A stretch of DNA of 64,000 nucleotides from Actinomycetes bacterium. GTDB taxonomy: Bacteria; Actinomycetota; Acidimicrobiia; Acidimicrobiales; Microtrichaceae. Positions 1 to 64,000 of this stretch are shown piece by piece. A program made the position numbers and the translations under genes. Each line of letters begins with the position of its first letter. Positions within the stretch are counted from its first letter, which is position 1. Under the pieces are notes generated by a model. That model had not been told where the DNA came from and did not search any database. It worked only from the letters and a program-made list of their open reading frames with translations. The DNA lies in NCBI GenBank assembly GCA_024222295.1, contig JAAEPF010000055.1:1-64000 (forward strand). Reading direction: 5' to 3'.

Positions 1-693
1 AGGGCCGCATGGTTGCCCCTTGTCGGTTTCGCCGTCATCGGGGTCGTCGTGTTCTACGTGTCGTTGCCCCTGGCAGTCGACACCGGCGGCATCTCGCTCG
101 CCTACGTGCTGCTCTACACGGCGCCGATCTGGGTGATTCTCGCGGCGGCGGTCTTTCTCGGCGAGCGCCTCGCTCCGCCGTTGATCGTGGCGGCGGGCGT
201 GTCGGTGTTGGGCGTGGTTGCTCTCGTCGCGTCTGCCGGCGGCACGGTGAACGTCACCGCGGTGTCGGTCACGTGGGGGCTCGTGTCGGGGCTCAGCTAT
301 TCGAGCTACTACATCCTCGGGCGGCGACTGTTCGACCGGTTGGGTGCAACGTTGGTGTACGCACTGGTGCTGCCGGCCGGTGGAATCGTGCTCGCAGCAG
401 CGGTGGGCATCGCGATGCCCACTGCGGCGATGCTGGGATGGCTCGCCCTTCTCGGGTTCGGGTGCACATACCTGCCCTACCTGTTGTTCGGAATCGGCAT
501 CACCCGCACCGGGTCTGCACGCGCCGTCGTGGTGGCGATGATCGAGCCGGTGCTGGCGGCGGCCATCGGGGTGGCCTTCTACGGCGAGCAGCTCGGGCTG
601 CTCGGCATGGCGGGTGCCCTCGCAGTGCTCGTCGCCGCCGCAACGGTGGGTATCCGGCGCGAGGCCGGGCCCGCCGAAGTGGTGCACCCCTGA
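1..693 (+). CDS. EamA/DMT-family transporter, 5' end outside the window
   Basis: This is an inner-membrane permease of the drug/metabolite transporter (EamA) type, a family that exports amino acids and other small metabolites. The reading frame is open from the first base, so the first one or two helices lie outside the window; the internal TTG at 13 is probably not the start. What remains is a string of hydrophobic helices in two halves. The first half ends with a glutamate after a helix (FLGERLAPP), and the second half repeats this pattern (FYGEQLGLLG), which is the classic EamA internal duplication. The end is followed after about 50 bases by the ABC-F gene on the same strand. The substrate cannot be told from the sequence. 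Confidence 0.85.
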   Translation, partial: RAAWLPLVGFAVIGVVVFYVSLPLAVDTGGISLAYVLLYTAPIWVILAAAVFLGERLAPPLIVAAGVSVLGVVALVASAGGTVNVTAVSVTWGLVSGLSYSSYYILGRRLFDRLGATLVYALVLPAGGIVLAAAVGIAMPTAAMLGWLALLGFGCTYLPYLLFGIGITRTGSARAVVVAMIEPVLAAAIGVAFYGEQLGLLGMAGALAVLVAAATVGIRREAGPAEVVHP

Positions 694-726
694 GGGCGCG
701 CATTCGGGGCACGGCCGGAGCCTGAG

Positions 727-732
727 TACCCT
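727..732 (+). promoter_or_regulatory. -10-like box TACCCT before the ABC-F gene
   Basis: TACCCT lies 9 nt before the GTG start of the ABC-F gene. This spacing would give a leaderless or nearly leaderless transcript. The same TAnnnT-to-start geometry is seen before several other genes in this window. No clear -35 box was found. Confidence 0.4.
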
Positions 733-741
733 CGACCCACT

Positions 742-2718
<1,977 letters not shown>

Positions 2719-2727
2719 GCCGGTCGG

Positions 2728-3210
2728 TCAGGTCGGCTCGTCGCCGGTCAGGTCGATCTCGCGCAGGATTATCCGCGTCTGGGACTCCTCGACCCCACCT
2801 GAGTCACGCCACTGCATGAGCAGTCGGTCGAGGGTGGGTACGTCCGCGCATGCCAGCATGAGCACGTAGTCGTGTGAGCCGGTGACGTGCATGGCCGATT
2901 GCACCTCTGGCGCCGCGGCCAGCATGCGTTCGAATGGTCCGGGGTCGACCGAACGAGAGAGCCTGATCTCCGTGATCGCGCGCAGCCCCACACCGAGCGT
3001 CGCCAGGTCGATCTCCGCGCTGTAGCCGCGGATCACGCCCGAGGTCTCGAGACGCCTGACGCGATCGGCGGTCGCCGTGGCGCTCAACCCGATGCGCTCA
3101 CCGAGATCGCGCCACGTGAGCCGCCCCTCGGAGCGGAGCTCACCGAGGATCACATGGTCGAGATCATCCATGGCCGGGGAATCCAGTGCGATGTCGATCA
3201 TATGACTCAC
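2728..3210 (-). CDS. Lrp/AsnC-family transcriptional regulator
   Basis: A one-component regulator of the feast/famine type, usually responsive to amino acids. The N-terminal winged helix-turn-helix includes LTWRDLGERIGLSATATADR, followed by RRLETSGVIRGYSAEID, the typical Lrp wing. The C-terminal RAM/ligand domain includes VTGSHDYVLMLACADV. Three in-frame starts are possible (3210, 3201, 3171); the last begins MDDLDHVILGEL, which is where family alignments normally begin, so the true protein may be 147 aa. It is divergent from the LysE exporter only a few tens of bases away. The classical pairing of an Lrp-type regulator with a LysE exporter suggests that it controls that gene. Confidence 0.88.
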   Translation of the reverse strand: MSHMIDIALDSPAMDDLDHVILGELRSEGRLTWRDLGERIGLSATATADRVRRLETSGVIRGYSAEIDLATLGVGLRAITEIRLSRSVDPGPFERMLAAAPEVQSAMHVTGSHDYVLMLACADVPTLDRLLMQWRDSGGVEESQTRIILREIDLTGDEPT

Positions 3211-3254
3211 AATACCCTCTGAAACAAGGTCTCCACATCGGCATACTCGGCCAT

Positions 3255-3950
3255 ATGGAGATGTCGCATGTATTTCTGGGCCTGGCCACGGGGATTCCCG
3301 TGATGATCGTGGTCGGACCGGTCGCCCTTCTGCTCATCGAACAGGGCATGACCAAGGGTGTCCGCGCGGGTGCGCCGGCAGCGTTCGGAGTGTCCGCAGT
3401 CGATCTCGTGTTCGCGTCGGCTGCCGCCATGGCCGGCGCGGCCGCTGCAAGCGTGCTGGCTCCGGTGGAGCCGCTGATGCGCATCGCGGGCATCGGCGTG
3501 CTCGGGGTGCTGGCCTGGAGGCTGTGGCGTGACGCCGCGGCTGACCTGGCAAGGAAGGGCCCGCCCGCCGAAAGCGCCCAGGCCGAGCCTCCCGGGGCCC
3601 GTGCGCGTGTTGCGGGCGAGCGCGGTTCGGTATCGATGAAGGGTGGCGACCTGCCCACCGAGGCAGCGCTGCGCGGTCAACTGTCGATGGCAGCTCGGTT
3701 CTTCGTCGTCACGGCACTCAACCCGATCACGATCGTGGTGTTCACGTCCATCGTGCTCAGCGGTGCCGAAGGCGTGGGCACTCCGGGGTGGGTGCTCGGA
3801 ATGGTCATGGCGTCGATGTCGGTCAGCTTCCTGTTCCTGGCCCTGGGTCAGGGGCTTGGGGCGGTGCTGAGTGAGCGGGCCACCATCCGTCTCCGGATGG
3901 CAGGCGCGGTGCTGATCGTGGCGATGGCCGGGTGGTTCGCGTTCGCCTGA
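3255..3950 (+). CDS. LysE-family amino-acid/metabolite exporter
   Basis: A small inner-membrane exporter (LysE/RhtB superfamily), about 231 aa with about six helices. The N-terminus HVFLGLATGIPVMIVVGPVA matches the family signature in which a Gly-Pro sits in the first helix. A hydrophilic loop of about 40 residues separates helices 3 and 4, and ALNPITIVVF is the conserved second-half NP motif. ATG 3255 was chosen because it places the family N-terminus correctly; upstream in-frame codons back to 3186 would overlap the divergent regulator. It faces the Lrp/AsnC gene, a likely regulator. It converges with the FadD gene 11 bases downstream. The substrate is unknown. Confidence 0.85.
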   Translation: MEMSHVFLGLATGIPVMIVVGPVALLLIEQGMTKGVRAGAPAAFGVSAVDLVFASAAAMAGAAAASVLAPVEPLMRIAGIGVLGVLAWRLWRDAAADLARKGPPAESAQAEPPGARARVAGERGSVSMKGGDLPTEAALRGQLSMAARFFVVTALNPITIVVFTSIVLSGAEGVGTPGWVLGMVMASMSVSFLFLALGQGLGAVLSERATIRLRMAGAVLIVAMAGWFAFA

Positions 3951-3961
3951 GTCAGCCGACC

Positions 3962-5602
3962 TCAGCCGACCTTGTGGTCGCCGGACTCCGCCAGCTTCTT
4001 CGCCCACGGGTAGTCAGGCTTGCCCGAGGGTGAGCGCTGGATCTCGTCGACCTCGTGCAGCTCGCGGGGCACCTTGTAGCCGGCTACGTGGGTGCGGGCG
4101 TGTTCGCCGATCGAGTCGACGTCGGCAGACTCCCCCTCGCGCCACTGAACGATCGCAGCGACGCGCTGGCCCCAACGGTCGTCGGGCACGCCGACCACCA
4201 GGCAGTCGAACACAGCCGGGTGTGACTTCACGGCCTGCTCGACTTCCTCGGGGAAGATCTTCTCGCCACCGGAGTTGATCGACACGGTGCCGCGCCCGAG
4301 CATCACGATGTTGCCGTCGGCCCACTTGCCGAAGTCGCCGGCGATCGCGTACCGGTTGCCGTCGGCGGCCTCCACGAAGGTCTCGGCGGTCTTCTTCGGA
4401 TCGTTGTAGTAGCCGAGCGGCAGGTTGCCCCGGCGGCCGAGGCGTCCGATGCGGTCGTCGCCCTCGGGGATCAGCGCGAGGTCGTCATCCAGGATGGCTA
4501 CGTCGCGGCCGGGAGCCACGGTGGGCCCGCCGCCCTCGATCTTCGCCCCCTTGGCTGCGTAGGTGATGCCCTGGAAGCCCGACTCGGTGGAGCCGATGGA
4601 GTCCGTGATGATCAGGTTGGGGAAGTAGTCGAGGAAGCGGTCCTTCACCGACTGGCTGAACAGGGCTGCGGAGCTCGACAGTGAGATGAGGCTGTCGGTG
4701 TTCCAGCGCCCCGGGTTGGCGTCGAGCGCCTCGATCATCGGTCGGGCGATGGCGTCGCCGGTGATGATCATCGAGTTGAGACCGTCGTTGTGCACCGACT
4801 CCCACACGGTCTCGGCGTCGAACCTGCGCAGCAGCACGATCGTGGAGCCGATGAACCACTGGCTGAACGTGGCGATCTGCGCCGCGCCGTGCATCAGCGG
4901 CGGGATCACGCAGAACACGAGGCCCGACTCGCTTGCAGCGGCCTCCTCGGCCCTCGAGTACTCGGAGGCGACCTTCTCGTTGGTCAGGGCGTCGATGCCC
5001 TGACCGAGCGCGAAGAAGATGTCCTCGCTGCGCCACATGACGCCCTTGGGCATTCCCGTCGTCCCGCCGGTGTAGATGATGTAGATGTCGTCGCCGGAGC
5101 GTTCCGGGAAACCACGCTCGGGCGATCCCTCGGCGCATGCGTCCTCGAATGCCACCGAGCCGAGCTTGTCCAGCGACTCGGTCAGCTCGGGCGTGTCGGA
5201 CCCGGGGTCCTCGATGTGCACGAAGGTCTTGAGCCTGGGCGACTCGTCGGACACCGCCGCCAGCCTGGGGGCGTACTCCTCGTCGAACACGCAGGCAACG
5301 CAGTCGGAGTTGTCGATCAGGTAGGCGAGCTCCGCCTCGACGTAGCGGTAGTTGATGTTGATCGGCACCGCCCGCACCTTCAGCGTGCCCAGCATCGCCG
5401 AGATCCACTGTTCGGAATTCATGGCGTAGATGCCGACGTGGTCGCCGGGGGACACGCCATGGTCGGCGAGCCAGTGGCCTATCCGGTTTGCGCGGGCGTC
5501 GAGTTCGGAGAACGACCACGCCGTGCCGTCGTAGATGAGGGCGGCGCGCTCGGGGACTGCGTCGGCCGTGTGCTCGAAGAGGTCAGCGAAGTTGTATGCC
5601 AC
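3962..5602 (-). CDS. FadD19-like acyl-CoA ligase (steroid/fatty-acid type)
   Basis: An AMP-forming ligase that would activate a carboxylic acid to its CoA thioester. P-loop A3 reads YIIYTGGTTGMPKGVMWR. Motifs ITDSIGSTESGFQG and IAGDFGKW follow, then GRGTVSINSGGEKIFPEEVE and the C-terminal catalytic lysine region SPSGKPDYPWAKK. The order and wording closely resemble mycobacterial FadD19/FadD17, which activate C26/C24 sterol side-chain acids (from memory of the family). The length of 546 aa is normal, and the start is GTG. A perfect TnnAACnnGTTnnA palindrome (KstR-type) lies 11 bases upstream, supporting a role in sterol or related lipid catabolism. The substrate itself is inferred. Confidence 0.88.
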   Translation of the reverse strand: MAYNFADLFEHTADAVPERAALIYDGTAWSFSELDARANRIGHWLADHGVSPGDHVGIYAMNSEQWISAMLGTLKVRAVPININYRYVEAELAYLIDNSDCVACVFDEEYAPRLAAVSDESPRLKTFVHIEDPGSDTPELTESLDKLGSVAFEDACAEGSPERGFPERSGDDIYIIYTGGTTGMPKGVMWRSEDIFFALGQGIDALTNEKVASEYSRAEEAAASESGLVFCVIPPLMHGAAQIATFSQWFIGSTIVLLRRFDAETVWESVHNDGLNSMIITGDAIARPMIEALDANPGRWNTDSLISLSSSAALFSQSVKDRFLDYFPNLIITDSIGSTESGFQGITYAAKGAKIEGGGPTVAPGRDVAILDDDLALIPEGDDRIGRLGRRGNLPLGYYNDPKKTAETFVEAADGNRYAIAGDFGKWADGNIVMLGRGTVSINSGGEKIFPEEVEQAVKSHPAVFDCLVVGVPDDRWGQRVAAIVQWREGESADVDSIGEHARTHVAGYKVPRELHEVDEIQRSPSGKPDYPWAKKLAESGDHKVG

Positions 5603-5612
5603 GGGGACAAAC

Positions 5613-5626
5613 TAGAACAGGTTGCA
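5613..5626. promoter_or_regulatory. KstR-like operator, TAGAACAGGTTGCA
   Basis: The 14-mer matches every fixed position of the KstR consensus TnnAACnnGTTnnA known from mycobacterial and rhodococcal cholesterol genes. It sits 11-24 bases upstream of the GTG start of the FadD19-like gene on the minus strand, a position where bound repressor would block transcription. A second, near-perfect copy occurs at 56571. No kstR gene is visible in the window. Confidence 0.55.
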
Positions 5627-5670
5627 GTTCGCGTTCATCTCGTGCCGGCCGCCTCGGGCCCGAGGCGGAT

Positions 5671-7467
5671 TCAGCTGCGGGGGGAGGTGCTGTCGCCGAC
5701 GACGCCCGCCGCGGCGCGAATGTCGATCTCGGTTGGGGTGTCCTTGGGCGGCTTCTTCGACTTCGAACCGGACTTGGCTCTCGACTTGCCCGCTCCCTTC
5801 GACTTGGCCGCTTCGGCCTTGGAGGCGCTCTTTACCTTCGAGCCGTCGCCTTTCGAGCGATCGCCCTTTGAGCCGTTGCCTTTCGAGCGGTTGCCTTTCG
5901 AGCCATCTCCTTTCGAGCGATTGCCCTTTGAGCCATTGCCCTTCGAGCCGTTGCCCTTGGATCCGCCAGCCTTCGTGCCGGCCTTCTTGCCGCTCGAACG
6001 CTTCGCCTTCCTGGCCGCCTTGGACGTTGCCGTGACCGGTGCGGCGGTCTTCGTGACTGTCGGGTCCTTCTGCTCGGCCAGCGCCAGGATCTCCTCGAAC
6101 GCGGGATCGACCGCAGCTGCCACGTCCCATACGTCGGGCACGAGGTCGCGGTCGGCCATGAAGCCGATGTCGATGTGGTCGCGGTAGGACAGCACGGTGA
6201 TGTTGAGCCCGGCCCCGTCCATGATCGGCCCCATCGGGTAGGCGGCCACCAGTTCCGCTCCCGCCAGGTAGAGCGGGAACGGCGGACCGGGCACGTTGGA
6301 GATCACCAGGTTCTGCACCGGCGCGATCGAGTCCGCCAGGTGCATCGAGCCGTACAGCCTCGAGGCGAGTCCGAACGTGCGTGGCGCCGACCACTCGGCC
6401 CAGTCGGTGAGCGTGCGGGCTCCGACCATGTCGTGGTCCTGTTTGGCGCCATGTGTGGATTCCGCGATCGCGGCCAGCCTCTCGGCCGGGTCGTCGATGT
6501 TGGTCGGCAGGCCGGCGAACATCGCGGAGACCTTGTTGCCCAGCGCGCCTCGTTCGTCATCCACGCGAACCGACACGGGGCATGTTGCGACCAGTGGTTC
6601 GTCCGGCAGCTCTCCGCGTGCTGTCAGGTAGTTGCGCAACGTGCCGGCGCACACCGCCAGGATGACGTCGTTCATCTTCACGCCGAGCGCGTCCTTGACC
6701 GCCTTGGCCTGGTCCAGGGGCAGCCGAGCGAACGACACGGTGCGGTGTGGTCCGATCGTGTGGTTCCAGGGCGCACGCGGCGCCCCGAGCGGCACGGCAC
6801 CGTGGTTGGCCTCCGGGTCGCGGGCTGCGGTGATCAGCTCCGAGATGCCGCTGATAGTGCGCTTGGCCAACCCGAACGAGTCGCCGAGCCTGCGGATCTT
6901 CGAGATGGCGGCGTATGTGAGCAGCTCCTGGTCGGTCGGGATGTGCTCGGGCTCGACTTCTGGGACCGGCTCGATGTCGTCGCGGCCGTCGGGGGAGAGG
7001 TCGTAGAGCTCGGTCATGATCTCGGCGCCGGATGCTCCGTCGATCGCTGCGTGGTGCACCTTGACCACGAAGCCGACCCTGTCCTGCTTCAGGCCCTCGA
7101 TGACCCAGGCCTCCCACAGGGGGCGGTTGCGGTCGAGGGGGATCGAGGCGATCTGGGCCGCGACCTCGCCCAGCTCCCGTCGACCGCCAGGTGAGGGGCA
7201 TCCGATGCGGCGAACGTGGTAGTCGAGATTGAAGTTGGGGTCCTCGACCCAGACGGGGTGGTGGAACTGGAACGGCACCTGCACGAGCCGCCGCCGGAAC
7301 GGGGGCACGAGGTGCAGCCGCTGGCGGATGTGTTCCTTGATCGCGCCGAAGCTGTAGCCGCCCTGCATTGTGGACACGTCGTAGATGCCCGTCATGGCGA
7401 CGTGCATGTGCGCCTCGTGGGTCTCCAGGTACAAGAAGGCGGCGTCCATGCCTGTGAGGCGTTCCAT
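5671..7467 (-). CDS. wax ester synthase/diacylglycerol acyltransferase (WS/DGAT) with basic repeat tail
   Basis: A bifunctional acyltransferase that makes triacylglycerol or wax esters from acyl-CoA at the membrane or lipid-droplet surface. It begins MERLTGMDAAFLYLET, the usual WS/DGAT start (another ATG lies 18 bases upstream). The active-site motif HHAAIDG sits in VKVHHAAIDGASGAEIM. Later conserved blocks include KMNDVILAVCAGTLR and NLVISNVPGPPFPLY. The normal family length is about 460-480 aa, but here about 110 residues follow. They are rich in Lys, Ser and Gly, with eight pentapeptides of the SKGNG/SKGDG type and then an Ala/Lys-rich stretch. The tail looks like a histone-like or surface-binding extension. 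Divergent from acetoacetyl-CoA synthetase. Confidence 0.92.
   Translation of the reverse strand: MERLTGMDAAFLYLETHEAHMHVAMTGIYDVSTMQGGYSFGAIKEHIRQRLHLVPPFRRRLVQVPFQFHHPVWVEDPNFNLDYHVRRIGCPSPGGRRELGEVAAQIASIPLDRNRPLWEAWVIEGLKQDRVGFVVKVHHAAIDGASGAEIMTELYDLSPDGRDDIEPVPEVEPEHIPTDQELLTYAAISKIRRLGDSFGLAKRTISGISELITAARDPEANHGAVPLGAPRAPWNHTIGPHRTVSFARLPLDQAKAVKDALGVKMNDVILAVCAGTLRNYLTARGELPDEPLVATCPVSVRVDDERGALGNKVSAMFAGLPTNIDDPAERLAAIAESTHGAKQDHDMVGARTLTDWAEWSAPRTFGLASRLYGSMHLADSIAPVQNLVISNVPGPPFPLYLAGAELVAAYPMGPIMDGAGLNITVLSYRDHIDIGFMADRDLVPDVWDVAAAVDPAFEEILALAEQKDPTVTKTAAPVTATSKAARKAKRSSGKKAGTKAGGSKGNGSKGNGSKGNRSKGDGSKGNRSKGNGSKGDRSKGDGSKVKSASKAEAAKSKGAGKSRAKSGSKSKKPPKDTPTEIDIRAAAGVVGDSTSPRS
5843..5962 (-). 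repeat. eight 15-bp tandem repeats coding SKGNG-type pentapeptides
   Basis: Eight consecutive 15-base units (plus-strand form close to CCGTTGCCCTTTGAG) differ at only a few, mostly third or selected, positions. They lie in frame in the WS/DGAT gene and encode SKG(N/D)(G/R) units. The unit is a multiple of three, so gain or loss of copies would change tail length without a frameshift. Confidence 0.85.
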
Positions 7468-7583
7468 GAGGCCATTGTCGCCCATGTCGGTGGGGTCGCG
7501 TCCAGCGGAACCCGCACGGCGGGGTCGCGGGCCCCGACGCAGGCGGATTGTCGGCAACTGCGCGTTCGGCCAGACTTCCGGCG

Positions 7584-9599
7584 ATGCCCGAATCGAAGCT
7601 CGACCCACTGTGGACCCCGTCTGCGGAGCGCACCGCCGCGACGGCGATGGACAGGTTCCGCCGGTCCGCCGCGGCCGAACTCCGCCACGACCTGGATGAC
7701 CCCGCGTCGCTGCACCGGTGGTCGGTCGAGTCACCGGAGGAGTTCTGGGGCCGTCTGTTCGATGGCCTGGTGTCCTCGGTCCAGCGCCGCGGACCGGCAT
7801 TGACGGTGGGTGGGAGCGGCGCGTTCGCGACCTCATGGTTTCCCGAGGAGCGCCTGAACGTGGCCCGCCTGATCCTCGAGGGTGCGGCCGGTGCTTCGGT
7901 GGTCGACCCCGACTCGGTGATGCTGGTGTCGCTCGATGAGCGGGGCCGGCGCCGCGAGCTCAGCCGTGCCGAGGCGACCGCAGAAGTGGGCGCGATCGCG
8001 GCAGCGCTGCGAGCCGAGGGCGTCGGACCGGGAGACAGGGTGGCCGTGTGGCTTCCCAACACCGACGTGGCGATGCTGGTCATGCTCGCAGCGGCCTCGA
8101 TCGGCGCCGTGTTCAGCTCCACGTCTCCCGACTTCGGCGTCGACGGGGTGCTCGACCGGTTCACCCAGATCGAGCCGACCGTGCTGGTTGCCGCCGACGG
8201 CTACACGTACGGCGCCAAGCACTTCGACCGCCGGCCGCAGCTGGCCGAGATCATGGCAGGCCTGCCCAGCCTGAGGCGTACGGTCGTGCTCGGCTTCCTC
8301 GACCCGGCACCGGACCTGTCCGCGCTCCAGGAGTTCGGCACTCCGGTCGACTTCGGTGCATGGGTGGCACCCCACGAGGGCACAGCCCCCGAGTTTGCCG
8401 ATCTGCCCTTTGACCACCCGTGGTACGTGCTCTTCAGTTCCGGCACCACGGGCGTGCCGAAGTGCATCGTGCACCGCACCGGTGGGGTGTTGTTGCAGCA
8501 CCTCAAGGAGCACCAACTGCACAGCGACATCGGCCCTGGCGACCGCGTCTGCTACTTCACGACCTGTGGCTGGATGATGTGGAACTGGCTCGCTTCGGTG
8601 CCTGCCTCCGGCGCGACAGCGGTCCTGTTCGAGGGCAACCCGTTCCATCCCGGCCCCGCCCGGCTGTGGGAGCTGGCCGAGTCGGAGGCACTCACCTTCC
8701 TCGGCGTGTCGGCCAAGTACATCGACGCAGTGGCCAAGGCCGGCTATGTGCCCGCCGAGGCCGTCGACCTCTCCGCGCTGCGCACCATCGCGTCTACCGG
8801 GTCGCCCCTGTCGCCGGAAATGTTCGCATGGATCTACGACGCAGTCGCTCCAGGCTGCGCGGATGGAGGACTCCACCTGGCTTCGATCTCCGGAGGAACC
8901 GACCTGTGTGGGTGCTTCGTGGGCGGTGACCCGACCCGGCCCGTCTACCCCGGTGAGATCCAGGCTCCCGCGCTCGGCATGGCGGTCGACGTGTGGGACG
9001 TCGACGGCAAGCCGGTCCCGCCGGGGGAGCGGGGCGAACTCGTCTGCACCGCGCCGTTTCCCTCCACTCCGCTGGGCTTCTGGGGCGACGGCCCGCTGGG
9101 GGAGCTCGGTCCGCGGTACCGCTCGGCCTACTTCGAGCGGTTCCCGGATGTGTGGGCCCACGGTGACTTTGCCTCGTGGACCGACCACGGGGGCATGGTC
9201 ATCCACGGCCGCTCGGACACCACGCTGAACCCGGGCGGTGTGCGTATCGGAACCGCGGAGATCTATCGCCAGGTAGAGCAGGTGCCAGAGGTGCTGGAGT
9301 CCCTGGTGTTCGGCAAGGAGGTTGACGGCGACGTGGAGATCTCGTTGTTGGTGCGTCTGGTGGAGGGGGCCGAGTTGGGCGACGAGATGGTCGCCGACAT
9401 CAAGACCCGCATCCGCACCGGATGCACGCCGCGGCACGTGCCTGCGTTGGTGCTGGCGGTGGAGGATCTGCCGCGAACGCGTTCGGGGAAGCTGGCGGAG
9501 CTGGCAGTGTCGGACAGGGTCAACGGTCGGGATGTCCGCAACACCTCCGCCCTCGCCAACCCGGAGTCCCTCGACGCCATCGCGCCGCTCTTCGACTGA
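7584..9599 (+). CDS. acetoacetyl-CoA synthetase (acetoacetate-CoA ligase)
   Basis: An AMP-forming ligase that converts acetoacetate, ATP and CoA to acetoacetyl-CoA, feeding ketone bodies into beta-oxidation or sterol/polyester metabolism. The protein is 671 aa, the usual size for AACS. The family-typical sequence YVLFSSGTTGVPKCIVHR contains the P-loop, followed by YFTTCGWMMWNWLAS. ISGGTDLCGCFVGG and the C-terminal motif GRSDTTLNPGGVRIGTAEIY (A8 region) are also characteristic of AACS rather than acetyl-CoA synthetase. The terminal catalytic lysine lies in PRTRSGKLAELAVS. ATG 7584 begins MPESKLDPLWTPS, matching the family start; an in-frame TTG 36 bases upstream is less likely. Confidence 0.92.
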   Translation: MPESKLDPLWTPSAERTAATAMDRFRRSAAAELRHDLDDPASLHRWSVESPEEFWGRLFDGLVSSVQRRGPALTVGGSGAFATSWFPEERLNVARLILEGAAGASVVDPDSVMLVSLDERGRRRELSRAEATAEVGAIAAALRAEGVGPGDRVAVWLPNTDVAMLVMLAAASIGAVFSSTSPDFGVDGVLDRFTQIEPTVLVAADGYTYGAKHFDRRPQLAEIMAGLPSLRRTVVLGFLDPAPDLSALQEFGTPVDFGAWVAPHEGTAPEFADLPFDHPWYVLFSSGTTGVPKCIVHRTGGVLLQHLKEHQLHSDIGPGDRVCYFTTCGWMMWNWLASVPASGATAVLFEGNPFHPGPARLWELAESEALTFLGVSAKYIDAVAKAGYVPAEAVDLSALRTIASTGSPLSPEMFAWIYDAVAPGCADGGLHLASISGGTDLCGCFVGGDPTRPVYPGEIQAPALGMAVDVWDVDGKPVPPGERGELVCTAPFPSTPLGFWGDGPLGELGPRYRSAYFERFPDVWAHGDFASWTDHGGMVIHGRSDTTLNPGGVRIGTAEIYRQVEQVPEVLESLVFGKEVDGDVEISLLVRLVEGAELGDEMVADIKTRIRTGCTPRHVPALVLAVEDLPRTRSGKLAELAVSDRVNGRDVRNTSALANPESLDAIAPLFD

Positions 9600-9627
9600 G
9601 CCCGTCCGGCCAGTCCGGAGCTCGGTG

Positions 9628-9676
9628 GTTTCGTTGGTGCTGAATCACGCTCAGCGTGATTCAGCACCAACGAAAC
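9628..9676. terminator. 49-bp perfect palindrome between convergent genes
   Basis: Two 24-base arms (left arm begins GTTTCGTTGGTGCTGAATCA) are exact reverse complements around a single central C at 9652. The element lies midway between the stop of the acetoacetyl-CoA synthetase gene and that of the convergent ltrA-like gene. A bidirectional terminator is the simplest reading, although neither side has a T-run. A mobile REP-like palindrome is an alternative. Confidence 0.6.
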
Positions 9677-9718
9677 GCCTCGAGGATCAGCCCGGGCGGT
9701 CGGCCCGCCGTGGATCGG

Positions 9719-10861
9719 TCACTTCTCGATCCTCTGGTGCTCCACCACGAGGGTGAACGCCATGATGGCGACCACGGCGATGAGCAGGACCACGGCGTCG
9801 ATCGAACTGCCGAACACGAGAAGCGCGGCGATCGCCACTGCGCTGAGGACCCGCTCGCGTGCAACGGCCCGGAATGTTCGCCACACTGCCGCGGAGATTC
9901 CGAGGGCGAACAACGCCAGCCCGCCCAGCAACATCATCCTGAAGCTCGCCGGCACCGGGTCGCTCGGGTGCAGTGCCATCTCCTCGAGTGCGGCGGCCGA
10001 CACGATGATGCCCGCCACGATCGGAGCGTGCGCCCAGGTGTAGACGTCGCGCACCCAGCGGCCACGCGCGTTGTCGCCCTCCAGTTCGTCGCCGTAGTGC
10101 TCGAGGGCCGGACTCGGCCGGTCGAAATAGCCCCACCACAACATGCAGGCGAACACGCCGGATGCGATCAGTGCGGCCAGGGTTGGGCCCGGCAGGCCCT
10201 CGCCGGCCTGGAGGTTCGCGAGCACCGGCAACCCGATGGCCACGATCACCTCGCCCAGGGCGATGATCACGATCAGTCCGTGGCGTTCGGCCATGTGGCC
10301 GACGCGTACGAGCCACTGGCCCCGGCCGGCAAGGACCATCGCACCGAGCACGATCAGCGCCGCGACCAGCCAGAGCGTGAGCCGGGCGTTGCCGTCGAAG
10401 GTGGAGCCCACGACCAGTACGACGATCGCGGCGACGTTGGGCAGTATCCAGGCCACCGCGGAGGAGCGATGCTCTGCGGTCATCCCGGTCACGAGGGACT
10501 GGATGGCAAAGCCGAGGCACATGATCGCTGCGAGCGAGACTGCGAACACCGTGCCGCTGTCGCCCAGCGCATCGGAGGTTGCGGCGGCCATCGGCACGCT
10601 GGCGACCGTGGCCGCCAGGAAGATGAGTCTGACCCGGCGTCCGTTGCCGGACACGGCATTGGCCGCCCAGGTGAGCTGCTGCCAAGGCAGCCACAGCAGC
10701 GCGAACACAAGCGCCGCCTCGCCCACACCGCTCCATGTCGGGTCGTTGATGAGCGTGGAAACGATCTGTGAGAACGCGAACACGTAGGCGAGGTCGAAGA
10801 ACAGCTCGACTGGATCTGCCGTGAAGTCCTCGGTTCGCTCGGGGAGGATGATGCCCTTCAT
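9719..10861 (-). CDS. low temperature requirement A (LtrA) family membrane protein
   Basis: A polytopic inner-membrane protein of about 380 aa. The N-terminus MKGIILPERTEDFTADPVEL leads into FFDLAYVFAFSQ, the characteristic LtrA motif (VELFFDLxFVFAxxQ). Around a dozen hydrophobic segments follow, including the conserved ERHGLIVIIALGEVIVAIG. Members of this family were named for a Listeria cold-growth phenotype; their biochemical role is unknown. The frame stays open far upstream (to 11167) but the family N-terminus fixes the start at ATG 10861. It is divergent from PPK2 with 115 bases between; that gap contains the 10-bp palindrome CCTACGTAGG at 10871-10880. Confidence 0.85.
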   Translation of the reverse strand: MKGIILPERTEDFTADPVELFFDLAYVFAFSQIVSTLINDPTWSGVGEAALVFALLWLPWQQLTWAANAVSGNGRRVRLIFLAATVASVPMAAATSDALGDSGTVFAVSLAAIMCLGFAIQSLVTGMTAEHRSSAVAWILPNVAAIVVLVVGSTFDGNARLTLWLVAALIVLGAMVLAGRGQWLVRVGHMAERHGLIVIIALGEVIVAIGLPVLANLQAGEGLPGPTLAALIASGVFACMLWWGYFDRPSPALEHYGDELEGDNARGRWVRDVYTWAHAPIVAGIIVSAAALEEMALHPSDPVPASFRMMLLGGLALFALGISAAVWRTFRAVARERVLSAVAIAALLVFGSSIDAVVLLIAVVAIMAFTLVVEHQRIEK

Positions 10862-10976
10862 GGCCCGCACCCTACGTAGGTCGGCCGTGTGGCGCAGCAC
10901 AGTTCCTGGACCACCGGCGTCGCGAGGCGGCAGCAATGAAGTAGACAGCTCCCTGGCACGAAAGGCGAGGTAAGCC

Positions 10977-11759
10977 ATGCCGAAGCTGAAGCGCAAGGCA
11001 TACGAGAAGGAACTGGAGAGGCTCGAGGTCGAGCTGGTGAAGCTCCAGGAGTGGATCAAGGCCGAGGGCCTGAGGATCGTGGTCGTGTTCGAGGGACGCG
11101 ACTCCGCCGGCAAGGGCGGCACGATCAAGCGGATCACCAACCGCACCAGCCCAAGGGTGTTCCGCACGGTCGCACTCCCGGCACCGACGGAGCGCGAGAA
11201 GACGGAGTTCTACCTTCAGCGCTACATGGCACACATGCCGGCGGCGGGGGAGATGGTCCTGTTCGACCGGAGTTGGTACAACCGTCTCGGCGTCGAGCGG
11301 GTGATGGGCTTCTGCACCGATGAGGAGTACGAGAGGTTCCTCACCATCTGCCCCGGCTTCGAGCACGCCATGGTGGACGACGGCATCATCCTCATCAAGT
11401 ACTGGCTCCACATCAACGACGAGGAACAGGAGCGCCGGTTCCGTAGCCGCATCGACGATCCCCGCAAGGTCTGGAAGCTGTCGCCGATGGACGTGGCGTC
11501 CTGGGACAAGTGGGTGGACTACTCGAAGGCGCGCGACAACATGCTGCGCCACACCGACACGGAGTGGGCGCCATGGCATGTGGTCGATGCCAACACCAAG
11601 CGCAACGCACGGCTCAACGTGATCCGCCACCTGCTCGACCAGATTCCCTATGAAGACCTGACCGGCCCTCCGGTCGAGTTGCCACCAAGGTCCCGCGACA
11701 GCGACTACGAGCTACCCGCCGACGTCGAGTTCAACTTCATCCCCGACCACTACTCCTGA
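10977..11759 (+). CDS. ppk2: polyphosphate kinase 2
   Basis: A soluble P-loop kinase that transfers phosphate between polyphosphate and nucleotides, usually making GTP or ATP from NDPs. It is 260 aa, the size of single-domain class I PPK2. Walker A is FEGRDSAGKGGTIKR (near residue 37) and Walker B is VLFDRSWYNR. The lid region RRFRSRIDDPRKVWKLSP and the block SKARDNMLRHTDTEWAPWHV are conserved in the family. The start ATG is preceded by a purine-rich GGCGAGG. It converges with the P-type ATPase gene. The two stop codons lie in complementary 7-base sequences (TCCTGAC at 11754 and GTCAGGA at 11796) that could form a long hairpin terminator. Confidence 0.93.
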   Translation: MPKLKRKAYEKELERLEVELVKLQEWIKAEGLRIVVVFEGRDSAGKGGTIKRITNRTSPRVFRTVALPAPTEREKTEFYLQRYMAHMPAAGEMVLFDRSWYNRLGVERVMGFCTDEEYERFLTICPGFEHAMVDDGIILIKYWLHINDEEQERRFRSRIDDPRKVWKLSPMDVASWDKWVDYSKARDNMLRHTDTEWAPWHVVDANTKRNARLNVIRHLLDQIPYEDLTGPPVELPPRSRDSDYELPADVEFNFIPDHYS

Positions 11760-11796
11760 CTGTTCGCACCCGCGAGTGGTGCTCCGGTGGGTGGCG

Positions 11797-14508
11797 TCAG
11801 GATCGGTGTCGGCGGAGGGCCTTGTCGGCCTCGGCGATCACCGACGACGCCAGCGTGAGGCCGATCACAGCGAGCCACTGCATGCCGGTGAGGGTCGTCG
11901 TGTCGAGCCACCGCTGCAGCAGCGGCAGCTCGACGGCCAGCCAGGTGAGAGCAGCGGAGATGCCGAGCCACCCGACGTAGGGCCAGAACGGCCCCGTCCA
12001 CACCGGTGTGGGATCACGCCGCTGCACCAGGGCCAGCGGCACTCCGGCGAGCGCTGCAACGGCGAACGCCATCGTCATCGCGATCGAGGGGGCGTCGACC
12101 TTCGGCTCGTCGGGACCCCACACGAGCGGCACCACACACGCAAGGGCGGTCACCAGGCCGATCGCAAACCACCGCAACCCGGTGTGGCGGTTGAAGATGA
12201 GCGCCGTCGGGTCGCGGGGCAACTGGTCCATCAATGACGGATCCTCCACGTCGGTCATGATCGCCAGCACCGCCCACACCGCCACGATCAGGCTGATGTA
12301 CAGCAGCATCCCGGGCGTGAGGGCGACACCACTGTTGATGTTGAACGCAGTGGCTATGAGCATCAGCAACAGCACACCGAAGAGGCCGGTGAGCTGGTAG
12401 CGCAGGTAGGTCGAGATCTTCTCGTAGATGTCACGGCCCAGCCGCACGGCCTTCACCAGTGTCGAGAAGTTGTCGTCGGTGAGGATCATGCGCGCGGCCT
12501 GCTTCGTGACCTCGCTTCCGCTTCCCATGGCCACGCCGATGTCGGCCTTCTTGAGTGCCGCGGCGTCGTTGACTGCATCTCCGGTCATGGCGACCACTTC
12601 GCCGCTCTCCTGCATGCTCGCCACGAGCCGGAGCTTGTCCCTCGGGGCCACGCGCCCGAACACGTGCAGGTGCGGCACGGCTGCGGTCAGCTCTGCGTCG
12701 GTCATCTTCTGGAACTCGGGGCCGGTGGTGACTCCCTCGCCGAGGCCCAGGTCGGCCGCTATTGCCTGGGCAGTCACGGCGTGGTCGCCGGTGATCATGC
12801 GGACCTCAATGCCCGCACGATGCGCGACCTCGACTGCGTGCTTGGCCGATGGGCGCAGCGGATCGATGATGCCCACGAGCGACACGAACACGAGGTCGGC
12901 GACCAGGTCCATCGGATCGACGTCGCCCGTGGTCGGATCGTGTTCGAACTTCCGCACAGCGAACGACAGCACCCGCAGCCCCTTCTCGGAAAGCTCCTGA
13001 TTGGCTGCCAGGAGCTCGTCGCGGACCTGCTCGATCGGCACGATCTCATCGCGCCACAACACCTCGGAGCACCGTGCGAGCACCACATCGGGTGCACCCT
13101 TGACCAGTTCCAGCACGGAATCACCCTCCTCCAGCGGGTTCTCGTGGAAGGTGGCCATGAACTTGTAGGCAGAGTCGAACGGCACCTCCGCGATGCGCGG
13201 ATGCTCCCGCCTGGTGATCTCTGCGTCCACTCCCGCCTTGGCGGCCAGCACCACCAGCGCCGCCTCGGTCGGGTCACCGATCACCTCGCCGGCGTCGGAC
13301 ACCGTTGCGTCACTGCACAGGCACAGGCCGAGCCCGAGGTTCTCGAAATCGTGGGCCTCGTCGCCGGCCGCAGCCAGGATCGCCCCCGACTTCTCATAGC
13401 CGCCTCCCTCGATGCTGTACCAGCGGCCATCGGTGAGCATCCGCCTGGCGGTCATCTGGTTGAGCGTAAGTGTGCCGGTCTTGTCGCTGTTGATGGCGGA
13501 GGTGGATCCGAGAGTCTCCACATCGGTGAGGTTCTTGACCACGGCCTTGGACTCGGCGAGCCGTCGCGCGCCGGAGGACAGCATCAACTGCACGAAGGTG
13601 GGCATGCCGCTCGGGATCGCCGAAATGGCGACCACGATCGCGAGCAGGATCAGGTCCTCCAGTTCCAGGCCCCTGAACAGGCCGATGATCACGATCACGG
13701 CGACGGCACCCCATGCCACGAGGCCTATCCACTTGGTGAGGTTGTTCAGTTCCGTCTGCAGCGGTGAGAGACCGACTTCGACGTCGGACAGCATCCCGGC
13801 GATGTGGCCCATCTCGGTGTCGGCACCGGTGCCCGTCACGATGATCGTGGCGGTGCCACGGCTGATGGCCGTGTTCTGGAACAGCATGTTGGTGCGGTCA
13901 CCCAGGGCGACGTCTGCCGACAGCGTCTCCACGTCCTTGGCCACGGGAGCGCTCTCGCCGGTCAGCGCCGCCTCCTGCACCTCGAGGGTGGCCGACGCGA
14001 TGATCCGGCCATCCGCGGGCACCAGGTCGCCGGCCTCCACGTTCACGATGTCGCCGGGAACGAGGTCCCGCGCAGGCACCTCGACAAGTGATCCGCCGCG
14101 AAGCACGCGGGCGCTTGGCACCTGCATGTCCTCCAGGGCGTTCACGGTGGCCTTCGCCTTGAGCTCCTGGTTGGCCGCCATGACCACGTTGAGGGTCACG
14201 AGTACCGCCACGAGTATCCCGGTGGACACCTGGCCGATGAGGATGCTGGCAACGGCAACCGCGACCAGCATCATGTTCATCGGGTCGCGCAGTGCCTTGA
14301 GCACCACCTCCCAGAAGCTGGGTGGTGGCTGCTTGGGGATCTCGTTGGGGCCGACCCGGCCGAGGCGCAGGGCGGCCTCCTGCTTGGTCAATCCCTGGCC
14401 CGGATCGACAGCCTGGTTGGCGGCGACGGTTGTCGTGTCGAGTGTGTGGGGCGACATGTCGTGGCCCGCGGCCGGCTGGGGCTGGGGCGGTTCGGTGTCA
14501 ACGCTCAT
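11797..14508 (-). CDS. cation-transporting P-type ATPase (PacL/PMA-like)
   Basis: An inner-membrane ion pump of about 903 aa. An N-terminal cation-ATPase domain (LTKQEAALRLGRVGPNEIPK) precedes two hydrophobic pairs. The actuator domain carries LTGES, the phosphorylation site is INSDKTGTLTLNQMTARR, and six C-terminal helices follow. The P-domain hinge reads TGDAVNDAAALKKADIGVAM; the usual form is TGDGVNDAPALKKADIG, so a Gly and a Pro are both replaced by Ala. Domain order fits type II/III pumps (Ca2+, Na+ or H+), but the helix motifs needed to name the ion were not decisive. ATG 14508 was preferred to an upstream in-frame codon at 14607, which would overlap the divergent rpiB-like gene and its promoter box. 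Confidence 0.9.
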   Translation of the reverse strand: MSVDTEPPQPQPAAGHDMSPHTLDTTTVAANQAVDPGQGLTKQEAALRLGRVGPNEIPKQPPPSFWEVVLKALRDPMNMMLVAVAVASILIGQVSTGILVAVLVTLNVVMAANQELKAKATVNALEDMQVPSARVLRGGSLVEVPARDLVPGDIVNVEAGDLVPADGRIIASATLEVQEAALTGESAPVAKDVETLSADVALGDRTNMLFQNTAISRGTATIIVTGTGADTEMGHIAGMLSDVEVGLSPLQTELNNLTKWIGLVAWGAVAVIVIIGLFRGLELEDLILLAIVVAISAIPSGMPTFVQLMLSSGARRLAESKAVVKNLTDVETLGSTSAINSDKTGTLTLNQMTARRMLTDGRWYSIEGGGYEKSGAILAAAGDEAHDFENLGLGLCLCSDATVSDAGEVIGDPTEAALVVLAAKAGVDAEITRREHPRIAEVPFDSAYKFMATFHENPLEEGDSVLELVKGAPDVVLARCSEVLWRDEIVPIEQVRDELLAANQELSEKGLRVLSFAVRKFEHDPTTGDVDPMDLVADLVFVSLVGIIDPLRPSAKHAVEVAHRAGIEVRMITGDHAVTAQAIAADLGLGEGVTTGPEFQKMTDAELTAAVPHLHVFGRVAPRDKLRLVASMQESGEVVAMTGDAVNDAAALKKADIGVAMGSGSEVTKQAARMILTDDNFSTLVKAVRLGRDIYEKISTYLRYQLTGLFGVLLLMLIATAFNINSGVALTPGMLLYISLIVAVWAVLAIMTDVEDPSLMDQLPRDPTALIFNRHTGLRWFAIGLVTALACVVPLVWGPDEPKVDAPSIAMTMAFAVAALAGVPLALVQRRDPTPVWTGPFWPYVGWLGISAALTWLAVELPLLQRWLDTTTLTGMQWLAVIGLTLASSVIAEADKALRRHRS

Positions 14509-14581
14509 GGCATTCCCTCGGGTGTCAGAGGACGGTGTGTTCCTTGTGGCAGCAGCGAGTCTCTCACTTGGCGGGGCCGCG

Positions 14582-14587
14582 TACCCT
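14582..14587 (+). promoter_or_regulatory. -10-like box TACCCT before the RpiB gene
   Basis: TACCCT ends 7 nt before the ATG at 14595, the classic spacing of a leaderless actinobacterial promoter. It lies in the 86-base divergent gap with the P-type ATPase gene. Confidence 0.45.
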
Positions 14588-14594
14588 TCGTTCC

Positions 14595-15008
14595 ATGCGC
14601 ATTGCATTCGGAACCGACGAGATGACGACGACGAGCGAGGCTTCGGTTGCCTGGCTGCGCGACAACGGCCACGTGGTGGATGTGCTTGACGGCACCCCGG
14701 AGTGGCCCGAGGTGGGGCGGGCGGTCGGTCAGGCCGTGGCCGGGGGTTCGGCGGACTTCGGCGTTGTTTGTTGCTGGACAGGCACCGGCGTGTCGATTGC
14801 TGCCAACAAGGTGCCGGGAGTGCGCGCAGCGCTGTGCACGGACGCCGATACCGCTGCCGGGTCCCGCCGCTGGAACGATGCGAACGTGCTCGCCATCGGC
14901 CTGCGACTCACCTCGCCGACGGTTGCGACGGAGATGCTGGAGACGTTCCTGGCTTCGGATCCCGACCCGTCGGAGTTCGACGCGGTCGGTCGTGTCGAGG
15001 CCGGCTAG
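14595..15008 (+). CDS. RpiB/LacA/LacB-family sugar-phosphate isomerase
   Basis: A small cytosolic isomerase of the ribose-5-phosphate isomerase B fold, 137 aa (family about 140-150). It starts MRIAFGTDEMT, where the family has a strand and an Asp-His or Asp-Glu. The core VVCCWTGTGVSIAANKVPGV corresponds to the RpiB GTGxGxxIAANK loop with the catalytic Cys nearby. The block SRRWNDANVLAIGLRL matches the family ARxHNDANVLxLG motif. RpiB-like proteins isomerise ribose-5-phosphate or allose-type phosphates; which substrate applies here is not clear. The stop codon lies in the centre of a 26-bp perfect palindrome. Confidence 0.85.
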   Translation: MRIAFGTDEMTTTSEASVAWLRDNGHVVDVLDGTPEWPEVGRAVGQAVAGGSADFGVVCCWTGTGVSIAANKVPGVRAALCTDADTAAGSRRWNDANVLAIGLRLTSPTVATEMLETFLASDPDPSEFDAVGRVEAG

Positions 15009-15019
15009 CCGGCCTCGAC
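14994..15019. terminator. 26-bp perfect palindrome containing both convergent stop codons
   Basis: GTCGAGGCCGGCTAGCCGGC plus the following six bases reads identically on both strands. The central CTAG supplies the TAG stop of the RpiB gene on the plus strand and the TAG stop of the small VOC fragment on the minus strand, so both peptides end VEAG. Probably a bidirectional terminator, and perhaps the junction where the VOC gene was cut. Confidence 0.6.
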
Positions 15020-15106
15020 CATGCCCAGCGCAGAGGTCCAGAATTCCTGTGCGCGGGGCACATCGCTGACCCGCAGCACCGCATGGTTGAGACGCTTGAC
15101 TTTCAT
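15005..15106 (-). pseudogene. N-terminal remnant of a VOC/glyoxalase-family gene
   Basis: The 33-residue peptide beginning MKVKRLNHAVLRVSDVPRAQ matches the first strand and helix of vicinal-oxygen-chelate proteins (LNHA/V..V.D...A..FY...LG), with EFWTSALGM as the next segment. A VOC module needs about 115-150 residues, so only the first beta-alpha unit is left. The frame is cut by the 26-bp palindrome shared with the RpiB stop. It lies 29 bases past the end of the EamA gene on the same strand. Most likely a decayed gene; a functional micropeptide is less likely. Confidence 0.6.
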
Positions 15107-15135
15107 CGCAGCATCCAACCGGGCGGTCCAGGGCA

Positions 15136-15846
15136 TCATTCCCTGATGGCCACTGCGGCTACGACGAGGCCGATGCCGGCCAGCTCGGCTGCGCTCGGGG
15201 CCTGTGCGAGCACCACCGCGCCGATGACGGTCGCCGCGGCTGGCAGGATCGCGAGCAGCACGGCGAACTGGTGGGTGCTCACGCGCCTCAGCACGATCTG
15301 GTCGAGGCCGTAGGGCACCGCGTTGGACAGCACGCCGACCGCCAGTGCGCTGGCCAGCCACCACCAGTTGTCCAACGCGGCCGACGACCACTCCCACAGC
15401 AGGGGGGCCAGGACCACCGTGCCGATGGCGGTCCCGACCGCCAGTCCGTCCACACCGTCGCCGTTGCGGGCCACTCGGGCGCCCAGGGGTATGTACAGCG
15501 CCCAACAGGCCGCTGCGGCCAGTGCGAAGAGCACGCCGACCGCCGAGCCCGAGAACTGGATTCCGGCCAGCAGCATCACGCCGGCAGCGCCGAGAGTGAG
15601 CGACACCCAGGCACGCCGGGTGCGCGCACCGATGGCCCCCACGGTGATCGGGCCGATGAACTCGATCGCAACCGCGGTGCCGAGCGGAAGTTCGCCGATC
15701 GACATGTAGAACAGCGTGTTCATCGCCGCCAGCGCGATGCCGAACAGCGCCGAGTCGATGAGGCGCCGCCCGGTCCAACTGCGTCGCCATGGCCGCCGGA
15801 CCGCAAGCAGGATCAGTGATGCCCCGACCAGTCGCCACCACGCCAC
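15136..15846 (-). CDS. EamA/RhtA-like transporter with unclear start
   Basis: A DMT-superfamily inner-membrane exporter resembling RhtA (threonine/homoserine efflux). Helical blocks include AAMNTLFYMSIGELPLGTAV and AIEFIGPITVGAIGARTRRA, both typical of RhtA-like proteins. The coordinates given begin at the first canonical start, GTG 15846 (236 aa). However, sequence upstream of it in the same frame (back to about 15960) translates to PVPLFLVSATSLYLGASLAV and SLFDHIEPGG, which is plainly the family's first helix. No ATG, GTG or TTG occurs in that frame between an upstream stop near 16040 and 15846. Either a rare start such as CTG is used or the gene is damaged. Its upstream end abuts the FadD gene. 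Confidence 0.72.
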   Translation of the reverse strand: MAWWRLVGASLILLAVRRPWRRSWTGRRLIDSALFGIALAAMNTLFYMSIGELPLGTAVAIEFIGPITVGAIGARTRRAWVSLTLGAAGVMLLAGIQFSGSAVGVLFALAAAACWALYIPLGARVARNGDGVDGLAVGTAIGTVVLAPLLWEWSSAALDNWWWLASALAVGVLSNAVPYGLDQIVLRRVSTHQFAVLLAILPAAATVIGAVVLAQAPSAAELAGIGLVVAAVAIRE

Positions 15847-15961
15847 GCCACCGGGCTCGATGTGGTCGAAGAGGCTGACCGCCAGCGAGGCGCCCAGGTA
15901 CAGCGACGTGGCGGAGACCAGGAACAGCGGAACCGGGCCGACCCGGTCGAGGGGACCGTGG

Positions 15962-17524
15962 TCAGCCGTCGTGACCCTCCCAGTACGGGTCGCGCAGTTT
16001 GCGCTTGAACAGCTTGCCCGACGGGTCGCGCGGCATTTGCTCGGTCAGGTCGATCGAGCGCGGGTGCTTGAATTTCGCCAGCGACTCGGCGAGCGCTTCC
16101 ATGATCCCGGAGCGCAGTTCGTCCCGCGCAGCGTCGCTGCCCAGGACCGACAACTCGCGTGGCTGCACGACGGCCTTGATCTCCTGGCCCCACTCCTCGT
16201 TGGGGATGCCGAACACGGCGGCGTCGCCAACTGTCGGGATCGCCAGGAGCGCAGCCTCGATCTCGGCGGGGTAGACGTTGACCCCGCCGGACAGGATCAG
16301 GTCACTGCGTCGGTCCTTGAGGAACAGGTAGCCGTCGTCGTCGAGCAGGCCCCAGTCACCCACGGTGAAGAACCCGTCCACACGGTTGGACTCGGTCTTG
16401 TCCCTGTCGCCCTTGTACTCGAAGTCGGCGAGGGCGAGGCTCATGTACACGGTTCCTTCCTCGCCGGTGGGCACGTCGTTGTGGTCGTCGTCGAGCACGC
16501 GGATCTCTGCTCCCGGCCATGGCAACCCCACCGAACCCGGCTTCTTCGTCCACTCTGCAGCCGAGATCGAGGTGCCGCCCCCCTCGGTCGCGGCGTAGTA
16601 CTCCCAGATCGCGTCGCCCCACCAGTCGATCATCTGGCGCTTCACGTCTGCGGGGCAGGGTGCAGCCGCATGAACCATCGCCCGCAGGCTCGAGACGTCG
16701 TAGCGCCCCCGATTCTCCGCAGGGATCGATCCCAGGATTCGGTGGAACTGGGCGGGAACCATGTGTGACCACGTCACCGCGTGTTCGTCGACGAGTTCCA
16801 TGAATCGTTCCGAGTCCCAGCGGTCCATGAGGATGGCGGGGTGACCCATGTGCAAGGCGCTGCCGAACCACATGAGGGGAGCCGTGTGGTACAGCGGCGA
16901 GCCGCAGATGTGCACGTTGCCGTCCTCGGGCACTATCCCGAACATGCCCTGCAGGCCCGTCATCATCTCGGCCATGTCGTTGGGGTCGATCTCGAACATC
17001 GCCCGGCGCACACCCTTGGGCCGGCCTGTGGTGCCAGAGGTGTAGTGGGTGGCCTGCCCGGCGGTGCGGCCCTGCGGTGCATCGGTCGGTTGGCCTTCGG
17101 TCAGCTCAGTCCACGACCTGAACCCGTCGATGTCGCCGACGGCGAACCATCGGTCGTCTGCGAGCGATGATTCCTTGCGTGCAACGTCGACCGGGTCGGC
17201 GAAGCGCTCATGCACGACTGCCACCTTCGCCTCTGTGTCGTCGACGATGTAGGCGATCTCGGGGCCGACGAGGTGGTGGTTGATCGGGGTGATGCGGACC
17301 CCGGCCTGCATTGCTGCGAGGTAGACCTCGACCATGGGGATGTCGTTGGGCTGTACGACCACGACCGAGTCGCCGGCCTCCACACCCTGGGTGCGCAGCC
17401 CGTGCACGAGCTGGTTGGAGCGGGCCAGCAATTCGCCGCGGGTCATGCTGCGGCCGTCGTGCATGATCAGCGCGGTGGTATCCGGTTCGCGCTCGGCGAG
17501 TCGCCAGAATCCGTAGTCACCCAT
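15962..17524 (-). CDS. FadD4-like acyl-CoA synthetase
   Basis: A second AMP-forming acyl-CoA ligase, 520 aa. P-loop HYTSGTTGRPKGVRR, then WEYYAATEGGGTSISAAEW (A5), DGFFTVGDWGLLDDDGYLFL (A7), and DRRSDLILSGGVNVYPAEIE (A8) are in order. The catalytic lysine region is PRDPSGKLFKRKLRDPYWEG. The pattern resembles actinobacterial FadD4/FadD13-type ligases (from family knowledge), so a fatty or aromatic acid is likely. The ATG start is preceded by an inverted repeat GAACCC-ccc-GGGTTC at 17530, a possible operator. It is upstream of, and nearly continuous with, the EamA gene on the same strand, so both may share a transcript. Confidence 0.88.
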   Translation of the reverse strand: MGDYGFWRLAEREPDTTALIMHDGRSMTRGELLARSNQLVHGLRTQGVEAGDSVVVVQPNDIPMVEVYLAAMQAGVRITPINHHLVGPEIAYIVDDTEAKVAVVHERFADPVDVARKESSLADDRWFAVGDIDGFRSWTELTEGQPTDAPQGRTAGQATHYTSGTTGRPKGVRRAMFEIDPNDMAEMMTGLQGMFGIVPEDGNVHICGSPLYHTAPLMWFGSALHMGHPAILMDRWDSERFMELVDEHAVTWSHMVPAQFHRILGSIPAENRGRYDVSSLRAMVHAAAPCPADVKRQMIDWWGDAIWEYYAATEGGGTSISAAEWTKKPGSVGLPWPGAEIRVLDDDHNDVPTGEEGTVYMSLALADFEYKGDRDKTESNRVDGFFTVGDWGLLDDDGYLFLKDRRSDLILSGGVNVYPAEIEAALLAIPTVGDAAVFGIPNEEWGQEIKAVVQPRELSVLGSDAARDELRSGIMEALAESLAKFKHPRSIDLTEQMPRDPSGKLFKRKLRDPYWEGHDG

Positions 17525-17529
17525 TGTCT

Positions 17530-17544
17530 GAACCCCCCGGGTTC
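17530..17544. promoter_or_regulatory. inverted repeat GAACCC-ccc-GGGTTC before the FadD4-like gene
   Basis: Perfect 6-base arms with a 3-base spacer lie 6 bases upstream of the ATG of the minus-strand ligase gene. The position suits a repressor operator. The spacing differs from the KstR consensus. Confidence 0.35.
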
Positions 17545-17627
17545 GGTCCCTGATCGCCCGGTCACGATACTGCGATCCGGCGCGGCAACAGTCCGGTGGC
17601 CTGACCTCGCGCTACCGTGGCGCGCCG

Positions 17628-18527
17628 GTGGAGGCAGGAACAGAGAGTGACCTGAGGCGCCTCGGGCGCAATGCGGCCTGGACCAGTGCCGGCTCTGCGG
17701 TCGCGCTGGCGCTGCTGTGGGCCGTGTTCGTGGAGGCCGGATGGGGCCAGTCGGTGGACGACATGGTGCTCGAATCGCGTCGGGTGACGGACCTGACCGC
17801 AATCGCGCGCAACGCCTCGAGCCTCGGCCTGATCACCAACAGCTCGCTGGCCCTCGGTTGCCTGGCGCTGCTGGTGGTGGCTGCGGCTTGTGTGGTGGGT
17901 GCAGCAACGGTGACCACCGAGGTTCTCAAGAAGCTCGTGATCGACCGCCCGGCGTTGATCCACGAGAGTGCCGGGATATCCGGGAACTCGTTTCCGTCGG
18001 GCCACACCACCATCTCGACGGCCTTGGCGCTCGCGGTGCTCCTGGTCGTGCCCGTCCGATGGCGCAAGGTGGCTGGTGTGGTCGGCGCGTTGTGGATCAC
18101 CTTCCAGGCGACGGGAGTCGTTGCGACAGGGTGGCACCGCCCGAGCGATGCCGTTGCCGGCTACGCCGTGTCCCTCGGTTGGGCGGCGTTCGCCGTGGCC
18201 GCGCTGGCCCGGCTCGGCCGCGCGGACAGGGCAACCGAGGGGGACGAGGACCCGAGGAGCGCATGGGCGCTGATCCTGTTCGCACTCCTCATGGTCGGGC
18301 TCGTGACCTCGGTCCTTGTCGGTGGCGCGAGCCCGTTCAACCTCGGCGGACTCAGTTTCGTGCTCGCTTCGGCGCTGATCGACGCGCTTGGCATCGGAAT
18401 CGTGGTCGGCTTCCTGTGGTTGGTGCGCGGCTGGTCGCTCGGACGCCCGCCGGCGTCCGGGACCGGCCAATCGGCCCGGTCCGTCGGTTTCCGCCACCAA
18501 GGCGATAGAAAATGGAGTCAGGAGTAG
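17628..18527 (+). CDS. PAP2-family membrane phosphatase
   Basis: A polytopic membrane phosphatase of the type-2 phosphatidic acid phosphatase superfamily, acting on lipid or isoprenoid phosphates at the outer face of the membrane. The three PAP2 motifs are KKLVIDRPAL (K-x6-RP form), NSFPSGHTTISTA, and GWHRPSDAVAGYAV, all with the expected catalytic His and Arg. Several helices precede and follow the motifs, and the C-terminal helices extend beyond the minimal domain. The start is GTG; TACCGT at 17613-17618 lies 9 bases upstream and could be its -10 box. The next gene (HtrA-like) follows by 38 bases on the same strand. Confidence 0.85.
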   Translation: MEAGTESDLRRLGRNAAWTSAGSAVALALLWAVFVEAGWGQSVDDMVLESRRVTDLTAIARNASSLGLITNSSLALGCLALLVVAAACVVGAATVTTEVLKKLVIDRPALIHESAGISGNSFPSGHTTISTALALAVLLVVPVRWRKVAGVVGALWITFQATGVVATGWHRPSDAVAGYAVSLGWAAFAVAALARLGRADRATEGDEDPRSAWALILFALLMVGLVTSVLVGGASPFNLGGLSFVLASALIDALGIGIVVGFLWLVRGWSLGRPPASGTGQSARSVGFRHQGDRKWSQE

Positions 18528-18565
18528 CGCACCTGCCTCCCCGCCGGTGCGGACAAGGAGTCGTC

Positions 18566-20119
18566 ATGTCCCGCACGTACCGCACGCTCGCAGTGCTCTT
18601 CGCAACCCTGGCCCTGCTGGGTGCCGCATGCACCAGTGACAGCGAGTCCGACGGCGGAGATGGAGGTGACGGCGGTTCCGGTGCGGTGTCCTCTGTGGAG
18701 GACGCCAAGGGCGCGGTGGTGCAGATCGAAGCGGCGGGCGAGTTCCGTGACCCCGAGGTCGGTGTCGTTTCGGGAGGTGGCACCGGATCGGGGTTCATCA
18801 TCGACCCGTCGGGGATCATCGTCACCAACAACCACGTGGTCACCGGAGCCGGTTCGCTCAAGGTGCACGTGGGCGGCGAGAAGACCGATATCGCCGCCGA
18901 GGTGCTGGGCGTGTCGGAGTGCAACGACCTGGCGGTCATCAAGCTGGACGACGAGGGCCCCTGGCCATACCTGCAGATCTCCGACACGGCACCCGAGCCT
19001 CCTCTCGACGTGTACGCGCTCGGCTTCCCGCTGGGTGATCCCGAGTACACCGCCACCAAGGGAGTTGTTTCGAAGGCCAGCGCGGACGGCGAGTCCAGCT
19101 GGGCCTCGGTCGCGAGCGTGATCGAGCACGACGCCAACATCCAGCCCGGCAACTCGGGTGGGCCGCTGGTGGACGACAACGGCATGGTCGTCGGCGTCAA
19201 CTACTCGAGCTTCTCCAACGCCGAGACCACCACCCAACAGTTCTACGCGATCAACGCCGATCTGGCCGGCGACGTGGTCGAGACGCTCAAGGAGGGAGAC
19301 GAGCTCTCCATCGGAGTGAACGGCACCGCGGTCCTCGACGAGGAGAGCGGAATCGCGGGCGTGTGGGTCAACGCAGTCGACGCAGGTGGCCCCGCCAAGA
19401 AGGCCGGTGTGCAGCCCGGTGACATCATCACCAACCTCAACGGTGTGGCGCTCGCCAGCGGCACCATGGAGGAGTACTGCGACGTGCTTCGCTCCTCATC
19501 GGAAGGGGACGTGGTCTCGATGCGGGTGCTGCGCTTCGACACCGAGGAGATCCTCGAGGGCGAGATCAACGGCGAGGAGCTCACCACGGCCCAGTCCTTC
19601 GCCGCCGAACTCGGTGACCAGGTCCAGAACACCGGCGGCAGCGATGTGCTCCCCGCCGATGCCTTCGTCGAGATCGTGGACGACACCGACCGAATCGCCA
19701 CGAGGATCCCTGGTGAGTGGGAGATCAGCACCTCCCCCCAGGACCTGCTGGAGCTTGGAACCGCCCAGCCGACGGTGGTCGCGGCTCCTTCCATAGACGC
19801 CTTCAACGGCAACGCCGGACCGGGTGTCCAGATCATCGCCGTGGACGGGGTCACACCCGACGTGGCAACGCTGACGGGTGCACTGGATGCCCTCGTCGAG
19901 GGATCGGGTTGTGCTGAGCAGAACCGGGAGGACTACGAGGACTCCGTGCTCTCCGGGCCTGCTGCGGTTCTCGACTGCGGTGGTGGCGTGGTCGGCGTCG
20001 CCCTGGTGGCCGCCACCAACCAGAACCCGGATGCTGCCGTGGTGTTCGCCGGCCAGGCCAGCACAGACGGCGACCTCGACGTGCTGGACACGGCCCTGGC
20101 TGCCTTGGTCGTGCGCTGA
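18566..20119 (+). CDS. HtrA/DegP-like trypsin-family lipoprotein protease with PDZ domain
   Basis: A secreted serine protease anchored as a lipoprotein. The N-terminus MSRTYRTLAVLFATLALLGA ends in a lipobox GAAC, followed by a Ser/Asp/Gly-rich linker. The catalytic triad is visible: His in VTNNHVVTGAG, Asp in ECNDLAVIKLD, Ser in QPGNSGGPLVDDNG. A PDZ domain follows (VNAVDAGGPAKKAGVQPGDI), then about 170 residues of unassigned extracytoplasmic sequence. The family degrades or refolds damaged envelope proteins. ATG 18566 is chosen because it gives a proper signal peptide and has AAGGAG 7 bases upstream; an in-frame ATG at 18512 would overlap the PAP2 gene. It converges with the VWA gene through a stop-codon hairpin. 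Confidence 0.92.
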   Translation: MSRTYRTLAVLFATLALLGAACTSDSESDGGDGGDGGSGAVSSVEDAKGAVVQIEAAGEFRDPEVGVVSGGGTGSGFIIDPSGIIVTNNHVVTGAGSLKVHVGGEKTDIAAEVLGVSECNDLAVIKLDDEGPWPYLQISDTAPEPPLDVYALGFPLGDPEYTATKGVVSKASADGESSWASVASVIEHDANIQPGNSGGPLVDDNGMVVGVNYSSFSNAETTTQQFYAINADLAGDVVETLKEGDELSIGVNGTAVLDEESGIAGVWVNAVDAGGPAKKAGVQPGDIITNLNGVALASGTMEEYCDVLRSSSEGDVVSMRVLRFDTEEILEGEINGEELTTAQSFAAELGDQVQNTGGSDVLPADAFVEIVDDTDRIATRIPGEWEISTSPQDLLELGTAQPTVVAAPSIDAFNGNAGPGVQIIAVDGVTPDVATLTGALDALVEGSGCAEQNREDYEDSVLSGPAAVLDCGGGVVGVALVAATNQNPDAAVVFAGQASTDGDLDVLDTALAALVVR

Positions 20120-20135
20120 ACAGGGGTGTTCAGCG
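20114..20135. terminator. hairpin built from both convergent stop codons
   Basis: CGCTGAACA-GGGG-TGTTCAGCG is a perfect 9-bp stem with a 4-base loop. The left arm contains the TGA stop of the HtrA-like gene (20117-20119), and the right arm contains the stop of the VWA gene on the other strand (20130-20132). It probably terminates transcription in both directions, although neither side has a T-tract. Confidence 0.6.
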
Positions 20136-21065
20136 GCCAAGCAGGCGCTCGAACGCCCCCGGCACGTCCGACGGTCCCGCCAGGGTCGTCCACCGAACCC
20201 TCAGCGAGTTGGCCAGCGCCTCGGCATCGGCTGAGTCGCCCTCGGGGGCGATCACCACGAGCTCGTCGATACCGGCGGCATGGGGGAGCGGATCGCCCCC
20301 GGTGGTGGCCCTGCAGTCGGACAGCAGCACAGCCACGCGCCGCCCCGCAGTGGAACGCCCCAACTGACGGGCCGCGGTTCGCAAGGCCAGGCCGACGTCG
20401 GTGATGCCGAATCCCCTCAGGGTCAGCACGTCTGACACGACCTCTTCCACGGCGCGTGTCTCGTCCTGTGCCTTGACCACGATGGACCGGTCGCTGAAGC
20501 ACACCACTGAGCAGTCCTGTGGCGCTCTGTAGGCGACCGATGCCGCAGCCACTGCGGCAGCGGCGAGCCGGTCGCCGGCCATCGAGCCCGACCGGTCGAC
20601 CAGCAGGCAAACAGCGGTCGCCGGCCGGTCCCATGTGGTGACCCGCAGGTCGTTCGGGTCGGCTGCAGCACCGAAGCGCGCTGCTGCGAGCGCGTCCATC
20701 GACCGGTCGAGGTCGAGGTCCCCCTCGTTGGCCACAAGAGGTGCCGAGCGCAGCCGACCGATTCCGCGACGGGGCGATCCGGCGCGGGCGAACGTGACCA
20801 TGATCCGCGCCGCTAGCTGTCGGGCCAGGTCGGCGAGCCGCCGGTCGGTGGCCCCGACAAGGTCAGCCAGCATCGCGAGTGCTTCGTCGGGGTCCTCGTC
20901 GAAGGCTTCGTCGAATGCGTCCTCGTCGAGAATGCCCACCTCGGGGCTCACCTCCTCGAAGCTCTCGTGGCGCGACAGCTCGCGCCGCGAGGCTGTGCGT
21001 CGACCGGCCTCGGCCACTGCATCACGGGCGGCTTCGGCCTCTTCCAGCTCGTCGTCGGCGGCCAT
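20130..21065 (-). CDS. von Willebrand factor A domain protein (CoxE/BchD-like)
   Basis: A soluble protein of about 311 aa with a C-terminal VWA domain. The metal-binding MIDAS motif is LLVDRSGSMAGDRLA (DxSxS). The N-terminal half is acidic (DEDAFDEAFDEDPDEALAML) and probably helical. ATG 21065 begins MAADDELEEAEAARD; the frame is open further upstream but would overlap the MoxR gene. The partner MoxR ATPase gene lies 23 bases upstream, and MoxR-VWA pairs act as chaperone/metal-insertion machines for large enzyme complexes. The client here is not obvious; the immediately upstream alcohol dehydrogenase gene overlaps MoxR and is a candidate. Confidence 0.85.
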   Translation of the reverse strand: MAADDELEEAEAARDAVAEAGRRTASRRELSRHESFEEVSPEVGILDEDAFDEAFDEDPDEALAMLADLVGATDRRLADLARQLAARIMVTFARAGSPRRGIGRLRSAPLVANEGDLDLDRSMDALAAARFGAAADPNDLRVTTWDRPATAVCLLVDRSGSMAGDRLAAAAVAAASVAYRAPQDCSVVCFSDRSIVVKAQDETRAVEEVVSDVLTLRGFGITDVGLALRTAARQLGRSTAGRRVAVLLSDCRATTGGDPLPHAAGIDELVVIAPEGDSADAEALANSLRVRWTTLAGPSDVPGAFERLLGR

Positions 21066-21088
21066 GCCGGGCCCGCCAGCAGGCGGGG

Positions 21089-22054
21089 TCAGGCTTTTCC
21101 CGGATCCTCCGGCGGGCCGTTCCCGGCCTCCGCGGGGGCGAAGTGAAGCTGCCACAACTCCTCGACGATCTCCTCCGCTGAGCGGTTGCACCCCTCGCGG
21201 ATCCGCAGCCGCCCCGACAGGGCCAGGAGTGCCGCATCCAGGGTCACCGTCGCGTCATCGGCCGTGGAGCCGCGCAGTGTCGCGAGCTCGGTGCTCAACA
21301 GTGCGTGGTCGATGGCGCCGCGTACCGAGGATCCCGTGCGCACGTCGGGGTGCTCGCGGCTGTCGCGCACCATCGCAACGGTCGCAGCGAGTTGGGCATC
21401 GGCCACGGGCGAGCCGGCGGGCAGGGCCGAGGCGACGATCTCGCGCTCCTCGTCGCCTGACTGGTAGTCCATCGCCAGGCGGCAGCACCTGTCGTACACG
21501 GCAGAGGCGATGCGGGCGGTGCCCACTGCGTCGAACGGGTTCATCGCGGCAACCAGCCGGAACCCCGGCGCCGCGCAGACGCGGCCGAGGCGCGGCACGT
21601 GCAGTTCGCCCTCGCTCATCACCGTGATGAGCACGTTGAGGGTCTCCTCGGGCACCCGGTTGATCTCCTCGACATACAGCAGCGAACCGTCGCGCAGCGC
21701 CGAGATGAGGGGGCCGTCGACGAACACATCGGGCACGTATCCCTCGCTGAGGACCGCCGCCGGGTCGAATGTGCCGACCAGCCGGGCAGGCGTGAGCTCG
21801 GCGTTTCCCTCAACGAATTCGAAGCCGATGCGTGCTTCAGCTGCGATCGCACGCAGCACTGTCGACTTGCCGGTGCCCGGCGGCCCTTCGAGCAGTAGGT
21901 GGCGGCCTGCCGCCAGCGCGGCGACCACGGACTCCAGTTCGCGGCGCCGCCCCACGACTTCTGTCGTGAGGCGGCTCAGCAGTTCCGGCCCGAAGGCCGG
22001 TTCGGTTGGATCTACCGGGTCGGGAGCGGCAGCGTCAGAACTCGAGGACGCCAC
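21089..22054 (-). CDS. MoxR-family AAA+ ATPase
   Basis: A AAA+ chaperone ATPase, about 321 aa. Walker A is LLLEGPPGTGKSTVLRA, Walker B is LLYVEEINRVPEETLNVLI (the usual DE is EE), and sensor-1 lies in FRLVAAMNPFDAVGTARI. MoxR proteins work with VWA partners to activate metalloenzymes or assemble complexes. The start is uncertain: GTG 22054 gives a 20-base overlap with the alcohol dehydrogenase stop, while the longest frame begins at 22099. The VWA gene follows 23 bases downstream. The order ADH-MoxR-VWA on one strand suggests a single transcription unit. Confidence 0.88.
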   Translation of the reverse strand: MASSSSDAAAPDPVDPTEPAFGPELLSRLTTEVVGRRRELESVVAALAAGRHLLLEGPPGTGKSTVLRAIAAEARIGFEFVEGNAELTPARLVGTFDPAAVLSEGYVPDVFVDGPLISALRDGSLLYVEEINRVPEETLNVLITVMSEGELHVPRLGRVCAAPGFRLVAAMNPFDAVGTARIASAVYDRCCRLAMDYQSGDEEREIVASALPAGSPVADAQLAATVAMVRDSREHPDVRTGSSVRGAIDHALLSTELATLRGSTADDATVTLDAALLALSGRLRIREGCNRSAEEIVEELWQLHFAPAEAGNGPPEDPGKA

Positions 22055-23159
22055 GGATGTTCTTGCCGTCTCGCAGGTCCTGGTAGCCCTGGTTGACATC
22101 GTCGAGCTTGTAGCGGTTGGTGATCAGCTCATCGAGCTTGAGCACTCCCTCGCGGTACATCGAGAGCAGCTGGGGGATGTCGGCGCGGGGGTTGCCGGAG
22201 CCGAACACGGTGCCCTTGATGGACTTGTTCATCATGGCGAGCATGAACAGGTTGAGCGACACGTCGCTCTCCATCATCCCGGCAAGTGCGGTGATGACGA
22301 GCGTGCCGCCCTTGGACACGAGGTTCATCGCCGGCTCGACCATCTCGCCCGTGACCACGCCGGGCGTGAGGATGGCGGAGTCGCACATGTCGCCCCAGGT
22401 GAGGTCGGGCACGGCGATGAGGGCCTCGTCGATCGAGGAGTACGTGTGGGTGGCGCCCATCTCCATTGCCTTCTCGCGCTTGAACTCCACCGGGTCGATG
22501 GCGATGACACGCTTGGCACCGGAGATTGCCGCGCCCTGAACCGCGTTGATGCCGACGCCGCCGATTCCGATCACCGCCACGTTGTCGCCGGGCTTCACCT
22601 CGGCTCTGTGCACGGCGGAGCCGACGCCGGTGGCGACGCCGCAGCTCACGAGTGCCACGACCTCGAGGGGCAGGTCGGGCTCCACCTTCACAACGGAGGT
22701 CTCCGACAGCAGCAGGTTCTCCGAGAAAGTGCCGAGCTGCGCGAAGCGGGCGGCCTCGTGCTCGCCGATCTTGTGGGAGCTCGAGCCCTCGGTGCGGGTC
22801 ATCATCTGCAGGTCGAACAGCTTGGCGCCCTCGTCGCAGATGTTCTGCTGGCCGGTCGAGCACCACTTGCAGCGGCCACATGCAGGGATGAACGACATCG
22901 ACACGTGATCGCCGGGAGCGACCGCGGTGACACCCTCGCCGACCTGCTTCACGATGCCGGATCCCTCGTGGCCACCGATGAACGGCCAGAAGGGCACCGG
23001 CATGTCTCCGGTGACGACGTGCTCGTCCGAGTGGCACATGCCGGCATAGGCGGTGTCGATCAGGACCTCGCCCGGGCCCGGATCGTCGATCGTCATGTCC
23101 TCGACCTTCCAGTCCTGCTGGTGGCCCCACAGGACGGCTGCTCGGGTCTTGGTCGGCAT
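22035..23159 (-). CDS. NDMA-dependent (nicotinoprotein) alcohol dehydrogenase, mycofactocin-associated type
   Basis: A zinc-dependent medium-chain alcohol dehydrogenase of 374 aa. Catalytic zinc ligands appear in [13 protein letters not shown] and FIGGHEGSG. The structural zinc loop is [15 protein letters not shown]. The Rossmann motif is [20 protein letters not shown]. The overall sequence is that of the family measured with the artificial acceptor N,N-dimethyl-4-nitrosoaniline. In that family NAD is bound tightly and mycofactocin is thought to recycle it. Genomic co-occurrence with mftA-C 1.5 kb away fits this. A strong RBS (AAGGGGGAA) precedes the ATG. The inverted repeat CCGCAC-ggc-GTGCGG sits upstream. 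Confidence 0.92.
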
Positions 23160-23182
23160 GGATTCCCCCTTGGAACTGCTGG

Positions 23183-23197
23183 CCGCACGGCGTGCGG
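23183..23197. promoter_or_regulatory. inverted repeat CCGCAC-ggc-GTGCGG upstream of the NDMA-type ADH
   Basis: A perfect 6-base inverted repeat with a 3-base spacer, 24 bases upstream of the ADH start codon. It is a plausible operator, since no gene covers it. Between this and the amidohydrolase stop at 23283 I see nothing else. Confidence 0.35.
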
Positions 23198-23282
23198 TCG
23201 CCCAAGTTCTACAACACCTGTCGAGGTCGATGTAAGCCGGCTGGTGTGGCGTGGGTCTCAGGCCGCGGTCGGGCCTTGTCGT

Positions 23283-24524
23283 TCAGCCGGAGACGGCGGA
23301 GGGCTCCCGGGCTGCCTTGCGCAGGGCGTCGTTGGCGTCAGCGGGCAGGTCGCCCAGCGGTTCGCGGATCTCGGCGACAGTGGGGCCGATCTTCGCGGCC
23401 AGGGGCGCCAGGGCGTCGAGGTCGAACCCGTAGAGCTCGGCTGCGTTGACCGCGACGAGCTTGTGCACCTCACCCGGGTCCATGTCGTGCATCATCGCCC
23501 GCAGCCCTTGCCGGCTGAACGGCGCCGTGCCCTCGTCGTGGGGGTAGTCGGATCCCCACATCCAGCGGCCTTCGCCGAGCACCTTGCGCGCCTCGAGGTC
23601 GGCCGGGCCGGGCATGGACACACCGAGCCAGACATTCTGCGCGACGTAGTCCGAAGCCGAGCGCGGCAGTACCGCTTCCGGCGGGAAGCGCAGCTCACCC
23701 GTGGCGCCGGTGCTGCGGATCGTCTCGAGTGTCGCGTCGAGGCGCTCGAGCATCGGCGGCAGCCATTCGGCGCCCGACTCGGTCATCACGAACTTCAGGT
23801 TCGGATGCCGTTCGAACACGCCTGAGAGCAGCAAGTGTGCGAACGGTCGCTGGGCGTAGAACTGCACTTCGGTGAGGTACAGAACCATCGAGTGGGGGTA
23901 GCGGCCGTAGTTGGGCAGGCCGGTGCCACCGTGCACGTTCACCGGCAGACCGAGCTCTTCGAGCTCCGACCACAGCGGTTCATAGCAAGGGTCGTGCAGC
24001 GGCTTGACCCACGTGCAGTCCGGCGGGACGTTGGGCAGCAGCACGCCGCCGCGCAGGCCGGCCTCTGCGATCCAGCGGGCGTCCTCGATTGCGTCGTCGA
24101 CGTCGTTGCAGAAGATCTGCCCGATCCCGGCGCGCTGGTCCGGGTAGCGGGCACACCAGTCGACCATCCAGCGGTTGTGGGCCTGGACCCCGGCGCGGCG
24201 CTGGTCGTAGTCCTCGGGCTTTGGCGGTCCGGCGAACAGCACGAAGCTCGGGAAGAACGGCGGCACCGTATTTGGGAACACCACCTCGCCGACCACCCCA
24301 TCGGCCTCCTGTTGGCGGATTCGCAGTTCGTCATCCCAGTTGCGGAGCTTGCGTTCGTCGCCCAGGTCCGAGAACGGATTCCTGTAGTCGCCTCGCCAGT
24401 CATCGAAGGCCTGGCGCCACTCGGGGTCGAGGTACTCGCGGTACTGCTCGTGGTTGCCGCCGGCATGGCAGTCGGCAGAGATCAGTGTGTAGTGGTCCTC
24501 TGGTGCGCTTGGCGCGGATGACAT
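23283..24524 (-). CDS. amidohydrolase-2 family metal-dependent hydrolase
   Basis: A TIM-barrel hydrolase/decarboxylase of about 413 aa. It begins near YTLISADCHAGG, where the family has ISxDxHxxE and the first metal ligands. Later motifs are PVNVHGGTGLPNYG, FVMTESGAEWLPPMLERLD, and RWMWGSDYPHDEGT with the conserved Asp near the C-terminus. Relatives decarboxylate or hydrolyse aromatic and cyclic acids (ACMSD-like), and many unannotated copies occur in actinobacterial catabolic regions. ATG 24524 starts MSSAPSAPEDHY; the frame is open upstream only as an overlap with mftA on the other strand. It is divergent from mftA across 87 bases. Confidence 0.85.
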   Translation of the reverse strand: MSSAPSAPEDHYTLISADCHAGGNHEQYREYLDPEWRQAFDDWRGDYRNPFSDLGDERKLRNWDDELRIRQQEADGVVGEVVFPNTVPPFFPSFVLFAGPPKPEDYDQRRAGVQAHNRWMVDWCARYPDQRAGIGQIFCNDVDDAIEDARWIAEAGLRGGVLLPNVPPDCTWVKPLHDPCYEPLWSELEELGLPVNVHGGTGLPNYGRYPHSMVLYLTEVQFYAQRPFAHLLLSGVFERHPNLKFVMTESGAEWLPPMLERLDATLETIRSTGATGELRFPPEAVLPRSASDYVAQNVWLGVSMPGPADLEARKVLGEGRWMWGSDYPHDEGTAPFSRQGLRAMMHDMDPGEVHKLVAVNAAELYGFDLDALAPLAAKIGPTVAEIREPLGDLPADANDALRKAAREPSAVSG

Positions 24525-24598
24525 GGCAAGTTCCCCCGGGTGAGTCAGGCCACAGCATCGCAGTTCGGGCGATGGCGCGCCCAGCGGGCCTGTCGCCG

Positions 24599-24604
24599 TA
24601 GGAT
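24599..24604 (+). promoter_or_regulatory. -10-like box TAGGAT before mftA
   Basis: TAGGAT lies 7 nt before the mftA ATG, the same leaderless geometry as before RpiB and the OYE gene at 42886. No convincing -35 hexamer and no TetR-like (MftR) operator was found in the 87-base divergent gap with the amidohydrolase gene. Confidence 0.4.
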
Positions 24605-24611
24605 CGTGGAC

Positions 24612-24782
24612 ATGAACCTGCACAACACCGCCGCGGTCGACCGCGACCCCACTGCCGCCATTGGTGACGACACCGCGACCGGCAAGGCCGACGAAGAGCG
24701 CACCGTCGAAGACGAGTCCATGGTGACCGAGGAACTCCTGGTCGAAGAGGTCTCGATCGACGGCATGTGCGGGGTCTACTGA
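24612..24782 (+). CDS. mftA: mycofactocin precursor peptide MftA
   Basis: The ribosomal precursor of the redox cofactor mycofactocin, 56 aa. The diagnostic C-terminus is IDGMCGVY: MftC oxidatively decarboxylates the last Tyr and crosslinks it to the preceding Val. The central part is acidic (ADEERTVEDESMVTEELLVEE), as expected for a leader recognised by MftB. The coding sequence is shorter than many gene callers accept. mftB overlaps its last bases, and mftC follows, so the order A-B-C is the standard one. The ATG is preceded at 7 nt by TAGGAT and has no evident RBS, which suggests a leaderless transcript. Confidence 0.95.
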   Translation: MNLHNTAAVDRDPTAAIGDDTATGKADEERTVEDESMVTEELLVEEVSIDGMCGVY

Positions 24783-25066
24783 GCTCCGATTCGACCGCCG
24801 TGGACCTCGACGCCCCGTACCGCCTCGACTCACAGGTGAGCCTGCGGCCCGAGGACTTCGGGGCGCTCGCCTACCACTTCGGCAACCGCAAGCTCAGCTT
24901 CGTGAAGCACCCCGACCTGCTGCGCGTGCTCGAACTGCTCGACAGCGAGTCGACGCTCGCCGAAGCACTCGTAGCAGCCGGGGTCGACGAGAGCCGCTGG
25001 CCGTCGTTCGTTGCCGCACTGGAAACGCTCGAAGCGTCGGAGATGGTACGTGTCCGCACCACCTGA
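24767..25066 (+). CDS. mftB: mycofactocin biosynthesis chaperone MftB
   Basis: A small RiPP-recognition-element protein (PqqD-like winged helix) that binds the MftA leader and presents it to MftC. The sequence APYRLDSQVSLRPEDFGALA then YHFGNRKLSFVKHPDLLRVL is typical of MftB. The listed start, GTG 24767, overlaps the mftA stop by 16 bases. A second GTG at 24800 would begin just before DLDAPYRL and agrees better with family N-termini, so the protein may be 88 rather than 99 aa. The end overlaps mftC, which implies translational coupling through the three genes. Confidence 0.93.
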   Translation: MRGLLSSDSTAVDLDAPYRLDSQVSLRPEDFGALAYHFGNRKLSFVKHPDLLRVLELLDSESTLAEALVAAGVDESRWPSFVAALETLEASEMVRVRTT

Positions 25067-26219
25067 GCTGATTGTGGCGCAGCCGCCCACTGCCACCCGA
25101 CCGCTGGTGGAGCACTTCAAGGAAGGCCTCGCCGCGCCGATCTGCCTCACGTGGGAGCTCACGTGGGCATGCAACCTGGCCTGCGTGCACTGCCTCAGCT
25201 CGTCGGGTCGGCGTGACCCACGCGAGCTCAGCACCGAGGAGTGCTTCGCGGTCATCGACGAGCTGCAGGCACTGAAGGTGTTCTACGTGAACCTCGGTGG
25301 CGGTGAGCCCATGCTGCGCCCCGACTTCCTGGACATCCTCGACTACGCGGTCGCCCACGATGTCGGAGTGAAGTTCTCCACGAACGGCACGTACATCGAT
25401 GGCGAGGCTGCCCGGCGTTTCGCCGAGATGGACTACCTCGACATCCAGGTCTCGATCGACGGGGCAGATGCCGTCGTCAACGATTCGGTTCGGGGCGAGG
25501 GCTCGTTCGCAGCAGCGCTCGACGCGATGGGCCGGCTCGCCGGGGCGGACTTCGGGCCATTCAAGGTGAGCATCGTGGCGACCCGCCACAACATCGACCA
25601 GCTGGACGCCTTCAAGGCGATAGCGGATGACCACGGCGCGCAACTCCGCGTCACCAGATTGCGTCCGTCGGGTCGCGGAGCCGACTCGTGGGACGAGCTG
25701 CATCCCACCCAGGCCCAACAACGCCAGCTCTACCACTGGCTGCTGGACCGACCCGACGTGCTCACCGGAGACTCCTTCTTCCACCTGTCGGCGCTCGGTG
25801 AATCGCTGCCGGGGCTCAACCTCTGCGGCGCCGGGCGGGTGGTGTGCCTGATCGACCCGGTCGGCGACGTGTACGCCTGTCCGTTCGTGATCCACGACGA
25901 GTTCCTCGCCGGCAACGTACGCGACGAGGGCGGATTCACGAAGGTCTGGCGCAGCAGCGACTTGTTCACCACACTTCGCGAGCCCGACAACCCCGGCGCC
26001 TGTGTGAGCTGCGGCAGCTACGACGCCTGCCAGGGAGGCTGCATGGCCTCCAAGTTCTTCGTCGGACTCGACCTCGACGACCCTGACCCCGAGTGCGTGC
26101 ACGGTGCCGCGGACGAGAAGCTGGCCTCGCTCGCGTCGGGCTCCGGCGGTGCACCGCGCAGCGGCCAGGACCATTCGCGTCCGGGCGTTGCGGTGCCCAC
26201 ACCGGTCCGTCGTCGCTGA
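25050..26219 (+). CDS. mftC: mycofactocin radical SAM maturase MftC
   Basis: A radical S-adenosylmethionine/SPASM enzyme, about 389 aa, that decarboxylates and cyclises the MftA C-terminal Val-Tyr. The SAM cluster motif is CNLACVHC, followed by YVNLGGGEPMLRPDFLDI (the GGEP motif). The SPASM auxiliary cluster cysteines lie in CGAGRVVCLIDPVGDVYACP and in CVSCGSYDACQGGCMASKFF, with a final Cys in DPECVHGA. GTG 25050 overlaps mftB by 17 bases and was chosen over an in-frame ATG at 25011 because family proteins begin shortly before the PLVEHFKEGL block. No mftD follows; the next gene is of the DUF1800 type. Confidence 0.95.
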   Translation: MSAPPELIVAQPPTATRPLVEHFKEGLAAPICLTWELTWACNLACVHCLSSSGRRDPRELSTEECFAVIDELQALKVFYVNLGGGEPMLRPDFLDILDYAVAHDVGVKFSTNGTYIDGEAARRFAEMDYLDIQVSIDGADAVVNDSVRGEGSFAAALDAMGRLAGADFGPFKVSIVATRHNIDQLDAFKAIADDHGAQLRVTRLRPSGRGADSWDELHPTQAQQRQLYHWLLDRPDVLTGDSFFHLSALGESLPGLNLCGAGRVVCLIDPVGDVYACPFVIHDEFLAGNVRDEGGFTKVWRSSDLFTTLREPDNPGACVSCGSYDACQGGCMASKFFVGLDLDDPDPECVHGAADEKLASLASGSGGAPRSGQDHSRPGVAVPTPVRRR

Positions 26220-26321
26220 TGGGCCGCAAGTCTGATCTGCCGCTCAAGTTCGCGCGCCCTGATTGACGATGGAGTGGTTCAGCTCGTCTGCTGGGGACGG
26301 GCTCGACGTCTGGGGTAGGGC

Positions 26322-27935
26322 GTGTCTGGATCAGGGGAACACGAAGCGGGGGACCTGGCCGTCCTCGACCGCGACACTGCGCGGGTGCCGTCGCGGCGCT
26401 CACTCATGCGATGGGGGCCGGTGTTGGGCGCAGGTGCGGTCGCCGCGGCCTGTGTGCCGGCGCCCGAGAGCCCACCCGCCCCGGTTCCGGCACCGGCTCC
26501 GACGGGGCCGAGCCAGCCTCCCACATGGTCGAGCGCGACCGGCATGCACGTGGCCCGTCGGCTGACCTGGGGTGCAACGCCGGCGCTTGCCACAGGGATC
26601 GAGCAACTGGGCCTCGCAGCCTGGCTGGACGAGCAACTCGCCTGGCGCTCGATCGATGACTCCCATGTGGCGCCGATGCTCACCGCCTGGCCGCGGCCCG
26701 ACATGACTGCGCCAGCCCTCAAGGCGGACCAGCCATGGAAGGTCGCACAGGAGCTGGCGGCGCACGAGACGATCCGCCGCTGCTACTCCAACAGGCAGCT
26801 GCACGAGGTGCTGGTCGACTTCTGGTTCGACCACTTCAACGTCGACATCCACCACAGCACTTCCAGGTACCACATGGGCGAGTACGACCGGCACGTGATC
26901 CGGCCCCACGCCCTCGGTCGGTTCTCGGACATGCTTCCGGCCGTTGCGGCCCATCCGGCGATGTTGCACTACCTCGACCAGGCCAGTTCCCGGGCCGACA
27001 GGGGGCGCGTACCCAACGAGAACTACGCGCGTGAGCTCATGGAACTGCACACGGTCGGCTCCGAAGGCGGCTACAACGAGGACGACGTCGTGGCGGTGGC
27101 CCACCTGCTCACCGGGTGGTCGACCGATGGCTCCGTCGGCGGTTTCGTGTTCCGCCCCGACCGGCACGACATGGGGCCGATGACCCCCACCCGTCAGGTG
27201 CTCGGCTGGGCGCCGGGAGGCCTCACCGGAGAGGCAGCGGGCCGGGCGTTCCTCAACCACCTGGCACACCACCCGGTCACCGCGCGCCGGGTGTGCCACA
27301 AGCTTGCCCGCCGCCTGATCCGCGACGACATCTCGCCGCACTCGGCGGTGGTCGACTCAGCGGTGCAGGCGTGGCAGTCCTCCGGCACCGACATTGCCGC
27401 CACGGTGAGGGCGTTGGTGCTGTCGGCAGAATTCGCCTCGGCCGCGGGCGCGAAGGTGCGCCGCCCCCAATCTCTCGTCACCCAGATGGTGAGGGCCCTC
27501 GGGATCCAATGGCAGATCCCGAGCAAGCCCGACAACTTCCTGTGGGCCAACTGGAGCAACCTCGAGCAGCTCGGCAACGCAAACCACGCCTGGCCTGCAC
27601 CGAATGGGTATCCGGATGCCAACGGCTTCTGGCTGTCGGTCGGCGCACTCGTGTCACGTTGGAACCTGGCGGTCTGGCTCGCCTACGACACGATCGCCGG
27701 GATGCACTTCGACGCCGCTGCCACGATGGACTGGGCGCCCAACCGACGTTGGGGTGAATGGCTCGACGCCCTCGCGGAACGAATAGCCGGCGAACCGTGG
27801 CCACCAGAGGTACGGGCCTCGGTGCTTTCCCACCACGGTGTGACCGAGACAACGGTGTTCAGGAGCTGGGACCACCACGCCGCAAAGGCGGTCGTAGCGG
27901 TCCTCTTGCAGACAGCGGGGTTCCAACGATCATGA
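26322..27935 (+). CDS. DUF1800 family protein with Tat-like signal
   Basis: A secreted protein of unknown function, 537 aa. The N-terminus has a twin-arginine-like motif (PSRRSLMRWGPVLGAGAV) followed by AAACVPAP, which could also be a lipobox. A Pro/Ala-rich spacer leads to HVARRLTWGATPALATGIEQ, the usual start of the DUF1800 domain. Conserved blocks are LVDFWFDHFNVDIHH, NENYARELMELHTVGSEGGY, and EDDVVAVAHLLTGWS. The gene overlaps the DUF1501 gene by ATGA. These two families are encoded together in very many bacteria, and a role in assembly of an extracytoplasmic enzyme has been guessed but not shown. The start is GTG. Confidence 0.88.
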   Translation: MSGSGEHEAGDLAVLDRDTARVPSRRSLMRWGPVLGAGAVAAACVPAPESPPAPVPAPAPTGPSQPPTWSSATGMHVARRLTWGATPALATGIEQLGLAAWLDEQLAWRSIDDSHVAPMLTAWPRPDMTAPALKADQPWKVAQELAAHETIRRCYSNRQLHEVLVDFWFDHFNVDIHHSTSRYHMGEYDRHVIRPHALGRFSDMLPAVAAHPAMLHYLDQASSRADRGRVPNENYARELMELHTVGSEGGYNEDDVVAVAHLLTGWSTDGSVGGFVFRPDRHDMGPMTPTRQVLGWAPGGLTGEAAGRAFLNHLAHHPVTARRVCHKLARRLIRDDISPHSAVVDSAVQAWQSSGTDIAATVRALVLSAEFASAAGAKVRRPQSLVTQMVRALGIQWQIPSKPDNFLWANWSNLEQLGNANHAWPAPNGYPDANGFWLSVGALVSRWNLAVWLAYDTIAGMHFDAAATMDWAPNRRWGEWLDALAERIAGEPWPPEVRASVLSHHGVTETTVFRSWDHHAAKAVVAVLLQTAGFQRS

Positions 27936-29173
27936 CCACTCGACGCAACTTCATGGTCGGCGCCGCTGCAGGCGCCACGACGGTCCCCCTGATCGCTGCC
28001 CCCTCACTGGCGGGAGCCACTCCGTACAACGGGAACACGCTCGTCGTGATGTTCATGCGCGGCGGTTGCGACGGGCTGTCGCTGTTCCCGCCGGTGGGGG
28101 AGGCGGCGTACCACGATGCGCGTCCGACGGTCGCGGTGTCCGACACAGCCGCGTTGGCGCTGGCCGGACCCGGTGCCGACTCCAACTTCGGCTGGAACCC
28201 CGGGGCGGCCCGGCTGTCGGAGTTCTTCGACGCCGGGCGCGTGGCAGTGGTACCCGCGGCCGGTTCGCCCGACCACTCCCGTTCACACTTCGACTGCCAG
28301 GACGGCATCGAGGCGGGCCGACCCGAGGATCGCCGTTCGGTCAGCGGTGGCTGGATCGGCCGCTACCTCGCGGGGACCGCTTCATCTGACCACCCGCTGC
28401 GGGCGTTCAGCGCGGGCACGGGTATCCCGCCATCGATGCGGGGCTACGGGGCGATCTCGGCTCCGTCGATCGACAGGCTGGGCCTCCTGTCGTGGGGGCC
28501 GGAGCCGGCCTGGGCCCGAGAGGCGATCGCTGCGGGCTACTCCGCCGAGCGGGCGGGCGGAGACCTCGCCATGTGGGCGGGGGTGACCCTTGGGGCCCTC
28601 GATGAGATCGAACCACTGCTGGCGGGTGAGGTCTCTCCGCCCGACGGTTGGCCCGGTTCCTCGGTGGCGAGGCTGCTGTTCACCATTGCCCGCCTGCTCG
28701 AGGCGGGCCTGCCTGTGCAGATGGCCACGGTGGACCTGGGCGGGTGGGACCACCACGACAACATCGGCTCCGCGACCGACCCCAACAGCCGCACCCGCGG
28801 ACACATCAACGTGCTGGACTCCGCCCTGGGTGCCTTCTTCGACCGCCTCGACGCTGCCGGACTGGGCAGCAGGGTGACGGTGGCGACCATGACCGAGTTC
28901 GGCCGCCGGGTGGGGGAGAACGATTCGGGCGGCGCGGACCACGGCTACGGCGGCCCGATGGTCGTGGTGGGTGGTGGTGTCAGCCCCGGCGTCAAGGGGC
29001 CATGGCCGACGGTGGCCGAGGATGCTCTAGACCGCGGCGACCTGGCCGTGACCGTCGACCAGCGCACAGTGATGTCGGAACTGCTCGCCAGCCGCCTCGG
29101 TTCAGGCGACCTGAGCGGCGTGTTCCCGGGCTTCAACACCTCGCCCGGCACCTTCGTGGGCGTCGCCGCCTGA
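27932..29173 (+). CDS. DUF1501 family (sulfatase-fold) Tat-exported protein
   Basis: A 413-aa secreted protein with a clear twin-arginine signal ([20 protein letters not shown] then AAPSLAGA). DUF1501 proteins resemble alkaline-phosphatase/sulfatase folds. Typical blocks are [43 protein letters not shown] and [23 protein letters not shown] 27932 overlaps the DUF1800 stop (ATGA), so the two are translationally coupled and probably act together. The catalytic activity is unknown. The following enoyl-CoA hydratase gene begins 22 bases later on the same strand. Confidence 0.88.
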
Positions 29174-29179
29174 CTTGCT

Positions 29180-29195
29180 CGGGCATGATTGCCCG
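29180..29195 (+). promoter_or_regulatory. hairpin CGGGCA-tgat-TGCCCG abutting the enoyl-CoA hydratase start
   Basis: Perfect 6-base arms with a 4-base loop end at the base immediately before the ATG at 29196. It may terminate the DUF1501 transcript or hold the ribosome-binding region of the next gene. There is no T-run. Confidence 0.35.
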
Positions 29196-30005
29196 ATGAG
29201 TGACGACCGTTACGCCGCCTTTCCGGGCCTCACACTCGACCGACCGTCAGACGGGGTGCTGCGCATCACCCTTGACGCGCCGGGCCTCAACTCTGTGGAT
29301 CGCGCCGTGCACCGCGAGCTCGCCGATGTGTGGCTGGCAGTGGACCGCGACCCCGACACGCGGGTGGCGGTGCTCAGGGGCGCAGGCAAGGGTCTGTCGG
29401 CCGGCGGCAGCTTCGACCTCGTCGAGGACATGATCGACGATTACGAAGCCCGCACGCTCGTGCTGCGAGAGGCCCGCGATCTCGTATTCAACGTGATCAA
29501 CTGCTCCAAGCCGATCGTGTCGGCAATCCACGGCCCCGCCGTTGGCGCCGGGCTCGTGGCGGCGGTGCTGGCCGATGTTTCCGTGGCAGGCCGCTCGGCG
29601 AGGATAATCGACGGCCACACCCGCCTCGGCGTGGCGGCCGGTGACCATGCCGCGATCTGTTGGCCGATGATGTGCGGCATGGCCAAGGCCAAGTACTACC
29701 TGCTCACCTGCGACGCGCTGACCGGCGAGGAGGCCGAGCGCATCGGCCTCGTCAGCCTGTGTGTGGATGACGACGAGGTGCAGGACAAGGCCCATTCCGT
29801 CGCAGAGAGCCTGGCCGGCGGCTCGCAGTCGGCGATCCGCTGGACGAAGCATTCGCTCAACAACTGGTACCGAGACCACAGTTCGATCTTCGATGCATCG
29901 TGGGGCCTGGAGTTCTACGGGTTCGGCGGCCCCGACGTGGCGGAAGGCGTGGCGTCGCACCGCGAGAAGCGCGAGCCCCGGTTCTCCGGGCCGACAAGCG
30001 AGTGA
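29196..30005 (+). CDS. enoyl-CoA hydratase/isomerase (crotonase) family protein
   Basis: A soluble crotonase-fold protein of 269 aa, probably acting on an unsaturated acyl-CoA. The oxyanion-hole regions are [19 protein letters not shown] and [20 protein letters not shown]. The block [20 protein letters not shown] follows. Where crotonase has catalytic Glu residues this protein does not show an obvious pair, so the reaction (hydration, isomerisation or hydrolysis) is open. ATG 29196 begins [20 protein letters not shown], a normal family start. The stop overlaps the GTG of the next gene (GTGA), so the two are coupled. Confidence 0.85.
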
Positions 30006-30859
30006 GTGCCTCGGTGACGCCCCTCATCATGGGTGTCGTCAACGCGTCGGTCGACTCGCTGCTCGGCGGGGTCGACGCGGCAGGCGCGGCGGAACTGGCC
30101 GCGCAGATGGTGGACAGCGGTGCGTCGATCCTCGACTGCGGCGGCCAGTCGCTGCGGACGGACCAGGGCGAGATCAGCGTGCAGGAGGAACTCGCCCGCG
30201 TGCTGCCAGTCATCGAGGCGGTGCACGCGGCCTGCCCCGACACGACCGTTTCGATCGACACCTACCGCGCAGGTGTCGCCACAGAGGCGATTGCTGCGGG
30301 AGCGGGCCTCGTGAATGACCCATCGGGACTGCTCCACGAGGATCTGGCAGGGGTGGTGGCCGGTTCCGGCGTGGACCTGGTGCTCGCCTATAGCCGCGCC
30401 GTGCCCAAGGTGCGCATGACCCGCGACCAACTCGTGGACGACCCGGTTGCCGATGGCGTCGGGTTCATCAACGAGCGCATCGCCGTGCTCCAGGCGGCGG
30501 GTGTGGATCGTTCCACGGTCGTGGTCGATCCAGGCCCCGACCTGGGCAAGTCACCCGACCAGACCATCGAGATCCTGCACCGGGGCTCCGAGATCCGCGC
30601 GGCAGTCGGTGGCGGCCGGTTCCTCTGGGCCGTGTCGAAGAAGGACTTCATCGGGGCGTTGCGGGAGCGCACGCCCTCACAACGCGGTCCGGGCACCCTC
30701 GGGGCGCTCGCAGCGATCGACTTCGAGCCGGGCGACATCGTGCGGGTGCACGACGTCGCCGGCGTGGCCGACTTCTTCGCGGTCCGCGCCGCCATCAACG
30801 AGGGCTGCGATGGCCCCCTCGACCTCCCCGAGCACGTCCGTTACGAACCCGGTGGCTGA
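30002..30859 (+). CDS. dihydropteroate synthase-like pterin-binding TIM-barrel protein
   Basis: A TIM-barrel protein of 285 aa related to FolP. The N-terminus [19 protein letters not shown] aligns with the DHPS motif MGIxNxTPDSFSDGG, but the Pro, Phe and second Asp-Gly are replaced. Later blocks are [19 protein letters not shown] (usual GAxIIDVGGESTRPG), [20 protein letters not shown], and [20 protein letters not shown]. These are conserved in position yet divergent. It may be a FolP2-like paralogue with another role rather than the folate enzyme. GTG 30002 overlaps the crotonase stop by 4 bases. It meets the convergent MBL gene with adjoining stops (TGATCA). Confidence 0.75.
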
Positions 30860-31720
30860 TCACATCCGGTCGGTCAGCTCCAGCAACGATGTGTGGAACG
30901 CGTCGGCGTCGAGGTCGTGGCTCCAGCCGTGCCCACAGAACAGACGGTCGAAACGGTGCCCCGACTCTGCAAAGCGGCGCAGCGAATCACGCTGGGCGTC
31001 CCAGGAGAACCAGCAGGCGTTGCGGAACGCGGTGAGGTGTTCGCTGCGCGGGCTCCAGGCCAGCGAGTCACCTGAGAACAGCAGATGGTCGTCCACCAGG
31101 AACAGCACCGAACCCTCGGTGTGTCCCGGCACCGGGAACGCCACGATGTCGTCGCGGACCCGCACTTCGTCGGTGCCGTCGATCATGTGGTTGGCATCCG
31201 GTGCAGCCGATGAGTCCGCCTCGTGGACCCAGACTTGCGCGCCGAAGCGATCGGCATAGCGGGCGTAGTCGGCCACGTCGTCACGGTGTGACAGCAGGAT
31301 GTGGTCGATCCCACCCATCTCCTCGACCGGGCCGACCACCTCGCGGGTCCAGCGCGGTGAGTCGACCATCACGTTGCCTGCGTCGCGCGCGACCAGGTAG
31401 CTGTGCGCCCCGAACGAGGAACGGGCGTTGTGGCCCAGCCGGTACACGCCATCGCCGAGGTCCTGGGGAAAGGCCTTCGGATATGGGCGCTTCAGCGTCT
31501 CGTTGCCGACCGAACGGGTGGGGCACACGAGAAGTGCACGCCAAGCAGCATCGAGGTCCTCGGGCGTCTCCGGCTGACGAAGGAAGACGGACTTGCCGTC
31601 GTCGTCGGTTCCCACGAGGCCCGGGGCCACATGGCGTGCCGCATCGCAGTTGATGCAGTTCGTGTCGACGTACCAGTCGCCCGGGGCCGAGAGCTCATTG
31701 CGGTCCATTGGCCGTGCCAT
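30860..31720 (-). CDS. ferredoxin-like domain fused to a metallo-beta-lactamase fold
   Basis: A 286-aa two-part protein. Residues 15-80 look like a degenerate ferredoxin (WYVDTNCINCDAARHVAP, later ALLVCPTRSVG) with too few Cys for a full 4Fe-4S set. From about residue 90 an MBL hydrolase fold follows: HILLSHRDDVADYARYADRF stands where HxHxDH is expected, then FPVPGHTEGSVLFLVDD, LLFSGDSLAW and RLFCGHGWSHD. The altered HRDDVAD first motif is seen in a known subfamily of such fusions (from memory), so metal binding may differ. The function is unknown. It starts at an ATG 53 bases downstream of the VOC gene on the same strand. Confidence 0.8.
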   Translation of the reverse strand: MARPMDRNELSAPGDWYVDTNCINCDAARHVAPGLVGTDDDGKSVFLRQPETPEDLDAAWRALLVCPTRSVGNETLKRPYPKAFPQDLGDGVYRLGHNARSSFGAHSYLVARDAGNVMVDSPRWTREVVGPVEEMGGIDHILLSHRDDVADYARYADRFGAQVWVHEADSSAAPDANHMIDGTDEVRVRDDIVAFPVPGHTEGSVLFLVDDHLLFSGDSLAWSPRSEHLTAFRNACWFSWDAQRDSLRRFAESGHRFDRLFCGHGWSHDLDADAFHTSLLELTDRM

Positions 31721-31773
31721 GGCGACTCCCTTGTCGGCTCCATCCGCCGGCCCGGTCGGGCCGGTCGGTCGTG

Positions 31774-32220
31774 TCAGCCGGGCAGTTCCATCAACTCGAT
31801 GCGTACCCCGGCCGGGTCCGAGAGGAATACCAGATTCACACCCGGATTGGTCCGCGTCGACTCGATCACGCTGCCGCCCGCAGCCACTGCCCGGTCCACG
31901 GCGCCGTCGAGGTCGTCCACCCAGAGCGCCAGGTGTGTCAGCCCGATCGTGGCCCGGCTGGTCGCCGGTGTGCCGCTGGGCGTGGGGGAGTCGTAGCCGA
32001 GCAGCTCGACCGCGAAGTCCCCATGCTGCACCACCTGGGAGTGCACCACCAGCGGCGCCCCGTCATCAGGTATCACCTCCAGCGCGGCCGCGATGTCGGG
32101 CACCGACTCGGAGTCGATGTCGAATCGGTCCGTGGCGTCGAAGCCGAGACCCTCGGTGAAGAACCGCATGGTGGCCTCGAGGTCGGGTGTGCACAGACCC
32201 ACGTGCGACGGCTTGATCAT
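31774..32220 (-). CDS. VOC (glyoxalase/bleomycin resistance) family protein
   Basis: A 148-aa vicinal-oxygen-chelate protein with two beta-alpha-beta-beta-beta modules. The first begins MIKPSHVGLCTPDLEATMRF and FFTEGLGFDATD; the second has IGLTHLALWVDDLDGAVDRA and ends VFLSDPAGVRIELMELPG. Possible metal ligands are the His in SHVGL, the His in THLAL and the Glu in RIELME. VOC enzymes include isomerases, dioxygenases and resistance proteins; no specific reaction can be assigned. The start codon shares one base with the stop of the SCO6745-family gene upstream, so the pair is co-translated. Confidence 0.85.
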   Translation of the reverse strand: MIKPSHVGLCTPDLEATMRFFTEGLGFDATDRFDIDSESVPDIAAALEVIPDDGAPLVVHSQVVQHGDFAVELLGYDSPTPSGTPATSRATIGLTHLALWVDDLDGAVDRAVAAGGSVIESTRTNPGVNLVFLSDPAGVRIELMELPG

Positions 32221-33077
32221 CAGACGACCTCCGGCAGGCCAATGGGGTTGGGAAACGGAATCCAGCCGGCCTCCACGACCGATGCGGCGAGCGGGATCAG
32301 GCCGTCGCGAAGGTGGGCACGGCCCGACTCGCCGATTGCCGCGAACGGGGGTGCGGCAAGGTCATCGGTACGGCTCTCGATGCCCTCGTGCAGCTTGCGG
32401 CCTCGCTCTGTGAGTGCGTCGTCGGCCGCTTCGAGGATCCCGGCGACCCGCAGTGTCGTCGTTGCCTCGGTCCAGTCCGCCTCGCTCCACCCCCGGTTGT
32501 CCCGCAACACAGCGGGATCCGTGCCGGAGGCTGCTGCGGCCAGGACGTGGGCCTCGCAGCCGCTGAAGCCGTCAGCTGTGAGTACCGCTACATGCCCGCC
32601 GCCGCGGTGCTCGCGCAGCGACGTGCACATCTGCCACAGGTCTTCGACCAGATCCTCGAATGGCATCACATCGCGGTTGGCGGCGAACAGCGGGCGGCCC
32701 GTCGCATCCGCTGACTCGACGGCCCGGTCGAGCGTACCCAGCAGGCTCGACACGTGGTCGTCACAGTCGGGCATGGCCTCGCGGATCGCCTGGGCAGCAG
32801 CTCGTGCCCGACCTTCGACTGCAGTCTCGGGTTCCACGAACCCCCACGCGTCGGGCAGTGCCTTCAGGACCATCTCGGTCTCGAACCCACCGAAGGTCGA
32901 CTCGACCACGCCCGGGCCCACGGCGCCCATGGGGGCCGCCCGAGTGCCGAAGTAGCCCATCCAGAAACCCCTGAAGCCCATCTCGGCGTTGGCCTCGCGG
33001 CAGTGGGGCGCGAAGTATGTGACCGCATGCACCGTCTCGATGAGGTGCCACAGGTCCCGTGCTTCACTCGCGTGCAT
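32220..33077 (-). CDS. SCO6745-family protein of unknown function
   Basis: A 285-aa protein resembling a family seen in many actinobacteria (the SCO6745 type). The N-terminus has DLWHLIETVHAVTYFAPHCR and GFRGFWMGYFGTRAAPMG, where an aromatic-rich WMGYFxxRAAPxG motif marks the family. The rest is helical, with a winged-helix-like segment near LTERGRKLHEGIESRTDDLA. No catalytic residues are recognised. ATG 33077 gives the family N-terminus; the frame is open to 33557 only as antisense to the O-methyltransferase gene. It is upstream of and coupled to the VOC gene, and divergent from the O-methyltransferase gene. Confidence 0.75.
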   Translation of the reverse strand: MHASEARDLWHLIETVHAVTYFAPHCREANAEMGFRGFWMGYFGTRAAPMGAVGPGVVESTFGGFETEMVLKALPDAWGFVEPETAVEGRARAAAQAIREAMPDCDDHVSSLLGTLDRAVESADATGRPLFAANRDVMPFEDLVEDLWQMCTSLREHRGGGHVAVLTADGFSGCEAHVLAAAASGTDPAVLRDNRGWSEADWTEATTTLRVAGILEAADDALTERGRKLHEGIESRTDDLAAPPFAAIGESGRAHLRDGLIPLAASVVEAGWIPFPNPIGLPEVV

Positions 33078-33158
33078 CACCTCATCATTGCCGCTTGCGG
33101 AGCCACGTGGTGCCGCGCCATGTACCGTCCCCACCAACTGCTCGAAACGGGGGCGCCC

Positions 33159-33824
33159 ATGGCCGGCAAGGGCATCACGATGACCGACGAGTTGCGCGAG
33201 TACATGCTGGCGCACAGCGATCCGCCTCGCAGCGACGTGCACCGCCGCCTCATGGAGCGTACGGCGCAGGAGATGGGCGACCTCTCCATGATGCAGATAG
33301 CCGCCGAGCAGGGCCCGTGGCTCACGTTCACCGCGAGATCGATGGGCGTTAGCAACGCCGTCGAGGTCGGCACGTTCACCGGCTACTCGGCACTCTGCAT
33401 CGCGGAAGGCCTGGCACCCGGCGGCAAGTTGCACTGCCTCGACATAGACGCCGACTTCGTGCACATCGGCCGGCCGTTCTGGCAGGAGGCCGGGGTGGCG
33501 GACCGCATCGAGGTGACCATTGCCCCTGCGCTGGAGACACTGCAGGCCCTTCCCCATGACGATCCGATCGACTTCGCATTCATCGACGCCGACAAGGAGA
33601 ACTACTGCGCGTACTACGAGGAGCTGCTGGGTCGCGTGGCGCCCGGTGGCCTCATCGTGGCCGACAACACCCTGTGGGCGGGCGCAGTGCTCGATGAATC
33701 GGTCGATGACTCCTCCACCGTTGCCATTCGGCAGTTCAACGACATGGTCGCAGCGGATGAGCGCGTCGACTCCCTGCTGGTCAACATCGGTGACGGGTTG
33801 ATGCTGGCCCGCAAGCGCGGCTGA
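33159..33824 (+). CDS. class I SAM-dependent O-methyltransferase (caffeoyl-CoA OMT type)
   Basis: A cytosolic methyltransferase, about 221 aa. The SAM-binding motif I is AVEVGTFTGYSALCIAEGL, motif II is KLHCLDIDADFVHIGRPF, and the metal/catalytic region is FAFIDADKENYCAYYEELL followed by GGLIVADNTLWAG. These match the divalent-metal-dependent CCoAOMT/COMT-like family that methylates catechols and related phenols. Starts at 33120, 33159 and 33180 are all in frame; 33159 (MAGKGITMTDELREYM) was chosen because relatives begin near TDELxxY. It is divergent from the SCO6745 gene and 64 bases ahead of the aspartate decarboxylase gene. Confidence 0.88.
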   Translation: MAGKGITMTDELREYMLAHSDPPRSDVHRRLMERTAQEMGDLSMMQIAAEQGPWLTFTARSMGVSNAVEVGTFTGYSALCIAEGLAPGGKLHCLDIDADFVHIGRPFWQEAGVADRIEVTIAPALETLQALPHDDPIDFAFIDADKENYCAYYEELLGRVAPGGLIVADNTLWAGAVLDESVDDSSTVAIRQFNDMVAADERVDSLLVNIGDGLMLARKRG

Positions 33825-33888
33825 CCCGGGTTGGCCGCGATGCGTCGATTAGCAACCCAACCAGAGACCTCACCGTTAGACTGACCGG

Positions 33889-35475
33889 GTGTCCCATCGT
33901 GAGGAAGAGAAGCGCTACGAGGCACTGAGCCCGTTCGAGCTCAAGAATGAGCTGCAGGCGTTGGCCGGCTCGGCGGACGAAGCGCTCATGCTCAATGCCG
34001 GGCGGGGCAACCCCAACTGGGTGGCCACGGAGCCGAGACGGGCGTATGCGGAGCTGATGCAGTTCGCCCTCGACGAGTCGGAGCGCAACCCGATCCGCGA
34101 CGGATTCGGGGGCACACCGCAGCGCGACGGCATCGCCAGCCGACTTCGGGCCCATCTGGAGGCCGACGGCGCGCAGGGCGCAGCGTTGCTCGGCCGCTCG
34201 CTCGACTGGGTCGGCAGCACCCTGGGGATCGACGCCGACGACTTCGTGGTCGAACTCTGTGACGCCATCCTGGGTGACCACTATCCGGTTCCCGTGAGGA
34301 TGCTCACGCAGTGCGAGAAGGTGGTCGACGCCTACCTGGCTCTCGTACTTGCGGGCGGCTCATGGCCGACCGGCAACTTCGAGCTGTTCGCCACCGAAGG
34401 CGGCACGGCAGCGATGACCTACGTGTTCAACTCCCTCGCGGAGAACCGGTTGCTGCACAAGGGCGACAAGATCGCACTCGGCACGCCGATCTTCACTCCC
34501 TACCTCGAGATCCCGGAACTGAACGACTACGAGCTCGTCATCCTGGAAGTGGAGCAGAGCGAGTCGGACGACTGGAGGTACTCGGCCGACGAACTCGAGA
34601 AGCTTGCGGACCCGGACGTGAAGGCGTTCTTCGTGGTCAACCCGTCGAACCCCGCCTCGCGGGCGATGCACGCCGACACGCTGGCTGCCATCGGCGAGCT
34701 GGTGCAGGACCGGCGTGGCGACCTGATCCTGCTGACCGACGACGTGTACGGGACGTTCGTCGACGACTTCCGTTCACTCGCCGCGGCGGCGCCGCACAAC
34801 ACCGTGCTCGTGTACTCGTGGTCCAAGTTCTTCGGTGCCACGGGCTGGCGCCTCGGCGCCATCGGGCTGCACGAGGACAACGTTCTCGACCGGCTGCTGG
34901 CCGACCTCCCGCGATCCGACCGCGACGAGCTGGCACAGCGCTACTCGACGGTCTTCCTCGACCCTGCCGCTGCCCGCATGATCGACCGGCTCACCGCCGA
35001 CAGTCGCACGGTGGCGCTCAACCACACAGCCGGGCTGTCCACGCCCCAACAGGTGATGATGACCCTGTTCTCGCTGCATGCGCTCACCGAGGGCGGACGC
35101 AACTACCAGCAACAGGCACAGGCGATCGTGCGCGCCCGCATCGACAAGCTCTATGCAGCGATGGGTGTGGAGCACTCGACGAGCCAGTGGGACACCAGCT
35201 ACTACACGATCATCGATGTTCCGCAGCTTGCCGAGGATCGCCACGGCGCGGGTTTCCGCGAATGGCTCACCACTGCGCACGAGCCGATCGACTTCGTGTG
35301 GCGTCTGGCCCAGGAGCGCGAGGTCGTGCTGATGGACGGTGGCGGTTTCGAAGCACCGGACATGTCGGTGCGGGTGTCGCTCGCCAACCTTCGAAGCGAG
35401 GACTACGTGCGCATCGGCGAGGCGATCTCCGGGCTGCTCGAGGACTACCACTCAGAGTACGAGGGCGATCGGTGA
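33889..35475 (+). CDS. asdA: aspartate 4-decarboxylase (bifunctional aspartate aminotransferase/decarboxylase)
   Basis: A PLP enzyme that converts L-aspartate to L-alanine and CO2. The 528-aa length and the N-terminal extension are specific for AsdA rather than ordinary aminotransferases. Landmarks are LNAGRGNPNWVATEPRRAYA, FFVVNPSNPASRAMH, and the PLP lysine in VYSWSKFFGATGWRLGAI. The C-terminal QWDTSYYTIIDVPQLAED and VVLMDGGGFEAPDMSVRVSL are also AsdA-like. The GTG start is preceded by TTAGAC 7 bases upstream, a possible -10. The aspartate:alanine exchanger gene follows 10 bases later, and the two form the known proton-motive aspartate/alanine cycle. Confidence 0.93.
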   Translation: MSHREEEKRYEALSPFELKNELQALAGSADEALMLNAGRGNPNWVATEPRRAYAELMQFALDESERNPIRDGFGGTPQRDGIASRLRAHLEADGAQGAALLGRSLDWVGSTLGIDADDFVVELCDAILGDHYPVPVRMLTQCEKVVDAYLALVLAGGSWPTGNFELFATEGGTAAMTYVFNSLAENRLLHKGDKIALGTPIFTPYLEIPELNDYELVILEVEQSESDDWRYSADELEKLADPDVKAFFVVNPSNPASRAMHADTLAAIGELVQDRRGDLILLTDDVYGTFVDDFRSLAAAAPHNTVLVYSWSKFFGATGWRLGAIGLHEDNVLDRLLADLPRSDRDELAQRYSTVFLDPAAARMIDRLTADSRTVALNHTAGLSTPQQVMMTLFSLHALTEGGRNYQQQAQAIVRARIDKLYAAMGVEHSTSQWDTSYYTIIDVPQLAEDRHGAGFREWLTTAHEPIDFVWRLAQEREVVLMDGGGFEAPDMSVRVSLANLRSEDYVRIGEAISGLLEDYHSEYEGDR

Positions 35476-35485
35476 GGTCTCGGGC

Positions 35486-37198
35486 GTGATCGACTGGATC
35501 GAGGACGTCTTCGACACGGCACCTCTGCTGGCGCTGTTCCTGGCCGTCGGGCTCGGCCACATCCTCGGCAAGCTGCGCATCTCCACCTTCAAGCTCGGTG
35601 GCATCGCCGGCACCCTCATAGTCGCCGTGGCGATCGGCCAGTTCGGCATCTCGCTCAGCGATGACCTCAAGACGGCCTTCTTCGCGTTGTTCATCTACGC
35701 GGTCGGTTTCCAGGGCGGCCCGCAGTTCGTGGCGTCGCTGAACCGCCGCACGATCAACCAGCTGGCATCGGCGGCGCTGATGGCCATCGTCGGTCTCGGA
35801 GTGGTCCTCGCCTGCGCGTTCGCGTTCGACCTCGACAAGGGAACGGCAGCCGGCCTCGGCGCGGGCGGGCTCACACAGTCGGCGATCATCGGCACCGCGG
35901 ACGAGTCGATCGAAGAACTCGACGGCGTGAGTGCCGACGACAAGAAGCAGATGCAGACCAACGTGGCGGTCGGCTACGCGATCACATACATCTTCGGTCA
36001 GATAGGCCCGATCATCGCCGTGACCTGGCTGTTTCCGCTCTGGCGGCGCTGGAACATCCGCAAGGAGGCCAAGGCGAAGGCCGAGCGGATGTCGGGCGGC
36101 GAGATCATCCTCGAACCGGGTGAGGTGGATGCCGTCGAGCCGCTGCGCACACGCTTCTTCAGGGTGGGCGTCGGCGCGGACCTCGATGGCATGACGGTCG
36201 GCGACATCGAGCTGAGCGACCCGTACGTGGCCATCGAGGCTGTCGTGTCCGAGGGCAGCACGCGCTCGGGCGAACCCGACGTCGTGCTCGAGGCCGGTGA
36301 CGTGGTGGCCGTCACTGGCTACGTGGCGCAGCTCGAGGGTCTGGAGACGACCCTCGGTGAGGAGATCCCGCCGCCGCTGGGTTTCCACATCGTGGAGGAG
36401 CAGCGCGACGTGGTCATCACCAATGGGGAGGTCGAGCATCGTTCGCTCAAGGACCTCGCCACCACCGTCGACGTGGATGTCCGCCATGGCGTGCTCCCCT
36501 CGAAGCTCGTGCGCATGGGCCACGAGATGCCGCTGCTGCCCGACGTCGAGCTCCAGCGCGGTGACGAGCTCACCCTCATGGGGCGTCCCTCGGACATCGA
36601 CCGTGTGGAGCCACTGCTCGGATACGGGGTCTCCGCAGCGAAGATCACCGACTTCGTGTTCTTCGGCTTCGGCATGGCCCTGGGTGTCGCCATCGGGCTG
36701 CTCACCTGGACCATCGGGGACGTGCCCATCACCCTCGGCACCGGCGGCGGCTGTCTGGTGTCGGGGCTCATCTTCGGGTGGCTCCACGCAAGGGTGCCCA
36801 GATTTGCCGCCGTGCCGGTGGGCGCGACCAACTTCCTGCGCGATTTCGGGCTCGCCGTGTTCGTGGGCGTCGTCGGTCTCACGGCCGGCAAGTCGGCGAT
36901 CGAGAGCCTGGAAGCCAACGGCGTGAAGCTGTTCCTGCTGGGACTCGTCGTCACGATGCTGCCGATGCTCATCGTCTTTCCGATCTCGTACTACGTGTTG
37001 CGCATCAAGGACCCGATCGACTCGCTGTCGTGTGTCGCCGGTGGTCGCAGCGCCAATCCCGGGTTTGCGGCTCTGCTCCAGAAGGCTGGAAATGCCACAC
37101 CTGTCGCGGCGTTCACCGTTACCTACGCGCTTGCCAACGTGCTTCTCACCGTGTGGGGGCCACTGATCGTGGGCATCGTGCCCACGACCGTTTCGTAG
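35486..37198 (+). CDS. aspT: AspT-family aspartate:alanine exchanger
   Basis: An inner-membrane antiporter of about 570 aa (TC 2.A.81). Two hydrophobic halves, residues about 1-200 and 390-570, flank a cytoplasmic region with two TrkA_C-like domains (for example RVGVGADLDGMTVGDIELSD and ELQRGDELTLMGRPSDIDRV). Halves share GLGAGGLTQSAIIGTADES and CVAGGRSANPGFAALLQKAG, the AspT duplication motif G-x-x-(A/T/S). It would import aspartate and export alanine. Coupled with AsdA in the cytosol, the electrogenic exchange plus proton-consuming decarboxylation builds proton motive force. GTG 35486 was chosen because it directly precedes IDWIEDVFDTAPLLALF. Confidence 0.92.
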   Translation: MIDWIEDVFDTAPLLALFLAVGLGHILGKLRISTFKLGGIAGTLIVAVAIGQFGISLSDDLKTAFFALFIYAVGFQGGPQFVASLNRRTINQLASAALMAIVGLGVVLACAFAFDLDKGTAAGLGAGGLTQSAIIGTADESIEELDGVSADDKKQMQTNVAVGYAITYIFGQIGPIIAVTWLFPLWRRWNIRKEAKAKAERMSGGEIILEPGEVDAVEPLRTRFFRVGVGADLDGMTVGDIELSDPYVAIEAVVSEGSTRSGEPDVVLEAGDVVAVTGYVAQLEGLETTLGEEIPPPLGFHIVEEQRDVVITNGEVEHRSLKDLATTVDVDVRHGVLPSKLVRMGHEMPLLPDVELQRGDELTLMGRPSDIDRVEPLLGYGVSAAKITDFVFFGFGMALGVAIGLLTWTIGDVPITLGTGGGCLVSGLIFGWLHARVPRFAAVPVGATNFLRDFGLAVFVGVVGLTAGKSAIESLEANGVKLFLLGLVVTMLPMLIVFPISYYVLRIKDPIDSLSCVAGGRSANPGFAALLQKAGNATPVAAFTVTYALANVLLTVWGPLIVGIVPTTVS

Positions 37199-37262
37199 GG
37201 ATCGCCGGGGAACATCCGCGCCCGGGTTTCCGTTGGGCGGGCCCTGCGAGCAAGCATGAGGC

Positions 37263-39224
37263 GTGCCCGCTGTGCAGCCATCGTTGCTCGAAGAATTGAG
37301 GATCGGTCCGCGCACCGCGCCCAACCGGGTTGTGTTCGGCCCCCACGAGACCAATCTGGGCCGCGGCCGCAAGCTGTCTGAGCGGCACACGGCCTACTAC
37401 GAGCGCCGAGCGGCAGGTGGTGCCGGGGTGATCGTCACCGAGGAAGCATCGGTGCACGACTCGGACTGGCCCTACGAACGGGCGCCGCTCGCCACGGAAT
37501 GCGGCGACGGCTGGGCGGAGGTCGTCGAGGCTTGCGGGGCACATGGATCGCTGGTGCTGGCAGCGATCGGCCATGCCGGCGGACAGGGCACTTCGCACTG
37601 GTCCCAGAGCGAGCTGTGGGCACCTTGCCGCGTACCGGAGGTCAACACCCGCGAGGTGCCGAAGTGGATGGAGGCCCCGGACATCGAGGCCGTGATCGCC
37701 GGCTTCGCCGAGGCCGCCCGCACCGCTGTGGAGGCCGGGTGCGACGGCGTCGAGGTCAACGCCGGCCAGTTCTCGTTGGCCCGCCAGTTCCTGTCGGGTC
37801 TGACCAACACCCGCGACGATGAATGGGGCGCCGACCGCACGTTGTTCCTGGACCGGGTGCTGGCAGACGTCCGCGCAGCCGTCGGCAGCGAAGCCATCGT
37901 TGCGCTGCGTCTCTCTTGTGACGAGCTTGCGCCCTGGGCCGGAATCACTCCCGAGGACGCACCCGCCCTCGCGGTGGACCTGCTCGGCGATCCGGCTCGC
38001 CCGGCGTTCGACATGCTCACCGTGGTGAGGGGCTCGATCTTCTCCACCGGGGCGACGCGTCCCGACGGTCACACCCCCGAGGGGTTCAACCTGGAGCTCG
38101 CGAACTCGGTGGCAGCCGCGCTGGCCGAGGTCTGCGACGTGCCGGTGGCGGCCCAGGGGTCGATCGTGGATCCGGCCATGGCCACCAGCGCCGTGGCCGC
38201 AGGGCCTGTCGCCGCCGTCGAGATGACCCGGGCACAGATCGCGGACCCGCTCCTCGTGTCGAAGCTCGCCGATGAGGAGCCACAGCAGGTCAGACCATGT
38301 GTGCTGTGCAACCAGATGTGTGCGGTGAGGGACAACCGCAACCCGATCGTGAGCTGCACGGTCGAACCGGCCAGCGGGCACGAGACCGAAGACGTGCCGG
38401 TGCGCGGTACGGCCCTGGCCCCCGTAGACGTGCTGGTTGTGGGGGGTGGCCCGGCGGGCATGGAAGCTGCACGCGTTGCCGCCCTGCGCGGCCACAGGGT
38501 CCGCTTGGCGGAGCGCAGCGACGAACTGGGCGGCAACCTTGCCGTCACGGCTGCACAGCCCGGCCGCAGCCGCTTCGCCGTGCTTGCAGGATGGCTGCAG
38601 TCGGAGTGCAGTCGCCTCGGGGTCGACATCCGTACCCGCCACGATGTGTCCTCTGCGGAAGCGGGCGAGGTTCCCCACGTGATCCTCGCGGTCGGCAGTC
38701 GTGACGGCGACCTCGCGGCGGATCCGTCCCGAGGCGCCCACGTCGTGTCGGCAGCCTCCGCGCTGGCAGCCCCGCGTGGCTTGCCCGAAGGGGCAGTGCT
38801 CGTCTGGGACCCGATAGGCGGCCCGACCGGAGTCGCCGTGGCGGAGCTGCTGGCAGCCATAGGGCGCGATGTGCACCTGGCCACGCCCGACTACACGGTG
38901 GGCAATGAGCTGGCCCGTTCAGGTGACCTGGGCCCGGCCAATGCCCGGCTGGCCCAGGCCGGCGTGCAGATGCACCGCCGTCGCACGCTGGGCGAGCTCG
39001 GGGATGGAACGGCGGTGCTTCGCGACCGCTTCGGTGGCGACGACCTGGTCCTCGAAGTCGGGGTGGTGGTTGATGCCGGAGCGCGGCTTCCGCAGACCGA
39101 TCTCGAAGTGGACCTGAGCGGCCACCTCGGCCATGACATGGCGGCAGCGGGTGACTGTGTGGCACCTCGAACGGTGCACGAAGCTGTGCTCGAAGGTCGG
39201 CGCCGGGCCCTCGAGCTGGGATGA
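37263..39224 (+). CDS. mycofactocin-system FadH/OYE-type oxidoreductase (first copy)
   Basis: A 653-aa flavo-iron-sulfur reductase of the 2,4-dienoyl-CoA reductase/old yellow enzyme type. Residues 1-330 form an OYE barrel (RTAPNRVVFGPHETNLGRGR, GHAGGQGTSHWSQSELWAPC). The iron-sulfur cluster cysteines are in CVLCNQMCAVRDNRNPIVSC. The C-terminal half is an FAD/NAD(P) domain (VDVLVVGGGPAGMEAARVAA). Two closely related families of this architecture occur almost only in mycofactocin genomes; this gene and the one at 42886 appear to be that pair. The function in the pathway is unproven. The start is GTG. The stop lies in a 13-bp palindrome ahead of korA. Confidence 0.88.
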   Translation: MPAVQPSLLEELRIGPRTAPNRVVFGPHETNLGRGRKLSERHTAYYERRAAGGAGVIVTEEASVHDSDWPYERAPLATECGDGWAEVVEACGAHGSLVLAAIGHAGGQGTSHWSQSELWAPCRVPEVNTREVPKWMEAPDIEAVIAGFAEAARTAVEAGCDGVEVNAGQFSLARQFLSGLTNTRDDEWGADRTLFLDRVLADVRAAVGSEAIVALRLSCDELAPWAGITPEDAPALAVDLLGDPARPAFDMLTVVRGSIFSTGATRPDGHTPEGFNLELANSVAAALAEVCDVPVAAQGSIVDPAMATSAVAAGPVAAVEMTRAQIADPLLVSKLADEEPQQVRPCVLCNQMCAVRDNRNPIVSCTVEPASGHETEDVPVRGTALAPVDVLVVGGGPAGMEAARVAALRGHRVRLAERSDELGGNLAVTAAQPGRSRFAVLAGWLQSECSRLGVDIRTRHDVSSAEAGEVPHVILAVGSRDGDLAADPSRGAHVVSAASALAAPRGLPEGAVLVWDPIGGPTGVAVAELLAAIGRDVHLATPDYTVGNELARSGDLGPANARLAQAGVQMHRRRTLGELGDGTAVLRDRFGGDDLVLEVGVVVDAGARLPQTDLEVDLSGHLGHDMAAAGDCVAPRTVHEAVLEGRRRALELG

Positions 39225-39234
39225 ACACTGTTCA
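39222..39234. promoter_or_regulatory. 13-bp palindrome TGAACA-c-TGTTCA between OYE and korA
   Basis: Perfect 6-base arms around one base. It begins with the OYE gene's own TGA stop and lies 66 bases before the korA start. AAC and GTT are separated by three bases, so it is not the KstR motif, but it is a good candidate operator for korAB. A GGGG-rich RBS (GAGGGG) precedes korA. Confidence 0.4.
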
Positions 39235-39300
39235 CGCTTACCCCTGAACGCCTCACGGTTGGTACGGTTCTGCCGAAGCCACCAATAGAGGGGTGAAGCG

Positions 39301-41211
39301 TTGAGTAACGACGCATCCGGATCGGCCACGGCGGCCGAGACCAAGCCACGCGAGCAGATCACCGATGTGGTGATCCGGCTGGCGGGGGATTCGGGCGACG
39401 GAATGCAGCTCACCGGCAATCAGTTCACTGCCGTGAGTGCCCTGGCGGGCAACGACCTCGCCACCCTGCCCGACTTCCCTGCCGAGATCCGTGCCCCAGC
39501 CGGCACGTTGCCGGGAGTGTCAGCCTTCCAGGTCCGGATTTCCTCAGAGGACATCTCCACTCCGGGTGACGAGGCCGACGTGCTCGTGGCAATGAACCCG
39601 GCGGCGCTGCGTTCGGAGATATCCAAGCTCCGCTCGGACGGCATGGTGATCGTCAACGCCGACGGGTTCGGTGAGCGCGACCTCGAAAAGGCCGGCTACG
39701 AAGTCAGCCCTCTGGACGACGACAGCCTGGATGGCTTCAACGTGGTCGAGGTGCCGATGACCAGCCTCACCGTCACCAAGGTGAAGGAACTCGGAGTCAA
39801 GGGCCGCGACGCCGAACGTTCGAAGAACTTCTTCGCGCTGGGCCTGCTGTGCTGGATGTACAGCCGCAACCCGGACGACCTGCGCACGTGGATCGAGGAA
39901 CGGTTCTCCTCCGACGAGCTGGTGAAGGCGGCCAACACCACCGCCTTCGAGGTCGGATACGCGTTCGGCGAGACCACCGAGCTGATCCCGGTCACCCGTG
40001 CCGTCGCTCCCGTCGACAGGCCGGCCGGCACGTACCGGAACGTCAACGGCAACACCGGTCTGGCCTGGGGGATCATCGCCTCTGCCCAGCTCTCGCAGTT
40101 GCCGACCTACCTCGGTTCGTACCCGATCACACCGGCATCCGACATCCTCCACGAGCTCGCGAAGTACCCCGAGGCGTCGATCCGGACCTTCCAGGCTGAA
40201 GACGAGATCGCCGCTGTGGCCTCGTCGGTCGGGGCCGCGTTCGCCGGCAACCTGGCCTGGACGACAACGTCGGGGCCCGGCATGGCGCTCAAGGCGGAGG
40301 CGATCGGCCTCGCCATCTCCCTCGAGCTGCCGCTCGTGATCGTCGACATCCAGCGAGGTGGTCCCTCCACCGGCCTGCCCACCAAGACAGAGCAGTCCGA
40401 CCTGCTGCAAGCGCTGTACGGCCGCCACGGCGAATCGCCCCTGCCGGTCATCGCGGCATCCCGCCCTGCGGACTGCTTCGAGTGTGCGATCCAGGCCGCC
40501 GACATCGCGATCCGATACCGCACACCAGTGATCCTGCTGTCAGACGGCTACATCGCCAACAGCTCCGAGCCATGGTGCATGCCCGACTCGGCATCGCTGC
40601 CGGACCTCAGCACCGAATTCGCCACCGAGCCGAACCACAAGGCGCCCGATGGCACCGACGAGTACTGGCCGTACCTGCGTGACCCCGAGACCCTCGCCAG
40701 GCCATGGGCCACCCCGGGCACCCCCGGACTCGAGCACCGCATCGGTGGCATCGAGAAGGCCGACGGATCGGGCGACATCTCCTACGATCCCGACAACCAC
40801 CAGCGGATGACCAACCTGCGTGCCGAGAAAGTGGCCGGTGTGGCCGACTACTACGCACCGCTCGAGGTCACCGGCGATCCCGATGCCGACCTGCTCATGG
40901 TCGGGTGGGGATCCACGTGGGGCGCGATTGCCTCGGCGGTAGAGACCATTCGCGGTGAGGGTGCCAAGGTTGCCCAGGTGCACCTGCGCCACCTCAACCC
41001 CCTTCCGCGCGAGCTGGGTGACGTCATCAAGGGCTTCCGCAAGGTGCTTGTGCCCGAGATGAACCTCGGCCAGCTGTCGAGGGTCCTGAGGGCGGAGTAC
41101 CTGGTCGATGCCCAGTCCGTGAACAAGGTGGCCGGCCTTCCGTTCACCGGCGGAGAGATCGAAGCCGAGATCCGCAAGGCGCTCGGCGACATCAGCAACG
41201 GAGGTGCCTGA
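39301..41211 (+). CDS. korA: 2-oxoglutarate:ferredoxin oxidoreductase alpha subunit with fused gamma domain
   Basis: The larger subunit of an anaplerotic/TCA-cycle 2-oxoacid:ferredoxin oxidoreductase that converts 2-oxoglutarate to succinyl-CoA with reduction of ferredoxin. The N-terminal 200 residues are the fused gamma domain (RLAGDSGDGMQLTGNQFTAV). The alpha domain follows (LPTYLGSYPITPASDILHEL) with QAEDEIAAVASSVGAAFAGN. It is 636 aa, the normal size of the actinobacterial fused form. The TTG start has a clear GAGGGG ribosome-binding site 9 bases upstream. It overlaps korB by ATGA. Which 2-oxoacid is used cannot be proven from the sequence, but the arrangement is that of KorAB. Confidence 0.92.
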   Translation: MSNDASGSATAAETKPREQITDVVIRLAGDSGDGMQLTGNQFTAVSALAGNDLATLPDFPAEIRAPAGTLPGVSAFQVRISSEDISTPGDEADVLVAMNPAALRSEISKLRSDGMVIVNADGFGERDLEKAGYEVSPLDDDSLDGFNVVEVPMTSLTVTKVKELGVKGRDAERSKNFFALGLLCWMYSRNPDDLRTWIEERFSSDELVKAANTTAFEVGYAFGETTELIPVTRAVAPVDRPAGTYRNVNGNTGLAWGIIASAQLSQLPTYLGSYPITPASDILHELAKYPEASIRTFQAEDEIAAVASSVGAAFAGNLAWTTTSGPGMALKAEAIGLAISLELPLVIVDIQRGGPSTGLPTKTEQSDLLQALYGRHGESPLPVIAASRPADCFECAIQAADIAIRYRTPVILLSDGYIANSSEPWCMPDSASLPDLSTEFATEPNHKAPDGTDEYWPYLRDPETLARPWATPGTPGLEHRIGGIEKADGSGDISYDPDNHQRMTNLRAEKVAGVADYYAPLEVTGDPDADLLMVGWGSTWGAIASAVETIRGEGAKVAQVHLRHLNPLPRELGDVIKGFRKVLVPEMNLGQLSRVLRAEYLVDAQSVNKVAGLPFTGGEIEAEIRKALGDISNGGA

Positions 41212-42227
41212 TGACTGCCACGCCTGTCGAGATACCGACCACTACCCGCGCCGACTGGCAGAGCGACCAGGAGGTCCGCTGGTGCCCCGGCTGCGGTGAC
41301 TACTCGATCCTCGCCGCCCTGCAGTTCGCACTGCCCGACATGGGTGTGCGGAAGGAAGACACCGTGGTGGTCGGCGGCATCGGCTGTGCTGCGCGCTTCC
41401 CGTACTACATGGACACCTACGGCATCCATGGCATCCATGGCCGCGCCCCGGCGATTGCCACTGGAGTGGCGATGGCGAACCCCGACCTGTCGGTGTTCGT
41501 GGTGGGCGGCGACGGCGACCTGCTGTCCATCGGCGGCAACCACCTGCTGCATGCGCTGCGCCGCAATGTGAACCTCACGATCCTGTTGTTCAACAACCGG
41601 ATCTACGGGCTCACCAAGGGCCAGTACTCGCCCACGTCCGAGCAGGGCAAGGTCACCAAGTCCTCGCCCCAGGGCTCCGAGGATGCTCCGCTGATCCCGC
41701 TGTCAGTCGCACTGGGCGCGGACGCGACGTTCGTGGCTCGCACCCACGACATGGACCGCAAGCACATGCAGGAGGTCTTCCAGCGTGCGCATGCCCACCG
41801 CGGGGCCGCGTTCGTGGAGGTGCTTCAGAACTGCAACGTGTTCAACAACCACGCCTATGACCAGATCACTGCGCGGTCCAACCGCGACGACATGGTGATC
41901 CCGCTCGTGCAGGGTGAGCGGATCCGCTTCGGTCCCGACGGCCAGAAGGGCGTGGTGCTCGACCCGAAACAGGGCGCTGTCGTGGTCGACGTCGCCGATG
42001 TGGGTGAGGACGCGCTGCTGACCCACAACGAGGCACGTGACCATCCCTCGGTGGCGTTCGCACTCAGCCGTCTGTCCCCCAACATGGACGAGCCCACGCC
42101 CATGGGCGTGTTCCGCGCTGTCGACAAGCCGGTCTACGGCGAGCGCAACCCGGTGCCCGAGGCACCCCCCGGGCGTGAGTTGATCGACAAGCTGCTGCAC
42201 TCAGGGTCGACCTGGGAAGTGCAGTGA
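41211..42227 (+). CDS. korB: 2-oxoglutarate:ferredoxin oxidoreductase beta subunit
   Basis: The thiamine-diphosphate subunit paired with korA, 338 aa. The iron-sulfur/ThDP N-terminus reads VRWCPGCGDYSILAALQF, followed by VVGGIGCAARFPYYMDTYGI and the ThDP-binding block VFVVGGDGDLLSIGGNHLLH with NNRIYGLTKGQYSPTS. These are hallmarks of KorB. The start overlaps the korA stop by 4 bases, so the two are translationally coupled. The gene pair sits between the two OYE genes of the mycofactocin type. No dedicated ferredoxin gene follows immediately; ferredoxin genes occur elsewhere in the window at 47352 and 52350. Confidence 0.92.
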   Translation: MTATPVEIPTTTRADWQSDQEVRWCPGCGDYSILAALQFALPDMGVRKEDTVVVGGIGCAARFPYYMDTYGIHGIHGRAPAIATGVAMANPDLSVFVVGGDGDLLSIGGNHLLHALRRNVNLTILLFNNRIYGLTKGQYSPTSEQGKVTKSSPQGSEDAPLIPLSVALGADATFVARTHDMDRKHMQEVFQRAHAHRGAAFVEVLQNCNVFNNHAYDQITARSNRDDMVIPLVQGERIRFGPDGQKGVVLDPKQGAVVVDVADVGEDALLTHNEARDHPSVAFALSRLSPNMDEPTPMGVFRAVDKPVYGERNPVPEAPPGRELIDKLLHSGSTWEVQ

Positions 42228-42397
42228 GTGATTCGCCCAGTCGAATTGCACTGCGCAATCAGATGAATTCTCTTCACTTGGGGGATTCGTGCGTTCTAAT
42301 CCGTGTGATCAACGCGTAGACTGGAGGGGCAAGCCGCGGGTTGGCTCCCACGGCAAGGACTAGGGCGACAGGCAACGAAGCCGAACGGAGACCTCTG
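42228..42397 (+). other. 170-base leader region, relatively AT-rich, with possible structure
   Basis: The gap before the small membrane protein gene is less GC-rich than its surroundings. It holds TAGACT at 42317 (a possible -10). Downstream come an imperfect 8-bp stem GCCGCGGG/CCCACGGC and several short GGC/GCC pairs before the RBS CGGAG at 42386. This looks like a structured 5' leader. I could not match it to any known riboswitch consensus. Confidence 0.3.
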
Positions 42398-42754
42398 ATG
42401 ATCGAGAAGACCAAGAACCTCCTCGAAGCGACGATCCAGCAGTCGCTGGACCTCGCGAAGGCCGCGAACAGCGCCTTTCGCACACATGACGACGTTGCAG
42501 TGGCGCTGCCTGGCGGGATGTTCGGACACGTGCACAAGGGCCGCCTCGTGGGCTTCGGTCTCGAGCCGGTGGGTGACGTGGTGGTCGATTCGGACCGTCA
42601 GGTCGAGAACCTCATGGACGGCGACGGCGGTCATGTCCTGTGGGGCAGGGTCGCCGCGGTTGCAGGCGGTGCTGCCGCAGCTGCTTCCACGATCGCCGGC
42701 GTGACTGCCGCGATTCTGCGCGGCCGGCGCCACGGCACAGCGGCTGCTGCCTGA
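42398..42754 (+). CDS. small hypothetical protein with C-terminal hydrophobic segment
   Basis: A 118-aa protein not recognised as a known family. The N-terminus MIEKTKNLLEATIQQSLDLA is amphipathic and helical. The middle part (VALPGGMFGHVHKGRLVGFG and VGDVVVDSDRQVENLMDGDG) looks like a compact beta structure. The C-terminus has a hydrophobic Ala-rich stretch (WGRVAAVAGGAAAAASTIAG) ending in RGRRHGTAAAA, like a membrane tail with a basic stop-transfer. CGGAG lies 8 bases before the ATG, supporting that it is a real gene. The last 18 bases and the stop are part of a 19-bp tandem repeat that continues downstream. Confidence 0.6.
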   Translation: MIEKTKNLLEATIQQSLDLAKAANSAFRTHDDVAVALPGGMFGHVHKGRLVGFGLEPVGDVVVDSDRQVENLMDGDGGHVLWGRVAAVAGGAAAAASTIAGVTAAILRGRRHGTAAAA

Positions 42755-42825
42755 TACAGCGGCTGCTGCCTGATACAGCGGCTGCTGCCTGATACAGCGG
42801 CTGCTGCCTGATACAGCGGCTGCTG
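42737..42825 (+). repeat. 19-bp tandem repeat, 4.7 copies, over a stop codon
   Basis: The unit ACAGCGGCTGCTGCCTGAT occurs four times without a mismatch, followed by its first 13 bases. The first copy contains the end of the small protein's coding sequence, including its TGA; the others lie in the gap before the OYE gene. Each unit contains CAGC-g-GCTG. The copies are identical, which suggests recent expansion by slippage. Confidence 0.95.
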
Positions 42826-42872
42826 GATCCCCGAGACTGCGCGCCAACTTCTGCGAGCCGACCCCGCCGACC

Positions 42873-42878
42873 TACCGT
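42873..42878 (+). promoter_or_regulatory. -10-like box TACCGT before the second OYE gene
   Basis: TACCGT lies 7 nt before the ATG at 42886, with no RBS between. It is a leaderless-type promoter just beyond the tandem repeat. Confidence 0.4.
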
Positions 42879-42885
42879 TGCACCG

Positions 42886-44835
42886 ATGGCGGAGCGGATC
42901 CTCTGGACACCCCAACAGATCGGGCCTGTCACGGTGCGCAACCGCATCGTGTTCTCAGCGCACCTCACCAACTACGCGCGTGACGGCCTTCCCACCGAAC
43001 AGCACGCCGCGTACTACGCCGAGCGGGCAGCCGGTGGTGCCGGTCTGATCATCACCGAGGAACACTCGACCCATCCGACCGACTGGCCCTACGAGAAGCT
43101 GATCCACGGCTTCAACCGCGACGTGATCCCCGGCTACCGCCGCATCACCGAGGCCGTTCACCGCCACCGCACTCCGATCTTTGCCCAGATCAACCACAAC
43201 GGCGGCCAGGCATCCTCGATGTACTCCCGCCTGCCCGTATGGGCGCCGTCACCGGTGCCCGACCCGCTGTTCAGGGAAGTGCCGAAGGCTGTCACGCACG
43301 GTGAGATCGCCGAGATCGTCGCCTCGTATGCGCGCGTGGCCGAGCATTGTGCCGAAGGCGGTTTCGACGGGATCGAGCTCCAGTGCTCCCACTCGTCGAT
43401 CGTGCGCGGGTTCCTGTCGCCGGCAACCAACAAGCGCACCGACGACTACGGAGGGTCGCTGGCCAACAGGGCGCGGATCCTCATGGAGATCGTGGCCGCG
43501 GTGCGGAGTTCCATAGGCGCCGATCTCGCGCTCGGAGTGCGCCTGTGCGGCGACGAGTTGATCGAGGGCGGGACCACCAGCGACGAGGCGGTCGAGGTGG
43601 CGGAGATGATGGATGCCGCAGGCCAGGTCGATTACATCAACACCTCGATCGGCGTCGCGACTGCGTCGTTGTTCATGATCGAGGCGTCGATGCACATCCC
43701 GCCCGGATACGCCACGTTCATTCCGTCAGCGATCCGCAAGGCGGTCGACCTGCCTGTGGTGGGAGTCGGCCGCTACAAGGATCCGATCCAGGCCGAGCGC
43801 TCCCTCGCCGAGGGCCACTGCGACCTCGTCGGTGTCGTGCGTGGCCAGATCGCCGATGCCGACTTCGTGGCCAAGGCCCGTGCCGGGTCCGCCGACGACA
43901 CACGGTTGTGCTTGAGCTGCAACCAGGAATGCGTGGGCCGCATGGGGCTCAACCGATGGTTGGGCTGCATCGAGAACCCGCGTACCGGGCGCGAGTCGCT
44001 CGGCGTCGGTCTGGCGCAGCCGGTGTCCCTGGCGCGTGAGGTGCTCGTGGTGGGTGCAGGCCCCGCCGGGCTCCAGGCCGCGATTGCGGCCGCCCGCAAC
44101 GGGCACCGGGTCACCGTGTGCGAGGCGGCCGATGAGGCCGGCGGCCAGGTGCGTCTGGCGGCGTCGGTGCCCAACCGCGCCGAGTTCGGTGACCTGGTGC
44201 GAAACCAGCTGCACGAATGTGGGCGTCTGGGCGTGGAGATCGAGTACGGCACGACCGTCGACGCCGGGGAGGTGGCGCGCCGCATGCCCGACCATGTGGT
44301 GGTGGCGACTGGCTCCGCACCGGCCCGCCCATGGTGGGCACCGGCGGACGCGGAGTGGATCGTGGATGTGCGTGACGTGCTCACGGGCGCGGCCCAGCCG
44401 AGCGGCTCGGTGCTGGTGCTCGACGAGTTGGGCTTCCATCACGCCACGTCGGTGGCCGAGCTGCTCGCCGACGGCGGGTGCGAAGTCGAGATCGTGACGC
44501 CGGGCATGGTCGTTGGCCAGGACCTGGGCATCACTCTCGACCTGGAGAACTTCTGGATCCGCGCACAGGCGAAGGGAATCCGCCAGAACACCGAACTGGT
44601 GCCCATGTCCGTCGATGGGCATGTTGTCGGTTTCCAGCACCACCCCACGGGCCAGATGCAGGAGCGGGAGCCGGACTGGATGGTGCTCGCGGTTCCGTCC
44701 GACCCCGTCGAGTCGCTCTACTTCGAGCTGCGCGAAGCAGGCCTGAGCGTGGAGCGCATCGGTGACGCCATCGCGCCCCGGCGGGCCCACGCCGCTGTGG
44801 TCGACGGCGAACGGGTCGGGGCGGCCCTCACCTGA
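42886..44835 (+). CDS. mycofactocin-system FadH/OYE-type oxidoreductase (second copy)
   Basis: A 649-aa paralogue of the gene at 37263 with the same three-part design. OYE barrel: VRNRIVFSAHLTNYARDGLP, then FAQINHNGGQASSMYSRLPV, and SHSSIVRGFLSPATNKRTDD typical of FadH. The iron-sulfur loop is CLSCNQECVGRMGLNRWLGC. The FAD domain is EVLVVGAGPAGLQAAIAAAR. Unlike the first copy it keeps NKRTDDYGGSLANRARI, close to classical dienoyl-CoA reductases. The pair may use different substrates or act in sequence. Its end is only 3 bases from the convergent cation exporter gene. ATG 42886 is preceded by TACCGT at 7 nt. Confidence 0.9.
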   Translation: MAERILWTPQQIGPVTVRNRIVFSAHLTNYARDGLPTEQHAAYYAERAAGGAGLIITEEHSTHPTDWPYEKLIHGFNRDVIPGYRRITEAVHRHRTPIFAQINHNGGQASSMYSRLPVWAPSPVPDPLFREVPKAVTHGEIAEIVASYARVAEHCAEGGFDGIELQCSHSSIVRGFLSPATNKRTDDYGGSLANRARILMEIVAAVRSSIGADLALGVRLCGDELIEGGTTSDEAVEVAEMMDAAGQVDYINTSIGVATASLFMIEASMHIPPGYATFIPSAIRKAVDLPVVGVGRYKDPIQAERSLAEGHCDLVGVVRGQIADADFVAKARAGSADDTRLCLSCNQECVGRMGLNRWLGCIENPRTGRESLGVGLAQPVSLAREVLVVGAGPAGLQAAIAAARNGHRVTVCEAADEAGGQVRLAASVPNRAEFGDLVRNQLHECGRLGVEIEYGTTVDAGEVARRMPDHVVVATGSAPARPWWAPADAEWIVDVRDVLTGAAQPSGSVLVLDELGFHHATSVAELLADGGCEVEIVTPGMVVGQDLGITLDLENFWIRAQAKGIRQNTELVPMSVDGHVVGFQHHPTGQMQEREPDWMVLAVPSDPVESLYFELREAGLSVERIGDAIAPRRAHAAVVDGERVGAALT

Positions 44836-44838
44836 CGG

Positions 44839-45753
44839 TCACCAGTCGACCTTGTCGCAGCCGCTGTGGCTGTCGGGCTCGACCTGCAGTGTTGCGTGGT
44901 GGATGTCGTGGTTGCCGGCCAGCAGGTCACGGGCGGAGTCGAGCACCCGGTGGTGGTCTGCATCGGTGCACACCATCAAGTGGGCAGTGAGCACGTCCAT
45001 GTCGGTTGTGAGGGTCCAGACGTGCAGGTCATGCACATCGACCACCTCGTCGATGCCCTCCAGCTCGCCGCGGATCGCATCGAGGTCCACGTGCCGGGGC
45101 GCCTGCTGAAGCAGCACGCGCAGCGCCTCGCGGGCGAGTCGGATCGCCCGCGGCACGATCCAGATGCCGATTGCGAGGCCTATCCACGCGTCGATCACAG
45201 GCTCGTCGGTGATCAGGATCAGGGCGCCGCCGGCCACAACGCCCACCGATCCGACAGCGTCGGCCAGCACCTCGAGGCGGGCGCCTTCAGCGGCGAGCGA
45301 TCCGCCCCCACTGAGCAGCTTCAGGGCGACCAGGTTGGCAGCCAGCCCCAGGGCGCCGACGACGAGCACCGGCATTCCGGGCACGTCGGGCGGGTCCTGG
45401 ATGCGCTGCACTGCCTCCCAGATCGCCCATATGGCAACAGCGCACAGGAGCACACCGTTGGCGAGCGCGGACAGGACCTCCAGTCGGTACAGGCCGAAAG
45501 TCCGCTCGTCGCGGGTGGGTCGTGAGGCGAACGTGACCGCAGCGAGGGCCAGGATGATGCCACCAACGTCGGTGAGCAGGTGGGCGCCGTCGGTGAGCAG
45601 CGACAGCGAGCCAGTGCTGATGCCCACCGACACCTGCACGATGAGGGTGAAGATCGTGATGCCGAGCGCCCACGACAAGGGCTTTCGTGCCGACTCTCCG
45701 GAGCGTGCGAGTGCCGAGCCATGATTGTGGCCGCGGGCATGGTCGTGCGCCAT
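44839..45753 (-). CDS. cation diffusion facilitator (CzcD/ZitB-like) metal exporter
   Basis: A membrane Zn2+/Co2+/Cd2+ exporter of 304 aa. The His-rich N-terminus MAHDHARGHNHG is followed by six helices. Metal-site residues appear in SLSLLTDGAHLLTDVGG (helix 2, D-x3-D) and EVLADAVGSVGVVAGG (helix 5). The cytoplasmic C-terminal domain has VVDVHDLHVWTLTTDMDVLT, conserved in CDFs. ATG 45753 gives the His-rich start; the frame extends further but without family similarity. It ends head-to-head with the OYE gene and lies 28 bases upstream-oriented from mftE on the same strand, so it could be transcribed from the long leftward operon. Confidence 0.92.
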   Translation of the reverse strand: MAHDHARGHNHGSALARSGESARKPLSWALGITIFTLIVQVSVGISTGSLSLLTDGAHLLTDVGGIILALAAVTFASRPTRDERTFGLYRLEVLSALANGVLLCAVAIWAIWEAVQRIQDPPDVPGMPVLVVGALGLAANLVALKLLSGGGSLAAEGARLEVLADAVGSVGVVAGGALILITDEPVIDAWIGLAIGIWIVPRAIRLAREALRVLLQQAPRHVDLDAIRGELEGIDEVVDVHDLHVWTLTTDMDVLTAHLMVCTDADHHRVLDSARDLLAGNHDIHHATLQVEPDSHSGCDKVDW

Positions 45754-45781
45754 GGATCCAGAGTACGTGAGGCTTGCCGGA

Positions 45782-46489
45782 TCAGCCCTCGACGGCGGCG
45801 GCCGCCGAGAGTAGGTCGGCGACGAGGCCCTCGAAGAGCACCTTGCCGTGCTCGGCGGTTGCAGCGGTGGGGTCACCAAGCACGCCGTTGGGTGCGACAG
45901 CCGCCAGTCCGTCGGTGCGCAGCACATCGCCGATCTCGGAGAATCGTGTGCCCGGGCCGGGTTCCGCGAGTTCCATCCGCACCCGATCCGGAGCGAGGTG
46001 GAGCATCATCGACGTCTCGGTCCGTCCAGCGTGGGGGTCGCCGTCGGGCACGCGGGGATGCCATGCCGCGACGCGTCGGCCTTCGCCGCGAAGCGTGGAC
46101 ACGGCCGCCTCGAGCGCCTCGAGGTTGCCTCCGTGTCCGTTGACGAACAGCACGCCGCCAAAGCCAGCCCACGCCCCGGCGTCGGCTGGTTCGGGCAGGG
46201 CGCTGCGGGCAATCTCCACTGCCACATCACGCATGGCCTCTGTCCCGATCGACAGCGTGGCCGGGAAGCCCCGATGCTCGCCGGAGGCACCGATGCTGAC
46301 CGGTGGGGCAACCACGACGTCGTCGCGCGACTGCGCCAACGCTTGGGCGAACGCGCATGCGATGACGGTGTCGGTGTCGACGGGAAGGTGACGCCCATGC
46401 TGCTCGCAACTGCCTGTGGGCACAGCCAGGATCGGCGAGCGCTCTGCGAGATCCGGCCAGCGCAGGTCACCCAGGCGGTACGAGACCAT
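45782..46489 (-). CDS. mftE: mycofactocin creatininase-family peptidase MftE
   Basis: A metal-dependent peptidase of the creatininase family that releases the Val-Tyr-derived dipeptide core from MftC-modified MftA. The sequence is 235 aa. Metal and active-site regions are ILAVPTGSCEQHGRHLPVDT (Glu-x-His and Asp), VVAPPVSIGASGEHRGFPAT, and GVLFVNGHGGNLEALEAAVS. The block GRTETSMMLHLAPD completes the site. It is the last gene of a leftward operon in which its start overlaps the stop of the ETF-beta gene by one base. In mycobacteria mftE is next to mftD; here it is next to electron-transfer genes, 20 kb from mftA-C. Confidence 0.93.
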   Translation of the reverse strand: MVSYRLGDLRWPDLAERSPILAVPTGSCEQHGRHLPVDTDTVIACAFAQALAQSRDDVVVAPPVSIGASGEHRGFPATLSIGTEAMRDVAVEIARSALPEPADAGAWAGFGGVLFVNGHGGNLEALEAAVSTLRGEGRRVAAWHPRVPDGDPHAGRTETSMMLHLAPDRVRMELAEPGPGTRFSEIGDVLRTDGLAAVAPNGVLGDPTAATAEHGKVLFEGLVADLLSAAAAVEG

Positions 46490-47355
46490 CAGTCATCACC
46501 GCCGAGGTACCCCCATGACCGCAGTTGCTCGACGATCATGCGCGCCGCCTCGGCCGGCTCGGCCTCCACGGAGCGGGGTGGTTCTGTATCCAAGCCGGCG
46601 CCGGTGAGCTGCGTGATCCGATCGAGCGCGCTGTTGCCTGCGGGCGGTGGCAGCACGCGAGCCCGCGGTCGCCATGGCCGCATGCGGGGTGGCTCCACAT
46701 GGGCCTCGATGCGGCCCCGCTCAACGTGGAGCGTAGGGCCCTTCGCGGCTGACCCCAGGGACGCCGACAAGGGGGCGCGGCGCAGGGTGGCTACCGCCCC
46801 CTCCACCGAATAGACCGCAGGGCCGTTGATGGCGAGGCGTTCGCGCCGCGCGCCATCGAGCCGTCGCACGGCGGTGGCCCCTGCGGATTCCGGAGTCACG
46901 GAGATCAGGCCGAGAGCCTGCGCGAACTGGAGGTGGTGCGCCAACAGCCCCGGCACCGACCCGGATCCGCGGTCGTAGCTCAGGTCGCCGCATACGACCG
47001 CTCGTGCATCCAGCTCACCGGGTCCCAGAACCGATGCCAGCACGTCGGCCACGGTCTCGGAGTGCAGCCCCGAGGACTGGTCGATCCGCACGACCCGCAT
47101 GGCTCCGGACGCGGCGAGTTCCAGCAGTCCACGGTCTGCATCCGGGGGGCCTGCGCACACGATCACGGCTTCGCACTCCCAGGCCTCGGCCATCTGCAGG
47201 GCCACCTCGAGGGCGGTGCGGTCGGCAGGGGAGAAACCCCCGCCGCGCTCGGACGGAGTGACCGTGCCATGCACGGGATCGATCACGGGTCGGAGGTCGA
47301 CCCACTTCACGCAGGCCACCACGGGACCCGTCGGTGCCGACGCGTTGGCGCTCAT
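46489..47355 (-). CDS. electron transfer flavoprotein beta subunit, mycofactocin-associated
   Basis: An ETF beta/FixA-type subunit, 288 aa. It starts PVVACVKWVDLRPVIDPVHG, matching the ETF-beta N-terminus (xxVxVKxVxD). The nucleotide-binding regions are FSPADRTALEVALQMAEAWE (usual NPFDxxAVEEALRLKE), then RVVRIDQSSGLHSETVADVL. The C-terminal 50 residues are basic and extended compared with normal ETF-beta. It overlaps the upstream ferredoxin gene by four bases and the downstream mftE by one. The likely role is to receive electrons with its partner EtfA and hand them to the FixC-like flavoprotein. Coupling to mycofactocin is inferred from position. Confidence 0.88.
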   Translation of the reverse strand: MSANASAPTGPVVACVKWVDLRPVIDPVHGTVTPSERGGGFSPADRTALEVALQMAEAWECEAVIVCAGPPDADRGLLELAASGAMRVVRIDQSSGLHSETVADVLASVLGPGELDARAVVCGDLSYDRGSGSVPGLLAHHLQFAQALGLISVTPESAGATAVRRLDGARRERLAINGPAVYSVEGAVATLRRAPLSASLGSAAKGPTLHVERGRIEAHVEPPRMRPWRPRARVLPPPAGNSALDRITQLTGAGLDTEPPRSVEAEPAEAARMIVEQLRSWGYLGGDD

Positions 47356-47660
47356 GAGTTGTGGAACACCACCCCGTGGCCACCCTCCGGGTAGGTCCAG
47401 GTGATGGCGCCCTCCTCGTTGCACACGAGGTAGCAGGTGCCGCACTCGAAGCACTGCTCGTAGTTGAATACGATGCCGCCGTCGGAGGTGGGCACGAACA
47501 GGTCGGCCGGGCAGGCCGTGATGCACCCACGGACCGTGCAGTCGCGGCAATGCGTGTCGTCGAGGGTGATGTGGGCATCGGAGTGGACTCTGAACTCCGC
47601 AGAGTTCATCCGGGCCTCGAAGCTGATCTCCGGGTATGGGTTGGGTGTATGCGCTGCCAT
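47352..47660 (-). CDS. FixX-like 4Fe-4S ferredoxin
   Basis: A small iron-sulfur protein of about 102 aa. Cysteines are in THCRDCTVRGCITACPADLF and YEQCFECGTCYLVCN, the FixX/EtfQO C-terminal ferredoxin arrangement with two cysteine groups. FixX proteins form with FixC the separate-subunit version of ETF:quinone oxidoreductase. An ATG at 47660 begins MAAHTPNPYPEISFEARMNS; an in-frame start at 47699 would overlap the FixC gene. It follows the FixC-like gene by 11 bases and overlaps the ETF-beta gene. The protein would pass electrons from the flavoprotein toward quinone. Confidence 0.9.
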   Translation of the reverse strand: MAAHTPNPYPEISFEARMNSAEFRVHSDAHITLDDTHCRDCTVRGCITACPADLFVPTSDGGIVFNYEQCFECGTCYLVCNEEGAITWTYPEGGHGVVFHNS

Positions 47661-47671
47661 CTGTCGACCTG

Positions 47672-48970
47672 TCATCCAAACGTGCGCAGGGCGCGCCATC
47701 CGTCTCGTGCGGCGTCGCGGATCCGCAGTCCATTGCGGCGCATCTCAGAGCGCACGATCTTGCGCAGCCTGGGCTTCGGGTTCGGGTTGTCCACCTGGAA
47801 GACCTGTTCGACAACCCCACAGGCCACCGCCGGAAGGTACTTCTGTGCGAGATCGCCCATCACGAGGTGTGGTGCCTCGCGCAACCGCCTGTGGTCCTGC
47901 ATCACGAAGCTCGACTCGAGTCGTGACCGGTATCCGGAGAGCCCCGTGGCCGATGCATCACCTTGATCGACAGCCTTGGCGGCCGCACGGCCGGCCGCAG
48001 CACCTGAACCTATGGCGAAGTTCACGCCTTCCAGCCAGATCCCCGCAGCAAGGCACATCGCTGCGGCATCACCGGTCACGAGGATCCCGTTGCCGACGAT
48101 TTCCGGCATCATGTCGTAGCCCGCCTCCGGGATCACATGGGCGGAGTACTCCTTGACCTCGCCACCCTCCACGAGGGGTGCCACCGCGGGATGCGCCTTG
48201 AGGTCGGCCAGGATCTTCTCGGGCCGCACGTCCCCCTTTGCCAAGGACGGGAGCGACAGCACCAGCCCGACCGCGATGGTGTCCCGGTTGGTGTAGACGA
48301 ATCCGCCACCGGGCACATCGCCGGTGCATCCGATGATCTCGATGTCCACCCCGTGGTCGCCCCGCACACCGAAGCGCTCGTCGATGACCTCGCGGGGCAG
48401 GGCGATCGTCTCCTTCACGCCCAGCGTGTAGTTGGCCGCGTCGACCTCGCCGTAGAGGCCGGCCTCCTTGGCCAGGAACGAGTTGACTCCATCGGCCGCG
48501 ATCACCACTGGCGCCGTGAGCTCGCCGTCGGGGCGGTCGGTGCGTACGCCGACCACTTGCCCACCTTCGCTCAGCAGGCCGGTCACCGTGGTGGAGCAGA
48601 CCAGTTCGGCCCCGGCGTCGACCGCCTTGTCGGCGAGCCAGGAATCGAAGTCTGGCCTGTAGGCCGTGGCGCCGTTGTAGGGCTCCTCACCCCATGCCTC
48701 GGTGCGGTAGTCGACCGTGAGCGCCTGGGTACCGGTCATGATCATCGTCTGGCGTCGCGTCACCCAACGCTGGATCGGGGCCTCGCGGTACCACTCGGGC
48801 ACCAGGTCATCGAGCACCCGGCCGTAGATGACCCCGCCGTACATGTTCTTGGAACCGGGGAACGGTCCGCGCTCCACCAGCACCACACGCTTGCCCGCGC
48901 GCGCGGCAGTGAGCGCAGCAGCAGAGCCTGCGGGCCCGGCGCCGACCACGATCACGTCGGCGGTCGTCAT
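47672..48970 (-). CDS. FixC-like FAD-dependent ETF:quinone oxidoreductase
   Basis: A membrane-associated flavoprotein of 432 aa. The FAD-binding N-terminus is DVIVVGAGPAGSAAALTAAR, and GSKNMYGGVIYGRVLDDLVP is the FixC signature (xGSKNMxGG). VVIAADGVNSFLAKEAGL and GNGILVTGDAAAMCL are further FAD motifs. FixC with FixX is the bacterial split form of ETF-ubiquinone oxidoreductase. It would accept electrons from the ETF encoded on both sides and reduce quinone. The ATG overlaps the stop of the ETF-alpha gene (ATGA), so all four proteins are probably made in fixed ratio. Confidence 0.92.
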   Translation of the reverse strand: MTTADVIVVGAGPAGSAAALTAARAGKRVVLVERGPFPGSKNMYGGVIYGRVLDDLVPEWYREAPIQRWVTRRQTMIMTGTQALTVDYRTEAWGEEPYNGATAYRPDFDSWLADKAVDAGAELVCSTTVTGLLSEGGQVVGVRTDRPDGELTAPVVIAADGVNSFLAKEAGLYGEVDAANYTLGVKETIALPREVIDERFGVRGDHGVDIEIIGCTGDVPGGGFVYTNRDTIAVGLVLSLPSLAKGDVRPEKILADLKAHPAVAPLVEGGEVKEYSAHVIPEAGYDMMPEIVGNGILVTGDAAAMCLAAGIWLEGVNFAIGSGAAAGRAAAKAVDQGDASATGLSGYRSRLESSFVMQDHRRLREAPHLVMGDLAQKYLPAVACGVVEQVFQVDNPNPKPRLRKIVRSEMRRNGLRIRDAARDGWRALRTFG

Positions 48971-49893
48971 GGGGTCACCTCGGCGGCCGCATCGTCGAGA
49001 GCTGCCAGCTCTGCTTCGAGGGCATCGAGGGTGGCGTTGGCGTCGGCCACGATCGCCAGGTCTGCGAGGCCCATCATCGGACAGTTCGCCTCGGTGTTGA
49101 CCGAGATCACATGATCCGGGCTTCCGAGGCCGCTGGTGTGCTGCACGGCGCCGGAGATCCCGAACGCCATGTAGAGGCGGGGATCCACGACCACGCCCGT
49201 GGTGCCGATCTGGCGCTCGTGGGGCAGCCAGCCCTTGTCGGTGATCACCCGGGTGGTGCCGACAGAGGCATCCAGTGCGGTGGCGATGCCCGTGAGTTGC
49301 ACGAACCGCTCGCTCGCTTCGAGGCCGTTGCCGCCACCGAGGATCCGGGGGGCCTCTGCGAGGTCCATCGTGGTCACGTCCGGCGGCAGCACCTCGACGA
49401 TCTCCGCCTCGGCCGTCTCGGGTGCCTGCAGGTCGAGTTCGGTGACGGACATCTCCAGCATCGGGTCGGGCTCGACGCCGCGTACGCCCGGCTGGAGCGT
49501 GACCACAGCGGCGCCGCGAAGCGAGTGCTCGGCCATCGACGACCCGGCGAAGCCGACCGTGGTCACACGGTCCTCGCGGACTTCGATGGCGCCGGCGATG
49601 GGCACGTGCTCGAGCAGCGCCGCGAGCCGGGGAGCAAGATCGCGGCCGTCGGGGCTGGCGGGTAGCAGCAGGATCCGTTCCTCCGCGAGCAAGGGAGCCA
49701 ACACGGCAGCCCATGCACCCGGCGCGAAGCCCGGGGTGTCCCAGACCCGAACGTCGGTTGCGAGTCCGCGCAGCTCCTGGCTTGCCGTCATTGCCGACTC
49801 TCCCACGAGCACGGCTGCTCCGCCCGCCTCGGCGACGGCTTCGGCGCCTCCCGCGGGCAGCTCACCCGCACGCACCGGGACCACTGCGATCAT
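48967..49893 (-). CDS. electron transfer flavoprotein alpha subunit, mycofactocin-associated
   Basis: An ETF-alpha/FixB subunit of 308 aa. The C-terminal FAD domain is unmistakable: RILGGGNGLEASERFVQLTG, KGWLPHERQIGTTGVVVDPR, and YMAFGISGAVQHTSGLGSPD with VISVNTEANCPMM. In classical ETF the first motif is SGGRG; here it is GGGNG. The N-terminal domain is short and variable. It is the first gene of the leftward operon ending in mftE; TAGCTT lies 6 bases before its ATG. Divergent from the mycofactocin SDR. I infer that it serves oxidation of mycofactocin-linked enzymes rather than acyl-CoA dehydrogenases, but that is not shown. Confidence 0.9.
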   Translation of the reverse strand: MIAVVPVRAGELPAGGAEAVAEAGGAAVLVGESAMTASQELRGLATDVRVWDTPGFAPGAWAAVLAPLLAEERILLLPASPDGRDLAPRLAALLEHVPIAGAIEVREDRVTTVGFAGSSMAEHSLRGAAVVTLQPGVRGVEPDPMLEMSVTELDLQAPETAEAEIVEVLPPDVTTMDLAEAPRILGGGNGLEASERFVQLTGIATALDASVGTTRVITDKGWLPHERQIGTTGVVVDPRLYMAFGISGAVQHTSGLGSPDHVISVNTEANCPMMGLADLAIVADANATLDALEAELAALDDAAAEVTP

Positions 49894-49899
49894 GGGGCA

Positions 49900-49905
49900 A
49901 AGCTA
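49900..49905 (-). promoter_or_regulatory. -10-like box TAGCTT before the etfA-mftE operon
   Basis: On the minus strand TAGCTT is 6 nt from the ETF-alpha ATG, compatible with a leaderless start of the five-gene operon. The 75-base divergent gap with the SDR gene shows no obvious operator. Confidence 0.35.
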
Positions 49906-49968
49906 CCGCTGGCCGACTCCGGCTCCCCAGTCGTGACCGCCGATGGTGTCCCGTGCCACGCTTGGTGC

Positions 49969-50745
49969 ATGACAGAAGCCAATGTGCTGGTCACCGGTGC
50001 GGCCCGCGGCATAGGCGCCGAGGTCTGCCGACAGTTCGCCCGGCAGGGTGCCCGCGTGGTTGCGCTCGACCGCTGTGAGGACGACAAGCGTATCGACTAC
50101 CCCCTCGCCACAGCAGAACAGCTTGACGCCGTGGTGGCGGATTGTGGCGGCGGTGCAACGGCGGTGGTGGCAGACGTAGCTGACCGCGGCGCCCTGATGG
50201 CAGCAGTGGAGGGCCTGCCCACCTTCGACGCGGTGGTTTGCGCCGCGGGGGTGCTGTGGGGTGGAGGCCCGCTTTGGGAAACGCCCGAAGAGGCATGGGA
50301 GGCCCAGGTGGGTGTCAACACCACCGGAGTGCTCAACACCGCCGCAGCAACGGTGCCGGCGATGCTCGACGCAGCCGAGCCGCGGTCCGGTCGTTTCGTG
50401 GCCGTGGCCTCCGCTGCAGCTTCGAGGGGTTTGCCTTCACTCGGCAGCTACTCGGCAACCAAGCATGCGGTCGTCGGTCTGGTGCGGTCCCTCGCAGCCG
50501 ACCTCGGCGACTCGGGCATCACCGCCAACGCGGTGGCGCCGGGTGCCACCCGCACCGACATCCTCGAGGCCTCAGCCGCCGTCTACGGGCTCGACACGCC
50601 CGAGCAGTTCAGTGAGCACCATCTGCTGGGCCGACTGCTCGAGCCGGCCGAGGTGGCATCCGCGATCGTCTGGCTCTGCAGTCCGGCCGCTGCTGCGATC
50701 ACGGGTGCCGTGCTTCCGGTGGACGCCGGAATGACTGCGTCGTGA
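49969..50745 (+). CDS. mycofactocin-coupled SDR-family oxidoreductase
   Basis: A short-chain dehydrogenase of 258 aa. The nucleotide-binding motif is VLVTGAARGIGAEVCRQFAR and the catalytic Tyr-Lys is in LGSYSATKHAVVGLVRSLAA with Ser in VAVASAAASRGLPS. GVLWGGGPLWETPEEAWEAQ lies at the substrate lid. This subfamily is found next to mycofactocin genes and is thought to hold NAD tightly and pass hydride to mycofactocin. ATG 49969 was chosen (MTEANVLVTGA). Its stop overlaps the mftF GTG (GTGA), so it is co-translated with the glycosyltransferase. Its substrate alcohol is unknown. Confidence 0.88.
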   Translation: MTEANVLVTGAARGIGAEVCRQFARQGARVVALDRCEDDKRIDYPLATAEQLDAVVADCGGGATAVVADVADRGALMAAVEGLPTFDAVVCAAGVLWGGGPLWETPEEAWEAQVGVNTTGVLNTAAATVPAMLDAAEPRSGRFVAVASAAASRGLPSLGSYSATKHAVVGLVRSLAADLGDSGITANAVAPGATRTDILEASAAVYGLDTPEQFSEHHLLGRLLEPAEVASAIVWLCSPAAAAITGAVLPVDAGMTAS

Positions 50746-52145
50746 GTCAGCGGCCCCCGTCCGCGTTGCGGGGCTGGCCGGTGTGCGCTGACGAATCGCT
50801 GCGCCGCCTGGCGCCACAGGTGTGGTTGGGCGGCTCGCCGTTACGCCTGTTCAGGTTGACGGAGCCAGGCGACGAGTTGCTCCGCGAGCTGGAAGCGGCG
50901 GGACCTGGTGGTCTGGCGGTCAACGGCTCCGCCGCAACCCGGCTGATCGACCGGCTGGTGACGACCGGAGCCGCCAATCCGCTCCCTGTGCAGGGCGACA
51001 CCACTCCTGACCCGGCTGAGGTGACTCTGGTGGTCCCGGTCCGCGACCGGGCCCGGTCGCTCGACCGACTCCTCGAGCGATGGCGTTCCGCTTCGCCGGG
51101 CCCGCCGCGCGCCGCGGTGGTCGTGGACGACGGATCGGTCGAGTCCGGTGAGGTCGCCGCTGTGGCAGGCCGCCACGCCGCCACACTCCTGGTGAACGAA
51201 ACGCCCCGGGGGCCCGCCGCTGCGCGCAATGCAGGGCTGCGCCAAGTGCGAACACCGCTGGTGGCGTTCGTCGACTCGGATGTCCGGGCCGACGGCGACT
51301 GGCTCGCGCCGCTACTCGCTCAGATGGCCGACCCCCGGGTGGCGCTCGTGGCACCACGGGTCCGTTCCCGGCCGGGTCCGGGCGCGCTGGCACGCTACGA
51401 GTTCGAACACTCTCCACTCGACCTGGGGGCTGAACCATCCGTGGTGCGTCCGAGGGCCAGGGTCGCCTACCTGCCCGCTGCCACTCTCGTCGGGCGGGTG
51501 TCGGTGCTGCGCGACCTGGGGGGATTCGACGAGTCGATGCGCTTCGGTGAGGACGTCGACCTGGTGTGGCGGGTTGTGGACGCCGGCCATGGCGCACGCT
51601 ACGAGCCGGCCTCCCAGGTGTTCCACGCCCCGCGGGCGGACTGGCTCGGCTGGGCTCGGCAACGGTTCGCCTACGGGTCATCGGCTGCACCGCTGCACAC
51701 GCGCCATCCGGGTTCGGTGGCGCCGGTGTCCTGTTCGGGGTGGAGCGCCGCGATGTGGGCGCTGGCGGGAGCCGGCCATCCGGTCGCTGCGCTGGCTGTC
51801 GGCGCTGGGTCTGGCGCCGCACTGGCTCGCAAGCTCGAGGGAGTGGCTCCGACTGACTCAGCGATGCTCGCGGTGAAAGGGCATGCGGGCGCGGCTCGAG
51901 GGCTGTCGCGTGCTGTGGTGCGTCCCTGGTGGCCGGTGGCTCTCGCAGCTTCGGCTGTCTCGCGACGAGCCCGCCGTTTCGTGCTTGCCTCGGTTGCCAC
52001 GACCGTGGCCTCTGCAGAGGGCACGGTCGCCGACAGGTTCACCAGCCTGGCCGACGACGCCGTCTATGGCGCAGGGGTCTGGTGGGGCGCCGCTCGAGAA
52101 CGGTCCTTCGGGGCGCTGTTGCCGGCCCTGCCCCGGTGGCCCTGA
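50742..52145 (+). CDS. mftF: mycofactocin glycosyltransferase MftF
   Basis: A family-2 glycosyltransferase of 467 aa that adds glucose units to the mycofactocin core. The N-terminal segment PQVWLGGSPLRLFRLTEPGD is specific to MftF. The GT2 domain has TLVVPVRDRARSLDRLLERW, AAVVVDDGSVESGEVAAVAG, and the DxD-like VAFVDSDVRADGDWLAPLL, then FDESMRFGEDVDLVWRVVDA. Two or three hydrophobic helices near the C-terminus suggest membrane association. The GTG start overlaps the SDR stop. No downstream partner on this strand follows; the gene converges with a ferredoxin-P450 pair across 204 bases. Confidence 0.93.
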   Translation: MSQRPPSALRGWPVCADESLRRLAPQVWLGGSPLRLFRLTEPGDELLRELEAAGPGGLAVNGSAATRLIDRLVTTGAANPLPVQGDTTPDPAEVTLVVPVRDRARSLDRLLERWRSASPGPPRAAVVVDDGSVESGEVAAVAGRHAATLLVNETPRGPAAARNAGLRQVRTPLVAFVDSDVRADGDWLAPLLAQMADPRVALVAPRVRSRPGPGALARYEFEHSPLDLGAEPSVVRPRARVAYLPAATLVGRVSVLRDLGGFDESMRFGEDVDLVWRVVDAGHGARYEPASQVFHAPRADWLGWARQRFAYGSSAAPLHTRHPGSVAPVSCSGWSAAMWALAGAGHPVAALAVGAGSGAALARKLEGVAPTDSAMLAVKGHAGAARGLSRAVVRPWWPVALAASAVSRRARRFVLASVATTVASAEGTVADRFTSLADDAVYGAGVWWGAARERSFGALLPALPRWP

Positions 52146-52314
52146 AGAATTGCTGATCGCACTCAAGGTTTCGGTGGCCGTTTGCCGATCAAGTACCACT
52201 GGCGGAAGGGCGGGGCGGACAAAGCGTCCGTGTGACATCGCAATGCAGCCGTGCTGGTGGGGTTGCTTCTTGTGACCGCGGCTTCAGTGGTGTCCCCCCG
52301 CCCTACCCCCGGTC

Positions 52315-52329
52315 CCCACCCTTGGTGGG
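52315..52329. terminator. hairpin CCCACC-ctt-GGTGGG between mftF and the ferredoxin gene
   Basis: A perfect 6-bp stem with a 3-base loop lies in the 204-base convergent gap, close to the ferredoxin stop. It probably serves as terminator for one or both sides. The rest of the gap (52146-52314) is C-rich in its second half, and I see nothing else there. Confidence 0.4.
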
Positions 52330-52349
52330 CAAGCCGCTTGTCCCCGGGT

Positions 52350-52544
52350 TCACTCCTCGATCGTGATTGCGTACTCGGGGCAGTTGTCGGCCGCGAGCCG
52401 GGCCTTCTCCTCCAGCTCGGCGGGCACGTCACCTTCGATGCGGAGCACTGCGTATCCCTCGTCATCCACGTCGAACACCTCTGGTGCCAGCAGGTAGCAG
52501 CGATTGTGGCCCTGGCAGGCGTCGCGGTCGTACTTGATCCTCAT
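52350..52544 (-). CDS. single-cluster (3Fe-4S type) ferredoxin for P450
   Basis: A 64-aa ferredoxin. Cysteines are in DACQGHNRCYLLAPEVF and AADNCPEYAITIEE, the three-cysteine pattern of actinobacterial P450 ferredoxins where the middle ligand (here His in CQGHNRC) is not Cys. It would carry one electron at a time from a reductase to the adjacent cytochrome P450. The ATG is 1 base after the P450 stop codon region on the same strand (stop TCA at 52546). No ferredoxin reductase gene is next to it. Confidence 0.92.
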   Translation of the reverse strand: MRIKYDRDACQGHNRCYLLAPEVFDVDDEGYAVLRIEGDVPAELEEKARLAADNCPEYAITIEE

Positions 52545-52545
52545 C

Positions 52546-53811
52546 TCAGGCTCCCTGGGCTGTCTCGAGTATGCGCACGGGTAGCTCGCGGGGTCCGCGT
52601 ACCTGGCCGGTCGACCAGCGCACCGCGTCGGGGTCGGGGTCTGCCAGCTCGAACCGCTGAATGGCCGCCACCCACTCCTGCAACGCCACGCGGAGTTCCA
52701 TGCGGGCCAGGTTCGACCCGGCGCAGCGGTGGATGCCGAGGCCGAACGCGGCGTGGCGGTTGCGCTGGCGGTCGATGATGAACTCGCCGGCGTCCTCGAA
52801 GGCCTCCTCGTCGCGGTTGGCCGAGGGGAAGGGCAGCAGCACCCAGTCACCTTCCTTCATTTCGGCGTCGCCGACGGTGATGTCCTCGGACACCACGCGG
52901 GCCATCGTGACCGGCGCATAGAAGCGCAGGAACTCCTCGATCGCGAAGGGCCACACGTCGGGCTCGTTGCGCAGGCGGTCCATGTGCTCGGGGTGCTGGG
53001 CGAGGTGCCACAGCGACGCGCCGATGGCCGACCAGGTCGTGTCGATGCCTGCGATCAGTGTGAGTGCGATCGAGCCGAACACGTGCTCGTCGCTCAGCGG
53101 CATTCCGTCGATGTCGGCCTGCAGGAAGTAGCTGATCAGGTCGTCGCCCGGATTGGCCCGCCGCTCGATGATCACCTCGGCGAGGTACTCGGCCATGGTC
53201 TCGTCAGGCGCGACCTCGATCTGGCCGGGCTTTTCGAGGATCCGGTGGATGAACGTGCGGAAACGGTCGCCATCGGACTCGGGCAGGCCGAGCATGTGGG
53301 CGATCACCCGCACAGGTATGTGCTGGGAGTAGTTCACCGCGATGTCCGTGAGGCCGTCATTGGCCTCCGCGTCCGCCACGAGCTCGGCGATGAGCCGACG
53401 ACATGTCTCGCGGGTCTGCGGTTCGAGCTCTGTCACCGCCTTCGGTGCCATCGGGCCGAGGAAGAGCTTGCGCGCGATCTGGTGGAACGGCGGATCCGAC
53501 GAGATGGGCGGCGCGAACCCGACCGGTGCCTCGCCACGGAAGCCCATGTCGTTAACGATCATCCCGCGGCTCGAGAAGTGGTCGGTGTCGTGCGCGATGT
53601 CCGACACGTCGTTGTGCTTCGCCGGGTACCAGGCGCCACCGAAGCGTTCCGTGTGCGCAACCGGGCAGCCCTCGCGGTAGCGCTGCCAGATTTCCGGCGC
53701 GTTCTGCGCCCAGTCCTGGATCGTGTGGTCGAAGTCGGTGTTCCAGTCCTGCACCGGCGGATGCTCGGGCCGCTCGATCGGCGGGAAGACGGTGTCCTGC
53801 GAGTCGGTCAT
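52546..53811 (-). CDS. cytochrome P450 monooxygenase
   Basis: A soluble bacterial P450, 421 aa. The heme-cysteine loop is FGLGIHRCAGSNLARMELRV. The I-helix oxygen-activation motif is LIAGIDTTWSAIG, with the K-helix ExxR in AIEEFLRFYAPV. The distal region SSDPPFHQIARKLFLGPMAP also matches bacterial class I P450s. It would hydroxylate a hydrophobic substrate, perhaps a steroid or fatty acid given the neighbours, but the CYP family cannot be fixed by eye. ATG 53811 gives the family N-terminus; the frame is open beyond it as antisense of the alkylsulfatase gene. Its ferredoxin follows. Confidence 0.93.
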   Translation of the reverse strand: MTDSQDTVFPPIERPEHPPVQDWNTDFDHTIQDWAQNAPEIWQRYREGCPVAHTERFGGAWYPAKHNDVSDIAHDTDHFSSRGMIVNDMGFRGEAPVGFAPPISSDPPFHQIARKLFLGPMAPKAVTELEPQTRETCRRLIAELVADAEANDGLTDIAVNYSQHIPVRVIAHMLGLPESDGDRFRTFIHRILEKPGQIEVAPDETMAEYLAEVIIERRANPGDDLISYFLQADIDGMPLSDEHVFGSIALTLIAGIDTTWSAIGASLWHLAQHPEHMDRLRNEPDVWPFAIEEFLRFYAPVTMARVVSEDITVGDAEMKEGDWVLLPFPSANRDEEAFEDAGEFIIDRQRNRHAAFGLGIHRCAGSNLARMELRVALQEWVAAIQRFELADPDPDAVRWSTGQVRGPRELPVRILETAQGA

Positions 53812-53878
53812 GACCGCAGGGTAGTTGTGGGCGGGCCGCCGGGGCAGGGGCTGTGACCCGCGTCTCCCATGAACGTGA

Positions 53879-53900
53879 ATGGGTGCTAGGAAGCACCCAT
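53879..53900 (+). promoter_or_regulatory. start-codon hairpin with RBS in the loop (alkylsulfatase gene)
   Basis: ATGGGTGCT-AGGA-AGCACCCAT forms a perfect 9-bp stem and a 4-base loop. The right arm ends with the first two bases of the ATG start at 53899, and the loop plus next two bases spell AGGAAG, a good Shine-Dalgarno. Translation could therefore depend on opening this hairpin. It also lies in the 87-base divergent gap with the P450 gene, so it could equally be a DNA operator. Confidence 0.55.
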
Positions 53901-55836
53901 GGCAGCCCCCGACAGCACCCAGCCCAAGAACGCGACCAAGCACACAGCCGAGGTCCAGCGCCGTTTCCGCGAAGAGAGCCCGATGGACTGGAGTGACCGC
54001 GCTGACCACGACAACGCAACCCGCGGGTTCGTGGCCGCACCACCGCCCGGCCCTGTCGCGGGCCCACGGGACCACCCCGCATGGAACCTCGGCGACTACG
54101 AGTTCCTGGACTCCGAGGATGCGCCCGACACGGTCAATCCCTCGTTGTGGCGCCAGGCGAAGCTCAACATGGAAGCGGGCCTGTTCACCATCGCCGACCG
54201 CATCCACCAGTTGCGCGGCTTCGACCTGTCGGAGATCACGATCATCGAGGGCGACGAGGGTTTCATCGTCATCGACCCGCTCATCTCCGTGGAGACAGCC
54301 GCCGCCGCAATGGAGCTCGCTCGTGAGCATCTCGGCGACAAGCCGGTCACGGCAGTGATCTACACGCACTCACACGTAGACCACTTCGGTGGTGTGAAGG
54401 GCGTGACAACGCTCGAGGACGTACAGGAAGGTCGTTGCCGTGTGGTCGCTCCGGTCGGCATGGTCGAGGCAGCCGTCAGTGAGAACGTGTACGCCGGCGT
54501 CGCGATGAGCCGACGTGCCCAGTACATGTACGGCGCGCTGCTCGACCGCGGTCCCAAGGGTCAGGTCGACGCCGGACTCGGCAAGACCAACTCGCTGGGG
54601 ACAGTCACCCTGATACACCCGAGCGACACGGTCACCGAGACCGGTCAGCGGCTCACTCTCGACGGGGTGGAGATCGAGTTCCAGCTCACTCCCGGTACCG
54701 AGGCGCCGGCGGAGATGAACTTCTACTTCCCGCAGTTCCGGGCGCTGTGCATGGCCGAGAACTGCTCGCACAACCTGCACAACCTGTACACGCCCCGCGG
54801 AGCACAGGTTCGCGACGCGCTCGCCTGGGCGAAGTACATGGATGAGGCGATGGTGCGCTTCGATGGCGAGGTCGACCTGGTCTTCACCAGTCACCACTGG
54901 CCGGTGTGGGGCGCCGAGGAGTCGATGGACTACCTCGCCACCCAGCGCGACCTCTACAAGTTCCTGCACGACCAGACCCTGCGGCAGGCCAACAAGGGCC
55001 TCACGATGCTCGAGTGTGCAGAAGAGGTGCAGCTGCCGGATGCGATCGCTCGGCACTGGTGCAACCGGCCGTACTACGGCACGGTCAACCACAACGTGAA
55101 GGCCGTGTACCAGCGCTACCTCGGCTGGTTCACGGGCAACCCTGCCGACCTGCATCCGCTGCCCCCCGAGCCGGCTGCCGCCAAGTACGTCGAGTACATG
55201 GGCGGGGCGGCTAGCATCGTCGAACGAGCACGTGCGGACTTCGAAGCCGGCGACTACCGCTGGGTGGCCGAGGTTCTCAACCGGGTGGTGTTCTCCGACC
55301 CGGATCGCTCAGACCCGGCCACCTCAGAGGCGATCCAGCTCCTCGCCGACACCCACGAGCAGCTCGGTTACCAGGCCGAGTCAGGGCCGTGGCGCAACTT
55401 CTACCTCGTGGCCGCCCACGAGCTGCGCAACGGGCTGCGCGAAGGCGTCGGCGCTGCCATCGAGACGGCGTCCATGGAGCTGGTGATGGCGGTCGAGGTG
55501 CCGATGCTGCTCGACGCCCTGGCCCTGCGGCTCGATCCCGAGGCATGTGCCGGCGAGCACCTCGTGGTCAACCTGGTGATCACCGACGCCGCCCCCGATG
55601 GTGGGCCCGAGGACCATGTGCTCTGGGTGGAGAACTCGGTGCTGCACCACCGCAACGAGACCCACCTGGACGGGGCCCACGCCACGGCGACACTCACGAA
55701 GGTGGAGCTGTTGATGGCGATCGGCGGCCTCGGCATCAGCGAGGACATCGAGTTGGAGGGCGAACCCGATGCGTTCGTGCGTCTCGCCGGCTGGCTCGAC
55801 CGTCCCGACGCGAACTTCGCGATCGTCACCCCCTGA
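53899..55836 (+). CDS. class III alkylsulfatase (SdsA-like MBL-fold hydrolase)
   Basis: A 645-aa zinc hydrolase that would cleave alkyl sulfate esters such as dodecyl sulfate to alcohols. The MBL motif is VIYTHSHVDHFGGVKGVT (HxHxDH). AENCSHNLHNLYTPRGAQVR and VFTSHHWPVWGAEESMDYLA are alkylsulfatase-specific. The dimerisation domain is at about residues 400-530, and a C-terminal SCP2-like domain (about 540-645) completes the known three-domain layout. The alcohols produced are natural substrates for nicotinoprotein dehydrogenases found nearby. No signal peptide is seen, so it is probably cytoplasmic. The start codon is in a hairpin. Confidence 0.9.
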   Translation: MAAPDSTQPKNATKHTAEVQRRFREESPMDWSDRADHDNATRGFVAAPPPGPVAGPRDHPAWNLGDYEFLDSEDAPDTVNPSLWRQAKLNMEAGLFTIADRIHQLRGFDLSEITIIEGDEGFIVIDPLISVETAAAAMELAREHLGDKPVTAVIYTHSHVDHFGGVKGVTTLEDVQEGRCRVVAPVGMVEAAVSENVYAGVAMSRRAQYMYGALLDRGPKGQVDAGLGKTNSLGTVTLIHPSDTVTETGQRLTLDGVEIEFQLTPGTEAPAEMNFYFPQFRALCMAENCSHNLHNLYTPRGAQVRDALAWAKYMDEAMVRFDGEVDLVFTSHHWPVWGAEESMDYLATQRDLYKFLHDQTLRQANKGLTMLECAEEVQLPDAIARHWCNRPYYGTVNHNVKAVYQRYLGWFTGNPADLHPLPPEPAAAKYVEYMGGAASIVERARADFEAGDYRWVAEVLNRVVFSDPDRSDPATSEAIQLLADTHEQLGYQAESGPWRNFYLVAAHELRNGLREGVGAAIETASMELVMAVEVPMLLDALALRLDPEACAGEHLVVNLVITDAAPDGGPEDHVLWVENSVLHHRNETHLDGAHATATLTKVELLMAIGGLGISEDIELEGEPDAFVRLAGWLDRPDANFAIVTP

Positions 55837-55869
55837 CCCCACCTCGGAGAGGAAGTCACCGTGTGGGGT
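55836..55869 (+). terminator. possible stem ACCCCAC/GTGGGGT after the alkylsulfatase gene
   Basis: Seven-base complementary arms (55836-55842 and 55863-55869) are separated by 20 bases. The left arm starts in the alkylsulfatase stop codon. The long loop and lack of a T-run make this a weak terminator candidate. Confidence 0.25.
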
Positions 55870-55905
55870 GCTTCGCGGTGGGGAAGGGTTACGAGATGGT
55901 GCACA

Positions 55906-56472
55906 ATGTCGGGCATGGATGATCTCGAAAAGCTCGGACCACTAAAGGGACTCGTCGGCGAATGGGAAGGCACCAAGGGCCTTGATGTCTCGCATCACCA
56001 CGAGGAAGGCGCGGAGGGGGAGACCGTCTACCGCGAGAAGGTGTCCTTCAGCGCCTTCGGACCGGTCGACAACGGCCGCCAGACTCTCTACGGCCTCGAC
56101 TACCGGATGGCTGCGTGGCGCAACGACGAGGAAGACCCGTTCCACACCGAGGTGGGTTACTGGCTCTGGGACGCCGATGCGGGCCAGGTCATGCGTGCAT
56201 TCATGGTGCCCCGCGCGACTGTCGTGCTCGCGGGTGGCTCCGCCGGGGCGGACGACACCGAGTTCACGATGGTCGGTGAGCTCGGTGAGTCGACCTACGG
56301 CGTGCTGGAGAACAAGTACCTCGCCGAGAACGCGTCGACGAAGCGCTACGAGGTGAAGATCACCATCGGCGACGACGAGTGGTCATACGACGAGGTGACC
56401 GTGCTCGAGATGAAGGAGTACGACGAGCTGTACAACCACACCGACAGGAACACCCTGCGCCGCGTAGGCTGA
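55906..56472 (+). CDS. nitrobindin/FABP-like beta-barrel protein
   Basis: A 188-aa protein resembling the heme-binding nitrobindin/THAP4-like beta-barrel family. The N-terminal block LGPLKGLVGEWEGTKGLDVS aligns with the family GxWxGxG motif that forms the barrel entrance. VSFSAFGPVDNGRQTLYGLD, HTEVGYWLWDADAGQVMRAF and VPRATVVLAGGSA follow as strands. A His that could ligate heme is not certain. Many actinobacteria carry this type as a peroxynitrite isomerase or a fatty-acid carrier. ATG 55906 and ATG 55915 are both possible; a purine-rich GGGAAGGG lies farther upstream. It is followed by a strong rho-independent terminator. Confidence 0.72.
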   Translation: MSGMDDLEKLGPLKGLVGEWEGTKGLDVSHHHEEGAEGETVYREKVSFSAFGPVDNGRQTLYGLDYRMAAWRNDEEDPFHTEVGYWLWDADAGQVMRAFMVPRATVVLAGGSAGADDTEFTMVGELGESTYGVLENKYLAENASTKRYEVKITIGDDEWSYDEVTVLEMKEYDELYNHTDRNTLRRVG

Positions 56473-56498
56473 GCCGCTCGCGTCCAGATCGGAACCGA

Positions 56499-56528
56499 GG
56501 GCCGGGCTGCCACGGGGCGGCCCGGCCC
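56499..56528 (+). terminator. 13-bp GC-rich hairpin after the nitrobindin-like gene
   Basis: GGGCCGGGCTGCC-ACGG-GGCGGCCCGGCCC forms a 13-bp stem with one G-T wobble. It begins 26 bases past the stop. Only two T residues follow, so it probably works with the next hairpin. Confidence 0.6.
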
Positions 56529-56541
56529 TTGCGCGTCCGGC

Positions 56542-56563
56542 CCGGCCCCCAGGGCCGGTTTTT
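56542..56563 (+). terminator. rho-independent terminator CCGGCCC-cca-GGGCCGG-TTTTT
   Basis: A perfect 7-bp stem with a 3-base loop followed directly by five T residues: the clearest intrinsic terminator in the window. It isolates the nitrobindin-like gene from the OB-fold/thiolase operon. Confidence 0.85.
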
Positions 56564-56570
56564 CAGAAAC

Positions 56571-56584
56571 GAGAACGTGTTCTA
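56571..56584. promoter_or_regulatory. KstR-like operator, GAGAACGTGTTCTA
   Basis: It matches 7 of the 8 fixed positions of TnnAACnnGTTnnA (first T is G) and contains the longer palindrome AGAAC-gt-GTTCT. It lies just past the terminator and 51 bases before the ATG of the first OB-fold gene. The core AGAACGTGTTCTA is the form I recall from mycobacterial KstR sites. Confidence 0.6.
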
Positions 56585-56635
56585 GTGTCACGCCGGTCAC
56601 CACGCGGGTGACTCGTACGACACAGGGGGCATGCC

Positions 56636-57100
56636 ATGGGCGACTCTCCGGACTCGCAGGACGTACTGCGGGCGCCGCTCACGATCGGATACGACTTCCT
56701 TCGAACGACCGGACCGGTCATCGGTGCATTCCTCACCGGCCTGCGTGAGCAGAAAGTGCTCGGCATCCGCGACACCATTGGCAGGGTCGTCTGCCCGCCG
56801 GTGGAGTACGACCCCGAGACCGGTGAGCCGATCACCGAGATGGTCGAAGTGGCTCCCGAAGGTGCGATCACGTCATGGTCGTGGGTGCCGGAGGTACGCG
56901 AGGGGCAGCCGCTGCAGGCACCGCATGCGCTCGCGCTGATCCAGCTCGATGGCGCCGACACCTCGATGCTCCATGTCGTGGATGCGCCGGGCCCCGATGC
57001 CGTTTCGACCGGCGCCCGGGTGCGCATCCGGTGGGCAGATGAACGCCAGGGACTGATCGAGGACATCGCCTGTTTCGAACTAGTCGAGGGAGGGGCCTGA
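56636..57100 (+). CDS. OB-fold (DUF35-like) acyl-CoA-associated protein, first of pair
   Basis: A 154-aa protein of the DUF35/ChsH2-like OB-fold type that partners SCP2-like thiolases. TTGPVIGAFLTGLREQKVLG is the N-terminal helix that normally leads to a zinc ribbon, and GAITSWSWVPEVREGQPLQA starts the OB domain. ALALIQLDGADTSMLHVVDA and GARVRIRWADERQGLIEDIA complete it. Only one Cys (RVVCPPVEYDPETG) occurs where four zinc ligands are usual, so the ribbon is metal-free. It begins an operon with spacing of 1 base or overlap: OB, OB, thiolase, thiolase. A KstR-like site and an RBS-like AGGGGG precede it. Confidence 0.85.
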   Translation: MGDSPDSQDVLRAPLTIGYDFLRTTGPVIGAFLTGLREQKVLGIRDTIGRVVCPPVEYDPETGEPITEMVEVAPEGAITSWSWVPEVREGQPLQAPHALALIQLDGADTSMLHVVDAPGPDAVSTGARVRIRWADERQGLIEDIACFELVEGGA

Positions 57101-57101
57101 C

Positions 57102-57668
57102 ATGCCGGCCGAGAGCGACCGCACCACATCGACCATGCCCGAGGGCCTCTGGTCGCAGCCCCAGCCGAGCCTGCCCGAAGTTGGTGGTGACGACCCTGTG
57201 CAGCGCATACGCGTGCCCGCCACGCTGGTCTACAGCTACACGCCGGGCACTGCGCCGACCCGCTTCCTGCGCGGCCTCGAGCAGAAGAAGATCCTCGGTG
57301 GCCGCCACGGTGATGACGGTGACGTCTACGTGCCGTCGCGTGGCATGGACCCGGTGCTCGGCCTGCCCACTAGCGAAGCAGTCGAGGTGGGCCCCAAGGC
57401 CACCATCACGACGTTCTGCATCGTGCACATCGGCTTCGGTGAGAACGCACCTCCCACGCCCTTCGTGTCGGCGCTGATTCTTCCCGACGGTGCCGAGGTA
57501 TCGCTCTACGGCACCATTCTCGGCGTCGCACATGACCAGGTGCGCATCGGCATGCGTGTCGAGCCGGTCTGGGCCGACGAGCTCACCACGAGCTTCGAGA
57601 ACATCACTCATTGGGAGCCGATCGACGAGCCCGATGTGCCCGCCGCCGAGCTGAAGGGACACATGTGA
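57102..57668 (+). CDS. OB-fold (DUF35-like) protein, second of pair
   Basis: A 188-aa relative of the preceding gene. PTRFLRGLEQKKILGGRHG is the helix-ribbon part and GDVYVPSRGMDPVLGLP stands where CxxC motifs would be; no Cys is present there at all. The OB domain is KATITTFCIVHIGFGENAPP, PFVSALILPDGAEVSLYGT, and GVAHDQVRIGMRVEPVWADE. In the ChsH1-ChsH2/Ltp systems such proteins form the second half of a heteromeric hydratase or aldolase, so two different OB subunits fit a heteromer. The start is 1 base after the first OB stop, and its stop overlaps the thiolase ATG. Confidence 0.85.
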   Translation: MPAESDRTTSTMPEGLWSQPQPSLPEVGGDDPVQRIRVPATLVYSYTPGTAPTRFLRGLEQKKILGGRHGDDGDVYVPSRGMDPVLGLPTSEAVEVGPKATITTFCIVHIGFGENAPPTPFVSALILPDGAEVSLYGTILGVAHDQVRIGMRVEPVWADELTTSFENITHWEPIDEPDVPAAELKGHM

Positions 57669-58723
57669 TGAGAGACGTCGCAATCGTTTCGGTCGCCCAG
57701 GGCGAGCACGTGCGTGCCGAGGCCCTGCTCAACGAGGTCGAGATGGTCCAGCCGATCATCCGAGCCGCCCTCGACGGTGCCGGAGCGGAGATCTCCGACA
57801 TCGGCTTCACCTGTTCGGGCAGCTCGGACTACCTGGCAGGACAGGCCTTCAGCTTCGTGATGACCCTCGATGCGGTGGGCGCATGGCCGCCGATCCAGGA
57901 GTCGCACGTGGAGATGGACGGCGCCTGGGCGCTCTACGAAGCGTGGCTGAAGATCCAGGCGGGCCACGCCGACACGGCGCTGGTGTACGGCTACTCCAAG
58001 GCGTCGCCCGGCGACCTGCCCCGTGTGCTGAGCCGCATGCTCGACCCGTACTACTACGCACCGCTGTGGCCCGACTCGGTTGCGATGGCCGGCCTGCAGG
58101 CACGCCAGATGCTCGACTCGGGTGCCATCACCGAAGAGGAGATGGCAAGGATTGCGCACCGCAACCGCACGGCTGCGGAGTCCAACCCGTTTGCACAGCT
58201 CAAGGGCTCGCCTTCGGTCGAGGACCTGCTGTCGGCCGACTACCTGTCGGACCCGCTTCGCAAGCACGACTGCCCGCCGATAACAGACGGCGGTTGCGCC
58301 ATGGTGCTCGCTGCCGGCGACAAGGCCCGTGAGTGGTCGGAGCGCCCGGCATGGATCCGTGGCATCGACCACCGGATCGACTCGCACAACTACGGCGCCC
58401 GTGACCTCACCAAGGCCCCGTCGATCGGACTTGCCGCCCAGAAGGCCGATGTGGCCGCCGGCGGCGTGGACGTGGTTGAGGTGTGTGCCCCCTTCTCGCA
58501 CCAGGAGAGGATCGTGCTCAACGAGCTCGGGCTCGGCGACGACGCCAATGTCAACCCGTCTGGTGGTGCACTCGCCGCCAACCCGATCATGGCTGCCGGC
58601 ATGCTCCGCCTCGGTGAGGTGGCAAACCGGATAACCGCCGGGGAGGCGGATCGGGGCGTGGCCCACGCCACCGCCGGCCACCTGTTGCAGCAAAATCTCG
58701 TCGCAGTGATCGAGGGGGACTGA
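57668..58723 (+). CDS. SCP2-type thiolase-like protein (Ltp family), first
   Basis: A thiolase-fold protein, 351 aa, about 10% shorter than biosynthetic thiolases. It begins MRDVAIVSVAQGEHVRAEAL, and FTCSGSSDYLAGQAFSFVMT is typical of lipid-transfer-protein thiolases. Where degradative thiolases have the nucleophilic Cys, the protein reads ESHVEMDGAWALYEAW with no Cys. The C-terminal active loop is NPSGGALAANPIMAAGMLRL, in which the usual GHP His is replaced. It is therefore unlikely to be a normal Claisen thiolase; a retro-aldolase such as Ltp2 (steroid side-chain removal) is a better model. The ATG overlaps the OB-fold gene's stop. Confidence 0.88.
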   Translation: MRDVAIVSVAQGEHVRAEALLNEVEMVQPIIRAALDGAGAEISDIGFTCSGSSDYLAGQAFSFVMTLDAVGAWPPIQESHVEMDGAWALYEAWLKIQAGHADTALVYGYSKASPGDLPRVLSRMLDPYYYAPLWPDSVAMAGLQARQMLDSGAITEEEMARIAHRNRTAAESNPFAQLKGSPSVEDLLSADYLSDPLRKHDCPPITDGGCAMVLAAGDKAREWSERPAWIRGIDHRIDSHNYGARDLTKAPSIGLAAQKADVAAGGVDVVEVCAPFSHQERIVLNELGLGDDANVNPSGGALAANPIMAAGMLRLGEVANRITAGEADRGVAHATAGHLLQQNLVAVIEGD

Positions 58724-59895
58724 TGTCTGACAATCGTGTAGCCGTGGTCGGGATCGGCCAGACCCAGTATTCAGCAGTGCGCGGTGACGTGTCGCTGCCG
58801 GGCCTGCTCCGCGAAGCCGCCTACCGGGCGCTCGCGGACGCACACATGACGATGGACGACATCGACGCGATCGTTGTCGGCAAGGCCCCCGACTTCTTCG
58901 AGGGCATCATGATGCCCGAGACCTACCTGGCCGAGGCACTGGGTGCGATCGGCAAGCCGCTGTTCCGTGTGCACACCGCCGGTTCCGTCGGTGGTTCGAC
59001 CGCAGTCGTAGCCGCCAGCCACGTGCAGTCCGGGGTGCACGAGCGCGTGTTGACCATCGGTTGGCAGCAACAGTCGGTATCCGAGGCCATGTGGGCGCTT
59101 TCGTTCCCCATTCCCTTCCAGCAGCAGTTGGTGGCGGGGGCGGGTGGCTACTTCGCGCCGTTCATCCGCGAGTACATGCGCCGCTCGGGCGCGCCTGAGG
59201 ACATCGGCATCCTCGTGGCGCTGAAGGACCGGCTCAACGCCCTGAAGAACCCGTACGCCCACCTGCACGAGCCCGACATCACCTACGACTCCGTACAGGA
59301 GTCGATGATGTTGTGGGAGCCGATCCGCTACTCCGAGACGTGCCCGTCGTCGGACGGTGCCATCGCGCTGGTGCTCGCCGGTGACGAGGCTGCCGAGGCC
59401 AGCGCCGCGTCGAGCGGTGTCAACCCGGCATGGGTGCACGGTGCGTCGATGCGTTCGGAGCCGGCCACGGCCAACGGGCGCGACCAGGTCAACCCGCTCG
59501 CCGGCCAGCAGTGCGCGCAGGACGTGTACGCGCAGGCCGGGATCACCGATCCGCTCAAGCAGATCGACATGGTCGAGATGTACGTTCCCTTCTCCTGGTA
59601 CGAACCGATGTGGCTGGAGAACCTCGGCTTCTCACCCGAGGGTGAGGGCTGGAAGATGACCCAGGCCGGCGCCACGGAGATGGGTGGCGAGTTGCCGGTG
59701 AACTGTTCCGGTGGCGTGCTCTCGACCAACCCGATCGGTGCGTCAGGCATGATCCGCTTTGGTGAGGCCGCGATGCAGGTGCGTGGACAGGCCGGTGACC
59801 ACCAGGTCGACGGTGCCCGCACAGCGGTAGGCCACGCCTACGGCGGCGCCGCCCAGTTCTATGCAATGTGGGTGGTTGGGGCTGAGAAGCCCTAG
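58723..59895 (+). CDS. SCP2-type thiolase-like protein (Ltp family), second
   Basis: A 390-aa thiolase-fold protein at the end of the operon. The N-terminus is NRVAVVGIGQTQYSAVRGDV. In the position of the catalytic Cys it has FRVHTAGSVGGSTAVVAASH, again no Cys. The C-terminal loop is NCSGGVLSTNPIGASGMIRF, so GHP is also missing, as in its partner. The block WEPIRYSETCPSSDGAIALV is conserved in Ltp proteins. Two different thiolase-like subunits and two OB subunits in one operon suggest a heterotetrameric or higher complex acting on a steroid-like CoA ester. A copy of its last codons occurs 80 bases downstream. Confidence 0.88.
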   Translation: MSDNRVAVVGIGQTQYSAVRGDVSLPGLLREAAYRALADAHMTMDDIDAIVVGKAPDFFEGIMMPETYLAEALGAIGKPLFRVHTAGSVGGSTAVVAASHVQSGVHERVLTIGWQQQSVSEAMWALSFPIPFQQQLVAGAGGYFAPFIREYMRRSGAPEDIGILVALKDRLNALKNPYAHLHEPDITYDSVQESMMLWEPIRYSETCPSSDGAIALVLAGDEAAEASAASSGVNPAWVHGASMRSEPATANGRDQVNPLAGQQCAQDVYAQAGITDPLKQIDMVEMYVPFSWYEPMWLENLGFSPEGEGWKMTQAGATEMGGELPVNCSGGVLSTNPIGASGMIRFGEAAMQVRGQAGDHQVDGARTAVGHAYGGAAQFYAMWVVGAEKP

Positions 59896-59921
59896 GTGTC
59901 GCCAGCCCACATTGCGATGAG

Positions 59922-59938
59922 GCTCTTGGCCGAAGAGC
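59922..59938 (+). terminator. hairpin GCTCTT-ggccg-AAGAGC after the thiolase operon
   Basis: A perfect 6-bp stem with a 5-base loop 27 bases past the thiolase stop. It has no T-run. A second small hairpin, CTTGG-ggtg-CCAAG, lies at 59988-60001. They fall in the 139-base gap before the secreted repeat protein gene. Confidence 0.4.
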
Positions 59939-59946
59939 TATCTGGG

Positions 59947-59970
59947 TGTGGGTGGTCGGGGCTGAGAAGC
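59947..59970 (+). repeat. 24-bp duplicate of the thiolase gene's 3' end
   Basis: TGTGGGTGGTCGGGGCTGAG plus AAGC repeats the sequence at 59867-59890 (end of the thiolase coding region) with a single mismatch, 80 bases apart. Both are followed by similar CTAGG/TTTAGG endings. It looks like the remnant of a tandem duplication of the gene's tail. Confidence 0.7.
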
Positions 59971-60034
59971 GCTTTAGGCGGGACGTTCTTGGGGTGCCAA
60001 GGCAAGGTGCCGGTTCTGGGCAAGAATCGGGGCC

Positions 60035-63000
60035 GTGGCGATCTGGGCGATCCGACGACCGCGGGCGTGGATACTCGATGCAGGATGGCCCGGTGCGGCA
60101 CGTGTAGTGGTGGTGCTTGCTGTGCTCGCCTCCACGCTCGTCTTGGGGGTGAGCGAGGTAGCTGCCGCGACCGTCGGTGTGTCCAAGTCGGTCAATCCAA
60201 CCACCATCACGCCGGAGGGCACTGCGACGTACAAGATCACCATCACGTGCTCGGCCGTCGGGGAACCCCAGGGGTGTGAGGACTACACCGTCACCGACAC
60301 GCTGCCTACCGAGTTCGTGGCATCCCTCGTGCCCGGTACGTTCACCCACGCTGCCGGAGCCGGTGACACAACACCCTCTGGCGGCACCCTGTTCCCGTCG
60401 TTGACTGCCCTGGCCTACACCTACACATACGACGACTCCACCGGAGCGTTCTCACTCACATTCGCGGCGCTCGATCCGGCCACCACGCCGCTCACCATCG
60501 ACATCGGGGTGACCCTGCCGGCGGACACCGGACTGACCGACGGCACCGTTGTGCCCAACGAGGCCTGCGCGAACGCGGGCAACAACAGCATCGGCGAACA
60601 GTGCGGCAACGTCGACCTGACCGTCAGCATCCCCTATGACCTGGTGCTGGAACCCACCAAGGCCTGGGATCCGTCATCGGTGATCGCGCAGTCGGGGGGC
60701 ACGACCGACGTGACCCTTGGCATCACCAACAAGTCCAGCAACTCCACGGACCCCTTCGAGCTGGTGCTGACCGACCAGACGGACGGCGATCCCGATGGGC
60801 CACCCCCGGACCCTTGGAACCTCTTCGACTTGTCCGGGCTCGGAACCGTGTCGTTCACCGACAATGCGGATCGCGTCCAGGTCATCTACTGCACCGCCCC
60901 GTACGCGACGCCATGCACGCCCAACTCTGGCAAATGGACGGGCCCGAGCACCGTGGTAGGCGCCCAGCAGAGCGGACCCAACCTGGTTCTCGACGGCGGT
61001 GTGACGCCCGCAGATGTGACCGGGGTCCAGTTCGTCTACTCGAACTCCGGGGGTGCCGAGCTCGGGTACGGCGCCGGCGGCACGGCAGATTTCGAGTGGA
61101 CCCTCCGCGGCACCGAGCGTGACGGCGGCGAGTCCATCGAGCCCGTCACCGCAATCGATGTGGACAACACTGCGCAGAGTTCCGCCCTGGTCGACGGGGC
61201 CGGAGCAGCCTGCAAGTCGGCACCCACGGATCCACCCTGCTACGACCCGGGTCCGGACGCGACCGCCAGCAACCAGATCATCCCCAATCTCCCCGAGGTG
61301 AGCACCGAGAAGCTCTGGTTCGCGGACCCCGACGCGGACTACGTCGACACCGGGGCCGACCCGCCAGCGGACTCGGACTATCCCGTCTCGGCGACCGTGA
61401 GCGGCACGAACGACTCGCCCTTCCCGGTCGAGCAGGTGACCATTTCGGAGCCTACCGGGGTTCCCCCGGCAGACGACCCGTTCGACTACATGACGATCAA
61501 CGAGGTGGCGCTCGTGTTCCCCGCCGGTGCGGCGAGAGCCGACCTGACCATCGACTGCGCCGCGCCCGATCCCGACGTGGTGCTGACGGGCCTCACGTCC
61601 GGTGCCGCGCCATTCGTGCGGCCGGCCGACTTCGACTGCGACGTGGATGGCGTCGAAGTCACTTACGTGGGCACCGGTGGTGGCGCCACGATCGACGTCG
61701 GCGCTTCAGCCGGGTTGAACCTGCACGGCACACTGGACGACACGGCGACACCGGGTACGTACCAGAACTGCGCCACCTCCGAGGTCGAGAACTCGGGGGC
61801 CGGAACCGCCACCTCGGAGGACTGCGACACGCTCGTGGTCGTGCCGCCCGGTCCTCCGTCGGGTCCCGGCACCAAGACGGTCAGTCAGAACGAACTCCCG
61901 CCCAACACGCCGCTCGACTACCGCGTGCGGTTCAGGAACGATTCGCCCGGTTTCCTCGACGATGTCCAGATCTGGGATCCGGCCACGACCACGCCCTCGG
62001 TGGGTGACCATCCCTTCGACGTGGTCCGGATCACGGACATCTCCACCAACTGCCAGGGTCTCGCCAACACGATCGAACTGGCCCAGGCCGGGCCCGTATG
62101 GATCGACTACGCCACAGCCAGCGCTGCTGAGCTGGAATCGGCGATCGGTTGGCGGGTGACTGTCGACGAGCCGATGCCGACCGGGTTCCGATGCACGGTC
62201 GACGTCGAGTCGTTCCGTCGCGACGGGGTCGGCGACGGCATCCGGTTCCAGAACTGCTACCTGGTCACCGCCGACGGGGTTCCCGTGATCAATGGGGACC
62301 AGGGGGACTCCACGCGATGCGCATCCGAGGTCATCACGTCACCCCCCGATTCTGCCGCGAACCTCTCGAAGTTCATCACGCCGGCCTCGGTTCCCAAGCC
62401 GACACCCGGGCTGACCCCGCAGACCGCAGAGGTGAAGATCCGGGTGTCGAACACCGGAAACACGCACCTCAAGTTCCTCCAGGTCGTCGACTCGGATGAC
62501 GACGGGGCCGGCAGGGACTTCTTTGACAGCTTCGACTTCGTCCAGTTCAACGGAGTGTCCTTCCCGCCCGGCGCCAACCTCGTGCAGTTGGATGCCTGCA
62601 CCACCGGATGCGCCAGCGACACCTGGATCGACGGGTCTCCCACCGCCAGTGACACCCCGTCGCTTCCGGGTAGCGTCGCGGCGGCCGATGTGCAGGGTGT
62701 CCGCGTCACCTTCACTTCATCGAGTTCGGCCAACGCAGGGTTCAATCTGACGCCGGGCGAGAACTTCCCGACGGGTGGGGCCTGCCCGCAGGCCTCGATC
62801 TGCTTCGATGTGACGCCGCGGGAGACGACACGCTCGAGCGGGGATCCCGTCGACGGCAACCACGAGAACACCATCCAGGCCTCCGGTGAGAGCTACGTGG
62901 GCGTGTTCGAGATCCCCGACACCACCGGCGACGTGGACGTGACCGAAGGTCGGCCGGGCATCGACGTCAACAAGTCGGTGGCCGGCTCGGCGGTCATCGC

Positions 63001-64000
63001 CCCGGGGGAGACCGCTCTCTACCAGCTCAGGGTCCGAAACACCGGCACCGCGGCACTGAACGACCTGATCGTGTCCGAGCCGATCCCTGCGGGACTGGTG
63101 TTCAACGAGTCCGGAGCCGGTGGGCAGCCCTACCAGATCACCGCGTTCGACGTGCCGTCCGGAACGACTCCCCCCGGGCCGGTCGACTTCACGGCGACGA
63201 CGGACAGCAATGGACGCGTGACGCTTCTCACCTGGGAGTTCCCGGGTCGATTCGAGGTCTCCAGTGATCTGCGAATCCTCATCGGCATGAAGATCGAAGG
63301 CGGCCTGACCGCGGGTGACACCGTCGAGAACACCATGGGTGCGGGCTCAACCGCCACCGACGAGTTCGATTGCACTGATGTGCCGCCCGACGGGGAGACA
63401 AACGGTGACCCGTTCCCGCCGGGCAAGACGTGCACAGACCCAGCCGAGATCACGACCGCGGCCGGAACGGCGTTCGGCGCTCGCAAGTGGGTGTCGGGGA
63501 ATCCGACCCTCGGCTTCTATGACACCTCCAAGTCGGCCTTCGTCCCCCTGGACGATCCCGACTGTCCGACGCTCACCGATGGCGGCAGCACATACACCCG
63601 CTACCCCTGCGTCGCTCTGGTCAATCCTGGGCAGAACTACCGGTACCTGGTGGTCGTCGGCAATGACGGGACCTTCGATGGCCAAGAGGTACGAATCCTC
63701 GACATGCTGCCGCGCCTCGGTGACACCGGCGTACTCGATCCGGCCAGCCGCGGCACGGAGTGGAGTGAGCGGCCACGGTTGGTGGGAGCTCCCATGGTGG
63801 AGTCCTCTGGCGGATCGTTCATCACCACCAACACCTATACGACGCAGTCGACCCCTTGTACGACGGAAATCGGCCAGCCGCCGGTGCCCTGCCCGGCTGG
63901 GCAGTGGACCTCTCCGTTCAGCACTGATGCACTCGGCTTCCAGACGTTCGTCGAGTTCGATCCCGGCGATCCGTTCCCGCCCGCAGGCGAGGTGAGGGTG
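60035..64000 (+). CDS. large secreted surface protein with DUF11-like repeats, 3' end outside the window
   Basis: An open frame of at least 1,322 codons with no stop before the window ends. GTG 60035 begins a long signal peptide: basic MAIWAIRRPRAW, hydrophobic AARVVVVLAVLASTLVLGV, and a cleavage-type VAAAT. The mature part is rich in Thr, Pro, Asp and Gly, with paired Cys. It is divided into modules of about 100-220 residues. Each opens with Lys plus a hydrophobic pair (KSVNP, KAWDP, EKLWF, TKTVS, SKFIT, NKSVA, RKWVS at about residues 51, 208, 425, 612, 779, 977, 1149), followed by a T/AxYxLxVxN-like strand. This resembles DUF11/conserved-repeat adhesins of actinobacteria. Probably a cell-surface adhesin or sheath protein. 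Confidence 0.82.
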   Translation, partial: MAIWAIRRPRAWILDAGWPGAARVVVVLAVLASTLVLGVSEVAAATVGVSKSVNPTTITPEGTATYKITITCSAVGEPQGCEDYTVTDTLPTEFVASLVPGTFTHAAGAGDTTPSGGTLFPSLTALAYTYTYDDSTGAFSLTFAALDPATTPLTIDIGVTLPADTGLTDGTVVPNEACANAGNNSIGEQCGNVDLTVSIPYDLVLEPTKAWDPSSVIAQSGGTTDVTLGITNKSSNSTDPFELVLTDQTDGDPDGPPPDPWNLFDLSGLGTVSFTDNADRVQVIYCTAPYATPCTPNSGKWTGPSTVVGAQQSGPNLVLDGGVTPADVTGVQFVYSNSGGAELGYGAGGTADFEWTLRGTERDGGESIEPVTAIDVDNTAQSSALVDGAGAACKSAPTDPPCYDPGPDATASNQIIPNLPEVSTEKLWFADPDADYVDTGADPPADSDYPVSATVSGTNDSPFPVEQVTISEPTGVPPADDPFDYMTINEVALVFPAGAARADLTIDCAAPDPDVVLTGLTSGAAPFVRPADFDCDVDGVEVTYVGTGGGATIDVGASAGLNLHGTLDDTATPGTYQNCATSEVENSGAGTATSEDCDTLVVVPPGPPSGPGTKTVSQNELPPNTPLDYRVRFRNDSPGFLDDVQIWDPATTTPSVGDHPFDVVRITDISTNCQGLANTIELAQAGPVWIDYATASAAELESAIGWRVTVDEPMPTGFRCTVDVESFRRDGVGDGIRFQNCYLVTADGVPVINGDQGDSTRCASEVITSPPDSAANLSKFITPASVPKPTPGLTPQTAEVKIRVSNTGNTHLKFLQVVDSDDDGAGRDFFDSFDFVQFNGVSFPPGANLVQLDACTTGCASDTWIDGSPTASDTPSLPGSVAAADVQGVRVTFTSSSSANAGFNLTPGENFPTGGACPQASICFDVTPRETTRSSGDPVDGNHENTIQASGESYVGVFEIPDTTGDVDVTEGRPGIDVNKSVAGSAVIAPGETALYQLRVRNTGTAALNDLIVSEPIPAGLVFNESGAGGQPYQITAFDVPSGTTPPGPVDFTATTDSNGRVTLLTWEFPGRFEVSSDLRILIGMKIEGGLTAGDTVENTMGAGSTATDEFDCTDVPPDGETNGDPFPPGKTCTDPAEITTAAGTAFGARKWVSGNPTLGFYDTSKSAFVPLDDPDCPTLTDGGSTYTRYPCVALVNPGQNYRYLVVVGNDGTFDGQEVRILDMLPRLGDTGVLDPASRGTEWSERPRLVGAPMVESSGGSFITTNTYTTQSTPCTTEIGQPPVPCPAGQWTSPFSTDALGFQTFVEFDPGDPFPPAGEVRV

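Follow-up and report, generated by a model that had tools for sequence, protein, structure and literature searches.

A six-gene module, OYE1-OYE2-etfA-fixC-fixX-etfB, appears on balance to stand in for mftD in mycofactocin gene sets. The module is described here from a window of 64,000 nt (JAAEPF010000055.1 of GCA_024222295.1, forward-strand positions 1-64,000; its genome is designated as G000). A first-pass annotation of this DNA had proposed a dedicated route through ETF, FixC, and FixX that takes electrons from mycofactocinol or from mycofactocin-dependent dehydrogenases. The link of these proteins to mycofactocin stands, but the electron route is probably a different one: the ETF block strongly excludes MftD, its constant partners are OYE1 and OYE2, and these are the likely electron donors. 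They probably carry out the MftD step; re-oxidation of mycofactocinol is another possible reaction.

The ETF block lies on the minus strand, head to tail in the order etfA, fixC, fixX, etfB, and mftE. The gene for the mycofactocin-associated ETF alpha subunit, etfA (48967..49893; NF038209 mft_etfA, 353.5 bits, cut-off 240; PF00766), shares an ATGA overlap (48967-48970) with fixC (47672..48970), which encodes a FixC-like quinone oxidoreductase flavoprotein and matches the NCBIfam profiles PRK10015 (330 bits) and PRK10157 below their cut-offs. The fixX gene for a FixX-like ferredoxin (47352..47660; PRK15449, 48.5 bits, below cut-off) has its ATG at 47660, 11 bases past the fixC stop, and its end at 47352 forms another ATGA with the ATG at 47355 of etfB, the gene for the mycofactocin-associated ETF beta subunit (46489..47355; TIGR04503 mft_etfB, 235.8 bits, cut-off 200). 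The last junction, TGATG, is a one-base overlap at 46489 between etfB and mftE, which encodes the mycofactocin peptidase (45782..46489; TIGR03964, 262.1 bits, cut-off 172). These junctions agree with the first-pass annotation, as does the arrangement opposite an SDR-mftF pair: the block diverges from plus-strand genes for a mycofactocin-coupled SDR dehydrogenase (about 49969..50745; TIGR04504, 328 bits, cut-off 250) and the mycofactocin glycosyltransferase MftF (50742..52145; TIGR03965, 384 bits, cut-off 280).

The window holds further mycofactocin genes outside that annotation, all on the plus strand. They are mftA (24714..24779; TIGR03969, 48.5 bits), whose translated precursor has the conserved end IDGMCGVY, mftB (24767..25066; TIGR03967, 97 bits), the radical SAM maturase gene mftC (25011..26219, start uncertain; TIGR03962, 593 bits), and the genes for the mycofactocin-system FadH/OYE oxidoreductases 1 and 2, OYE1 (37263..39224; TIGR03996, 736 bits, cut-off 628) and OYE2 (42886..44835; TIGR03997, 972 bits, cut-off 793), the latter being on the strand opposite to the ETF block. 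The window proteins exceed the NCBIfam cut-offs for mft_etfA, mft_etfB, mycofact_OYE_1, and mycofact_OYE_2. An NDMA-dependent (nicotinoprotein) alcohol dehydrogenase (22035..23159, minus strand; TIGR03989, 537 bits, cut-off 440) is a likely user of mycofactocin. MftD (TIGR03966) does not exceed its cut-off in G000 (best match 229 bits, cut-off 471), and TIGR03970, the profile used for MftG (it has two small sister families, TIGR04542 and NF038210), has no match in this genome. The window set shares mftA, B, C, E, and F and the IDGMCGVY end with the mycobacterial system (mftABCDEF and mftG) but differs in having OYE1, OYE2, ETF, FixC, and FixX without mftD and mftG.

Occurrence was examined in 198 genomes of the class (38 with mftC) and 396 of the phylum (53 with mftC). 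All 13 class genomes with mft_etfA over its cut-off carry mftC, as do all eight phylum genomes with mft_etfB over its cut-off, seven of which are also in the class sample. Both families are confined to mycofactocin genomes in these samples, which the genome-wide mftC search covered, and neither was seen in an mftC-less genome; the dedicated association proposed earlier is borne out.

Among 66 mftC genomes, mft_etfA is present in 14, none of which has MftD, whereas 49 of the 52 without mft_etfA do; MftD loss is found in 14/14 versus 3/52 (Fisher 9e-12). Two of these three (G134 and G368) have diverged OYE, EtfA, FixC, and FixX beside mftC, and the third (G197) is fragmented. Likewise, OYE2 exceeds its cut-off in none of the 49 MftD genomes. 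In a fresh sample of 25 further mft_etfA genomes, outside the mftC search, MftD is absent from 24, with up to six first-look candidates scored per genome. The contrast extends to plasmids and, within Streptomyces, separates clusters of the MftD type from those of the OYE and ETF type: among 12 plasmid mft clusters, mftD is found in 4 and OYE with ETF in the other 8 (two of these archaeal, from haloarchaea, and two near-identical), and none has both at the locus, a comparison that covered the plasmids of these hosts. On an MftC tree, well-supported branches yield four independent pairs, too few for significance in a sign test (median p 0.25).

The module can follow mftC just as mftD follows mftC in L204, L205, L209, L211-L213, L258, L264, and L265. 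This slot is not universal, because mftD lies away from the mftC locus in many MftD genomes (e.g., L206, L207, and L210). Fusion to the operon, as claimed in the first-pass annotation, applies at most loci, Streptomyces plasmids included, but not in G605 and G709. In G605, a standard mftB-C-D-E-F locus coexists with the module, which lies on another contig beside pentose-phosphate genes; one genome with both MftD and the module is evidence against strict replacement. In G709, the module stands apart from mft genes within the about 60 kb examined. Neighbors of these stand-alone modules include zwf/opcA/pgl/tal; a divergent mftC beside them was considered and rejected, the adjacent gene being TIGR00730-like and below cut-off. 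In G722, MftD is accompanied by a truncated etfA that falls under its cut-off at 208 bits.

Published clusters fit the proposed replacement. PMC11162802 reports MftD-less mycofactocin-like clusters with TIGR03997 (OYE2) in Saccharopolyspora, resembling the window, and work cited there is said to show that S. erythraea makes (methylated) mycofactocin. That paper labels its OYE as of unknown function, and the word "electron" is absent from its main text.

The ETF itself departs from ordinary forms. The flavin-site Arg of the SGGRG motif, which is Asn in the window EtfA, is present in 0/44 mft EtfA (A 31, N 6, Q 5, M 1, and G 1) and is kept in 24/24 ordinary EtfA (23 by pattern; the 24th reads AAGRG); its loss, pointed out earlier for the window, is real and general. 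In a quick tree of EtfA only, the mft EtfA form a clade apart from ordinary EtfA (branch SH-aLRT 95), the outcome that the proposed phylogenetic check had sought for a dedicated ETF. An ordinary beta-oxidation ETF is rejected on both the separate branch and the absent Arg. The EtfB AlphaFold model (pLDDT 83.7), used for fold only, has ETF beta proteins as its nearest folds. A single-chain ETF-ubiquinone oxidoreductase is rejected for FixC, since its best PDB match is the FixC of EtfABCX (7koe_C, 248 bits) against 65 bits for ETF-QO 2gmh. FixX matches 7koe_D at 58 bits and has eight Cys in 37/37 sequences, which is enough for two 4Fe-4S clusters.

OYE1 and OYE2 carry an FMN barrel (PF00724), a four-Cys Fe-S motif, and a second nucleotide domain (pyridine-redox domains); in OYE2, the Fe-S and active-site motifs are conserved. 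The OYE2 AlphaFold model (pLDDT 75.6) was used for fold only, several stretches, the Fe-S motif included, being below 50. Among the full-length PDB relatives of OYE1 and OYE2 are histamine dehydrogenase, an amine oxidase, and trimethylamine dehydrogenase (TMADH), an Fe-S flavoenzyme that feeds an ETF from its 4Fe-4S cluster (PMC8097209). The score of OYE2 against dienoyl-CoA reductase (265 bits) exceeds those against histamine dehydrogenase (193) and TMADH (169). The place of the FMN-linking Cys of TMADH is taken by Glu in OYE1 and, by analogy, Leu in OYE2, the amine active-site Tyr is absent from both, and other active-site residues differ. Judged by the residue roles in TMADH, amine chemistry cannot be read from the OYE residues.

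OYE1 and OYE2 are the likely direct electron donors to the ETF. We favor, with moderate confidence, a scheme in which OYE1 and/or OYE2, as FMN/4Fe-4S enzymes of the dienoyl-CoA reductase and histamine/trimethylamine dehydrogenase family, would perform the MftD step, in which AHDP is converted by oxidative deamination to premycofactocin, would perhaps re-oxidize mycofactocinol as well, and would hand the electrons to the ETF, from which FixC/FixX would pass them to quinone. AHDP is the compound that builds up in the M. smegmatis delta-mftD laboratory strain. The data establish the genes, their joint occurrence, the exclusion of MftD, the distinct EtfA clade, and the missing flavin-site Arg, whereas the substrate, the direction of electron flow, quinone as the acceptor, and the division of labor between the two OYEs are what we infer here.

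A less probable reading assigns the role of MftG to ETF and FixC/FixX: they would only re-oxidize mycofactocinol, or else mycofactocin-dependent dehydrogenases, with quinone as the acceptor, while the MftD step falls to OYEs acting without the ETF or to another enzyme. MftG is over its cut-off in 0/14 ETF genomes, as the proposed check on its absence had anticipated, and mft_etfA occurs in 0/12 MftG genomes; G605 retains MftD along with the module; and PMC11778925 describes MftG as missing from about 25% of mftC genomes, with the existence of other, complementing enzymes an open question, and premycofactocin (-255 mV) as able to reduce menaquinone (-74 mV). However, MftG is absent from all 38 mftC-bearing class genomes, and its absence says little about the ETF, because 23 of these have MftD and need no ETF to explain the lack. 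The exclusion between MftG and mft_etfA (Fisher p = 0.056), confounded by lineage, was rejected as main evidence. In one ETF genome (G123), there is even a GMC protein of full length that resembles MftG but, at 329 bits, misses the cut-off of 387, and the strong association is with MftD loss and OYE1/OYE2.

It is improbable that the OYEs alter the cofactor, e.g., by reducing or modifying the AHDP core, with ETF/FixCX supplying or removing electrons and a different mycofactocin as the product. Such a role would suit the OYE relatives 1ps9 and 6qkg, which are enoyl/aryl-CoA reductases, but an ETF accompanied by FixC and FixX usually moves electrons towards quinone, the MftA end is identical or nearly so between MftD-type and ETF-type clusters, and the methylated mycofactocin attributed to S. 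erythraea comes from a genus with MftD-less clusters (PMC11162802). We consider it quite improbable that the module serves catabolism linked to mycofactocin (amine or enoate oxidation), with MftD replaced by an unrelated, unseen enzyme: the six genes do form a constant group that in places lies away from mft genes, but they sit among them at most loci and in Streptomyces plasmids, and no other MftD-step candidate was seen recurring in an unsystematic look. Finally, an electron-bifurcating FixABCX complex reducing ferredoxin and quinone is very improbable and was rejected on the EtfB residues at the beta-FAD place: the module has the same four components as the T. maritima FixABCX/EtfABCX (7koe), to whose subunits its FixC and FixX are nearest, but it lacks the flavin-site Arg in EtfA, and the Gly of EtfB called invariant among bifurcating ETFs (PMC12630350), mapped through alignment with 4kpu_B, is R in 30/36 mft EtfB, A once, S once, and Gly in 0/36 (a plasmid EtfB from Streptomyces, not among the 36, carries Gly, as judged by eye).

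The ETF subunits are already known as mycofactocin-associated, NCBIfam naming both; the names mft_etfA/mft_etfB and mycofact_OYE_1/OYE_2 give context, not function. What looks new is that ETF-FixC-FixX goes with OYE1 and OYE2 and that the module seems to replace mftD, not simply mftG; our literature search found no statement that mft_etfA, mft_etfB, OYE_1, or OYE_2 replaces MftD or feeds FixC/FixX. Tentatively, the module might even replace MftD and MftG alike, linked to quinone and possibly independent of oxygen: one OYE would finish the cofactor and one would re-oxidize it, both sharing a purpose-built ETF whose lost Arg would permit cycling to the full hydroquinone, and the module would have spread between Actinobacteria and haloarchaea. 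The 2024 paper (PMC11162802) records mycofactocin clusters without MftD, and the 2025 paper (PMC11778925) does not settle which enzyme, if any, substitutes for MftG in the quarter of mycofactocin genomes that lack it; with one module to account for the loss of MftD in both bacteria and archaea, the two questions can be tested directly. Rules for genome mining under which mftD is obligatory would benefit. The many bacteria and some archaea with the module probably finish mycofactocin with the respiratory quinone pool as the electron acceptor, and perhaps recycle it through that pool too; if so, there would be a second biochemical route for making and operating a peptide-derived redox cofactor, one coupled to quinone.

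The five minus-strand genes at 45782–49893 (etfA, fixC, fixX, etfB and mftE, called as reading frames) overlap head to tail, as the first-pass annotation described and as re-reading of the sequence confirmed. EtfA and EtfB of the window exceed the curated cut-offs of the NCBIfam profiles mft_etfA and mft_etfB, respectively, and the same profile set identified mftE, mftF and a mycofactocin-coupled SDR flanking the ETF genes. The window also contains mftA, mftB, mftC and the gene for an NDMA-dependent alcohol dehydrogenase. On the strand opposite the ETF block lie the genes of two mycofactocin-system FadH/OYE oxidoreductases (TIGR03996/TIGR03997), designated as OYE1 (37263–39224) and OYE2 (42886–44835), and a cation-efflux gene separates OYE2 from mftE. 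Between OYE1 and OYE2, a 2-oxoacid:acceptor oxidoreductase pair occupies 39301–42227, with KorA assigned by TIGR03710 (644 bits) and KorB by homology; KorA/KorB homologs adjoin OYE2 in loci L002–L006, L094 and L097, and the mft cluster of Streptomyces NBC_00564 (L254) has a comparable pair nearby. Two ferredoxin domains were also observed: one (PF13370) at the N-terminus of the product of 30860–31720, between mftC and the OYE genes, the rest of which appears MBL-like by eye, and one (PF13459) adjoining a cytochrome P450 at 52350–53700, directly beyond mftF. No MftD exceeded the cut-off in the whole genome (best match, 229 bits versus 471), and no MftG match was found anywhere in it. The genome has one more EtfA-like match, which is below the cut-off.

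The proposal that this ETF is dedicated to mycofactocin was supported by genome samples. In the class sample, mft_etfA and mftC exceeded their cut-offs in 13 and 38 of the 198 genomes, respectively, and all 13 fell within the 38 (hypergeometric, 7e-11). Likewise, all eight genomes with mft_etfB in the phylum sample of 396 genomes were among the 53 with mftC, seven of these eight being shared with the class sample. In these samples, the ETF is not equally common in genomes without mycofactocin. Given that 195 of the 198 class genomes have some EtfA-like match at any score, the mft_etfA counts depend on the curated cut-offs. In a quick tree of EtfA alone (71 rows), the 47 mycofactocin sequences, including those from Streptomyces plasmids and haloarchaea, were separated from the 24 ordinary ones by a single branch (SH-aLRT 95), which distinguishes this EtfA from that of ordinary sets.

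We then combined the 38 class genomes with 28 phylum-sample genomes from outside the class, giving 66 mftC genomes in which MftD exceeded the cut-off in 49, OYE2 in 14, mft_etfA in 14 (13 class genomes and one of the 28) and MftG in 12 (all among the 28, none among the 38). MftD was present in 49 of the 52 genomes without mft_etfA and in none of the 14 with it (Fisher, 9e-12). OYE2 showed the converse distribution, exceeding the cut-off in 13 of the 14 mft_etfA genomes and in G368 and in none of the 49 MftD genomes; in the fourteenth mft_etfA genome (G173) it scored 787 versus the cut-off of 793 and is broken by a contig end. Three genomes had neither MftD nor mft_etfA above the cut-off, namely G134, G368 and G197, the last of which is 88% complete in ~940 contigs. 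The mft loci of G134 (L202) and G368 (L104) are strongly diverged, with diverged OYE, EtfA, FixC and FixX, and their MftC proteins are on very long branches of the MftC tree. The absence of mftG, also anticipated by the first-pass annotation, held at the curated cut-off (387 bits) in all 14 mft_etfA genomes, although a full-length GMC protein encoded by one of them (G123) scored 329 bits. However, MftG absence is no guide to ETF presence because MftG is missing from all 38 class mftC genomes, including 23 with MftD.

In an order sample of 288 genomes, mft_etfA was found in 35 and MftD, scored on the best six or fewer candidates per genome, in 70; a single genome (G605) had both versus 8.5 expected (Fisher, 6e-4). 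Twenty-five of the 35, picked by mft_etfA, had not been sampled before, and MftD was missing from 24 of them. In G722, MftD occurs alongside an etfA that is truncated and scores below the cut-off (208 bits).

The most frequent order in the fetched loci was mftB-mftC-OYE1-OYE2-etfA-fixC-fixX-etfB-mftE-(SDR)-mftF. In MftD genomes, mftC is followed by mftD in L204, L205, L209 and L211–L213, and no mftD is near mftC in L206, L207 and L210, where it lies elsewhere. Among the 39 mft_etfA genomes (14 + 25; read by hand), 32 had an ETF gene and mftB, C, E or F on one fetched stretch, the remaining seven being G173, G600 and G627, with short contigs, and G733, G778, G605 and G709. etfA and OYE2 shared a stretch in 33 of the 39; OYE2 was elsewhere in the genome in four, and G699 and G712 were outside the OYE2 search. 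Within the modules of L190 and L192, fixC points the opposite way from etfA, fixX and etfB. In G605 and G709 (L179 and L180; one family), the six module genes form one group next to zwf, pgl or opcA and a TIGR00730-like gene, and a separate contig of G605 carries mftB-C-D-E-F. These stand-alone modules speak for the OYE1/OYE2 and ETF set as a single unit and are also the chief evidence against strict replacement of MftD.

Thirteen plasmid records gave MftC matches, and a Rhizobium match (29% identity, annotated merely as a radical SAM protein) was dropped. Of the remaining 12 clusters, those of Mycolicibacterium, Tsukamurella, Streptomyces NBC_00080 and Thermomicrobium encode MftD, and eight (six Streptomyces, Haloterrigena and Halolamina) have OYE and ETF genes at the mft locus; none of the 12 loci inspected has both. 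The clusters of S. yangpuensis and S. lavendulae, 99.99% identical over 12 kb, were counted as one. Streptomyces itself offers the clearest comparison: strain NBC_00080 carries mftR, mftG and mftA-B-C-D-E-F, whereas S. yangpuensis has mftA-B-C-OYE1-OYE2-etfA-fixC-fixX-etfB-F-E. The haloarchaeal plasmids (L256 and L257) carry mftA, B2, C and E, an MftF-type glycosyltransferase gene, the OYE-ETF-FixC-FixX block with generically annotated ETFs, another gene of the OYE type and multiple mycofactocin-coupled SDRs. In Streptomyces sp. SAT1 (L259, 17218–19169), OYE2 is split into two pieces in different frames, where no gene is listed. Sphingopyxis plasmids NZ_CP013345.1 and NZ_CP009430.1, which lack an MftC match, contain an unlisted partial MftD-like reading (139523–140356; 52% identity).

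Ten families (f2, f4, f9, f16, f116, f118, f132, f137, f139 and f144; tables read by hand) hold both types, and the switch between the ETF and MftD types was therefore probably more than one event. A quick MftC tree (76 rows) requires 10 changes between types, at least three or four of which are forced by well-supported branches. Its starred (well-supported) branches provide four independent pairs, about three agreeing, a number too small for significance.

The arginine of the SGGRG motif is missing in all 44 mft EtfA and present in all 24 ordinary ones; Tyr or Phe takes its place in haloarchaea and Gly or Ala in three Streptomyces. In Methylophilus ETF, this arginine (alpha-Arg237) is reported to stabilize the anionic semiquinone by ~200 mV and to block full reduction (title cited in PMC12630350). 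The loss of this arginine predicts that the mft ETF would reach the hydroquinone readily. Electron bifurcation would not be expected, since Arg occurs in 30 of 36 mft EtfB where bifurcating EtfB carry Gly (PMC12630350). The subunits nearest to mft FixC and FixX are those of T. maritima EtfABCX, and FixX has eight Cys in 37/37. Identity to the window protein is 67–84% for OYE2 (23 others) and 39–59% for EtfB (30 others). OYE1 and OYE2 combine an FMN barrel with a four-Cys Fe-S motif and a further region for nucleotide binding. In the PDB, the proteins related to them over the full length are the reductases of dienoyl-CoA and naphthoyl-CoA, TMADH, an amine oxidase and two histamine dehydrogenases.

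MftD converts AHDP to premycofactocin by oxidative deamination, and a delta-mftD strain accumulates AHDP and makes no mycofactocins (PMC7491314). The MftA end, IDG[M/I]CGVY, is kept in MftD-less clusters. In Saccharopolyspora, the 17 clusters examined lack mftD and carry TIGR03997, described as of unknown function, and S. erythraea is reported to produce methylated mycofactocin (PMC11162802). Therefore, some protein must carry out the reaction of MftD, the recurrent candidate seen being OYE1/OYE2 together with ETF and FixC/FixX. Electrons would pass from AHDP, and perhaps also mycofactocinol, to OYE1/OYE2, then to ETF, FixC/FixX and finally quinone; MftD uses oxygen. TMADH, a relative of OYE1/OYE2, reduces an ETF from its 4Fe-4S cluster (PMC8097209).

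MftD, MftE and a TetR regulator occur in most, not all, mycofactocin species (Haft 2011), and the terms ETF, FixC and FadH were not found in that paper. No joint mention of 'mycofactocin' and 'electron transfer flavoprotein' was found in the literature searched, outside which most subscription papers lie; 'old yellow enzyme' and mycofactocin are mentioned together in one paper, on coumarin degradation. Hence, the names of the parts and, for one genus, the absence of mftD are already known, to which this analysis adds the existence of a six-gene unit, the finding that it excludes MftD in both bacteria and archaea, and a proposed electron route.
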